42,159 nucleotides of DNA, from NCBI GenBank assembly GCA_015061185.1, contig SUWZ01000030.1, positions 1-42,159 of the forward strand, in the 5' to 3' direction. The translations under genes were made by a program, and so were the position numbers. The DNA comes from Bacteroidales bacterium (lineage in GTDB: Bacteria > Bacteroidota > Bacteroidia > Bacteroidales > Paludibacteraceae). Below, piece by piece: positions 1-42,159 of the stretch (position 1 is its first letter; each line of letters opens with the position of its first letter). Under the pieces are notes generated by a model. The model saw only the letters and a list, made by a program, of their open reading frames with translations, was not told the DNA's origin and made no database searches.

Positions 1-10
1 GCTACAATTT

Positions 11-71
11 CAGCCTGCAAATTGACCTATTGAACAATACATACTTGTTTACAGCCTGCAAATTGACCTAT
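11..71. repeat. 20-bp direct repeat, two copies
   Basis: The 20-mer CAGCCTGCAAATTGACCTAT occurs exactly at 11-30 and again at 52-71, separated by 21 unrelated bases (period 41). Identity stops sharply on both sides. The left edge of the window cuts the region, so a longer array could extend further left. Two copies are too few to call a CRISPR array. The repeat lies directly against the truncated 5' side of the MITE-like element that begins near 77. Confidence 0.8.
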
Positions 72-76
72 ACGCC

Positions 77-297
77 GGAATTTTTGAATTTATTTCGAGT
101 AAATTGCTGTGCGAAAGAAGGAAGCAGTGCAAGCACTGTGACCGACTGACAAGCAGCAATTTGCCAAAATAAATCAAAAAGTACCGAAAAGTTTATCAAT
201 CTGCGATTTACACTTTTTAAATTTTAAACGGTGAATTTATAGAACTTACCTTAAACCTCTCTCAAATATGCTCGAAATAAAATTTAAACAACTTCTT
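77..297. repeat. MITE-like intergenic element, 5'-truncated copy
   Basis: This stretch matches the full element at 25711-26107 in the same orientation, from about 77 to 297. It contains the structured core: AAATTGCTG at 101-109 pairs with CAGCAATTT at 154-162, and an inner hairpin CAGTG/CACTG lies at 125-138. The inner right inverted end is at 232-251, and the outer right end AAATTTAAACAACTTCTT at 280-297. The left outer arm and left inner end are missing, and about 80 bp of the right arm is deleted. No coding potential was seen. Together with the direct repeats it fills the gap upstream of rplM. Confidence 0.8.
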
Positions 298-440
298 AAA
301 ATAGTGTATTTATAGAATTAGCTATAGAAAGAACTAATAGCGAAATAATAACTAAAAGAGAAACATTGCAATTTTAAGTAGAACAGAGATTAAAAATAAA
401 AAAAACTACAAATAAATTTCTTCAATTAAAGAAAAAAGAG

Positions 441-448
441 TACCTTTG
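441..448 (+). promoter_or_regulatory. Probable promoter -7 box of the rplM operon
   Basis: TACCTTTG fits the Bacteroidetes -7 consensus TAnnTTTG. No clear TTG is found at the usual distance upstream. Transcription would start near 453 and leave a leader of roughly 95 nt before the GTG start of rplM. Confidence 0.6.
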
Positions 449-480
449 CGCCCAAATTATTATCCAAAAAAATAGTCAAC

Positions 481-507
481 GCTCAAGACTTGCCCGAAGT
501 TGAGAGC
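481..507 (+). promoter_or_regulatory. Leader hairpin before rplM, candidate L13 autoregulatory site
   Basis: CTCAA (482-486) pairs with TTGAG (500-504), and CTT (489-491) pairs with AAG (497-499) around the loop GCCCG, leaving a two-base bulge. The hairpin lies in the leader between the promoter box and the rplM start. A leader class for L13 in Bacteroidia has been proposed, as far as I recall. Assigning this hairpin to it is inference and would need a covariance-model match. Confidence 0.4.
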
Positions 508-547
508 AAAAGAAAGATTTATTAAACAATTAAAAACAATTAAAGCA

Positions 548-1003
548 GTGGATACTTTAAGTTACAAAACCATTTCTGCGAACAAGGCAACCGTTAATAA
601 AGAGTGGGTTGTCGTGGATGCGACAGATCAACCATTGGGACGAATGGGATCAATCGTAGCAAAAATTTTAAGAGGTAAGTACAAACCTAACTTCACTCCT
701 CACGTAGATTGTGGAGACAATGTAATCATTATCAATGCAGATAAAGTTAAGATTACAGGGAATAAAGCTACAGACCGTATTTATTTGAGCTACACAGGTT
801 ACCCTGGAGGACAAAGAGAAATTACTCCCGGAGAATTACTAAAGAAAAGTCCTGAAAAATTATTCAAGAAAGTAGTGAAAGGTATGTTACCAAAGAATCG
901 TCTTGGAAGAGCAATTTTAGGAAATCTTTACGTGTATGCAGGAGCTGAGCATAATCACGCAGCTCAACAACCAAAACAAATAGATATAAACTCAATTAAG
1001 TAA
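548..1003 (+). CDS. rplM: Ribosomal protein uL13
   Basis: Large-subunit ribosomal protein L13, 151 aa from the start chosen here, which is a normal length. Family signatures are visible: WVVVDATDQPLGRMGS near the N-terminus, then GKYKPNFTPHVDCGD, and a C-terminal half with GMLPKNRLGRAI. The open frame extends upstream to a TTG at 500, but those 16 codons overlap the leader hairpin and are not part of the family. Homologues in Bacteroidales begin at the equivalent of (M)DTLSYKTISANKATV, so the GTG at 548 is preferred. First gene of a tight pair with rpsI (5-bp gap); the proteins L13 and S9 are classically co-transcribed. Confidence 0.95.
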   Translation: MDTLSYKTISANKATVNKEWVVVDATDQPLGRMGSIVAKILRGKYKPNFTPHVDCGDNVIIINADKVKITGNKATDRIYLSYTGYPGGQREITPGELLKKSPEKLFKKVVKGMLPKNRLGRAILGNLYVYAGAEHNHAAQQPKQIDINSIK

Positions 1004-1008
1004 TAAAT

Positions 1009-1395
1009 ATGGAAGTAGTTAATGCCATTGGTAGAAGAAAAGCTGCGGTAGCACGCGTTTACTTAAAAGAAGGTGATGGAAAGATTATCATCAACAATAA
1101 GGATCTTGCAACATACTTCCCTTCTGGAATTTTGCAATATGTTGTAAAACAACCTTTAAACAAATTAGGTTTAGCTGAAAAATTTGACATCAAAGCTACA
1201 TTAGATGGTGGAGGTTACAAAGGACAAGCTGAAGCTTTGAGATTGGCAATCGCTCGTGCATTGGTTAAAGTTGACGCAGACAATAAACCGGCTCTTAAGT
1301 CAGAAGGATTTATGACTCGTGACCCTCGTGAGGTTGAACGTAAGAAACCGGGTCGTCCTAAAGCAAGAAAGAGATTCCAATTCAGTAAACGTTAG
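1009..1395 (+). CDS. rpsI: Ribosomal protein uS9
   Basis: Small-subunit ribosomal protein S9, 128 aa, full length. It opens with the typical NAIGRRKAAVARVYL and ends in the conserved basic tail GRPKARKRFQFSKR, which reaches the P-site tRNA in the ribosome. It starts with ATG only 5 bp after the rplM stop, so the two are translated from one message. A 139-bp gap with a strong hairpin separates it from rpsB. Confidence 0.97.
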   Translation: MEVVNAIGRRKAAVARVYLKEGDGKIIINNKDLATYFPSGILQYVVKQPLNKLGLAEKFDIKATLDGGGYKGQAEALRLAIARALVKVDADNKPALKSEGFMTRDPREVERKKPGRPKARKRFQFSKR

Positions 1396-1457
1396 TACTT
1401 GGTTGAAGTGGTGGGTAATATCCTTCTATTTCAAAAAGAGAATACGTTTAGTATCTA

Positions 1458-1490
1458 AATTTATCGGACTCGGATGACTACCGATAAATT
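1458..1490 (+). promoter_or_regulatory. Hairpin in the rpsB leader, candidate S2 autoregulatory element
   Basis: AATTTATCGG (1458-1467) and CCGATAAATT (1481-1490) form a perfect 10-bp stem with a 13-nt loop ending 44 nt before the rpsB start codon. No T-run follows, so it is not a typical terminator. Its place between rpsI and rpsB suggests a control element for rpsB-tsf, perhaps feedback by S2. That role is inference. Confidence 0.5.
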
Positions 1491-1534
1491 GGTTAAATTA
1501 AAAAGAATGTAAACGATAAAAAATTAAAAAGAAA

Positions 1535-2359
1535 ATGTCAAGAACTAATTTTGATGAATTATTAGATGCAGGTTGTCACTTTGGACACTTGAAAAGAAAA
1601 TGGAATCCTGCAATGGCTCCTTATATTTTCATGGAGCGTAATGGTATCCATATAATAGATCTTCATAAGACTGTAGTAAAAATTGAAGAAGCAGCTGCTG
1701 CATTAAAGCAAGTTGCAAAATCGGGCAAAAAAATTCTTTTCGTAGCAACGAAAAAACAAGCGAAACAAGTTGTTGCTGATAAAGCTTCAGAAGTTTCAAT
1801 GCCATATATTACTGAAAGATGGGCTGGAGGTATGTTGACTAACTTCCCAACTATCAGAAAGGCAATCAAAAAAATGGCCTCAATTGATAAATTGACTAAC
1901 GATGGTACTTTCGACAACTTATCTAAGAGAGAAAAATTGCAAATTTCTCGTCAAAGAGCTAAATTAGAGAAGAACTTGGGTAGTATCTCTGATATGACAA
2001 GACTTCCTTCAGCTGTTTTTGTTGTTGACGTAACGAAAGAACACATTGCGGTTAAAGAGGCTAAGAGATTGGGTATTCCTGTATATGGTATCGTTGATAC
2101 TAATTCTAATCCTAATGACGTTGATTTCGTTATTCCTGCAAATGATGATGCAACAAAATCTGTTGAAATCATTATGAATGCTTTGTGTGCTGCAATCAAA
2201 GAGGGATTGGAAGAAAGAAAAGTTGAAAAGGAAGAGAATGAGGCTGCAGAAGCTCCTGAACAAAAAAGAGAGCGCAAAAAGGTAGCTAAAAAAGCTAAAA
2301 TTGATGGTGACGCTATCAATGCAAAAGTAGCTAGCAAATTCGAAACTCCTGAAGAATAA
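1535..2359 (+). CDS. rpsB: Ribosomal protein uS2
   Basis: Small-subunit ribosomal protein S2, 274 aa. The family core is clear: LLDAGCHFGHLKRKWNPAM at the start, then RWAGGMLTNFPTIRKAI, and PVYGIVDTNSNPNDVDFVIP toward the end. The last ~45 residues are a Lys/Glu/Ala-rich tail beyond the E. coli end, as is common in Bacteroidetes. The upstream sequence is A-rich without a Shine-Dalgarno. It is followed after 33 bp by tsf, the usual pairing in bacteria. Confidence 0.97.
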   Translation: MSRTNFDELLDAGCHFGHLKRKWNPAMAPYIFMERNGIHIIDLHKTVVKIEEAAAALKQVAKSGKKILFVATKKQAKQVVADKASEVSMPYITERWAGGMLTNFPTIRKAIKKMASIDKLTNDGTFDNLSKREKLQISRQRAKLEKNLGSISDMTRLPSAVFVVDVTKEHIAVKEAKRLGIPVYGIVDTNSNPNDVDFVIPANDDATKSVEIIMNALCAAIKEGLEERKVEKEENEAAEAPEQKRERKKVAKKAKIDGDAINAKVASKFETPEE

Positions 2360-2392
2360 TTATTATTGTATAACTAGTAAATTTTAAATACT

Positions 2393-3217
2393 ATGGCTGT
2401 AACAATGGCTGATATCAGCAAATTGCGTACAATGACCGGAGCTGGTATGATGGATTGTAAAAAAGCTTTGGAAGAGGCTGGAAACGATTTCGACAAAGCT
2501 ATAGAAATCATCCGTAAAAAAGGTCAAGCAATTGCTGCAAAAAGAAGTGATCGTGAAGCTTCTGAAGGTTGCGTATTAGCTGCTTCTAATGGCGGTTTTG
2601 CTGCTGTTGTCGCTCTTAATTGCGAAACAGACTTCGTTGCAAAAAATGAAGATTTTATTGCATTGACAAAACAAATCTTAGACAAAGCTATCGAAGAAAA
2701 ACCAGCAGACCTTGAGGCTTTGAAAGCAACAAAAATTGGAGATTCAACTATCGAACAATTGGTTACTGATAAATCTGGTATCACTGGTGAAAAGATGGAA
2801 TTAAGCGTTTATTCTCAAATTAAAGGTGAATCAACTGTAGCTTATATCCACCCAGGAAACAAACTTGCTGCTATCATCGCATTCAACCAAGCAGGTATTG
2901 ATGCTCAAGTTGCTAAAGACGTTGCTATGCAAGTTGCTGCTATGAATCCAATCGCAATTGATAAAGATAGCGTTCCTGCTGATGTTATCGAAAAAGAAAA
3001 AGAGATTGCGAAGGATAAGGCTCGTCAAGCCGGAAAACCTGAGAACTTGTTAGACAGAATCGCTGATGGTGCTATGAACAAATATTTCCAAGAAAATACT
3101 TTGTTAAACCAAGCATTCATTAAAGAGTCTAAAATCTCTGTTGCACAATATATGGATAGCGCAAGCAAAGGTTTGACTGTAACTGCAATGAGTCGCGTTA
3201 CTTTGAATGAAGAGTAA
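2393..3217 (+). CDS. tsf: Elongation factor Ts
   Basis: Guanine-nucleotide exchange factor that recycles EF-Tu, 274 aa. The N-terminal UBA-like domain has the signature LRTMTGAGMMDCKKALEEA. The core dimerisation domain carries LNCETDFVAKNEDF, the motif that contacts EF-Tu. Length is normal for Bacteroidetes. The gene ends the ribosomal/translation run and is followed by a strong intrinsic terminator. Confidence 0.97.
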   Translation: MAVTMADISKLRTMTGAGMMDCKKALEEAGNDFDKAIEIIRKKGQAIAAKRSDREASEGCVLAASNGGFAAVVALNCETDFVAKNEDFIALTKQILDKAIEEKPADLEALKATKIGDSTIEQLVTDKSGITGEKMELSVYSQIKGESTVAYIHPGNKLAAIIAFNQAGIDAQVAKDVAMQVAAMNPIAIDKDSVPADVIEKEKEIAKDKARQAGKPENLLDRIADGAMNKYFQENTLLNQAFIKESKISVAQYMDSASKGLTVTAMSRVTLNEE

Positions 3218-3236
3218 TAGTCTTATTCGACATAAC

Positions 3237-3277
3237 AAAAAAGGGAGACGAGAAATCGTTTCCCTTTTTTATTTTTT
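3237..3277 (+). terminator. Intrinsic terminator of rpsB-tsf
   Basis: The stem AAAAAAGGGAGACG (3237-3250) pairs with CGTTTCCCTTTTTT (3257-3270) around a 6-nt loop, with one G-T pair, and more T residues follow. This is a textbook rho-independent terminator 20 bp after the tsf stop. Confidence 0.9.
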
Positions 3278-3431
3278 ACCTTCGGATATATTGATATTGC
3301 TCTACTTGTATTGTTTTGAATTGAAATTAAAATAGAATCAAATTAAAATTTACTGAACAATGTTGACTCATACGAAATTTCATGTATAAATTATAACTAC
3401 GACAACACTTAAAAACTGCGAGGTTGGAAAA

Positions 3432-5351
3432 TTAATCTTTCTGATTAATGGATAGCATTGTATCATCTTTTATCAACAATTCTCCATTATCTAACATCCA
3501 TCTGATTATCTTTTTAACAACTGTTTCATCTTTAATAAATTCTAAAATCAAATCTGAAAGAGAGCAGGGCGAATCTTTCAATTTTGAGAGGATCTTCTCT
3601 CGATAACTATAAAATACATGGTTAGAAATGCCGGAATAACTCTTTGCTCTACAAAAATCACAAATTCCACAATAGGCTGATTCCATTTCTCCAAAATATT
3701 GCAACAACATCCGACTCCTACAGTGATCTTCTTCCGAAACATAGGCTATAATTTTATTGATTTTATCCTCAAAACGCGCTAACCGCTCTTCATAGACACT
3801 CTTCGATATGACAATAAATTTTTCATCAACTCTGCGTTGTAAAAATATTAAATAGGGAGATTTCTTACCCGGAATATACTTGATTAAATGTAATTTTGAC
3901 AACAATAATAATTGAGAATATAATTGATCTCTGGTTAAATCTAAACGAGATGCTAAATAATCTTCATCAATAGAAATCAAATCTGTGAATATACCGGTAT
4001 AACTCCTTAATAATATATCTACCAACTCCGTCAATCCTGGAAGTTCGTTTAAATCTGACGATGGAGAAAACAATTGTGATGAAGTCACAATGAATTGTAC
4101 CTTTGATGTCGAACTAATCTCATCTGTCAATTCTAAATATCCTGCTTGATGCAATATTTTCAAAGCACTAAAGGTCTGAAGAATAGGAAGTTTGCATTGC
4201 TGACAAAAGAGCGACAAACTAAAATCCTTCATAAAATCTTCCCCCTCTCCTACTCCTATGTTATAATAATAACATATTTTATTATAGATCGAAACCACAA
4301 AATCTTTACTGGGAAAAGAATCTGAAATCCGTTTTTTTAATTTTGTTATATCTGTTTTATTATACAATAATGTTGCATACGCTAACATTTCATCTCTGCC
4401 TGCTCTACCGGCTTCCTGAAAGTAGGCTTCAAGAGTATCAGGAATATCAATGTGAATTACGGTTCTTACGTCAGGTTTATCAATCCCCATTCCAAATGCA
4501 TTAGTTGCTACGATAACTCTGCATTCACCACTTTTCCATGCAGACTGCCGTAAATCCTTTTGCTCATTTGTTAGTCCTGCATGAAAATAATCTGCGGTAT
4601 AACCTTTAGTTTGTAAAAATTCTGCAATTTCTTTGGTTCGTGCTCTATTCCTAACATAGATAATAGATGTTCCCGGTACACTATCAAGAATCTTCATCAA
4701 CATTCCTAACTTATCGTCCGTTTTTCTTACTATATAGGCAATATTTTTCCTAAGAAAACTTTTTTGGAATAATTTACCATTGCGGAATTTTAATTGTTTC
4801 TGAATATCTAAAACTACATCCGGAGTGGCTGTAGCTGTTAAAGCTAAAACAGGAGCTGCGGGTATCAAATCTCTAAGTTCAGCTATTCTTAAATACGAGG
4901 GTCTGAAATCATACCCCCATTGAGATATACAATGAGACTCATCAACGACAATCAACGAGACATTCATCCTTTTTACCTTTTCCAAAAAACATTCTGTCGA
5001 AAGACGTTCGGGCGAAACATATAAAAATTTATAATCACCATATATACAATTATCCAAAATAATATCAATTTCTTTAGAAGTGATACCTGAATATATTGCT
5101 GCAGCCATTATATTACGCATTCTTAAATTCTCGACTTGGTCTTTCATTAGGGCAATTAAAGGAGTGACAACTATGCATATACCGGACATATATAATGCCG
5201 GCACTTGAAAGGTTATGCTTTTTCCTCCTCCGGTAGGCATCAACCCCAACACATCATTTCCCTGACAAACAGCATCTATAATATCCTCTTGCAAAGGACG
5301 AAAATCAGAATAGCCCCAATATTTTCTTAGTATTGATTGATACTTTTCCAC
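3432..5351 (-). CDS. recQ: ATP-dependent DNA helicase RecQ
   Basis: 3'-5' DNA helicase for recombination and fork repair, 639 aa. Motifs in order: FRPLQ near residue 17, Walker A PTGGGKS at 39-45, DESHCISQWGYDFRPSY (DExH box), ATATATP, and NAFGMGIDKPDVRTVIH with GRAGRD after it. A zinc site (CRSR...CGICDFC) follows. A recognisable HRDC domain is not seen, and the C-terminus ends soon after a short winged-helix-like stretch. No ATG is available at the N-terminus: the GTG at 5351 gives the family-like start (V)EKYQSILRKYWGY, while the frame opens further out at a TTG (5375). The neighbour recJ lies upstream on the same strand but is separated by a MITE-like element. Confidence 0.93.
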   Translation of the reverse strand: MEKYQSILRKYWGYSDFRPLQEDIIDAVCQGNDVLGLMPTGGGKSITFQVPALYMSGICIVVTPLIALMKDQVENLRMRNIMAAAIYSGITSKEIDIILDNCIYGDYKFLYVSPERLSTECFLEKVKRMNVSLIVVDESHCISQWGYDFRPSYLRIAELRDLIPAAPVLALTATATPDVVLDIQKQLKFRNGKLFQKSFLRKNIAYIVRKTDDKLGMLMKILDSVPGTSIIYVRNRARTKEIAEFLQTKGYTADYFHAGLTNEQKDLRQSAWKSGECRVIVATNAFGMGIDKPDVRTVIHIDIPDTLEAYFQEAGRAGRDEMLAYATLLYNKTDITKLKKRISDSFPSKDFVVSIYNKICYYYNIGVGEGEDFMKDFSLSLFCQQCKLPILQTFSALKILHQAGYLELTDEISSTSKVQFIVTSSQLFSPSSDLNELPGLTELVDILLRSYTGIFTDLISIDEDYLASRLDLTRDQLYSQLLLLSKLHLIKYIPGKKSPYLIFLQRRVDEKFIVISKSVYEERLARFEDKINKIIAYVSEEDHCRSRMLLQYFGEMESAYCGICDFCRAKSYSGISNHVFYSYREKILSKLKDSPCSLSDLILEFIKDETVVKKIIRWMLDNGELLIKDDTMLSINQKD

Positions 5352-5522
5352 AATAAAGAATCCGCTAATAAACAAACAAAAACATTCTTTTTTGATTAAG
5401 ATAAATCGATTAAAACATATGATTCACTCTGCCCTAACAGACACAATCTAAACAAAAAACGAAATCATCTCAAACCAATTTATAGAAATCATCCAATAGA
5501 ATGCATAAACATATAGAATATT

Positions 5523-5719
5523 AAGAAGCTATTTAAATTTTATAAAAATAAACTTTAAAGTTTCACTCTCTTATTTTCGGCATCTTTGAGATTCTTTTTA
5601 ACCGATTTACATTATTCCTATTATGATAATAGTCCACCATTTTCTATAAAAGGAATAAAAAAAATAAATTTAAAAATCTCTCTCAAATATGCTCAAAATA
5701 AAATTTAAACATCTTTCTT
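5523..5719. repeat. MITE-like outer element without the nested insert
   Basis: This 197-bp copy has the outer inverted ends AAGAAGCTATTTAAATTT (5523-5540) and AAATTTAAACATCTTTCTT (5701-5719). Both arms align with those of the 25711-26107 copy, but the ~200-bp inner element is absent. The arms join at about 5601-5606, exactly where the insert sits elsewhere. A decayed inner-end motif (AATTTATAGAAATCATCC) lies just outside at about 5478. The rest of the recQ-recJ gap (5352-5522, 5720-5798) is AT-rich with no gene seen. Confidence 0.8.
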
Positions 5720-5798
5720 GAATATTTATAAAAGTGACTAATCAATCTATACTCTATCTGTTTATACATTCTAATCAACTTAGGAAACAACCTTAAAA

Positions 5799-7547
5799 TT
5801 AGGTAGTACTCTTTTTTATATCTTTAATTACCAACTGAATAGTTGTATTACCATTAAAGGTATTTTCCTCAATTGAATAACAAATATCCACAGGATTCAA
5901 ACTCTTGATATAATCATTAAATTCAGACATACCAAAAGCTATACCATTCATGATACATTCTGATTTGGAATCAATTAGCTCCAATTTCAAATGCTCTTGC
6001 TCCTTCCCTACTACTTTACTGGTACCATAATCAAATGTACGCCGAGTAACAAAAATAGGTTTCATATTTTCCGGACCATACGGACTAAATTGTTTCAGTA
6101 AACGGAAAAATTTAGGTGTAATGTCACAAAAATCAATGCAAGCATCTATATCAATCTGAGGCAAACGTTGCTCTTCAGATAAGTTTTCCGACACATATTT
6201 CTCAAATCGCCTCTGAAATTCAGGAACATTTTCCTCCTTCATTGACAATCCAACAGCATACATGTGTCCGCCAAAATTCTCTAACAAGTCACGACATGAT
6301 TCTATCGCCTTATATATATCAAATCCCTGAACAGATCGTCCTGAACCGGTGGCACAACCATTAGAGTGGGTTAAAACAATTGTGGGTTTATAATATCTTT
6401 CGGTTAAACGAGATGCAACAATTCCAACCACACCTTTATGCCAATTAGGGTTATAAACAACAATAGAGCTTTGCGTATTAAAATCATCTGCATTTTCCAA
6501 CTCTTCTGTCGCCTCTTCCGTAATATTTTTATCTAATTTTTTTCGATCAAGATTGTATTGGTCAATCTTTTCAGCCATTTTCTCAAGTGTAATTCTGTCT
6601 GCCGTTGACTCTTCAGGAATAATTAACAACTTTACAGCTTCCTTAGCCGATTGCAAGCGACCCGACGCATTCAATCGAGGTCCGATTTTAAAGACAATAT
6701 CACTTACAGAAATTTCTTTATCAGTGAGGCCACAAACATCAATAATACTTTTCATTCCGACGCAAGGAGACATATTAAGCTGTTTCAAACCATAATAAGC
6801 TAAAATACGATTTTCCCCATTAATCGGAACAATATCTGATGCTATACTAACTGCAAGCAAGTCTAAAAGAGGAATCAAAGATTCAAACTCAATATTGTTA
6901 TTTTGAGCAAAAGCTTGCATCAACTTAAATCCCACACCACACCCGGAAAGATTAGAATCAGGATAAGAAGAATCTACTCTTTTAGGGTCTAACACAGCAA
7001 CTGCATTGGGCAACGTATCATCCGGAGTATGATGGTCGCAGATAATAAAATCAACACCTAAACTATTGGCGTACTCTACTTTTTCAACTGCTTTAATGCC
7101 GCAATCCAATGCAATTACCAAATTGAATTTATTCTTCGCGGCATAATCAATTCCTTGATACGAAACTCCGTAACCCTCCGTATAACGGTCCGGAATATAA
7201 AAATCTACTTGAGATTTAGAACAAAAGAATTTACGCAGAAACTTATATACCAAAGCAACTGCCGTAATTCCATCTACATCATAGTCCCCATAAACCAAAA
7301 TCTTCTCCTTTCGTCCGATAGCTTGATTCAGACGATTTACAGCCTTATCCATATCATTCATCAGAAATGGATCATAGAGTTCGGTTAATTGAGGACGGAA
7401 AAAACTCTTAGCTTCACTAAAAGTTGTAATTCCTCTTTGAACAAGTAATTGACACAGTATCGGACTAATTCCCAACGCTTCAGAAAGGTCATGTTTTTGT
7501 TTTTCTTGCTCAGGTGTAAGAGGAATAAAATTCCATTTACTAACCAT
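5799..7547 (-). CDS. recJ: Single-stranded-DNA exonuclease RecJ
   Basis: 5'-3' single-strand DNA exonuclease of the DHH phosphoesterase family, 582 aa, a usual length. The metal-binding motifs are visible: VYGDYDVDGITAV, then ALDCGI, then ICDHHTPDD (the DHH motif). The DHHA1 domain carries GSGRSVQGFDIYKAI and ENFGGHMYAVGLSM. A C-terminal OB-fold part follows. ATG at 7547 is preceded by an AT-rich leader. It acts with RecQ in recombinational repair, and the two genes would form one unit if the repeat between them were absent. Confidence 0.95.
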   Translation of the reverse strand: MVSKWNFIPLTPEQEKQKHDLSEALGISPILCQLLVQRGITTFSEAKSFFRPQLTELYDPFLMNDMDKAVNRLNQAIGRKEKILVYGDYDVDGITAVALVYKFLRKFFCSKSQVDFYIPDRYTEGYGVSYQGIDYAAKNKFNLVIALDCGIKAVEKVEYANSLGVDFIICDHHTPDDTLPNAVAVLDPKRVDSSYPDSNLSGCGVGFKLMQAFAQNNNIEFESLIPLLDLLAVSIASDIVPINGENRILAYYGLKQLNMSPCVGMKSIIDVCGLTDKEISVSDIVFKIGPRLNASGRLQSAKEAVKLLIIPEESTADRITLEKMAEKIDQYNLDRKKLDKNITEEATEELENADDFNTQSSIVVYNPNWHKGVVGIVASRLTERYYKPTIVLTHSNGCATGSGRSVQGFDIYKAIESCRDLLENFGGHMYAVGLSMKEENVPEFQRRFEKYVSENLSEEQRLPQIDIDACIDFCDITPKFFRLLKQFSPYGPENMKPIFVTRRTFDYGTSKVVGKEQEHLKLELIDSKSECIMNGIAFGMSEFNDYIKSLNPVDICYSIEENTFNGNTTIQLVIKDIKKSTT

Positions 7548-7760
7548 ATATATATTTTTTTATTTTCTTCTGCTATCAATCATCAACACTATTCATCCTA
7601 TACCATTTTGTAATGAAGCCTCTCATCATCAACAAATATTCTCTCCTCCTCCAATATATCAAAATACGCTTCAAAGTTGTAAAGTTAATAAAAGTATGGC
7701 AGAAATTCATCTTTGAAAGAAATTATTTAGAAAAAAAAAGAAGAAAAAATAAAAAAGTTG

Positions 7761-7768
7761 TAATTTCG
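7761..7768 (+). promoter_or_regulatory. Weak -7 box before the ClC gene
   Basis: TAATTTCG resembles TAnnTTTG with one mismatch and lies 24 bp before the start codon, in the divergent gap between recJ and the channel gene. No good TTG box is placed upstream. Confidence 0.3.
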
Positions 7769-7791
7769 CACTCGAATTAGCGGAGAAAAAA

Positions 7792-9567
7792 ATGATTGAA
7801 GAATATTTTATACGATTTTTAAGATGGAGAGATAAAAATGTCAAAGAGAGACAATTTATTCTTTTTTTGAGTTTTTTGATCGGAATTGCATGTGCTATTG
7901 CAGCCCATATTCTAAAATTTTTAATAGAAACATTGCACCACTTTGTTAATAGCCATTTTGCAGAAGGAGACTTAAATTATTTATACCTCGCAACACCAAT
8001 CATTGGAGTCTTTTTAGCCTACTCTTACGTCAAATACTTTGTCAAAGATGATATTAGCCATGGTGTGACAAAAATCATGTTTGCCATCTCTCAAAAAAAA
8101 GCTCGTATAAAGAAACATAATATGTGGTCATCAATTATAGCGAGTTCTCTCACCATCGGTTTTGGAGGGTCTGTTGGAGCCGAAGCCCCAATTGTATTGA
8201 CGGGTTCTGCCATCGGTTCGAACTTAGGACAACTATTCCGCCTCGAACAAAAAAATTTAATGTTATTGGTGGGATGCGGTGCAGCCGGTGCCATTGCAGG
8301 AATCTTTAAGGCTCCTATTACAGGTGTCATCTTTACCTTAGAGGTTTTAATGTTAGATCTGACTATGGCCTCCATTGTTCCACTCTTAATTTCAGCGGCT
8401 ACAGCTTCTGTTTTCACCAATTTCTTCTCTGGTTCTGAGTTGATGTTTTCGTTCAACATGACAGAACCATTATTAATGGACAGAATCCCCTACTATATTC
8501 TTTTGGGCATACTTTGTGGATTTGTATCACTCTACTTTACTCGTTCAATGACTAAATTGGAAGCATTTTTTGGCAGTATAAAATCTCCTGCTGTCAAATT
8601 ATTGGTGGGTGGTATTTTACTAAGCGTACTTATCTTTTTTATTCCTCCTCTATACGGAGAGGGCTATGATACAATCACTTTGCTACTTAATGGAGATGTG
8701 CAAGCTGTAACTCAAAATAGTGTATTTTACAAATTTCGTGATAATTTTGGCTTGATTACTCTCTTTCTATTCTTGATTATTTTCTTTAAAACATTTGCCT
8801 CTGCAGCAACCAATGGTAGTGGTGGTACGGGTGGTATTTTTGCTCCAAGTTTGTATATGGGATGTATCACCGGATACTTAATGGCTTACGTCGTAAATTA
8901 CTTCCAAATCAACAACTTATCTGAAAAAAATTTTGCCCTTGCCGGAATGTCCGGAGTGATGGCTGGTGTAATGCATGCCCCTCTAACCGGAACATTCTTG
9001 ATAGCCGAATTGACAGGTGGCTACGGCATGTTCTTAGCTTTAATGGTTACTGCAACTATTGCCTACATCACAATTTTAGCATTTGAACCTCATAGCTTAT
9101 ACGCTACTCGCTTGGCTATTAAAGGAGAGCTTTTAACCCACAACAAAGATAAAAGCATTTTAACTCTGTTAAAAACAGAAAATGTTATAGAGACTGACCT
9201 TCAAACTCTTCGACCTAACATGTCCCTTGGCGATGTTATAAAATTGGTTGCTCAGTCTAAACGAAACATCTTCCCTGTCTTGGATTCAAAACAAAGAATG
9301 GTAGGACTTATTAGTTTGGATGAAATCAGAAACATTATGTTCCGACCGGAATTGTACAATAGATTTAAGGTGTCCAGCCTTATGGTATCTCCTCCTGACT
9401 ACGTTTCAATCAACGACCCAATGGAAGTAGTGATGCATAAGTTTGAAAAAACAAAAGCGTGGAATCTTCCGGTTATTGACGAAAACGAAAGGTATGTTGG
9501 ATATGTATCCAAATCAAAAATATTCAATGCATACCGAGATTTGTTAGTGCATCTTTCCGATGAATGA
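7792..9567 (+). CDS. ClC-type chloride channel/transporter with CBS pair
   Basis: Integral membrane anion channel or H+/Cl- exchanger, 591 aa. About ten hydrophobic segments cover residues 20-440. The selectivity-filter motifs are GGSVGAEAP (125-133, in place of the usual GxEGP; gating-type Glu131 is kept) and GSGGTGGIFAPSLYMG. Two CBS domains fill the C-terminus (roughly 460-590), with PVLDSKQRMVGLISLDEI and PVIDENERYVGYVSKSKI; such pairs often bind nucleotides and gate transport. It stands alone between divergent recJ and a repeat-filled gap. Whether it is a channel or an exchanger cannot be read from the sequence with certainty. Confidence 0.92.
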   Translation: MIEEYFIRFLRWRDKNVKERQFILFLSFLIGIACAIAAHILKFLIETLHHFVNSHFAEGDLNYLYLATPIIGVFLAYSYVKYFVKDDISHGVTKIMFAISQKKARIKKHNMWSSIIASSLTIGFGGSVGAEAPIVLTGSAIGSNLGQLFRLEQKNLMLLVGCGAAGAIAGIFKAPITGVIFTLEVLMLDLTMASIVPLLISAATASVFTNFFSGSELMFSFNMTEPLLMDRIPYYILLGILCGFVSLYFTRSMTKLEAFFGSIKSPAVKLLVGGILLSVLIFFIPPLYGEGYDTITLLLNGDVQAVTQNSVFYKFRDNFGLITLFLFLIIFFKTFASAATNGSGGTGGIFAPSLYMGCITGYLMAYVVNYFQINNLSEKNFALAGMSGVMAGVMHAPLTGTFLIAELTGGYGMFLALMVTATIAYITILAFEPHSLYATRLAIKGELLTHNKDKSILTLLKTENVIETDLQTLRPNMSLGDVIKLVAQSKRNIFPVLDSKQRMVGLISLDEIRNIMFRPELYNRFKVSSLMVSPPDYVSINDPMEVVMHKFEKTKAWNLPVIDENERYVGYVSKSKIFNAYRDLLVHLSDE

Positions 9568-9576
9568 TTTAAAGAA

Positions 9577-9944
9577 AGGTTCTATAAATTAGGTCGAGAT
9601 GATTTTGAAGCGCATTTTACTTAGGTTGATTATATTCCTAAACCATTCGTAAAGCACAATGATGTTTCTGCTTTGCCATAGCAAGAAAAGGAACACGCAA
9701 GTAAAAGGAGCGATGCGGGCATCCTAAATGAAAGAATATAAACAAGATAAATAAAATAAATTCAAATGCATCCGAAACTGGATTTATGAGCCATAAATAA
9801 AAAATCGAAATTTATAGAAGTTGCCTCAAGTGGATTCTATAATAAATAACTAACTAAATATAAGCAAGATAAACAATAATATTTAAAGAATTCTGCATAA
9901 ACAAAAAAAATTAAACAACAAAAAATCGTGATTTGTAGAAGTCG
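9577..9944. repeat. Diverged element with inner-type inverted ends
   Basis: AGGTTCTATAAATT at 9577-9590 is matched by the inverted AATTTATAGAAGTTGCCT at 9809-9826. These ends resemble the ends of the nested element at 25789-25989, but the sequence between them is different. A second partial copy of the right end (AAAAATCG..ATTTGTAGAAGTCG) follows at about 9921-9944. The whole 9568-10014 gap is AT-rich, with no gene seen. Confidence 0.5.
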
Positions 9945-10014
9945 TCGCCATCGATAGAGGTACGTTTTTTTGATAAAACACACTTCAAAATTAGTACACT
10001 TCAAAAGTTATGAT

Positions 10015-10022
10015 TACCTTTG
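10015..10022 (+). promoter_or_regulatory. Probable -7 box of purT-lysC-lysA
   Basis: TACCTTTG matches TAnnTTTG exactly and lies 24 bp before the purT ATG. The expected TTG at -33 is not clear. Confidence 0.55.
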
Positions 10023-10046
10023 AACGTATTCTTAAAGAAATAGAAA

Positions 10047-11228
10047 ATGACAAAATTTGGTACTATATTTAAACATGAGGGAAAAAAAGCTCTACTATGT
10101 GGCTCCGGAGAGTTAGGGAAAGAAGTGGCAATCGAACTGCAACGTTTGGGTATTGAAGTGATTGCGCTTGATAAATATGAAAATGCACCGGCAATGCAGG
10201 TTGCACATAAATCATATATACTTTCGATGTTGGATGGAGAAAAATTGCGAGAGATTATTGCAAAAGAAGCTCCGGACTATATCATTCCGGAAGTTGAAGC
10301 AATAGCAACTTCAACCCTTGTCGAATTGGAAAAAGAGGGATACAATGTCATTCCTACAGCTCGAGCAACATTTCTAACTATGAATAGAGAAGGTATTAGG
10401 AAGTTGGCAGCAGAAGAGTTAGGATTAAAAACCTCCCCTTATCGTTTTGCATCTACCAAAGAAGAATATATTGATGCCGTTGCGAAAATTGGCATTCCTT
10501 GCGTTGTGAAACCGATAATGAGTTCATCTGGTCATGGGCAAAGTGTTGTCAAATGTAAAGAAGATATAGAAAAATCATGGGCAATGGCTCAAGAAGGTGG
10601 AAGAGCCGGAGCCGGAAAAGTAATTGTTGAAGGGTTTGTCGATTTTGACTATGAAATTACCCTCTTAACCGTAAGACACAAAGACGGAACAAGTTTCTTG
10701 GAACCAATCGGCCATTGGCAAAAAGATGGTGATTATCAAGAGTCATGGCAACCTCAACCTATGAGTACACCCGCACTAGAAAAAGCACAAGACATCGCAA
10801 AAAAAATTACTGATGCACTCGGTGGAAGAGGAATCTTTGGTGTAGAAATGTTTATAAAAGGAGATGACGTCATCTTTAGCGAAGTTTCGCCTCGTCCTCA
10901 CGACACCGGAATGGTAACCATGATCTCTCAAGACCTATCTGAATTTTCTCTTCATGTCAGAGCAATCCTTGGTCTTCCTATTCCTAACATAGCTTTCCAT
11001 GGTCCTTCTGCTTCCAAAGCCGTTGTGGTTAGAGGAAATAGCGAAAATGTTTCGTTCGAAAATTTAGACAAAGTATTATCGATCCCCGATACTCAAATTA
11101 GAATTTTTGGCAAACCAAATGTTCAAGACCATCGAAGAATGGCTGTGCTTTTAGCTCGGGGAAAAGATATTGAGGAGGCAAAAGAAAAGGTTAATCAAAT
11201 GTACAACTCTCTTAAAATAGAGATATAA
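10047..11228 (+). CDS. purT: Formate-dependent GAR transformylase
   Basis: Phosphoribosylglycinamide formyltransferase 2, 393 aa, which makes formyl-GAR from GAR, formate and ATP in purine synthesis without folate. It is an ATP-grasp enzyme: the N-terminal domain has [15 protein letters not shown], the central domain has [16 protein letters not shown] and the acidic ATP/Mg site [30 protein letters not shown]. Length equals that of the E. coli enzyme. It is first in a run with lysC (39-bp gap) and lysA, probably on one message; a metabolic reason for that grouping is not obvious. Confidence 0.96.
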
Positions 11229-11238
11229 TTAATAGTTA

Positions 11239-11260
11239 GGTAATTACCCTTATAAAGGAG
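11239..11260 (+). promoter_or_regulatory. Palindrome and Shine-Dalgarno before lysC
   Basis: A perfect 10-bp palindrome GGTAATTACC (11239-11248) is followed by AAAGGAG (11254-11260), 7 bp before the lysC ATG. A Shine-Dalgarno this good is unusual among the A-rich leaders of this window. The palindrome could be an operator or simply part of the intergenic spacer. Confidence 0.45.
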
Positions 11261-11267
11261 AAAGTAT

Positions 11268-12587
11268 ATGAAAGTTATAAAATTCGGAAGTTCTACTGCA
11301 ACATCTCCACAGAGATTATTAGAGATTGCAGATTTAGTTTCTCAGCATAAAGGAGAGTCAAACATCGTAGTGTTTTCTGCTATTGATGGAACAACAGAGA
11401 GTTTGGAAGAGATATCGGATTATTTGTATAAAAAGAATGCAGATGGTGCGAAAGAACTAACCAACAATTTGGAAAGACAGTATATTAATTGGGCAAATAA
11501 ATTGTATCGAGATTCTAACCGATGCAACGAAGTAAAATTGTATATAACAGAAATGTTCAACTCAATTAGAGAAATTTCTAAAAACATTTTTACAATCTTC
11601 GAGGAAAAAAGAATCATTGCTTGCGGAGTTACACTTTCTACTCACTTGATGTATGAATGCCTCAAAGAAAAGGGTGTAAACATCAAAAAACTCGCGGCTA
11701 TAGATTTTATGCGTATCGACAAAAACGAAGAACCTGATGTAAACTATATAAAAGAGAATCTCAAAAAACAATTAGAACAATTGGGAGAAGCTGATATATA
11801 CATTACAGAGGGGTCTATTTGCAAAAATGCATATAACGAAATCGATTACTTGGGAATTGGAGGAAATGATTATACCGCATCATTGATTGGTGCCGCAGCT
11901 CAGGTTGATGAAATTATATTCTGGAGCGACTCTGATGGAATTTACAACAACAATCCTCGCATCGTTAAAAATGCAGAACCTGTAAAAGAGTTAAATTTTG
12001 ACGAGGCGGCTGAGATTTCCTACTTCTTGACTCGTATCATTCACCCGACATGTATAATGCCGGCCAAATTGGCTAATATTCCGGTACGTTTGATGAGCAT
12101 CGGCAATCCGAACTGCGAAGGAACTTTAATTTCTAATGACTTTACACAAAACTGCATAAAAGCCGTTGCTTCAAAAGATGGTATAACCTCCATTCGAATC
12201 AAATCCGGAAGAATGTTGATGGCTCATGGTTTCTTGCGCAAAGTATTCGAAATTTTTGAAAACCATAAAACTGCAATTGACATGGTAACGACTTCCGAGG
12301 TGGGTATATCCATAACAATTGACAACGATAGACACATTGATGAGATTATGGATAGCTTGAAACGTTTTGGAACTGTATCTTGCCAAAAAGGAATGACGAT
12401 CGTTTGTATTATCGGTGATTTATCTTGTCAAAACATCGGAATGCAGAGTTGTATCGTTAATGCTTTAGAAGAGATTCCTACCCACATGATTTCATACGGA
12501 GGAAGTCCTTTTAATATTTCATTTTTAATCAGCACAAGAGATAAAGATATTGCTTTAAATGCTCTTAATAACCAACTTTTTAATTGA
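11268..12587 (+). CDS. lysC: Aspartate kinase (monofunctional, with ACT domains)
   Basis: Phosphorylates aspartate, the first step toward lysine, threonine and methionine; 439 aa. The kinase domain starts with MKVIKFGSSTAT, where most relatives have KFGGTS; Lys5 and the FG are kept. Later motifs LGIGGNDYTASLIGAAA and FWSDSDGIYNNNPRIV match the family but also differ from the common RGGSDYTA and TDVDGVYTADPR. The C-terminal ~140 residues (from about SKDGITSIRIKSGRML) are a tandem ACT regulatory region. lysA follows after 7 bp, which supports a role in lysine synthesis. The changes in the nucleotide loop make its activity or regulation worth testing. Confidence 0.9.
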   Translation: MKVIKFGSSTATSPQRLLEIADLVSQHKGESNIVVFSAIDGTTESLEEISDYLYKKNADGAKELTNNLERQYINWANKLYRDSNRCNEVKLYITEMFNSIREISKNIFTIFEEKRIIACGVTLSTHLMYECLKEKGVNIKKLAAIDFMRIDKNEEPDVNYIKENLKKQLEQLGEADIYITEGSICKNAYNEIDYLGIGGNDYTASLIGAAAQVDEIIFWSDSDGIYNNNPRIVKNAEPVKELNFDEAAEISYFLTRIIHPTCIMPAKLANIPVRLMSIGNPNCEGTLISNDFTQNCIKAVASKDGITSIRIKSGRMLMAHGFLRKVFEIFENHKTAIDMVTTSEVGISITIDNDRHIDEIMDSLKRFGTVSCQKGMTIVCIIGDLSCQNIGMQSCIVNALEEIPTHMISYGGSPFNISFLISTRDKDIALNALNNQLFN

Positions 12588-12594
12588 CTACACA

Positions 12595-13752
12595 ATGATA
12601 AAAGGTAAATTCCCAATAGATAAATTCAAAAAGATTGAAACTCCGTTTTACTACTACGATGTTGCATTATTGAATGAAACATTAAATCTTGTTGAACAAG
12701 AGTCCTCTAAATACGGATTCACGGTTCATTATGCGGTTAAGGCGAATGCTAATCCTAAAATTTTAAAATTAATTGCAGATAGAGGGTTTGGTGCTGATTG
12801 TGTCAGCGGAAATGAGGTACAAGCCGCCATTGAAGCCGGATTCCCAGCCTCTAAAGTAGTATTTGCAGGTGTTGGAAAAACTGATAAAGAAATCAACTTA
12901 GCTCTTGATCACAATATTTTTTGCTTTAACGTTGAATCAATTCCCGAATTGATAGTATTAAATGAACTGGCAAAAGCCAAGGGGAAAATTGCTTCTATAG
13001 AGCTAAGAATCAATCCTAATGTTGATGCTCATACTCATCATTACATCACTACCGGATTGAACGAAAACAAATTTGGATTTAGCATGGATGATTTGAAATC
13101 TGTAATAGAAATGACTCGTTCATTGAACAATATTGAATTAATCGGACTTCACTTTCATATAGGTTCTCAAATCACAGACCTAAATGCGTTTGAGACTCTA
13201 TGCGCAAAGATTAATGAATTACAAGACGAAGTGGAAAGTTGGGGAATACATCTTAAAAATATAAATGTTGGAGGTGGATTGGGTATCAATTATGAACATC
13301 CAAACCATATCCCTATCCCCGATTTTGAATCCTACTTCAGACTCTTTTCAAAACATTTAAAATTGAGGGATGGACAAAATTTACATTGTGAACCGGGACG
13401 TTCTATTGTTGCTCAATGTGGTTCTTTAATTACGAAAGTGACATACGTAAAAAGAGGAGCAACAAAGCAATTTGCTATTGTGGATGCCGGAATGACAGAC
13501 CTTATTCGTCCTGCGTTATATGAGGCTTATCATCGTATAGAAAATATTTCGTCCGAAGGTGAAATCGAAAAATATGATGTAGTTGGACCAATATGCGAAT
13601 CATCCGATGTATTTAATAAAGATGTAGAACTAAATTCTACTCAACGTGGAGATTTATTAGCTATACGCTCTGCCGGTGCTTACGGAGAAATAATGGCGTC
13701 ACGTTATAATCTTAGACAATTACCAATCGGGTATTTATCCACTGAAATTTAA
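12595..13752 (+). CDS. lysA: Diaminopimelate decarboxylase
   Basis: PLP enzyme that removes CO2 from meso-diaminopimelate to give lysine; 385 aa. The PLP lysine is K49 in VHYAVKANANP. Other family motifs are HFHIGSQ, NVGGGLGINY (phosphate-binding glycines), EPGRSIVAQCG and GPICESSDVF, the last with the substrate-contact cysteine. The frame also has an ATG at 12559, but that would overlap lysC by 29 bp and add 12 non-family residues; the ATG at 12595, 7 bp after the lysC stop, is better. Last gene of purT-lysC-lysA. Confidence 0.95.
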   Translation: MIKGKFPIDKFKKIETPFYYYDVALLNETLNLVEQESSKYGFTVHYAVKANANPKILKLIADRGFGADCVSGNEVQAAIEAGFPASKVVFAGVGKTDKEINLALDHNIFCFNVESIPELIVLNELAKAKGKIASIELRINPNVDAHTHHYITTGLNENKFGFSMDDLKSVIEMTRSLNNIELIGLHFHIGSQITDLNAFETLCAKINELQDEVESWGIHLKNINVGGGLGINYEHPNHIPIPDFESYFRLFSKHLKLRDGQNLHCEPGRSIVAQCGSLITKVTYVKRGATKQFAIVDAGMTDLIRPALYEAYHRIENISSEGEIEKYDVVGPICESSDVFNKDVELNSTQRGDLLAIRSAGAYGEIMASRYNLRQLPIGYLSTEI

Positions 13753-13768
13753 AAATTGTTTTGAACTT

Positions 13769-14138
13769 AGAAGTTGTTTAATTTTTTTCGAGCCTATTTG
13801 AGAGAGAGTTTTAAATTTATTTTTATTATCTTTTTGTAGAAAATAGTAGAATACTATCAAAAAAGAATATTAAAAGTAGGTTTGAGGTGAGTTATATAAA
13901 TTCATCGTTTAAAATTTAAAAAGTGAAAATTGAAGGTAGATAAACTTTTCTGCACTTATGATTTATTTCGGTAACTTGCTCTTTGTCAGTTGGTCACAGA
14001 GTTCGCACTACTCCCTCCTTTCGCACAGCAATCTACTCGAAATAAATTTATAGAACCCACCTAAAAGAGTCTCAAAGATGCCGAAAATAAGAGAGTAAAA
14101 CTTTAAAATATTTTTTTAATAAAATTTAAACAACATCT
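13769..14138. repeat. MITE-like element, full composite copy, inverted
   Basis: The outer ends are AGAAGTTGTTTAATTTTT (from 13769) and AAATTTAAACAACATCT (14122-14138). Nested inside, at 13885-14062, lies the inner element with ends AGGTGAGTTATATAAATTCA and TAAATTTATAGAACCCACCT. The whole is the reverse complement of the copy at 25711-26107. TTGAACT occurs on both flanks (13761-13767 and 14141-14147), which could be a target-site duplication. It fills the gap between lysA and the glycosyltransferase; no gene was seen in that gap. Confidence 0.85.
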
Positions 14139-14240
14139 TATTGAACTACACATAAAATCCTAGTTCAAAAAATATCAAAAATAGATTTTAAACATCTACT
14201 TAGAAATAACGTTCTTAGAAAGAAATAATTAAAACTTTAA

Positions 14241-15422
14241 ATGCAAGAATATTTTGAAATATTGCTTCTCTATCCTAATTGGATAAAATTTTTATTTGTA
14301 GGATTATTAGTTTCTCTGTTGATTCAATTGTTCTACTATTTGCACTACTACAATGGTATAATAAGATACAATCGCAAAATCAAAAAAAATTTGATTGGAT
14401 ATACCACAAGCAAACCGCCTGTATCTATAATTGTATGCGCAAAGAATGAGTCTGAAAACTTAGAGTTGCATCTCCCTATGTTATTGGAACAAGAGTACCC
14501 TAAATATGAGGTAATTGTTGTAAATGATGGTTCAACCGATGAAAGTTGCTACCTATTGGATAGATTGGATAAAAAATATTCCAATTTGTATCACACATTT
14601 TTGCCTATGGACGCAAAGTATATGAGCCGAAAAAAAATGTGCTTGAACGTTGGAATTAAAGCAGCTCATTACGAACACTTGATAATCGTTGCTGCCGATT
14701 GTGAACCCGGCAGCAAAAATTGGTTATCTAACATTATGAAAAACTATACCCCTGAAACAGATATGGTATTAGGGTATAGCGATTTCAAAAAAAAGAATGG
14801 ATTCTTATATCGCTTGATAGGATACGAAAATCTTTTGACTACTATGCAATACATGGGATATGCTTTAAACGGCAAAGTATTGAGAGGTACTAACAGAAAT
14901 CTATCCTACAAAAAATCCTCATTCATAAATAATAAGGCATTTTCATCGCACCTTAACTTGGAATATGGCGATGATGATCTTTTTTTACAAGAAATAGCCT
15001 CATCGAAGAATGCAAGAATTGAATTCTCACCAGACTCTTCAACACATACTAATAGAGATTTGAGTTTCAAAAATTACCTGTATGATAAAGAACGAAGAAT
15101 GATGACTCAGAGCCGATACAAGGGATATTTGAAAGCGTTACTCTTTATCGACTGTTTAAGCAAACTAATGTTCATAATACTCCTAATCGGATTAATCATT
15201 GGGGCTATCATAGGAAAAGATGTAATATTGGCAACGATAGCCGGAGGGGTATTCATACTAAATTTTACGACTCAATGTGTCGTTATAAACAAAACTGCAA
15301 GTATTCTGCAAGAGAGTAAATTTTATTTATCAATTCTATTCTTTGAATTAATCAGACCACTGATTTCTCTATATGTTGCAATAGTAAAAACATTTTCTAA
15401 GAACAAAAATACATGGGGGTAA
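14241..15422 (+). CDS. Membrane-anchored family 2 glycosyltransferase
   Basis: Probable cell-envelope glycosyltransferase, 393 aa. One membrane helix lies at about residues 15-37, followed by a GT-A domain with SIIVCAKNESENL, VIVVNDGSTDES (nucleotide-sugar site) and AADCEPGSKNW (DxD-like). Further on are LEYGDDDLFLQEI and a basic DKERRMMTQSRYK stretch in the place of the usual QxxRW. Two or three hydrophobic segments at the C-terminus anchor it again. The sugar and the acceptor cannot be told. It overlaps or abuts mazG, so the two are translated together. Confidence 0.85.
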   Translation: MQEYFEILLLYPNWIKFLFVGLLVSLLIQLFYYLHYYNGIIRYNRKIKKNLIGYTTSKPPVSIIVCAKNESENLELHLPMLLEQEYPKYEVIVVNDGSTDESCYLLDRLDKKYSNLYHTFLPMDAKYMSRKKMCLNVGIKAAHYEHLIIVAADCEPGSKNWLSNIMKNYTPETDMVLGYSDFKKKNGFLYRLIGYENLLTTMQYMGYALNGKVLRGTNRNLSYKKSSFINNKAFSSHLNLEYGDDDLFLQEIASSKNARIEFSPDSSTHTNRDLSFKNYLYDKERRMMTQSRYKGYLKALLFIDCLSKLMFIILLIGLIIGAIIGKDVILATIAGGVFILNFTTQCVVINKTASILQESKFYLSILFFELIRPLISLYVAIVKTFSKNKNTWG

Positions 15423-15424
15423 AT

Positions 15425-16216
15425 ATGGAAAAAAAACTTGAAGCATTCAAAAGATTACTAATCATCATGGATGAACTCCGTGCCAAATGTCCATGGGATA
15501 AAAAACAAACTTTTGACTCACTCCGAGCCAACACCATCGAAGAGACATACGAATTGTGTGACGCAATTATGAAAAAAGATACGAAAGAGATAAAAAAAGA
15601 GTTAGGCGATGTTTTACTCCACATTGTATTTTACTCAAAAATTGCCTCGGAAACAAATGATTTTGACATTGCAGACGTATGCAACTCTCTTTGCGACAAG
15701 CTGATTTTCAGACATCCTCATGTTTTTGGAGAAGGGAATGCAAAAAGTGCCGGAGAAGTTGAACAGAGTTGGGAACAAATCAAACAAAAAGAAAAAGATG
15801 GTAACAAAAGTGTATTAGCCGGAGTCCCTGACGCTCTTCCGGCATTAATAAAATGCTATCGAATACAAGACAAAGCAAGAAATGTAGGGTTTGACTGGAA
15901 AGAGAAAGAAGATATTTGGCATAAAGTGGAGGAAGAGTTGAATGAATTTAAAGACGAGGTTCACGCAATGAATCAGGAAAAAATGGAAGAAGAGTTTGGC
16001 GATTTATTATTTAGCATGATTAATGCTGCCCGCCTCTACAAAATTAATCCTGAAAATGCATTAGAACGTTGCAACAGAAAATTTATACGACGATTTAATC
16101 ATATAGAAAAAAGAACTAAAGAAGAAAATAAAGAATTATCTCAACTAAGTTTAGAAGAGATGGATGCTTATTGGGACGAAGCAAAAAGAATTGAGAGAGA
16201 AAATATACAATCGTAA
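15425..16216 (+). CDS. mazG: Nucleoside triphosphate pyrophosphohydrolase MazG
   Basis: House-cleaning enzyme that hydrolyses (d)NTPs to NMPs and pyrophosphate; 263 aa, the same length as E. coli MazG. Two MazG all-alpha repeats are visible. The first has LRAKCPWDKKQTFDSL and EETYELCDAI with the EExxE-type metal site and KKELGDVLLHIVFYS. The second has EEELNEFKDEV and EEFGDLLFSMINAARL. The ATG at 15425 is preferred; an ATG at 15413 in the same frame would overlap the upstream glycosyltransferase by 10 bp. Confidence 0.94.
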   Translation: MEKKLEAFKRLLIIMDELRAKCPWDKKQTFDSLRANTIEETYELCDAIMKKDTKEIKKELGDVLLHIVFYSKIASETNDFDIADVCNSLCDKLIFRHPHVFGEGNAKSAGEVEQSWEQIKQKEKDGNKSVLAGVPDALPALIKCYRIQDKARNVGFDWKEKEDIWHKVEEELNEFKDEVHAMNQEKMEEEFGDLLFSMINAARLYKINPENALERCNRKFIRRFNHIEKRTKEENKELSQLSLEEMDAYWDEAKRIERENIQS

Positions 16217-16329
16217 AGCATTTTGATTCTTCTGTAAATATAGAGGTTTAACAACTTTTCAAAACAGGTAATTTTAAAGGTTGTCTAAAGAATAGAGGTG
16301 CTATATTTTTATAGAAAATCAAAAAGAAT

Positions 16330-16337
16330 TATCTTTG
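16330..16337 (+). promoter_or_regulatory. Probable -7 box of proS
   Basis: TATCTTTG is an exact match to TAnnTTTG, 65 bp before the proS start. No clear TTG is placed upstream. Confidence 0.55.
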
Positions 16338-16402
16338 CAATTGAAAAAGAGTAATAACAAATGGGGATTAGCAGATAATTATTCCCAACAATAAATAGAG
16401 AA

Positions 16403-17884
16403 ATGGCAAAAGAATTAACACCGCGCAGTGAAGACTACTCACAATGGTATAACGATTTGGTTATAAAGGCAGACCTTGCAGAAAATTCAGCAGTAAGAGG
16501 TTGTATGGTTATAAAACCATACGGATATGCAATTTGGGAAAAGATGCAACATGAATTGGATAGAATGTTTAAAGAAACCGGGCATTGCAATGCTTATTTC
16601 CCTCTGTTTATTCCCAAATCATTCCTTAGCAAAGAGGCTGATCATGTAGAAGGGTTTGCTAAAGAGTGTGCTGTTGTAACTCACTATCGTTTGAAAAACA
16701 ATCCGGACGGTAGCGGCGTGGTGGTTGATCCTGAAGCTCGCTTGGAAGAGGAATTGATTGTTCGTCCTACTTCAGAAACTATCATCTGGAATACATACAA
16801 AAACTGGATTCAATCATACAGAGACCTCCCTATTCTTTGCAATCAATGGGCTAATGTTGTAAGATGGGAAATGCGTACTCGTCTATTCTTGCGCACTGCA
16901 GAATTCTTATGGCAAGAAGGGCATACTGCTCATGAAACCTACGAAGAGGCTGAAGAAGAGGCACAAAAAATGTTGAATGTTTATGCAGACTTTGCAGAAA
17001 ACTTCATGGCTATGCCTGTTGTAAAAGGGGTAAAATCTGCAACAGAACGCTTTGCAGGAGCTGTTAATACTTATACAATTGAAGCATTAATGCAAGATGG
17101 AAAAGCATTACAGTCTGGTACATCTCATTTCTTGGGGCAGAACTTTGCGAAAGCTTTTGATGTGCAATTCCAAACAAGAGAAGGGAAATTAGATTACGTT
17201 TGGGCTACATCTTGGGGAGTATCTACCCGACTAATGGGAGCTCTTATTATGTCTCACTCTGATGATAATGGTTTAGTGTTGCCTCCAAACTTAGCTCCAA
17301 TACAGGTTGTCATAATTCCTATTGCTCAAAAAAAATTGACTCCTGAAATGAATGAGAAAATTGATAAAATCATTGCTAATTTAAAGGCTATGGGAATTTC
17401 TGTTAAATACGATTATGCAGAAACTAAAACTCCTGGCTGGAAATTTGCTGAATATGAATTAAAGGGTGTTCCTGTACGTTTAACTATCGGACCAAGGGAT
17501 TTTGAGAATGGAACAATAGAAGTTGCTCGCCGCGACACATTGGAAAAAGAAAATGTATCAATGGAGGGTATCGAAAATTATGTAAAAGATTTGTTGACTC
17601 AAATTCAAAAGAATATTTACCAAAAGGCTCTTGACTATCGTAAAACTCAAATTAAAAAAGTAGATAATTACGAAGAATTTAAAAAAGAGATTGAGAAAGG
17701 TGGATTTATTTTGGCCCACTGGGATGGAACTGCAGAAACAGAGGCTAAAATTAAAGAGGACACAAAAGCTACAATCCGCTGCATTCCTTTTGATACGTAC
17801 TTAGATGACGACAAAGAAGCGGGCAAGTGTATGGTTACAGGAAAACCTTCTGCTTGTCGTGTACTATTTGCAAGAGCATACTAA
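16403..17884 (+). CDS. proS: Prolyl-tRNA synthetase, archaeal/eukaryal-like type
   Basis: Charges tRNA-Pro; 493 aa. This is the short class II form without the bacterial editing insert. Motif 2 is seen around [27 protein letters not shown], and motif 3 in the [20 protein letters not shown] stretch. An anticodon-binding domain follows ([10 protein letters not shown]) and the chain ends with the typical [10 protein letters not shown], the C-terminal tyrosine found in this subtype. The subtype is normal in Bacteroidetes and is not itself a sign of recent transfer. It has its own promoter. Confidence 0.96.
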
Positions 17885-17905
17885 GAAGGTTACGAATAAA
17901 AGTGG

Positions 17906-17965
17906 TGTATCATAATTGTCAATTGCTTTTCTTTTTTGGAAAGGTTAATTGTAAATTATGGTACA
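17906..17965 (+). terminator. Long imperfect hairpin after proS
   Basis: TGTATCATAATTGTCAATTGC (first 20 bases from 17906) pairs with the inverted segment at 17944-17965 over about 21 positions with a few mismatches, around a 17-nt loop. No clean T-run follows on the plus strand. It may end the proS transcript or protect its 3' end; it lies only 22 bp before the next gene, so it could also act in that gene's leader. Confidence 0.45.
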
Positions 17966-17987
17966 TTGTTTCTAAACTGACAATACA

Positions 17988-19190
17988 ATGAAAAGGATAC
18001 TATTCTCCCTACTCTATTTATGCTCATGTTGGGCAATTTACTCAAATGATAGTGATATTGACTCATTAACAAATCTATGCCAACATGAACTAATCAATAA
18101 AAGAGACAATCGTTCTCCTTTCTTTCTGCAAAAAGAGTCTCAACTACTAATGGAGGAAGAAAAGGGGTTGTACTTTTATCCTTCTACTGATGTATTTGTC
18201 AGAGATGCTGAATATTTCCTTCCAATGACCAAAGGATACACCACATTAGGTTTTCATCTCAACCCTTCTTTTGCCTATAAATTCAATGATAAGGCTCGCA
18301 TTGAAGTAGGTGTACATCTTGTTGGAATAGCCGGGGACAAAAAGGGAATCCGAAGAGTTTTACCCATCGTCAGATTAGAATACAAACCGGTAAAATGGCT
18401 TCATATTGTTGGGGGAACTTTATACGGCAATTTATCTCACGGAATATATGAACCTATGTACGATTTTGATAGGTATTTCTATTCTAATCAAGAAATGGGA
18501 TTGCAAATTCTTACAAATACTCATTACTGGGAGGCAGATATTTGGTGTAATTGGGAACAGTTCATTGTACCCAATGATGATTTTCAAGAGAAATTCACTT
18601 TCGGTTGGAAAAACAATCTAAAATTACCCTTAAATAATATAGAACTTTCTATTCCTCTCGACCTCATGGCTAATCACAGAGGGGGACAATATACTTCGCT
18701 CAAAGATACATGTATAGAAACATTGATAAACATAGCGGTTGGATTGAAGGGGAAATTCATTGGAAATGAGAAAATACATTTTACCGGGGAAGTTCCTTTT
18801 TTTCTGTTTAAAAATCAATCAAACAAAGAACATATACACACTTCCTATCCTCAAGGATGGGGCGTTTACCCAATGTTTACCATTCAAAATAATCCGATAA
18901 AATATGAACGAAATCAATGGCTCGTTAATTTAGGCTTCTGGTTAGGGAATAAATACATATCCGGAAGAGGAAGTTATTTATTCCAATCATGCTCTCTCTT
19001 TGACCCATTATACCGTAATGAAACAAGAAAAATGGGGACTGCTAAAATTTATTACGGACATCAATATAAAGGCTTGAAACTGGGTGTTGAATTTCAAGCC
19101 TACTATGATATAGAAGAAAAAGGGATAGATTACTCTGCCGGAATCTACTTAAATTTCAACAGAAGATTTAAAATTCATAGCTGGAAGTAG
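17988..19190 (+). CDS. Predicted outer-membrane beta-barrel protein
   Basis: Function not recognised; 400 aa. A signal peptide is clear (MKRILFSLLYLCSCWA...). The rest is rich in alternating hydrophobic/polar strands with many Tyr and Trp, for example RIEVGVHLVGIAG and LKLGVEFQAYYDI, and ends in a strand with aromatic residues close to the C-terminus, as outer-membrane barrels do. No porin, TonB or T9SS motif was seen. It probably sits in the outer membrane; substrate unknown. It has no co-directional partner downstream. Confidence 0.6.
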   Translation: MKRILFSLLYLCSCWAIYSNDSDIDSLTNLCQHELINKRDNRSPFFLQKESQLLMEEEKGLYFYPSTDVFVRDAEYFLPMTKGYTTLGFHLNPSFAYKFNDKARIEVGVHLVGIAGDKKGIRRVLPIVRLEYKPVKWLHIVGGTLYGNLSHGIYEPMYDFDRYFYSNQEMGLQILTNTHYWEADIWCNWEQFIVPNDDFQEKFTFGWKNNLKLPLNNIELSIPLDLMANHRGGQYTSLKDTCIETLINIAVGLKGKFIGNEKIHFTGEVPFFLFKNQSNKEHIHTSYPQGWGVYPMFTIQNNPIKYERNQWLVNLGFWLGNKYISGRGSYLFQSCSLFDPLYRNETRKMGTAKIYYGHQYKGLKLGVEFQAYYDIEEKGIDYSAGIYLNFNRRFKIHSWK

Positions 19191-19222
19191 TAAATAACAG
19201 TGTGCCCCCCTATAATAATAAC

Positions 19223-19783
19223 TTATTCATCAATCGTTTTTTTAGGTTTAATTTCAAAAGCCATCCATATCCACGTAAATCCCCAATATATCATCAAAAT
19301 AGAGGAAACCATCACAATGCCCAACATAGAAAACAGCGGAAACGCCAAAAGAAAAATTGAAATTATTAACAACAATATTCCATTAAAAAGGTAAAGTCCC
19401 CATTGCCGATGATTGTTTTTCATTTTCATTGAGGCTCTAATATAAATAATACCTCGATAAAACAATATAATTGCAAATAAAACAGTCAAAAACAACTCTG
19501 ATATATTAACATTAAGAACTAAATAGGCTCCTAAAATAATATCCAACAATCCTGCTATAAACAATAATCTCCACCCTTTAACATCTCTATCATTAGTAGC
19601 AGTCATCATTTGAAAAATCCCTCCCACAAGAAGAGAAATGCCAAATAACGAGGCAATAAATAAATAGGCTTGAGAAGGTTGAAACGCAAAATATATTCCC
19701 ACTAAAAGTGAGATAATTCCCCAAACGAGCAACCATTTCCATTGGGAAAGATAGCCCCAAAAATTCAGATATTGATTTTCCAT
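19223..19783 (-). CDS. HdeD-family (DUF308) membrane protein
   Basis: Small integral membrane protein, 186 aa, made of about six hydrophobic helices in three pairs, the pattern of the HdeD/DUF308 family. Repeated WxxxxGIxxLLxGIxxxxxP-like units are visible (WLLVWGIISLLVGIYF; LLFIAGLLDIILGAYL; LYLFNGILLLIISIFL). HdeD is linked to acid resistance in E. coli, but the role here is unknown. The frame opens at 19816; ATG at 19783 (MENQYLNFWGYLSQWKW) looks more natural because the first residues of the longer form are unlike the family. Confidence 0.75.
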   Translation of the reverse strand: MENQYLNFWGYLSQWKWLLVWGIISLLVGIYFAFQPSQAYLFIASLFGISLLVGGIFQMMTATNDRDVKGWRLLFIAGLLDIILGAYLVLNVNISELFLTVLFAIILFYRGIIYIRASMKMKNNHRQWGLYLFNGILLLIISIFLLAFPLFSMLGIVMVSSILMIYWGFTWIWMAFEIKPKKTIDE

Positions 19784-19871
19784 AACAACAATAATTTTTC
19801 TATTAAACAATACCAATAACCAAAAGTTGGGTAAGTTTGAGGTGAAAGATAATAAAAAAAATCAAACAAAA

Positions 19872-20624
19872 TCAAAGGTTTAAAGAATCATTTATAATCT
19901 CATACGCAATATTTATCTCTTTAGACTTGGCTACTGCTTCTTCTAATCGACCTTTATCCCCTTTTTCAAAACGATCCGGATGATTCTGAAACATCAAATA
20001 TCTGTAGGTTCGCTTAACCTCTTCGTATGCAGTATTCGGCTTAAGACCTAAAACAGCGTACGCATCTATAAGGCGTTGAGATGGAGAGGAAGAGAAGGTA
20101 GAACTATTTTTATACTCAATGAAATATTTTTTATATTCGTCCAAAAATCGATCATAGTCAGACTGCTTTACCGTTCTTTCCATTATAATCTTTAGCACCT
20201 CCAATTCGGCAGGATAAATTCCCTCATTCTGAATTGCAATGTCAAAAAGGAGTTTAACCAAAGCTACCCGATCTTTGTATTCAAGAAATTCACGAGCATC
20301 AAAACTTCTCTTATGAATATTTAAATTACGCTTTTTCAATAAAAGCATTACTTCTTCATCAACAACATTACTAACATATTTATATTTATCACCACAAACA
20401 CTTTTAACGTAATTATGTATAAGAGCTTTTACCTTAGGATTATAATCACAATTATACTTAAGAATGATAGTAAACAGACCGACTGAAACTTTTGCTTTAT
20501 TTATAATAAGTTCTTTTTCTGCTTTATATCCCAAATAAAAAAGTCCCCCATAAATAAAAAAATATAAAAAAAACATCACTACAGAAGACACTATATCATT
20601 CAATATTAAAAGGAGAATATCCAT
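19872..20624 (-). CDS. Membrane-anchored J-domain protein (DjlA-like)
   Basis: Probable DnaK co-chaperone, 250 aa. An N-terminal membrane segment (about residues 10-32) is followed by a helical middle part resembling the TerB-like region of DjlA. A C-terminal J domain begins with AYAVLGLKPNTAYEEVKRTY and holds the diagnostic HPD in FQNHPDRFEKGD. The J domain at the far C-terminus plus an N-terminal anchor is the DjlA plan. Neighbouring HdeD-like gene is on the same strand, 88 bp from the preferred HdeD start. Client proteins are unknown. Confidence 0.8.
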   Translation of the reverse strand: MDILLLILNDIVSSVVMFFLYFFIYGGLFYLGYKAEKELIINKAKVSVGLFTIILKYNCDYNPKVKALIHNYVKSVCGDKYKYVSNVVDEEVMLLLKKRNLNIHKRSFDAREFLEYKDRVALVKLLFDIAIQNEGIYPAELEVLKIIMERTVKQSDYDRFLDEYKKYFIEYKNSSTFSSSPSQRLIDAYAVLGLKPNTAYEEVKRTYRYLMFQNHPDRFEKGDKGRLEEAVAKSKEINIAYEIINDSLNL

Positions 20625-20768
20625 AAGAAAAAAAAATAATTTTTATCATCATTAAACAAGAAAACCAACTTAATTCAGGCTTCTTGAAAAGCAAATGCAA
20701 ATATATGAATTTATAAAAATAGTTGCAATAAATTTAAACTGGTTAATGGATTATTTCAGAGATAATAT

Positions 20769-20776
20769 TAACTTTG
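20769..20776 (+). promoter_or_regulatory. Probable -7 box of glyA
   Basis: TAACTTTG matches TAnnTTTG exactly and lies 38 bp before the glyA ATG, in the divergent gap with the J-domain gene. Confidence 0.6.
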
Positions 20777-20814
20777 CAAAAAAAAGAAAATTCAACTATT
20801 CAAACAGATAGATT

Positions 20815-22095
20815 ATGGTAAGAGACACTGCTATTTTTGAAATTATCGAAAAAGAACGTCAAAGACAATTAAAAGGTGTAGAGCTTATCGCATCAGAAAA
20901 CTTTGTTAGTGAACAAGTTATGCAAGCGATGGGTTCATGTTTAACAAACAAGTACGCAGAAGGTTATCCTGGACACCGCTACTATGGAGGTTGTGAAGTT
21001 GTTGACTTAAGTGAACAATTAGCAATAGACAGATTGAAACAAATTTTTGGAGCTGAATGGGCTAACGTTCAACCTCACTCAGGAGCTCAAGCAAATGCTG
21101 CTGTATTTTTGGCATGTATGAATGCCGGAGACAAATTCTTAGGATTAAATCTTTCTCATGGTGGACACCTTTCTCATGGTTCTCCTGTAAACTTCTCTGG
21201 TTTGATGTTTCAAGCATTGGAATACAATGTAAAAGAAGAGACTGGACGAGTTGACTATGATCAGTTGGAACAAGTGGCTCGCACAGAAAAACCTAAATTA
21301 ATTATAGCAGGTGCTTCTGCCTATTCTCGCGAATGGGATTATGCTCGTATCAGAAAAGTTGCTGATGAAATTGGGGCAATTTTCATGGTAGATATGGCAC
21401 ACCCAGCAGGACTAATAGCAGCTGGGTTGCTTGAAAATCCTGTAAAGTATGCTCACATCGTTACTACTACTACTCATAAAACGTTAAGAGGTCCAAGAGG
21501 TGGTGCTATCATGATGGGAAAAGATTTTGAAAATCCATGGGGTAAAAAAACTCCTAAGGGCGAAATCAAAAAAATGTCTGCACTTTTAGATTCTGCTGTA
21601 TTCCCAGGCATTCAAGGAGGTCCATTGGAACATGTTATTGCAGCTAAAGCTGTTTCCTTCGGAGAAGCACTTCTTCCTGAATACAAAGAATATCAACTTC
21701 AAGTGAAGAAAAATGCAGCTGTTATGGCGCAAGCTTTTATGGATAAAGGTTACAAAATTATCTCTAACGGAACTGATAACCACTCTATGTTGGTTGACCT
21801 TCGTCCTAAATTCCCTGAACTAACAGGAAAGGTTGCTGAAAAAGCTTTGGTTGCTGCTGATATCACTACTAACAAAAACATGGTTCCATTTGATTCTCGT
21901 TCTCCTTTCCAAACTTCAGGATTACGCTTTGGAACTCCTGCTATTACTACTCGTGGTGCAAAAGAGGAATTAATGGTGGAAATTGTGGAGATGATTGATA
22001 CTGTTCTTAATGCTCCTGAATGTGAAAAGACTATAAAAGCTGTTAGAGAAAAAGTTAATTCAATTATGAGTGATTACCCTCTATTTGCATGGTAA
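20815..22095 (+). CDS. glyA: Serine hydroxymethyltransferase
   Basis: PLP enzyme that converts serine and tetrahydrofolate to glycine and 5,10-methylene-THF; 426 aa. Motifs: [10 protein letters not shown] at the start, [42 protein letters not shown], and the PLP lysine K222 in [11 protein letters not shown]. The C-terminal part has [22 protein letters not shown]. Codon use looks like that of highly expressed genes here, as in rpsB and tsf. Monocistronic: own promoter and a strong terminator. Confidence 0.97.
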
Positions 22096-22115
22096 TTTCA
22101 CTTACTCAGGATATC

Positions 22116-22158
22116 AAAAAAAATGGTGCTACTATATAAAATGTGGTGCCATTTTTTT
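22116..22158 (+). terminator. Intrinsic terminator of glyA
   Basis: AAAAAAAATGGTGCTAC (22116-22132) pairs with GTGGTGCCATTTTTTT (22143-22158) around a 10-nt loop, with a few G-T pairs, ending in a T-run. Confidence 0.85.
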
Positions 22159-22328
22159 GTATCCTACAATTAACTTAAAGTTGTATTTCCTAAAAATCAA
22201 TATATAAAATTACTTGATATAATTAACAAAATTATATTAAATCTCTTGAAAATAAGGATGATATAGATAAAAATATTCGGCTAAATGTTTCTTATTTAAC
22301 GGATTTTTACCTATATTTTTTTAAAGAG

Positions 22329-24023
22329 ATGAAAGGAGTAAGCGTTCTCCAAAAACAAATTATCATAGACCCAGACGAGATTCGGAAATTATTAGCTCCT
22401 TGGGGTTATGATAAGACTAACGTGGTCGAATTTTATGATTTGAGCGGTGAATTGAACGATAAGGTTTTTGAGTTGGTTAAGGAGCAAATGAAAGCCATTG
22501 GAGAAAAGAATATCGTTTTTGTTACAGGTGCTCCGGCTTCGGGTAAGTCGAGGGCTTTGAAAAAAAAAGAGATCGCAGAAATGATTAAATTTGATTCATA
22601 CGCTGTTGTGTATGATTCGCAAATGAGGGACTTTGATTATTTTTCTGGGAAATTTACCAATCCTCTTTTGAATGATGGATTTGAAATTGGTTACATTCAA
22701 GTTTACAACGCCCCATATACCACGTTTCAAAATATGCTCAAAAGAGGAATAGATGATGGGAGATTTCTTCCTTGTTTCGCCTTTTTAAATGGATTGACCG
22801 CCCAACGTGACAGGGCAGAGGTGATTCTGAAAAAGTATAAAGACACAAAGAATTTCACCTATTTTGGTGTGGATAATTCGAATAATGAGACAAAAAAGGA
22901 AATCGTTTTGCTAAAAGAGGCGATGACCTTGTTTGATTATAATATAACTGTAAATTTAATTGACAAATTTTTAACTTATGGAAGAGAGCTATTACGACAA
23001 GAAAGAGAGAGAGTTGAGGGAACAAGGTCGATACAAGGAACTCGACAAAATGTTTCTCGAGGAAATCGGATTTCAGGAGATAATGCCGACGGAAGAAATA
23101 ATGAAGCTGCCATTGCCAATGTCTTACGAGGACTACTTTATGTTAAAGTGGCGTTACATGTACAATACCGGAAAGGCTTATTGCACGATGCCGGAACCAT
23201 GGAAAACCCAATGGTTGGAGTGGGAACGCAAGGAAATGAAAAGACATGGGATTTTCCCATACTAAAAGAAATCGAAGCGGATATTGTTAAACTAAAACAC
23301 AAGAAAGATAAATCCGAACAAGAACATGAGATTCTTGAATTGGTTTATCTTGCGGAACAAATTGCAGATCACCATTTGGCAAATCCCGAAAAATATCTTC
23401 CTCCTCACTATAAGGATATGCTGAGAACATCCCTTGATGAGGGGAAAGAACTTCGGGAGGGTGAGTTTATCAAGTCAGAGAGAATTTTTTCACTCAAAGG
23501 CAGAGATTTTGTTATGGGAAGTGAAAAAATTACGGGACCTGATAAAGTTGCGGAAATGTTTCAACATCTAGAGAGTTTTGGAGTAGAAAACACATTTGCC
23601 GTTTTTATTCCCAAGGGGGAAGATGGCGAATCAAAGGCAATTGTACAATATCTCAGTAGCGGAGAACGTTCTTTTTCTCTCATAAATTCAGATGCAATCA
23701 TTCAGGGAGCAATCAGATGTGATGCAAAGGATGTATATTTTGTGCATAACCATCCATCCGGGAATATTGCACCAAGTCCTCAAGACATCCAAATATATTC
23801 AAGACTTTCAGAAGGATTATCATACCACGGAATAAATTTAAAAGAGGGGGTTATCATCAACACTAATACGGGTAAATACGGTATATTTACTTCAACATCA
23901 AAAGAAGAACTGAACAAAACTGCATCAGAAAAATTGCAATCATATAGCATACTGGAATTTTCCAAAACTGTTTTTAGCAAAGATTATAAGCCGGATGAAG
24001 ATTATATTCTGCAATCTTCTTGA
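22329..24023 (+). CDS. Zeta-toxin-like kinase joined to a RadC-type JAB domain
   Basis: One open frame of 564 aa that seems to join two genes. Residues 1-214 form a zeta-toxin-like P-loop kinase: Walker A GAPASGKS at 67-74 and RGIDDGRFLP at 139-148, the RxxxxGRxxP signature of zeta-like kinases in mobile 'polyvalent' proteins. Residues ~311-564 form a JAB/RadC-type metalloprotein with the JAMM motif H473-x-H475-x7-S483-x2-D486 (HNHPSGNIAPSPQD). The middle, ~217-311, is Arg/Gly/Asn-rich and unlike a folded protein; in the +1 frame it encodes a far better 95-aa protein. Removing one T from the T-run at 22968-22972 would end the kinase at 214 aa with TAA. Likely part of a mobile or phage-derived cassette, intact or decaying. 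No MobA or transposase is nearby. Confidence 0.65.
   Translation: MKGVSVLQKQIIIDPDEIRKLLAPWGYDKTNVVEFYDLSGELNDKVFELVKEQMKAIGEKNIVFVTGAPASGKSRALKKKEIAEMIKFDSYAVVYDSQMRDFDYFSGKFTNPLLNDGFEIGYIQVYNAPYTTFQNMLKRGIDDGRFLPCFAFLNGLTAQRDRAEVILKKYKDTKNFTYFGVDNSNNETKKEIVLLKEAMTLFDYNITVNLIDKFLTYGRELLRQERERVEGTRSIQGTRQNVSRGNRISGDNADGRNNEAAIANVLRGLLYVKVALHVQYRKGLLHDAGTMENPMVGVGTQGNEKTWDFPILKEIEADIVKLKHKKDKSEQEHEILELVYLAEQIADHHLANPEKYLPPHYKDMLRTSLDEGKELREGEFIKSERIFSLKGRDFVMGSEKITGPDKVAEMFQHLESFGVENTFAVFIPKGEDGESKAIVQYLSSGERSFSLINSDAIIQGAIRCDAKDVYFVHNHPSGNIAPSPQDIQIYSRLSEGLSYHGINLKEGVIINTNTGKYGIFTSTSKEELNKTASEKLQSYSILEFSKTVFSKDYKPDEDYILQSS
22978..23265 (+). CDS. Hidden small gene inside the zeta/JAB frame
   Basis: A 95-aa protein read in the +1 frame relative to the surrounding ORF. 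It starts with ATG three bases after a TAA in its own frame (22972-22974) and looks like a real protein: acidic/basic helical N-terminus (MEESYYDKKERELREQGRY), then a Trp/Tyr-rich part with MSYEDYFMLKWRYMYNTG and PEPWKTQWLEWERKEMKRHG. The same bases in the long frame give an unlikely Arg/Gly/Asn-rich stretch. Function unknown. No ATG-started JAB gene begins after its stop, so it may once have been fused to the JAB domain through a one-base shift near 23255-23265. Confidence 0.6.
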   Translation: MEESYYDKKERELREQGRYKELDKMFLEEIGFQEIMPTEEIMKLPLPMSYEDYFMLKWRYMYNTGKAYCTMPEPWKTQWLEWERKEMKRHGIFPY

Positions 24024-24266
24024 CATATTGCAGAATATTTATCAAGGCTGCGATTTGGTGAAAGTGGCAAAATTGGGTATTTGCTTGTAAACAAAAAGTT
24101 GAATATTATAGGAAATTTCTTTCTACAAGCATGTGATATAAATCTTTCAAACAAAGATATGATTGTACAAGAGATAGCAGATAATGCAATACGATATTCC
24201 GGTTCAGGAGTCTTTCTATATGGACGATTCGATATGAATCCGTCTATTCTGCAAATCAATTATTAG
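24024..24266 (+). pseudogene. Second, degenerate JAB-like domain after an in-frame TGA
   Basis: Directly after the TGA (24021-24023) the same frame stays open for 80 codons. The product (HIAEYLSRLRFGESGKIGYL..., then LLVNKKLNIIGNFFLQACD and IVQEIADNAIRYSGSGVFLY) follows the strand-strand-helix-strand order of the first half of the preceding JAB domain, with RFDMNPS where HNHPSG would be, so the metal-binding histidines are lost. It has no good start codon of its own (only a TTG at 24081). It is either a remnant cut off by a nonsense mutation or the tail of a read-through product. Confidence 0.5.
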
Positions 24267-24311
24267 AATCATAACACCAATTACCAATTTTTAGTAAAAC
24301 AAAGCTGTTAA

Positions 24312-24341
24312 TTGCGACGTTTTAGGTACATACTAACTTTA
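24312..24341 (+). promoter_or_regulatory. Probable promoter of the YtxH-like gene
   Basis: TTG (24312-24314) lies 19 bp before TAACTTTA (24334-24341), close to the Bacteroidetes TTG-N19-21-TAnnTTTG pattern. The start codon of the gene follows 13 bp later. Confidence 0.5.
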
Positions 24342-24354
24342 AATATATATAACC

Positions 24355-24627
24355 ATGAAAAATTTAAATTGCCTATTAGCTCTTGTTGGAGGAACTGCAA
24401 TCGGAGTCATTACCGGTATGTTGGTTGCACCCAATAAAGGAGCAGAAACAAGATGTAAAATCAAACATTTGATGAGGAAACAAAAACACTTTGCAAAAGA
24501 ACATATTGTTGAATTCCTTAAAAACAAAGGGATCACAATCTCTGATGAAGAATTAAATCAATTATTTCATCATTGCAACTGTGAGTGCGATTGCGAAACC
24601 AAACAAGAGGAAAAATCGCAAAATTAA
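24355..24627 (+). CDS. YtxH-like small membrane protein with Cys-rich tail
   Basis: A 90-aa protein. The first 30 residues form one glycine-rich membrane helix followed by MLVAPNKGAETR, the signature of YtxH/general-stress-like proteins. The middle is basic and helical. The tail HHCNCECDCETKQEEK has four closely spaced Cys and two His, which could bind a metal; this is not a usual YtxH trait. Function unknown; YtxH proteins are often stress-induced. It stands alone, downstream of the zeta/JAB cassette. Confidence 0.75.
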   Translation: MKNLNCLLALVGGTAIGVITGMLVAPNKGAETRCKIKHLMRKQKHFAKEHIVEFLKNKGITISDEELNQLFHHCNCECDCETKQEEKSQN

Positions 24628-24687
24628 AAACTAAGAACGAAAGTAAACTATGAAAAAAAGTATCTAAACCTTCACTTTCGTTAAAAA

Positions 24688-24760
24688 GTGTGTCATAATG
24701 AGAAACAGAAAAAAGGTACTAAAAAATTCCCTTTCTTCCAATTCATACATTATGACACAC
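24688..24760 (-). terminator. Probable terminator of aguB (minus strand)
   Basis: GTGTGTCATAATG (24688-24700) and CATTATGACACAC (24748-24760) form a perfect 13-bp stem with a 47-nt loop. On the minus strand it is followed by TTTTTAA, so it would end transcripts of aguB; it may also stop the YtxH-like gene from the other side. The large loop is unusual for an intrinsic terminator. Confidence 0.6.
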
Positions 24761-24817
24761 ACTCATTTAGATAAACTCATCACAAACAGGTGTTAGTATG
24801 AAACAAGAACACCTCCA

Positions 24818-25693
24818 TCAGTCTCGATAACGTTTAACAATATCTCCATAAAAATCTATCCTTCTATCTCGCAAAAAAGGCCAAATACGACGAACACTTT
24901 CTGAACGTTCTAAAGAAACCTCCACAACTGCTATTTCTTCTTTTTCATCAGAAAGAAGTTCAAGAATTTCACCTTGTGGTCCCGCCACAAAACTACTTCC
25001 CCAGAATTGGATACCATTCGTTTGATGAGAAGGATCTTCCTCCCACCCTACACGATTAACAGAAATAACAGGCAACCCGTTGGCTACAGCATGACCTCTT
25101 TGAGATATTGTCCATGCATCCCGTTGACGAGTTTTCTCTGCTTGGGTATCAGTACTCTCCCACCCAATTGCAGTAGGATAAATCAATATATCAGCCCCGG
25201 CTAACGCCATTAAACGAGCTGCTTCTGGATACCATTGATCCCAACAAACCAAAACGCCTAACTTCCCAAGAGAAGTTTGAATTGGCTGAAAGCCTAAATC
25301 CCCCGGAGTAAAATAAAACTTTTCATAATATGCCGGATCATCAGGAATATGCATTTTACGATACTTGCCGGCAATCGTTCCATCTTTTTCTATTACAACG
25401 GCTGTGTTATGATATAATCCAACAGCACGTTTCTCGAAAAGAGAAAGTACCAAAACGACGCCTAACTCCTTTGCTAACGCCCCAAAATCAGTTGTTGATG
25501 GTCCAGGAATTGTCTCAGCCAAATCAAATTGGTCTGTATCTTCTGTTTGGCAAAAATAAAGTCCATTATGCAATTCTTGCAACACAATCAACTGAGCTCC
25601 TTTCTCTGCACATATACGAATGTTCTGCATCAACTTTGCTTTATTTGCAAGAATATCACTTGAATTACTTTGTTGAATCAAACCTACTTTCAT
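24818..25693 (-). CDS. aguB: N-carbamoylputrescine amidohydrolase
   Basis: Nitrilase-superfamily enzyme, 291 aa, that converts N-carbamoylputrescine to putrescine, CO2 and ammonia. The catalytic triad is complete: E40 in VLQELHNGLYF, K113 in GKYRKMHIPDD, and C150 in LGVLVCWDQWYPEAARL. The motif DDPAYYEKFYFTPGD and length fit AguB rather than other nitrilases. Its pathway partner aguA lies upstream on the same strand, 787 bp away across a repeat cluster. Confidence 0.93.
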   Translation of the reverse strand: MKVGLIQQSNSSDILANKAKLMQNIRICAEKGAQLIVLQELHNGLYFCQTEDTDQFDLAETIPGPSTTDFGALAKELGVVLVLSLFEKRAVGLYHNTAVVIEKDGTIAGKYRKMHIPDDPAYYEKFYFTPGDLGFQPIQTSLGKLGVLVCWDQWYPEAARLMALAGADILIYPTAIGWESTDTQAEKTRQRDAWTISQRGHAVANGLPVISVNRVGWEEDPSHQTNGIQFWGSSFVAGPQGEILELLSDEKEEIAVVEVSLERSESVRRIWPFLRDRRIDFYGDIVKRYRD

Positions 25694-25710
25694 AATCTAT
25701 AATAATAATT

Positions 25711-26107
25711 AAGAAGTTGTTTAAATTTAATTTTAAAAAAAAAATTTAGAGTTTCACTCTCTATTTTCGGCTTCTTTGAGATTCTTTTAGGTGGGTTCTA
25801 TAAATTCATTTCGAGGAATTTTTGAATTTATTTCGTGTAAATTGCTGAGCGAAAGAAGGAAGCAGTGCGAGCACTGTGACCGACTGACAAGCAGCAAATT
25901 GCCGAAAGAAATCAAAAATTACCGAAAAGTTTATCAACCTCCAATTTTCACTTTTTAAATTTTAAACGGTGAATTTATAGAACTCACCTTAAACCTATTT
26001 TTATTCTCCTTTTTTGATAATAGTCCACTATTTTCTGCAAAAGAAGACTAAAAATAGATTTAAAAATCTCTCTCAAATATGCTCGAAATAAAATTTAAAC
26101 AACTTCT
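25711..26107. repeat. MITE-like element, full composite copy
   Basis: The outer inverted ends are perfect over 17 bp: AGAAGTTGTTTAAATTT (25712-25728) and AAATTTAAACAACTTCT (26091-26107). Inside, at 25789-25989, lies the 201-bp inner element with ends AGGTGGGTTCTATAAATTCA and TGAATTTATAGAACTCACCT, an 18-of-20 inverted match. The core holds a CAGTG-CGAG-CACTG hairpin. No coding capacity. This copy is the best reference for the family in this window. Confidence 0.88.
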
Positions 26108-26108
26108 A

Positions 26109-26460
26109 AGATGAGTCTAAAAATTCACCATTTAAATTAGAAATGTATATATCCAATTGGTAAACTTTTCGGTACTTCAGGGTTTATCAAGCACTCGTTA
26201 TGCTTACTCTGCTCCTTCCGTATCCAACCTACACCTAAGATAACTTCTATAAATTACATTTCTGTTTTTTTTGAGAGATACTTTTGAATTCATGTTACCT
26301 ATCTTGTTCCTATTCACTCAGTCTCGATACTCACATCACTTCTTTACAAAAGAGTTCAACCGAAGAAAAATATTCTTCTAAATCATCTCAACCTATTTAT
26401 AAAACTCACCTAAAATAAATTCAAAAAATCTCTAAATCAATTTATAGAACCCAACTCAAG
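26109..26460. repeat. Decayed inner element and scattered inner ends
   Basis: Immediately next to the full copy, AGATGAGTCTAAAAATTCACC (first 20 bases from 26109) and the following ~75 bp resemble the inner element in inverted orientation, including GGTAAACTTTTCGGTACTTC. Further inner-end motifs are CTTCTATAAATT near 26244, TTTATAAAACTCACCTAAA near 26396 and AATTTATAGAACCCAACTC near 26439. The whole aguB-aguA gap therefore looks like a pile of repeat remnants; no gene was seen. Confidence 0.55.
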
Positions 26461-26480
26461 ATAAAAAAAGAAGTCAAGTT

Positions 26481-27500
26481 CTAAAAAAGACCTTTCGGGT
26501 ACTGCATGGTTACACAATGAAGAGAGCCATGCTGTTTTATTAAAACACGACAATCAATCCCTACTATTTCTCTATCCGGGAAAGCTTTTTCAAGTTGTCT
26601 CAAAGCCACCTCATCGGTTTCGCAACAATAGATAGGAACCAACACAGCGTTATTCATAATCAAAAAATTTGCATACGTCGCCGGCAAGCGTTCACCATCA
26701 TAATAACATGGTGTAGGTAACGGGAGGGGTATCAAATTATATGAATTCCCATCTATTGTTCTAAATTTCTTCAACTCCAGCTCCATTTGATGCAATGCAT
26801 GAAAATGTTCATCATTCTCATCATGACATTGCACATAAGCAATGGTATTCTCATTACAAAAACGAGCCAAAGTATCTACATGAGAATCTGTATCATCACC
26901 GGCGAGATAACCATTATTTAACCATAAAAAACGTTTTGCTCCCAAAGAGATGGATAAACACGCCTCTATCTCTTCCTGAGACAACTGTTCATTACGATTC
27001 ACAGACATCAAACACTCTCGAGTAGTCAAAATAGTACCTTTCCCATCCGACTCAATGCTACCCCCTTCTAATACAAAATGCAAATAACCTTTGTAAGCGA
27101 CATTATCATGGAAAAGAGCAGATTGATACAACTCCTTAGTGATCTGATTATCCCAATTAGAAGCAAACTTCATTCCCCAACCATTAAACTGGAAATCACA
27201 CAAAAAAGGTGTTCCATCTTCAATAACCGTTATAGCACCATGGTCCCTTGCCCAAGTATCATTAGATGGAATTTCCCTAAACAAAATATGATCGAAGGAA
27301 ATTCCATCTAAATCTTTTTTTACCTCTTCAATGGAATGACACACAATCAAGAGCTTTTCTCTCTTTACAATTTCACGAGCAATAGCCACATAACATCTGC
27401 GAACCTCACCCAATATGGGAGCCCAATCACTACTCTCATGCGGCCAAGTTAATTGCACCCCACACTGCTCATGCCATTCCGCCGGAAGAAATAAATCCAT
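26481..27500 (-). CDS. aguA: Agmatine deiminase
   Basis: Hydrolyses agmatine to N-carbamoylputrescine, the step before AguB in putrescine synthesis; 339 aa. It belongs to the guanidino-group-modifying superfamily: SNDTWARDHGAI, VLEGGSIESDGKGT, GDDTDSHVDTLARF and the C-terminal GSLHCVTMQYP with catalytic C329. Length is normal. It starts 12 bp after the serS stop and is probably the last gene of an O-methyltransferase - FKBP - serS - aguA transcript. Confidence 0.95.
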   Translation of the reverse strand: MDLFLPAEWHEQCGVQLTWPHESSDWAPILGEVRRCYVAIAREIVKREKLLIVCHSIEEVKKDLDGISFDHILFREIPSNDTWARDHGAITVIEDGTPFLCDFQFNGWGMKFASNWDNQITKELYQSALFHDNVAYKGYLHFVLEGGSIESDGKGTILTTRECLMSVNRNEQLSQEEIEACLSISLGAKRFLWLNNGYLAGDDTDSHVDTLARFCNENTIAYVQCHDENDEHFHALHQMELELKKFRTIDGNSYNLIPLPLPTPCYYDGERLPATYANFLIMNNAVLVPIYCCETDEVALRQLEKAFPDREIVGIDCRVLIKQHGSLHCVTMQYPKGLF

Positions 27501-27512
27501 ATAGTAACAAAA

Positions 27513-28784
27513 TTAATCAATAATATCAAAACCTGTATAAGATACCAATGCTTTAGGGATACGAATACCTTCAGCTGACTGATTATTCTCTAACAATGCT
27601 GCAACAATACGCGGCAAAGCCAAAGCGCTTCCATTCAAAGTATGGCACAATTGCGTTTTCTTATCAGCACCTTTGAATCTACACTTTAAACGATTAGCCT
27701 GATAAGTATCAAAGTTAGAAACAGAAGATACCTCTAACCACCTATTTTGAGCAGCTGAATACACTTCAAAATCAAAGCATGTTGCTGCTGTAAAACTCAT
27801 ATCACCTCCACAAAGATGAAGAATACGATACGGCAACTCCAATTTCTGCAACAATCCTTCTACATGAGCCAACATCTCTTTATGAGATTCTTTTGAATGT
27901 TCAGGCGTATCAATTCTCACAATTTCAACTTTCGAAAATTCATGAAGGCGATTCAATCCTCTTACATCCTTTCCATAAGAACCTGCCTCACGACGAAAAC
28001 ATTGTGTATAGGCACAATTCTTTATAGGCAACTCTTTTTCCTCAAGAATTACATCTCTATAAATATTTGTAACCGGCACCTCGGCTGTAGGAATCAAATA
28101 CAAATCGTCTAATTGGCAATAATACATCTGTCCCTCTTTATCTGGTAATTGACCTGTACCATATCCGGACGCTTGATTTACGACCGTAGGAGGCATAACT
28201 TCCAAATACCCTGCTTTCCGTGCTTCATCCAAGAAAAAATTAATCAACGCACGTTGTAATTGAGCTCCTTTCCCCTTATATACGGGGAATCCTGCGCCAG
28301 TGATTTTCACTCCTAATTCAAAATCGATCAGGTCATATTTTTTTGCCAATTCCCAGTGTGGTAATACCTCTCCTTTTAAGTCCGGAATATCATTCCCTGT
28401 TTTTACAACAACATTATCTTCAGCTGTTGCTCCTTCAGGAACTTCATCGTATGGCATATTAGGAATCGTACAAAGAATTTCATTAATTTTAAGTTGAGCC
28501 GATTCCATTTCTGCTTGCAAGTTTTTAGTTGATTCTTTTAATGAACTAACCTTTAACTTAACTGCTTCTGCCTCATCTTTTTTACCATCTTTCATCAATT
28601 GACCTACACTCTTTGACAAGGTATTAATTTCAGACAAAGTACTATCCAATGAAGTTTGAGAAGAACGTCTGACTTTATCCAAACTTAAAACCTCTTCTAT
28701 AGGGGCTTTGGCATCAAATCTTTTTTTTGACAATTTTCGGATTACCTCTTCCGGATTTTCCGTAATAACTTTAAGCGTTAACAT
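27513..28784 (-). CDS. serS: Seryl-tRNA synthetase
   Basis: Charges tRNA-Ser (and tRNA-Sec where present); 423 aa, class II. The N-terminal ~110 residues form the long tRNA-binding coiled coil (LDSTLSEINTLSKSVGQLMKDG onward, here in part). Motif 1 lies around VMPPTVVNQASGYGTGQLPD, motif 2 is CAYTQCFRREAGSYGKDVRGL with LHEFSKVEIV, and motif 3 is LNGSALALPRIVAALLENNQ. Complete. It is 26 bp from the FKBP gene upstream and 12 bp from aguA downstream. Confidence 0.97.
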   Translation of the reverse strand: MLTLKVITENPEEVIRKLSKKRFDAKAPIEEVLSLDKVRRSSQTSLDSTLSEINTLSKSVGQLMKDGKKDEAEAVKLKVSSLKESTKNLQAEMESAQLKINEILCTIPNMPYDEVPEGATAEDNVVVKTGNDIPDLKGEVLPHWELAKKYDLIDFELGVKITGAGFPVYKGKGAQLQRALINFFLDEARKAGYLEVMPPTVVNQASGYGTGQLPDKEGQMYYCQLDDLYLIPTAEVPVTNIYRDVILEEKELPIKNCAYTQCFRREAGSYGKDVRGLNRLHEFSKVEIVRIDTPEHSKESHKEMLAHVEGLLQKLELPYRILHLCGGDMSFTAATCFDFEVYSAAQNRWLEVSSVSNFDTYQANRLKCRFKGADKKTQLCHTLNGSALALPRIVAALLENNQSAEGIRIPKALVSYTGFDIID

Positions 28785-28810
28785 ATTTTCGTTAAATTAT
28801 AATTTTACGA

Positions 28811-29329
28811 TTACTCTACATTCACAACTTTTTTCAATTCCATTTCATAAATCAAAGCGGAATAAGCCTCAACAGAAACTGTATCACTTTCTCCATAAAA
28901 AATCTTCCCAGAAGATCCATACATCAAGTAATACGGCAAATAGATTGTATGATTAGAGCCTTCATTCATGTATCTAATCCCTATATGCAATCCTTCCATT
29001 AATTCATCCATACACACTTGTTTTTCAACCTCTTCAAATACTTTACCATCTATTCTTTTTCCTACATAGGCAATCTGCACAGAATCATTAGCATCCGGTT
29101 TCTTTCCACTTCCTTTTGAATTAATTCTAAACAAACATCCTCTGTCATCAGAGATAATTCCTTCAGCATTTTTTAACGAACTTAAAAAAGCTTCTCCCTC
29201 TTCTTTATTCTTTTGCATTTGCGCTATTATGTCTTCCTTTTTTTCTTCTTCATCTTTGTCACACGATAAAAGAGCAAAACAAATAAAAGGAATTAATAAC
29301 CAAATCTTATTCACATTCAAACTATTCAT
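28811..29329 (-). CDS. FKBP-type peptidyl-prolyl isomerase lipoprotein
   Basis: Predicted lipoprotein, 172 aa. The lipobox ALLSC follows a hydrophobic stretch near residue 23, and the acidic linker DKDEEEKKED comes after. The rest is an FKBP domain: VQIAYVGKRIDGKVFEEV, MNEGSNHTIYLPYYLMYGSS, and YSALIYEMELKKV. Probably folds exported proteins in the periplasm. GldI of gliding bacteria is also an FKBP lipoprotein, and a T9SS pair lies nearby, but equating this protein with GldI would be a guess. It starts 4 bp after the O-methyltransferase stop, so the two are coupled. Confidence 0.85.
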   Translation of the reverse strand: MNSLNVNKIWLLIPFICFALLSCDKDEEEKKEDIIAQMQKNKEEGEAFLSSLKNAEGIISDDRGCLFRINSKGSGKKPDANDSVQIAYVGKRIDGKVFEEVEKQVCMDELMEGLHIGIRYMNEGSNHTIYLPYYLMYGSSGKIFYGESDTVSVEAYSALIYEMELKKVVNVE

Positions 29330-29333
29330 ATTT

Positions 29334-29969
29334 CTACAATTTTCTTATTAAAGTCATACCATCACGAATAGGCAAAATTATCTTTTCCACCAATTGATTA
29401 CTCACTAAATAATCATTAAACTTCTGAATTCCTAACGTTTGAGCATCTTTAGAATCTTCTAAAACATGACCATCCCACAATGTATTATCAGCAATAATCA
29501 ATCCTCCTTTACGGATCTTGGGAAAAACAATTTCAAAATAGTCAACATAATGACGCTTGTTACCATCGATAAAAGCAACATCAAATTCCATATCTAAATC
29601 AGGCAACAAACTCAATGCATCACCAATATGTAGTTTTACTTTATCTCCATTGGGAACCTTATCAAACAGATTTATCAAAAACTCTTCCATCTCATCGTTT
29701 ATCTCAAAAGTATGAATCTCTCCATGCGATGGCAACGCTTCTGCCATACATAAAGCCGAATATCCGGTAAAAGTCCCAATCTCAACAATTTTTTCAGCCC
29801 CAACCATTGCGCAAAACATCTTCAACATGCGTCCTTGCAAATGACCGGAAAGCATACGGGGCTTTAGCGTGTACAGATGTGTATCACGCGTCAACTTTTT
29901 CAAGGCTTCTGGTTCTTCATCTATATGAGAAAGAACGTAAGCATCCATATTTAAATTTTGCATATCCAT
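29334..29969 (-). CDS. SAM-dependent O-methyltransferase
   Basis: Class I methyltransferase of the catechol/caffeoyl-CoA O-methyltransferase type, 211 aa. SAM site VEIGTFTGYSALCMAEALP, then IHTFEINDEMEEF, FDVAFIDGNKRHYVDYFE and GGLIIADNTLWDGHVL with the metal-binding Asp/Asn residues. The frame opens at 30008, but a clear promoter (29978-30008) lies inside those codons, so translation must start at ATG 29969 or 29963. The substrate is unknown. First gene of the four-gene unit. Confidence 0.88.
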   Translation of the reverse strand: MDMQNLNMDAYVLSHIDEEPEALKKLTRDTHLYTLKPRMLSGHLQGRMLKMFCAMVGAEKIVEIGTFTGYSALCMAEALPSHGEIHTFEINDEMEEFLINLFDKVPNGDKVKLHIGDALSLLPDLDMEFDVAFIDGNKRHYVDYFEIVFPKIRKGGLIIADNTLWDGHVLEDSKDAQTLGIQKFNDYLVSNQLVEKIILPIRDGMTLIRKL

Positions 29970-29977
29970 TTCAACTG

Positions 29978-30008
29978 CAAAGATAAGAAACTGTTTTGAT
30001 ATTCTCAA
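29978..30008 (-). promoter_or_regulatory. Promoter of the O-methyltransferase-FKBP-serS-aguA unit
   Basis: On the minus strand, TTG (30006-30008) is followed after exactly 20 bp by TATCTTTG (29978-29985), a full match to the Bacteroidetes consensus. The transcript would begin near 29972, only a few bases before the start codon, so the message is nearly leaderless. Confidence 0.7.
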
Positions 30009-30170
30009 TAATTCTATGCATTGGTTTAAGATAAAATAAGGTTAGATTCATAATTTTATATCATTAAAAGCTACTTCTATGAACTACATTATTTCTATCG
30101 TAAATAATAAAAATCGAAACAATAGAAACGCCTTAAGAATCTATTCAATAAAAAAACTACAAAATAAAAA

Positions 30171-30214
30171 AAGAGTGTTACAATACATTTACATTCATGC
30201 ATTATAACACTCTT
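30171..30214 (-). terminator. Intrinsic terminator of the T9SS gene pair
   Basis: AAGAGTGTTACAAT (30171-30184) and ATTATAACACTCTT (30201-30214) form a 14-bp stem with one mismatch and a 16-nt loop. On the minus strand a run TTTTTTTATTTTG follows. It lies 100 bp after the PorP/SprF stop. The rest of the 30009-30313 gap is AT-rich with no gene seen. Confidence 0.8.
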
Positions 30215-30313
30215 CCTCAATTCTATCAAAGCTATTTATTCAATAGAAATCTACTCTATATACATAGCAAATCACTATAAATCAAAATAAATTACCTCAA
30301 TAAGTTAAAAAAA

Positions 30314-31297
30314 TTACCAGTAAACAACAGGACAAGGATATCTCTCCTTCACACGAATCACATAGATTAAGTTAATTTCATGCGACCACGAACCATTCTT
30401 TTTCTTTCTTGTAGTAAACAAATCATAAACATAACAAGCCTGGAAACTTCCAAATTGAAGTCCGGCCATAAAAGAAGGAACGTATGAATCATCAAAATCA
30501 GTTTTAAAAGTAACACCTGCCAAAATTGGACTAATCAACACACCCACACCCAACAATAAATTTTGAAATTCATCTTGTTTTTGATAATACAAGTTGGTAA
30601 ATAGGTAGTTACTAGAAAGGTCAGAACGACTAAACAATCCGTTTTTATACTGCAAATCCTTAAACCAAGAAACATGTCCAACAAATTTTCTTTCCAACAC
30701 ATTATTTGGTTTATCCATAAATCCATTTTTCGGTTCTCCTATATGATATACAGAAACACCCAAAGTCAACTTATTATCAATCACAAAAGCCCCTCCAACC
30801 GAGAAATCAGGATAGACACGAGAATCACTTCCTAAATTCTCCATGGTATTATGAACTGCATCACGATAGAACGGGTCATATTGATCTTCAAACGTCAAGT
30901 CACCACCTCTAAAATTAGCAAATACAGTACCTTGAACACCCAAACGAATAAAGAAATGCTCTTTCAAACGAAAAGTATGACAATATACAACATCAAACTC
31001 GTTAACTTGATAAGTTCCTGCTGCCATATTATCATACGAATAAGCTACACCCACAGAACACATTTGCTTATAAAAATTCTGATCATACGAAGCCCTTACA
31101 GTATGATATTTATTTCCCAAAGCAGGCCACTGTTGCCTATAGTTCAAACCAAAACGAACTGCATTTGCAGCCCCCGCCAATGCAGGGTTTAAACTAAATG
31201 GCACCATATTGTGATTCGAAAAAGAATAATCCTGCGCCCAAACAGAGGACAACAAACTGCCCAATCCTATCAATATTACTAAAAACGTCTTTCTCAT
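30314..31297 (-). CDS. PorP/SprF-family type IX secretion membrane protein
   Basis: Predicted outer-membrane protein, 327 aa. Signal peptide MRKTFLVILIGLGSLLSSVWAQ is cut before the family start QDYSFSNHNMVPFSLNPA; further signatures are NPALAGAANAVRFGLNYRQQWP and ILAGVTFKTDFDD. In Flavobacterium johnsoniae SprF is needed to export its partner SprB. Here the gene starts 7 bp after the giant type-B-CTD protein gene, so it is most likely the dedicated outer-membrane partner of that protein. Confidence 0.9.
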   Translation of the reverse strand: MRKTFLVILIGLGSLLSSVWAQDYSFSNHNMVPFSLNPALAGAANAVRFGLNYRQQWPALGNKYHTVRASYDQNFYKQMCSVGVAYSYDNMAAGTYQVNEFDVVYCHTFRLKEHFFIRLGVQGTVFANFRGGDLTFEDQYDPFYRDAVHNTMENLGSDSRVYPDFSVGGAFVIDNKLTLGVSVYHIGEPKNGFMDKPNNVLERKFVGHVSWFKDLQYKNGLFSRSDLSSNYLFTNLYYQKQDEFQNLLLGVGVLISPILAGVTFKTDFDDSYVPSFMAGLQFGSFQACYVYDLFTTRKKKNGSWSHEINLIYVIRVKERYPCPVVYW

Positions 31298-31304
31298 AAC
31301 TAAT

Positions 31305-34300
31305 CTATTTTATAATAGTTACATATCCTTTCTTTTCAGCCTCTTTATAGATTCCCTTAAAAGTGCTCGAATAATTCACTACCCAACCATAAACCCCTTG
31401 AGGGCAATATTGACCATCCGGATATTTTCCATTCCAAACATCATCAATACTTTTACCTTCAAAAAGCACTTGGCCTAAACGATTATAGATAATATAAGTA
31501 AAGTTCTCCATAAATTCTCCACCACAAAATTTGAATACATCATTCAAACCATCTCCATTTGGAGAGAAAGCATTAGGAGCCCAGAAATCCTTCCATACAT
31601 ATACATAAGAAGAACCTGTATACTCACACCCTAAATCATCAACCGCCTTCACTTCTACCAAAAATGAATCAGTAGTAGTTGCATCATATTCTGAATATTC
31701 GTATGACACTTCATTTCCCACAATCTCCCGTTCTCCATCACCAGGATACCAATGCCAAGTACACCCCTTTGGCGTATATCCTGTAAAATGAACACGTCTG
31801 TCCTCTTCTTCAATAATAGCCGGTTTTACCGAGAAATTAAGCGAATCATAATCTTTTGGGTCTATGATAATCGAATCCGATTCCAAACAACCATACTCGT
31901 TCTTTCCTATCACAAAGAACTCTGTGCGCTCTGAAATCAACGGCTCTACAATTCCACCACTTGAGCCATCAAAACCTGAGATTTTAGGTTCTGAATACCA
32001 CGTATATGTATGAGCTCCACTCGCTTTCAAAGCAACAGTTGTTAACAATCCGGGACAACCATCTTTCCCAACTTCCTCCAAAGATACATTAAAATCTGGA
32101 TAAACCTTAACAAAAGTGTCTTTTTTTGCACTACAACCATTCAATAATTTTCCAATTACTGTATAATTAGCGTCTGAAGCAAGAGAATAATGGATGGTTG
32201 AACTTGTATCTCCGGTACTCCATTCATAAAAATCTGCTCCCATTGCAACCAATGTAAAAGAGTCATCTTTACAAACATATAAATCTCCAACTATATTGAT
32301 ATTGGGTTTAGGAAGGGTATAAACATAAATATCCTTGTAATCCTTACAATCTCCATATCCACCTACCAAGGTTATGCGAATATTTCCTTGTGGTTCATAC
32401 TTCAATCTTCCACTTTGAGATAGAATTTCTCCATCTTTCTCCCAAGTATAATTTGAAGCCCCACTCGCCACTAAATCCAATTCATCACCCAAGCACACTG
32501 TTGTCTCTCCGGTAAAAGACACTACAGGTGGGTCCACAGTATTTACTCGATGCTCTTTTGTATTAATACATCCATAAACATCCCATGCTTTCACTTCTAA
32601 CAACAGGGTATCCTGAACAACTTTCGAAACACTCTGCGACATTTCTCCACTACTCCATACATACTGTATCAAATTATCTCCGGAAACAGAGAATGTAGCA
32701 GTTGTATTTTTACATACTGTTGTTGGTCCATCAATTCCAACAACAGGACGCGGTTTTACTGTATATGGAATTGTTAAACTTGTTGAACATCCATCACTAT
32801 TAAATCCTGTTAAGGTAATAGTAGATGAATTCATCGGGAAGGATTTGAATGTTTCACCATGTATTGATGCATTCCATGTATATTCGTCTGCACCATGCGC
32901 TAATAAAATTAATGAATCTCCTACACAAATATTAGTCTTCCCGTCAATCCAAACGTATGGAGCATCAATTATATTGATAGGAATATCCAGACGAGAAGTA
33001 CACCCATTTGTTGTTCCTTCCACCCAGATTGATGTACTTTTTTCAAGCGGTTCTACAAAATTATTGGATGTATTATCATTGCTCCACTTATAGGAATATG
33101 CTCCCGATACAGATAAACTAACAGCTGTACCCCTGCATACTTTTGTTTTACCCTGATATGTTAATTGTGGATATGGAATTGTTGCGATTGTATGCGATTG
33201 TACAGAAGAACATCCAAAAGAACTCTCTTTAGCAATCACTTCAAATTGTGTTGTATCAGAAATAAATGTAGTAATTTGAGATCCTACAAATCCATTATCC
33301 CACTGAAAGACGCATTCAAATTCTACCCCCTCTGCCTTCAACGTTACTTCTGAATCTTCACATACTGCAGATGGAGCATCAATCTTAAACTTCGGTTTTG
33401 GATGAACATTTACCACGTAACTATCATTACCTTTACAACCTGCTTCTGAAGTACCCGTCACATAAAAGGTTTGTCCTCTTTCCAAAACTTTATTAATCTG
33501 ACTTTGAGTCTCGCCGGTTCCCCATTCGTATGTAGCTGCACCTATCGCAAAAAGAGATACTGAATCCCCTTCACAAATATCTTGTTTCCCTTGTATAGAA
33601 ACGGTTGGATTCGGATTCACATCAATAGGAATTTCTAATTTAGTCACACAACCATTAGAGGTTCCTTCTACCCAATACGATGTGGTAAGCAAATCCGGAA
33701 CTCTTGTTACAGCTGATTTTAGTGTACCATCATCCCACTTATATGTTTGTGCGCCCTCTACCCAAAGAGATAATTGCTCTCCTTCGCATATTTTTTGATT
33801 ACCATGCAAAATCAATTCCGGCTTATTATTCACTAATAATTTATATTGAGCTTGATTGCTACACCCATTTGAATCAGTACCTAAAACTTCATAAACGGCA
33901 GAACTAACGGGAGCTATCATAAATGAATCTCCCATAAATACATTTTGCCACAGATACTCTTCTCCTCCTTCTGCTAAAAGTGTGGCTGTTTCTCCTGAAC
34001 ATATAGCAGGCGGACCTATAACTTTTATCTCCGGCAATGGATTAACTACTACTTTAACCTTCTTTGCTGTTTTACATCCTGTCTGCGTATAGGTTCCGGT
34101 AACTTCATATTCTAATGTCTGTTGTGGAATGATATGTAAAGTATCTCCAACATGCCCCGTATTCCATACATAAGAATCAGCATCTCCCCAGACCCATAAT
34201 TTAGCCGGAGTATTGAAACATGCTACCGTATCTCCTTTAATAAATATGGTAGGAGAAGCAGAAACCGTCACATAAACATCTTTAGAGTATTCACAACTAA

Positions 34301-35792
34301 ATTTATCGACTATTACCACCTTGTAATATTGACTTTGTTCTCCACGAGTACTTAGGGATATATCTTTGGAAATAGTATCACCATCTTGATTCAACCAGTA
34401 AAATTCATTTCCAATTCCAGACGAAAGTACAGATAGAGATATTGGATCTCCATAACAGACTTGTTGGTCTCCATCCACTGTAATCAAAGGCAAATCATTC
34501 ACTTGAACTGTACGAGATACGGTTTCCGTACAACCATTTCCGGAGGTAATTTTTAGAGTTACCAAATAACTTCCTGGTGCGCTATATATATGAGTTGGCG
34601 ACTCCGCAGCAGAGGTCAGACCATCACCAAAATCCCACCAATATGCCTTTATTGTATCTCGCTCTATTGTAGAGGTACTTTCAAATTTAACTGCCAAATC
34701 ACAAGCACTTTTACTCTCAAAACTTGGATTCATTTCGATAGTATTCAACACTGTATCTGCCAATAAATTTGTACAAGCAGCATCAGAACCAATCATTCTG
34801 CAACAATATCTTGCACCATCCACAATCTCAGAATAAGGTATTCTCACCTCATGGGGTGAATTAGCATTTGTCTCTAAAGGTAAATTATCATTACAACGAT
34901 ACCATTCATAACGTTCAAAACCCATTGGAGCAGTTATGTACGCATCATCATTTCCACAATTTCGGGGTATAAGACGAAACTGCTCTGTTTTTCCCCAAAA
35001 ATATCCGTATGCTTTATGACTTCCTGCTTGTTGTCTATTTCCTACATCCACCAAACAATCATTTACCTGCAAGGCAATATTAACCGTATAACCTATATAG
35101 GGTGTTAAATCATAACTAACTGTTTTCCACGGTTGATAAACATACTCCTCTGGCGCTTGTGTTCTTTCCACTTTCGCTTCATAACAACTCGATGGGTTTC
35201 TTAACAGTGTGGAAGAGTTAAAACTTGCTCCTCCATTAAAAGACTCGCATGGAAGGGTTACTTTATCTCCATTCGGGGATAGTAATTCTACTGAAACTGA
35301 AAAAGAGGGCATTTGATATGAGGTGTGATTACCTGATGTTGGCACATGTAAAACACATGCATACTTATAAGTAAACAACGTACTTTCTTCATTAACCACA
35401 AAACTATATGTCATTCTTTCTGCATTGGCAGAAGCATTATTTCGTCCATCTGCATAACCGGAATTTTTCCCAATCTGTATTACAATCTCATCATCAGGAT
35501 TAACAAGGAAACCACTACATGCAATAATTGGATCGACAGAACCCATATCTCCAGACAATAATATACGTTCATCTGCTCTCGCTTGAGCCTCAGTTACTTC
35601 CGTCCACTTGTACTGATAATCGTATGAGACTCCATCTTCTGTCTGCATTCTTACCGGTGTATAAAGACCCGTATAAAGTTTCCATCCGTCTAATGTTCCA
35701 TTAATCTTCAAACCTGTATTCTGTGAAAAAACTTCAAAGACAAAAAAAAGACCAAGCAATACAGAGCCAATAAAAAAATAAATTTTTCGCAT
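31305..35792 (-). CDS. Giant secreted protein with PKD/Ig-like repeats and T9SS type B C-terminal domain
   Basis: Large surface or secreted protein, 1495 aa. Signal peptide at 1-23 (cut after VFSQ). Residues ~25-350 are a unique N-terminal region. A PKD domain lies at ~355-432 (WWDFGDGLTSAAESPTHIYS). From ~434 to ~1320 there are about 12 tandem Ig-like repeats of 70-80 residues, each with a Cys in xxGxxxVCxG, a Trp in Y(K/V/E)W, and a second Cys in NGC. A further PKD-like unit follows, then a CHU_C/gliding-motility-type C-terminal domain (from ~1405: WAPNAFSPNGDGLNDVFKF) that directs export through T9SS. Likely an adhesin or gliding-related surface protein. Co-transcribed with the SprF-like gene. 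Confidence 0.88.
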   Translation of the reverse strand: MRKIYFFIGSVLLGLFFVFEVFSQNTGLKINGTLDGWKLYTGLYTPVRMQTEDGVSYDYQYKWTEVTEAQARADERILLSGDMGSVDPIIACSGFLVNPDDEIVIQIGKNSGYADGRNNASANAERMTYSFVVNEESTLFTYKYACVLHVPTSGNHTSYQMPSFSVSVELLSPNGDKVTLPCESFNGGASFNSSTLLRNPSSCYEAKVERTQAPEEYVYQPWKTVSYDLTPYIGYTVNIALQVNDCLVDVGNRQQAGSHKAYGYFWGKTEQFRLIPRNCGNDDAYITAPMGFERYEWYRCNDNLPLETNANSPHEVRIPYSEIVDGARYCCRMIGSDAACTNLLADTVLNTIEMNPSFESKSACDLAVKFESTSTIERDTIKAYWWDFGDGLTSAAESPTHIYSAPGSYLVTLKITSGNGCTETVSRTVQVNDLPLITVDGDQQVCYGDPISLSVLSSGIGNEFYWLNQDGDTISKDISLSTRGEQSQYYKVVIVDKFSCEYSKDVYVTVSASPTIFIKGDTVACFNTPAKLWVWGDADSYVWNTGHVGDTLHIIPQQTLEYEVTGTYTQTGCKTAKKVKVVVNPLPEIKVIGPPAICSGETATLLAEGGEEYLWQNVFMGDSFMIAPVSSAVYEVLGTDSNGCSNQAQYKLLVNNKPELILHGNQKICEGEQLSLWVEGAQTYKWDDGTLKSAVTRVPDLLTTSYWVEGTSNGCVTKLEIPIDVNPNPTVSIQGKQDICEGDSVSLFAIGAATYEWGTGETQSQINKVLERGQTFYVTGTSEAGCKGNDSYVVNVHPKPKFKIDAPSAVCEDSEVTLKAEGVEFECVFQWDNGFVGSQITTFISDTTQFEVIAKESSFGCSSVQSHTIATIPYPQLTYQGKTKVCRGTAVSLSVSGAYSYKWSNDNTSNNFVEPLEKSTSIWVEGTTNGCTSRLDIPINIIDAPYVWIDGKTNICVGDSLILLAHGADEYTWNASIHGETFKSFPMNSSTITLTGFNSDGCSTSLTIPYTVKPRPVVGIDGPTTVCKNTTATFSVSGDNLIQYVWSSGEMSQSVSKVVQDTLLLEVKAWDVYGCINTKEHRVNTVDPPVVSFTGETTVCLGDELDLVASGASNYTWEKDGEILSQSGRLKYEPQGNIRITLVGGYGDCKDYKDIYVYTLPKPNINIVGDLYVCKDDSFTLVAMGADFYEWSTGDTSSTIHYSLASDANYTVIGKLLNGCSAKKDTFVKVYPDFNVSLEEVGKDGCPGLLTTVALKASGAHTYTWYSEPKISGFDGSSGGIVEPLISERTEFFVIGKNEYGCLESDSIIIDPKDYDSLNFSVKPAIIEEEDRRVHFTGYTPKGCTWHWYPGDGEREIVGNEVSYEYSEYDATTTDSFLVEVKAVDDLGCEYTGSSYVYVWKDFWAPNAFSPNGDGLNDVFKFCGGEFMENFTYIIYNRLGQVLFEGKSIDDVWNGKYPDGQYCPQGVYGWVVNYSSTFKGIYKEAEKKGYVTIIK

Positions 35793-36055
35793 AATAATAA
35801 TTTTCTAGCAAAAAAACTTTGAACCACCCCATACATAAAAAAATCAAACTCTAAAAAGCCATAAAATAAACAGACTACAGCCTTGCGGCTATTTCAAAAT
35901 CTTTTGCAATGTGTTTTTCAATTCAAATTTTAAGCAACCTAAAATTCTTATATTCGTATTTAAACTACAAATAATCAATCTTCTATCCAAAAATTAAGCC
36001 ACAAAAATCGTGCCAAATTTAATCATTTAAAATCAATAAAAAAGGATTTATAAGA

Positions 36056-36089
36056 TTTTTTCAACGAAAATAATTATTTTTTCAACGAA
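36056..36089. promoter_or_regulatory. Paired 13-bp direct repeats, 21 bp apart
   Basis: TTTTTTCAACGAA occurs at 36056-36068 and at 36077-36089, a spacing of 21 bp (two helical turns). It lies 264 bp upstream of the giant T9SS substrate gene. The spacing suggests an operator for a dimeric or tandemly bound regulator. The rest of the 35793-36191 gap is AT-rich; besides a small AGCC/GGCT hairpin near 35878-35892 nothing else was seen. Confidence 0.4.
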
Positions 36090-36191
36090 CATTCAATTAT
36101 CATTTTTTCTTAAGGTCGGTTTTAAAATTAATTTCGCTGGATAATCAATAAAATTCAGCTCAAGATGTTTAATCCATTTTCGGTAAAATAT

Positions 36192-37430
36192 TTACCTTTC
36201 CTGTCGAGAATAATTCAAAACAAAGAAGCGAGACTCGTCAAGAACCTCATTGGCAATTTCAAGAAGTACTTTTGGCGTAATTGCCTTCAATCGCTGTTCA
36301 ACATCTTCTAAAGACTCAAACCTATCGAAGTAGAGGAAACTTTTTGCCAACGAAAGGACTAAACTTTCTTTATTCTCCTGACCTATAGCCAATTGTCCCA
36401 TCAATTGTTTTACGTACCTACTCAATTGAAGAGTTGTAAATGCTTTTTCTCTTAATTTTTTTAATTCCTTAAAAATCAACTCTTGACAATAATCTCTATT
36501 TTTTTCATCAGACCCATAGTAAATAGATAATAATCCACAATCAGAATAGGAAGTCAGACTGGATTCTACGCTATAAACCAAGCCTGCTCGTTCTCTCAAT
36601 GCCAAGTTAAATTTACTATTCATTCCAGGTCCTCCTAAAACGTTATTCAATAAATAGAGAGGCAACCTCTTATCACTATGCAATCCATACGCGTATGCCC
36701 CCATCATAGTGTGAGATTGACTAACTCTTTTCTTGATTGTACGATAGATTGGCTGACACTCTTGAGGTACTTCTCTACCCTCTGTTTTGCGTTTTACAGG
36801 AATGGTTCCAAAATAAAGCTCAGACCACTTGACTATTTTTTTGAAATCAACATTTCCTAAGGAAAAGAAAAGAATTTGATCCGTGCAATAGTTACGAGAA
36901 ACAAAATTTATGGCATCTTCCGAACGATATTTCCTCAAATGTTTTGCATCTCCCAAAATATTGCGACCAATGGACGAACCATTGAAAATTAGATTTTCAA
37001 ACTCATCATAAATCAATTCTGAAGGAGAATCTTTATACGAATTAATCTCATCAATAATCACTTCCACCTCTTTTGCAATCTCATGAGAGGGAAATATTGA
37101 ATGAAAAACAATATCAGAACATAATTCCATCGCTCTTTCAAAATCAGAGGATAAAACAGTTGCATAAACAAAAGTCTCTTCTTTGGTTGTATAGGCATTC
37201 AACTCACCGCCAACTGAATCCAAGCGATTAAGAATATGCCAAGATTTACGCTTCTCTGTTCCTTTGAAGAGCATGTGTTCCACAAAATGAGCCATACCCG
37301 ACTCTCCGCTCAACTCATCACGTGTTCCGGCATTAATCACGAACCCACAATAAGCAACAGGAGAACTATCCCACAGATTGACAACACGAATCCCATTCGA
37401 CAACCGGTATGTAGATACTGTCGACTCCAT
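36192..37430 (-). CDS. M16-family zinc metallopeptidase
   Basis: Insulinase-like peptidase, 412 aa. The inverted zinc motif is H48-x-x-E51-H52 in MAHFVEHMLFKGTEKR, with the third ligand Glu in EVEVIIDEINSYKDSPSE about 75 residues later. The C-terminal half has the inactive-domain motifs GGPGMNSKFNLALRERAGLVYSV. Length and plan fit the bacterial processing-peptidase-like type. The ATG at 37430 is preferred to the GTG at 37436, which touches the stop of the DUF3109 gene. The two genes are coupled. Confidence 0.92.
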   Translation of the reverse strand: MESTVSTYRLSNGIRVVNLWDSSPVAYCGFVINAGTRDELSGESGMAHFVEHMLFKGTEKRKSWHILNRLDSVGGELNAYTTKEETFVYATVLSSDFERAMELCSDIVFHSIFPSHEIAKEVEVIIDEINSYKDSPSELIYDEFENLIFNGSSIGRNILGDAKHLRKYRSEDAINFVSRNYCTDQILFFSLGNVDFKKIVKWSELYFGTIPVKRKTEGREVPQECQPIYRTIKKRVSQSHTMMGAYAYGLHSDKRLPLYLLNNVLGGPGMNSKFNLALRERAGLVYSVESSLTSYSDCGLLSIYYGSDEKNRDYCQELIFKELKKLREKAFTTLQLSRYVKQLMGQLAIGQENKESLVLSLAKSFLYFDRFESLEDVEQRLKAITPKVLLEIANEVLDESRFFVLNYSRQER

Positions 37431-37436
37431 ACTCAC

Positions 37437-38021
37437 TCAATCTCTTTTTAAGTTCTTCAATTCATCGGCAGCTATACAAACTTTTTCATACCACTCCTCT
37501 CCAAATCTTCGAATGAGAGGTTCTTTCAAAAATTGATACAACGGAATGCCTCTCTCCTCACCCAAAGTAAAGGCTGATTTACAAACGCGCCACTTATGAA
37601 CATTCAAAGCAATAGTCCCATTACGAAGAGGTTGCAAACGTATCGGATAGAGGTGGCATGAAATGGGTTTGTAAAAATCTGACAAACCAGCTCTATAAGC
37701 CTTCTCTAAAGCACACTTGCAAACACCTTTTTCGTCAAAATAAGTAAAGACACATTCTCCTCCATTCACAATTGATGTCACCAAATCCCCCTCTTCGTCG
37801 ATATATGACACACCTTGCTCTTTTATTATTTTTTTTGATTTATCAGACAAATCATCCCATACAATAGGCAACAACTTCTCTAACTTAGGTAACTCATCCT
37901 CATTTAATGGTGCACCGGAATCGCCCTCTATGCAACACTCTCCTTTGCACTTTGCTAAATCACAGCAGAACTTCATATCAAAAAGTTCTGTCGAAATAAT
38001 TGTATCGTCAATCTGAATCAT
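37437..38021 (-). CDS. DUF3109-family cysteine-rich protein
   Basis: Function unknown; 194 aa. A Cys cluster lies near the N-terminus (KFCCDLAKCKGECCIEGD) with more Cys in FTYFDEKGVCKCALEKAYR and FYKPISCHLYPIR, in the arrangement of the DUF3109 family found across Bacteroidetes, probably binding a metal or Fe-S cluster. The frame opens at 38045, but a promoter box lies at 38043-38050, and family members start MIQIDDTI, so ATG 38021 is chosen. It adjoins the M16 peptidase gene. Confidence 0.85.
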   Translation of the reverse strand: MIQIDDTIISTELFDMKFCCDLAKCKGECCIEGDSGAPLNEDELPKLEKLLPIVWDDLSDKSKKIIKEQGVSYIDEEGDLVTSIVNGGECVFTYFDEKGVCKCALEKAYRAGLSDFYKPISCHLYPIRLQPLRNGTIALNVHKWRVCKSAFTLGEERGIPLYQFLKEPLIRRFGEEWYEKVCIAADELKNLKRD

Positions 38022-38042
38022 CATAAGCTTAAAATTATTTGA

Positions 38043-38050
38043 CAAAGGTA
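38043..38050 (-). promoter_or_regulatory. Probable -7 box of DUF3109-M16 genes
   Basis: On the minus strand TACCTTTG matches TAnnTTTG; the preferred start codon follows 21 bp later. No well-placed TTG was found. Confidence 0.5.
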
Positions 38051-38085
38051 ATCAAATCTTTGCAAAAATATTTACGAACAACTAT

Positions 38086-38168
38086 AAGAAGTTGTTTTAA
38101 ATTTTATTTCGAGCATATTTGAGAGAGATTTTTAAATCTATTTTTATTCTTCTTTTACAGAATTCTCT
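38086..38168. repeat. Solo outer arm of the MITE-like element
   Basis: AAGAAGTTGTTTTAAATTTT at 38086-38105 and the next ~60 bp match the right outer arm of the 25711-26107 copy in inverted orientation, ending near TCTTCTTTTACAGAA. The other arm and the inner element are absent. It lies between the divergent DUF3109 and nadE promoters, ending about 10 bp before the nadE -7 box. Confidence 0.75.
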
Positions 38169-38177
38169 ATTTTTTTC

Positions 38178-38189
38178 TAACTTTGGAGG
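38178..38189 (+). promoter_or_regulatory. -7 box and GGAGG before nadE
   Basis: TAACTTTG (38178-38185) matches TAnnTTTG. It overlaps GGAGG at 38185-38189, a Shine-Dalgarno-like site 10 bp before the ATG at 38200; if the box is the promoter, the transcript would begin at or after that site, so only one of the two can be fully functional. Confidence 0.45.
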
Positions 38190-38199
38190 ATAAAAAATA

Positions 38200-40137
38200 A
38201 TGAAAATGAAAAATTACGGATATATAAGGGTTGCTAGTGCTATACCCACAATTAAGATTGCTGATTGTCATCATAATGCAGACAAGATTATAGAATTAAT
38301 ATTGAAGGCGACAAAAGAGGAAGTGGAAGTTGTCTGCTTTCCGGAATTAGTATTAACCGGATATACTTGCAATGATCTATTTTTTCAATCTCTTCTTTTA
38401 GATAGCGTTGAGAAAGAGTTGTTTCGCATTATGAAAGAGACAAAAAATTCAAAAATTGTTTCTATCATTGGTACACCTCTGCGAATTAACAATAAACTCT
38501 ACAATGTAGCTGTTGTTTGTCAAGAGGGGAAAATCATAGGAATTGTTCCCAAAAGCAATTTACAAGAGAATAGGATACGGAAAGAGAGTATATGGTTTTC
38601 TTCCGGGAAAGAGATAAACAATGAAAGTGTATGGTTGCAGAATGAAGAGTTCTCTTTTTCCCACAAGCAATTATTCGGGAATAGCGGATTCCATTTTGCT
38701 GTTGAAATTGGAAATAAAATTGGGCAACAAGACTCTATAATGTCAGAATTGGCCTTAGAAGGTGCAGACATCCTTTTCAATCCGTCTGCGATCAATGACT
38801 TGGCCGGAAATTACAATTTTAATAAAAATCGCATAGCAGTTCATGCAGCTGAAAATTGCATTGGCGTAGTCTCTTCATCCGTAGGATTTGGAGAATCAAC
38901 AACCGATTTAGTCTTCGGAGGCTCCGGTATAATTTATGAAATGAACGAGATTATTGCCGAAGGTGAAAGATTTTCTATCGAAGATCAATTGGTGATTTCA
39001 GAAATTGATGTAGAGAAAATTCATCAAGAGCGTTTATTACACTCTGAATTCAAGTCTCACATCAATCAAGAATCAATCGTTTACACAGCAACAAAAGATT
39101 CGAACCTATCCATCAAACGTTTGGTCAGACCTATTACAGCTCATCCTTTCCACACTGCGTCAAATATAAATGAACGTTGTGAAGAGTTATTTTCCATACA
39201 AGTAAATGGACTGGCAACCCGCCTACATCACACAGGCATAAAAAGAAGTGTAATAGGAATTTCAGGCGGATTAGACTCCACTTTGGCTCTCTTAGTTGCG
39301 GTAAAAACATACGACAAACTGCAAATTTCAAGGAAAGAAATTTATGGGATAACAATGCCCGGATTTGGAACGACAGGAAGAACCTATCAGAATGCACTCC
39401 AGATGATGAAATCCCTTGGAATTTCAACTTTAGAAATTCCGATTAAAGAGGCTTGTTTACAGCATTTTAAAGACATTAACCATAATCCGGAAGTCACAGA
39501 CACGACATTTGAAAATGCACAAGCAAGGGAACGTACTCAAATACTGATGGATTATTCAAATAAAATTAATGGTTTAGTGATTGGCACCGGCGATTTATCC
39601 GAAATAGCTTTAGGCTGGGCAACCTACAACGGAGATCATATAAGCATGTACTCAGTCAACGCAAATATTCCGAAAACATTGGTGCGCACCATGGTTGAAT
39701 ATGTTGCTAAAAATCAAATGGATGATACTGTCCAAAAGACATTAATGGACGTTATTGCCACACCGGTGAGTCCGGAACTTCTTCCGTGTGGAGATGCAGG
39801 TGAAATAAAACAAAAAACAGAAGATGTTGTGGGACCTTACGAACTACACGACTTTTTTCTATACTATACCATTCGTTATGGTTTTTCGCCCCGGAAGATA
39901 TTTTTCATGGCACAACAAGCATTAGACTACAACGATGAAACACTTCTAAAATGGATGCGAAACTTCTTTAGAAGATTTTTCACTCAGCAGTTTAAGCGTT
40001 CTTGCATGCCGGACGGACCTAAAGTTGGCAGCGTAGGATTATCTCCTCGAGGAGATTGGAGTATGCCAAGTGATGCGACAGCGGCAATTTGGTTGCAAGA
40101 AATAGATGATATGATTAACGAATATTCCGTAAAATAA
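38200..40137 (+). CDS. nadE: NAD synthetase with a glutaminase domain lacking its catalytic Cys
   Basis: Makes NAD from nicotinic acid adenine dinucleotide; 645 aa, the long two-domain form. The N-terminal nitrilase-like glutaminase domain (1-~300) keeps E49 (FPELVLTGYT) and K118 (VPKSNLQE), but where relatives have VEICEDLW this protein has VEIGNKIG, with G171 in place of the nucleophilic Cys. The rest of the domain aligns well (GFGESTTDLVFGG). The synthetase domain is intact: SGGLDS at 355-360 and GTGDLSEIALGWATYNGDH. It should therefore use free ammonia, or ammonia from another protein. ATG at 38200 or 38206. topB follows after 6 bp. Confidence 0.93.
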   Translation: MKMKNYGYIRVASAIPTIKIADCHHNADKIIELILKATKEEVEVVCFPELVLTGYTCNDLFFQSLLLDSVEKELFRIMKETKNSKIVSIIGTPLRINNKLYNVAVVCQEGKIIGIVPKSNLQENRIRKESIWFSSGKEINNESVWLQNEEFSFSHKQLFGNSGFHFAVEIGNKIGQQDSIMSELALEGADILFNPSAINDLAGNYNFNKNRIAVHAAENCIGVVSSSVGFGESTTDLVFGGSGIIYEMNEIIAEGERFSIEDQLVISEIDVEKIHQERLLHSEFKSHINQESIVYTATKDSNLSIKRLVRPITAHPFHTASNINERCEELFSIQVNGLATRLHHTGIKRSVIGISGGLDSTLALLVAVKTYDKLQISRKEIYGITMPGFGTTGRTYQNALQMMKSLGISTLEIPIKEACLQHFKDINHNPEVTDTTFENAQARERTQILMDYSNKINGLVIGTGDLSEIALGWATYNGDHISMYSVNANIPKTLVRTMVEYVAKNQMDDTVQKTLMDVIATPVSPELLPCGDAGEIKQKTEDVVGPYELHDFFLYYTIRYGFSPRKIFFMAQQALDYNDETLLKWMRNFFRRFFTQQFKRSCMPDGPKVGSVGLSPRGDWSMPSDATAAIWLQEIDDMINEYSVK

Positions 40138-40143
40138 AAAAAG

Positions 40144-41958
40144 ATGATAGTCTGCATAGCCGAGAAACCCAGTGTAGCAAGAGAGATTGCCAATATTTTA
40201 GGAGCTCGTTCTAAAAGGGATGGATACTTAGAGGGAAATGGTTACCAAGTTACTTGGGTATATGGTCATTTATGTACTTTGAAGGAACCTCACGATTATA
40301 ATCCCAATTGGAAACGTTGGTCAATCTATGATTTACCATTAATACCCAAGCCATTTGGAATAAAACTGATTGAGAACGAGGGGTCGATTAAACAATTTAA
40401 AGTAATCGAAAATTTAGTTCAGGTTGCAGACAAGGTCATCAATTGCGGGGATGCCGGTCAGGAAGGAGAATTGATTCAACGTTGGGTTTTAAAAAAAGCG
40501 CAATGCAAATGTCCTGTCGAGCGACTATGGATATCCTCTTTGACAGAAGATGCCATTAAGGAAGGGTTTCAAAATCTACGTCCGGAAGCTGATTTTAACA
40601 AACTCTACGAGGCAGGAATGATGCGAGCTATCGGGGATTGGCTACTTGGAATGAATGCAACCCGACTCTACACGCTGAAGTATGGGCAAAACAAACAAGT
40701 TCTCTCTATCGGTCGTGTTCAAACCCCAACCTTGGCATTAATCGTAAACAGACATAAAGAGATTACTGAGTTTATTCCTGAACAATATTGGGAGTTGAAA
40801 ACGATTTATCGTGATACAACATTTTCTTCAACAAAAGGAAAATTTAAGTCGGAGGAGGAAGGAAAAACTTTTTTGGAAAGTATGAGTGGTCACGAGTTTG
40901 AAGTAACAGATGTTTCCTCAAAAAAAGGAACCGAACAAGCTCCGCGATTATTTGATTTAACGTCTCTTCAGGTGGAATGCAATAAGAAATATGGAATGTC
41001 TGCCGATGATACACTTCGTACAATCCAATCTCTCTACGAAAAAAAGGTAACTACCTATCCGAGGGTCGATACCACCTATCTAAGTGATGATATCTACCCA
41101 AAGGTTGAAGGGATATTAAAAGGATTGAAATCCTATACGGAACTTACGAATCCTATATTAACCACTAAAATTCCTAAATCAAAAAAGATTTTTGATAATT
41201 CAAAGGTAACGGATCACCATGCTATAATTCCTACCGGAGTTTCTCCAACTGCTTTAACGAAGGAAGAACAGAGAGTTTTTGATTTAGTAGCACGTCGTTT
41301 TATTGCCAATTTTTATCCTATATGCATCAATTCAACAACTACTATTTTAGGCAAAGTTAACGATATAGAGTTTAAGACCTCCGGAAAACAGATTCTTGAA
41401 CCGGGATGGAGAGTTGTTTTTTCTAAAGAAAAAGAGGAAGAAACAAACGAGAAAGAGAAGGAAGAAGAGAAAACCTTACCTCTTTTTGAGATTGGAGAAA
41501 GAGGGGTACACGAACCCGGATTGTTGGAACGATGGACACAACCCCCGAAACCATACACAGAAGCGACCTTACTCCGTGCGATGGAAACAGCCGGAAAACA
41601 GATGGAGGATGAGGAGTTGCGAGAACTAATGAAAGAGAATGGTATAGGGCGACCATCTACGCGAGCAAATATTATAGAGACACTCTATAAAAGAAATTAC
41701 ATGCGTAAAGAAAAAAAGAATATTGTACCTACGGATACAGGTATAAGTTTGATTAACACGATAAAAAATGAACTTCTTAAATCTGCTGAGTTGACTGGTC
41801 AATGGGAAAAGAGATTACGAATGATAGAACATAGTTCATACGACACAGTGACATTTATGACAGAGCTGAAAGAAATGGTTACGGGAATCATTCAATCCGT
41901 AAAATATGACAACTCGCAAAATTTCGCTCTCTCAGAAACCCCTACAGATAGTAAATAG
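40144..41958 (+). CDS. topB: DNA topoisomerase III
   Basis: Type IA topoisomerase that decatenates DNA, often with RecQ; 604 aa. The Toprim domain starts with MIVCIAEKPSVAREIANIL and carries INCGDAGQEGELI. The catalytic Tyr is Y305 in TTYPRVDTTYLS (usually TYPRTDS). Other motifs: LSIGRVQTPTLALIV, VTDHHAIIPTG, and ENGIGRPSTRANIIETL. No C-terminal zinc fingers are seen; the protein ends soon after the type IA core, with an acidic/basic insert (KEKEEETNEKEKEEE) near residue 430. It is 6 bp from nadE and likely co-transcribed. Confidence 0.94.
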   Translation: MIVCIAEKPSVAREIANILGARSKRDGYLEGNGYQVTWVYGHLCTLKEPHDYNPNWKRWSIYDLPLIPKPFGIKLIENEGSIKQFKVIENLVQVADKVINCGDAGQEGELIQRWVLKKAQCKCPVERLWISSLTEDAIKEGFQNLRPEADFNKLYEAGMMRAIGDWLLGMNATRLYTLKYGQNKQVLSIGRVQTPTLALIVNRHKEITEFIPEQYWELKTIYRDTTFSSTKGKFKSEEEGKTFLESMSGHEFEVTDVSSKKGTEQAPRLFDLTSLQVECNKKYGMSADDTLRTIQSLYEKKVTTYPRVDTTYLSDDIYPKVEGILKGLKSYTELTNPILTTKIPKSKKIFDNSKVTDHHAIIPTGVSPTALTKEEQRVFDLVARRFIANFYPICINSTTTILGKVNDIEFKTSGKQILEPGWRVVFSKEKEEETNEKEKEEEKTLPLFEIGERGVHEPGLLERWTQPPKPYTEATLLRAMETAGKQMEDEELRELMKENGIGRPSTRANIIETLYKRNYMRKEKKNIVPTDTGISLINTIKNELLKSAELTGQWEKRLRMIEHSSYDTVTFMTELKEMVTGIIQSVKYDNSQNFALSETPTDSK

Positions 41959-42159
41959 GAATGCCCGTTGGCGAAATTTATTGACTCCATTACTGATATA
42001 AAACAGGGCGAATCACATTCACCCCAACGACAGTATCCAAAATATAAGTTACTAAAAATCAACAATATATAACTTAAAAATATAGTAATCATCCGATTTT
42101 AGCCGTCTTTTCAATATGTATTTTGATTGTTTATTTTGCGTTCAAAAAGACTTATGTTT
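41959..42159. other. Right edge, no gene seen
   Basis: After the topB stop the last ~200 bp are AT-rich with no convincing ORF, terminator or repeat end. A next gene may begin beyond the window. Confidence 0.5.

Follow-up and report, generated by a model that had tools for sequence, protein, structure and literature searches.

Polyvalent proteins of phages and conjugative elements are known to contain zeta-like kinases as well as RadC-type JAB domains (PMC5512222), in line with the initial annotation. According to the same source, the zeta-like kinases of these proteins phosphorylate cell-wall precursor sugars, and their RadC domains probably process nucleic acids or nucleotides. It also describes a Verrucomicrobium kinase locus whose small frames are reminiscent of recombined cassettes (Iyer et al. 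2017, PMC5512222). The other systems to which the locus analysed here can be compared are the epsilon/zeta and PezAT modules, the RadC family and same-strand overprinted genes, of which few are known from bacteria (PMC4683798). A literature search for zeta toxins together with RadC or JAB gave nothing beyond a paper that, judging by its title, deals with soil metagenomics.

In the window, i.e., the whole stretch of 42,159 nucleotides analysed, one long frame joins a zeta-like kinase part (Z) to a RadC-like JAB part (J), and a shorter frame (S) lies between both domains in a different phase (Table 1). The long frame shows a Walker A motif, GAPASGKS (from position 22527), and the sequence RGIDDGRFLP, followed by HNHPSG...PSPQD. 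Both frames are found where the initial annotation had placed them, and its description of the long-frame middle as rich in Arg, Gly and Asn is borne out, as these residues make up 33% there vs 12% in S, 16% in Z and 13% in J. The end point that it had chosen, 24266, proved meaningful: the J frame runs past its TGA up to this position, and the related locus L001, described below, shows the same tail as a frame (L001 positions 7642-7974). The cassette sits between two chromosomal genes that the window shares with L001, glyA (identified from its sequence) and a YtxH-like gene, and no mobile-element gene was recognised on inspection of these two neighbours. Scans for promoters and terminators gave numbers near those of shuffled sequences (5 vs a mean of 8.8, and 2 vs 1.6, respectively). 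Repeats of at least 14 nt in positions 21900-24800 comprise four two-copy direct families and no inverted pairs.

Table 1. Features of the kinase-JAB cassette, in window coordinates.
Feature	Position	Strand	Description
Long Z-J frame	22329-24023	+	564 codons, from ATG
S	22978-23265	+	95-residue orphan with ATG start; phase +1 with respect to the long frame; core conserved from about 23014
L, the long frame across S	22978-23265	+	No stops in both alleles; protein not conserved, pN/pS 1.31
J, pre-JAB region and RadC-like JAB domain (HNHPSG)	23265-24020	+	Same frame as Z
TGA and continued J frame behind it	24021-24266	+	80-codon tail
GA-rich tract	23000-23017	+	Differs from L001 by 2 nt in length; immediately followed by TTGA
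Divergent island	22425-23560	+	62% DNA identity to L001; ends inside Z and just 5' of the JAB domain

A scan of genome contigs found a single relative of the cassette, L001, in a Paludibacteraceae MAG from yak caecum (G012 of the genome set, by matching coordinates). This genome is a congener, and L001 is located at the same chromosomal site, beside a glyA whose product is 100% identical (as rounded by the search). The cassette is found in two of the 16 genomes of the genus; for the loci of the other 14 congeners, taken with 1.5-kb flanks, alignment to the window is confined to glyA and at most about 45 bp next to it. The YtxH-like gene adjoining the cassette (24355-24627) was also found only in the same two of the 16 genomes. 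L001 shows a TAG at Z codon 17, a loss of frame before the Walker A motif and a TAA in J, and the J frame of the window is cut 80 codons early by its TGA. Both copies are decaying, L001 heavily.

DNA identity between the window and L001 is 93.6% in positions 16400-22424, 62.3% in the divergent island, 97.1% in 23561-25690 and 93.6% in 26500-29990. The intergenic region 25700-26400 also dips in identity, so that dips alone are not special; however, the island lies within a gene and is sharply bounded, and its substitutions are distributed as in coding DNA. We read it as a swapped allele which carries the kinase core, S and the pre-JAB part. As a separate observation, the identity of 97.1% on the 3' side of the island exceeds the 93.6% of the outer flanks and could mark a wider recombined tract. 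Elsewhere, window positions 165-284, 5554-5718, 25905-26176 and 38100-38164 all match L001 9395-9646 and look like dispersed repeats.

The S frame and the long frame were compared between the window and L001 in a gap-free block of 237 nt (23014-23250), and since only these two sequences carry S, all of its rates rest on one allele pair. The block contains 74 substitutions, distributed 19/16/39 over the first, second and third codon positions of the S frame and 39/19/16 over those of the long frame; the binomial P for at least 39 of 74 at third positions is 0.0005. Residue identity is 51/79 in S and 35/78 in the long frame. The pN/pS of S is 0.32 (bootstrap 0.21-0.47), that of the long-frame middle 1.31 (0.86-2.28) and that of the third frame 1.48 (0.95-2.71). 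On account of the third-position excess and low pN/pS of S, and with the long frame doing no better than the third, S is judged to be a real protein-coding gene, a conserved orphan. Thus, the view that the 95-residue frame encodes the natural protein of the middle region is upheld, and S as a chance ORF was ruled out by the substitution phases and pN/pS. By the same comparison, the long-frame middle appears not to be a selected sequence and would be at most a flexible linker. One continuous protein of 564 residues, in which the 95-residue frame is a chance ORF, could be proposed from the open frame and from the occurrence of both its ends in polyvalent proteins, but the third-position excess in S and the pN/pS of the long frame make it extremely improbable. 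The initial annotation had named homologues with the same continuous frame, a conserved middle and no counterpart of the 95-residue product as the finding that would speak against it: a relative with an open long-frame middle does exist, but its middle is not conserved and the 95-residue product is.

No match to S was found in Pfam, PHROGs, NCBIfam or PADLOC, and its sole matches in PDB are at chance level, both by sequence (E 0.59) and by fold (E 9.4). Searches of 50,697 phage and 72,556 plasmid records gave no match to S, and none was confirmed in viral contigs. In 295 genomes of the order, the search with S gave two weak matches besides G000, and in 395 genomes of the class the two-row S alignment gave three, all of them with E 0.002-0.008. 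These weak matches were rejected as chance: those in L023, L030 and L031 sit in long frames and are unrelated by eye, and the matched stretches in L024 and L032 contain stops. AlphaFold models S as entirely helical, with low confidence (pLDDT 64). Since multi-domain chains are usual in polyvalent proteins (PMC5512222), S could formerly have been read in frame as a domain of a Z-S-J polyprotein, before frameshifts on either side displaced it. However, the stop right after S and the relation between the S and J frames are identical in both alleles, the constraint on S spans their divergence, and the searches of the order and class genomes gave no Z-S-J relative in a single frame; we regard this origin as very unlikely.

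The kinase part alone reaches 24.3 bits with Pfam PF06414 (Zeta_toxin, cut-off 22.3), in accordance with its initial assignment as zeta-like, although the whole 564-residue frame scores 19.6 bits, below the cut-off. Z shows 31% identity over 190 columns to the zeta-like kinase domain of a genome of the same family. A relative of Z sits in an open frame of 1349 residues, and a 1034-residue part of this frame scores 22.0 with Zeta_toxin (cut-off 22.3) and 17.5 with LPD3 (cut-off 27), both below threshold. The structural model of Z is weak (pLDDT 57). Among its best 50 PDB fold matches, PezT and epsilon/zeta structures are found at ranks 1, 2, 7, 12, 13 and 22 (E 0.03-0.63), PezT occupying the first two with E 0.03 or worse, and no PDB match reaches 0.001. 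Its viral fold matches are headed by an uncharacterised protein (E 0.006), followed by a zeta-domain phage protein (E 0.008). Substitutions in Z are distributed 54/29/89 over the codon positions of 420 nt, with a pN/pS of 0.40. No frame of at least 50 amino acids starts on the + strand between the end of glyA (22095) and the start of the long frame, so that none of the size of an epsilon-type antitoxin lies upstream of Z. Weak matches of the kinase part to PADLOC GajB and other models (best E 4e-5, 20.7 bits) were taken as a shared P-loop and set aside. In addition, two genomes of the same family contain proteins of 645-648 residues with a kinase domain related to Z (L006:304-2250, + strand, and L052:1342-3279, - strand). 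By eye, both show a signal-peptide or lipoprotein-like start, and the L052 protein has a nucleoside-hydrolase-like match to PF01156 (E 2e-6, 27.9 bits), below the cut-off of 34.2.

The JAB part, which the initial annotation had assigned to the RadC type, contains the HNHPSG motif and matches Pfam PF04002 with 57.9 bits (cut-off 22.1). It misses the NCBIfam RadC models, with 49.4 of 180 bits for NF000642 and 41.6 of 133.85 bits for TIGR00608. In one-sequence comparisons, J aligns with part of an open frame of 1857 residues in a genome of the same class (28% identity, 147 columns, E 3e-14), and the J tail is weakly similar to the post-JAB region of the same frame (E 6e-4). Substitutions in the pre-JAB part are distributed 16/10/27 over the codon positions of 174 nt, with a pN/pS of 0.36. 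When searched by itself, the JAB part gave matches in 13 phage records, each below 60% identity. The 564-residue frame matches 114 plasmid records at less than 60% identity, and the 20 matches listed cover only the pre-JAB and JAB part; this frame as a whole shows no phage match and no confirmed match in viral contigs.

The long frame is stop-free over all of S in both alleles, though 69% of the synonymous sites of S differ between them. This openness favours a true overprint, in which Z, the linker L and J form one fused polyvalent-type protein and S is nested on the linker, which must stay open and hydrophilic and is otherwise free. When the synonymous codons of S were redrawn at the usage of Z and the pre-JAB part, the probability of an open long frame was 0.0003 for the window and 0.0006 for L001, but at the codon usage of S itself an open frame is only slightly unexpected (P 0.13 and 0.08; 0.0095 jointly, if the alleles are independent), and permutation of the S codons gave 0.22 and 0.046. 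The third positions of S are G/C-rich in both alleles in spite of their synonymous divergence, with a GC3 of 0.59 in the window and 0.62 in L001, and the GC3 of Z and J in the window is 0.37 and 0.28; this also favours an overprint, although the codons of S may simply be unusual. Not one of the sites at which T would produce a stop in the long frame has this base (0/17 in the window and 0/16 in L001, vs 12/35 and 9/33 elsewhere; Fisher P 0.004 and 0.019). However, J also shows low T before AA, AG or GA outside the overlap (20/66 vs 68/122, P 0.0007), and T is reduced at such sites in 12 of 13 control genes and equal, to two decimals, in the thirteenth. The missing T before AA, AG or GA is therefore not specific to the S overlap.

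Codon usage is likewise divided. In the window, synonymous usage relative to the genome favours the long frame (+0.096) over S (-0.066), which would make the long frame the older one; a gap this large in favour of the +2 frame is found in 1.9% of 941 gene windows, and such a gap is the pattern reported for ancestral vs de novo frames (PMC3744397). The gap is smaller in L001 (+0.033 vs -0.071), and on full-codon usage S scores slightly higher than the long frame in either allele (0.119 vs 0.107 in the window and 0.075 vs 0.020 in L001). The similarity of the long frame between the alleles is a marginal argument, with P 0.017 and 0.036 when only the number of changes is matched, 0.11 and 0.21 when transitions and transversions are matched, and 0.05 and 0.035 among the open redraws so matched. 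It also counts against an overprint that the case was picked for its long frame, and that the kinase frame of L001 stops at the GA tract. On this balance, a true overprint is a tentative reading whose probability we put somewhat below one half.

Open runs were further studied in 75 control ORFs of at least 200 codons (33,910 codons) from eight stretches of the same genome. The +2 frame is open in 4 of 5,598 overlapping windows of 81 codons and in none of 5,387 windows of 95 codons, although five of the 75 ORFs contain +2 runs of 83-87 codons; the longest +1 run has 116 codons. An open frame this long is rare per position and not unheard of per genome. The runs of 83-87 codons lend weight to an accidental fusion, in which Z, S and J form a string of three genes with short overlaps, and the 2-nt difference in the GA tract removed the kinase stop in the window. 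GA tracts slip. In L001, the kinase frame ends at the tract, with a TGA (6687-6689) that overlaps an S-frame TTG (6686) at the very point from which S is conserved without gaps, and this arrangement, together with the lack of protein constraint on the long frame, fits an accidental fusion. Such a fusion nevertheless presupposes some 80 stop-free codons of the long frame in each allele and, by luck, a common phase of Z and J. Furthermore, L001 is broken elsewhere in Z, so that the 2-nt difference may equally be a lesion, and the S residues 5' of the tract are, by eye, partly shared with L001. The tract is thus the pivot between both readings: if its state in L001 is ancestral, the fusion in the window is accidental, whereas if the state in the window is ancestral, the stop in L001 is one more lesion. 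Accidental fusion is given no firmer standing than the overprint, and we consider the choice between them about even. The initial proposal of a three-part mobile cassette with a long fusion by accident of frame, or else of a real overprinted or frameshifted system, stands as regards the reality of the 95-residue protein, and accident and overprint each keep a chance short of one half. The decay of both known copies, the stop that cuts J in the window and the divergence of the middle as an island had not been anticipated in it.

With moderate confidence, we favour the broader reading that a polyvalent-type conflict gene, of probable mobile-element origin, has left a relic in this chromosome which encodes Z, S and J as three real proteins or parts. 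The reality of the three parts is argued from the substitution phases, the Pfam matches to zeta and RadC, the relatives in open frames of 1857 and 1349 residues and the profile of the island: in each of Z, S and the pre-JAB part, the substitutions between the two alleles, which share 62% identity, are distributed as in a constrained protein. In such a relic, Z would phosphorylate a cell-wall precursor or a nucleotide, S would be translated from a start codon of its own within the kinase-JAB transcript, and the JAB domain may be the more constant enzymatic part. Small, predicted to be helical, adjoining Z and located in the same island, S would most likely act as a partner or antitoxin of Z. 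A more specific form of this relic, in which a toxin-like polyvalent protein has its partner or antitoxin overprinted in a linker selected only to stay open, and strains exchange kinase and regulator as one island, is possible but rather unlikely; if true, the two frames of a single DNA stretch would encode a flexible tether and a conserved regulator, respectively. At the least, the locus encodes a new conserved protein which is easily missed by annotation because the long frame hides it.

Compared with polyvalent proteins, the locus shares the zeta-like kinase and the RadC-type JAB domain, both listed for them (PMC5512222), and relatives of J and Z sit in open frames of 1857 and 1349 residues. 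It differs from them in having two recognised domains only, no recognised mobile gene beside it and signs of decay, as well as an orphan protein in another frame between the two domains; the words "overlap" and "frameshift" are absent from the main text of PMC5512222. With regard to a single chain, the window has one open frame whose middle is not conserved, and the kinase frame of L001 stops before the middle. With regard to location in a phage or conjugative element, chromosomal neighbours were found on both sides. The epsilon/zeta and PezAT modules resemble the locus in the kinase family, whose Pfam cut-off is passed by the kinase part, and in a small neighbour predicted to be helical. Unlike in these modules, the small protein is here downstream and in an overlapping frame, the libraries searched gave no significant match to it by sequence or by fold, and the kinase frame continues into the JAB domain. 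J is similar to the RadC family in its HNHPSG...PSxxD motif and PF04002 match, but lies far below the NCBIfam RadC cut-offs. Finally, the locus resembles same-strand overprinted genes in its nested placement and in the codon-usage signature of the window allele, and differs in that the nested frame is the constrained one (pN/pS 0.32), while the host frame (1.31) shows no detectable protein constraint apart from its openness and a marginal excess of similarity. If the overprint is real, the locus would be a bacterial case of a same-strand nested gene with the constraint on the nested rather than the host frame, and would illustrate how a second gene can be accommodated within a disordered linker.
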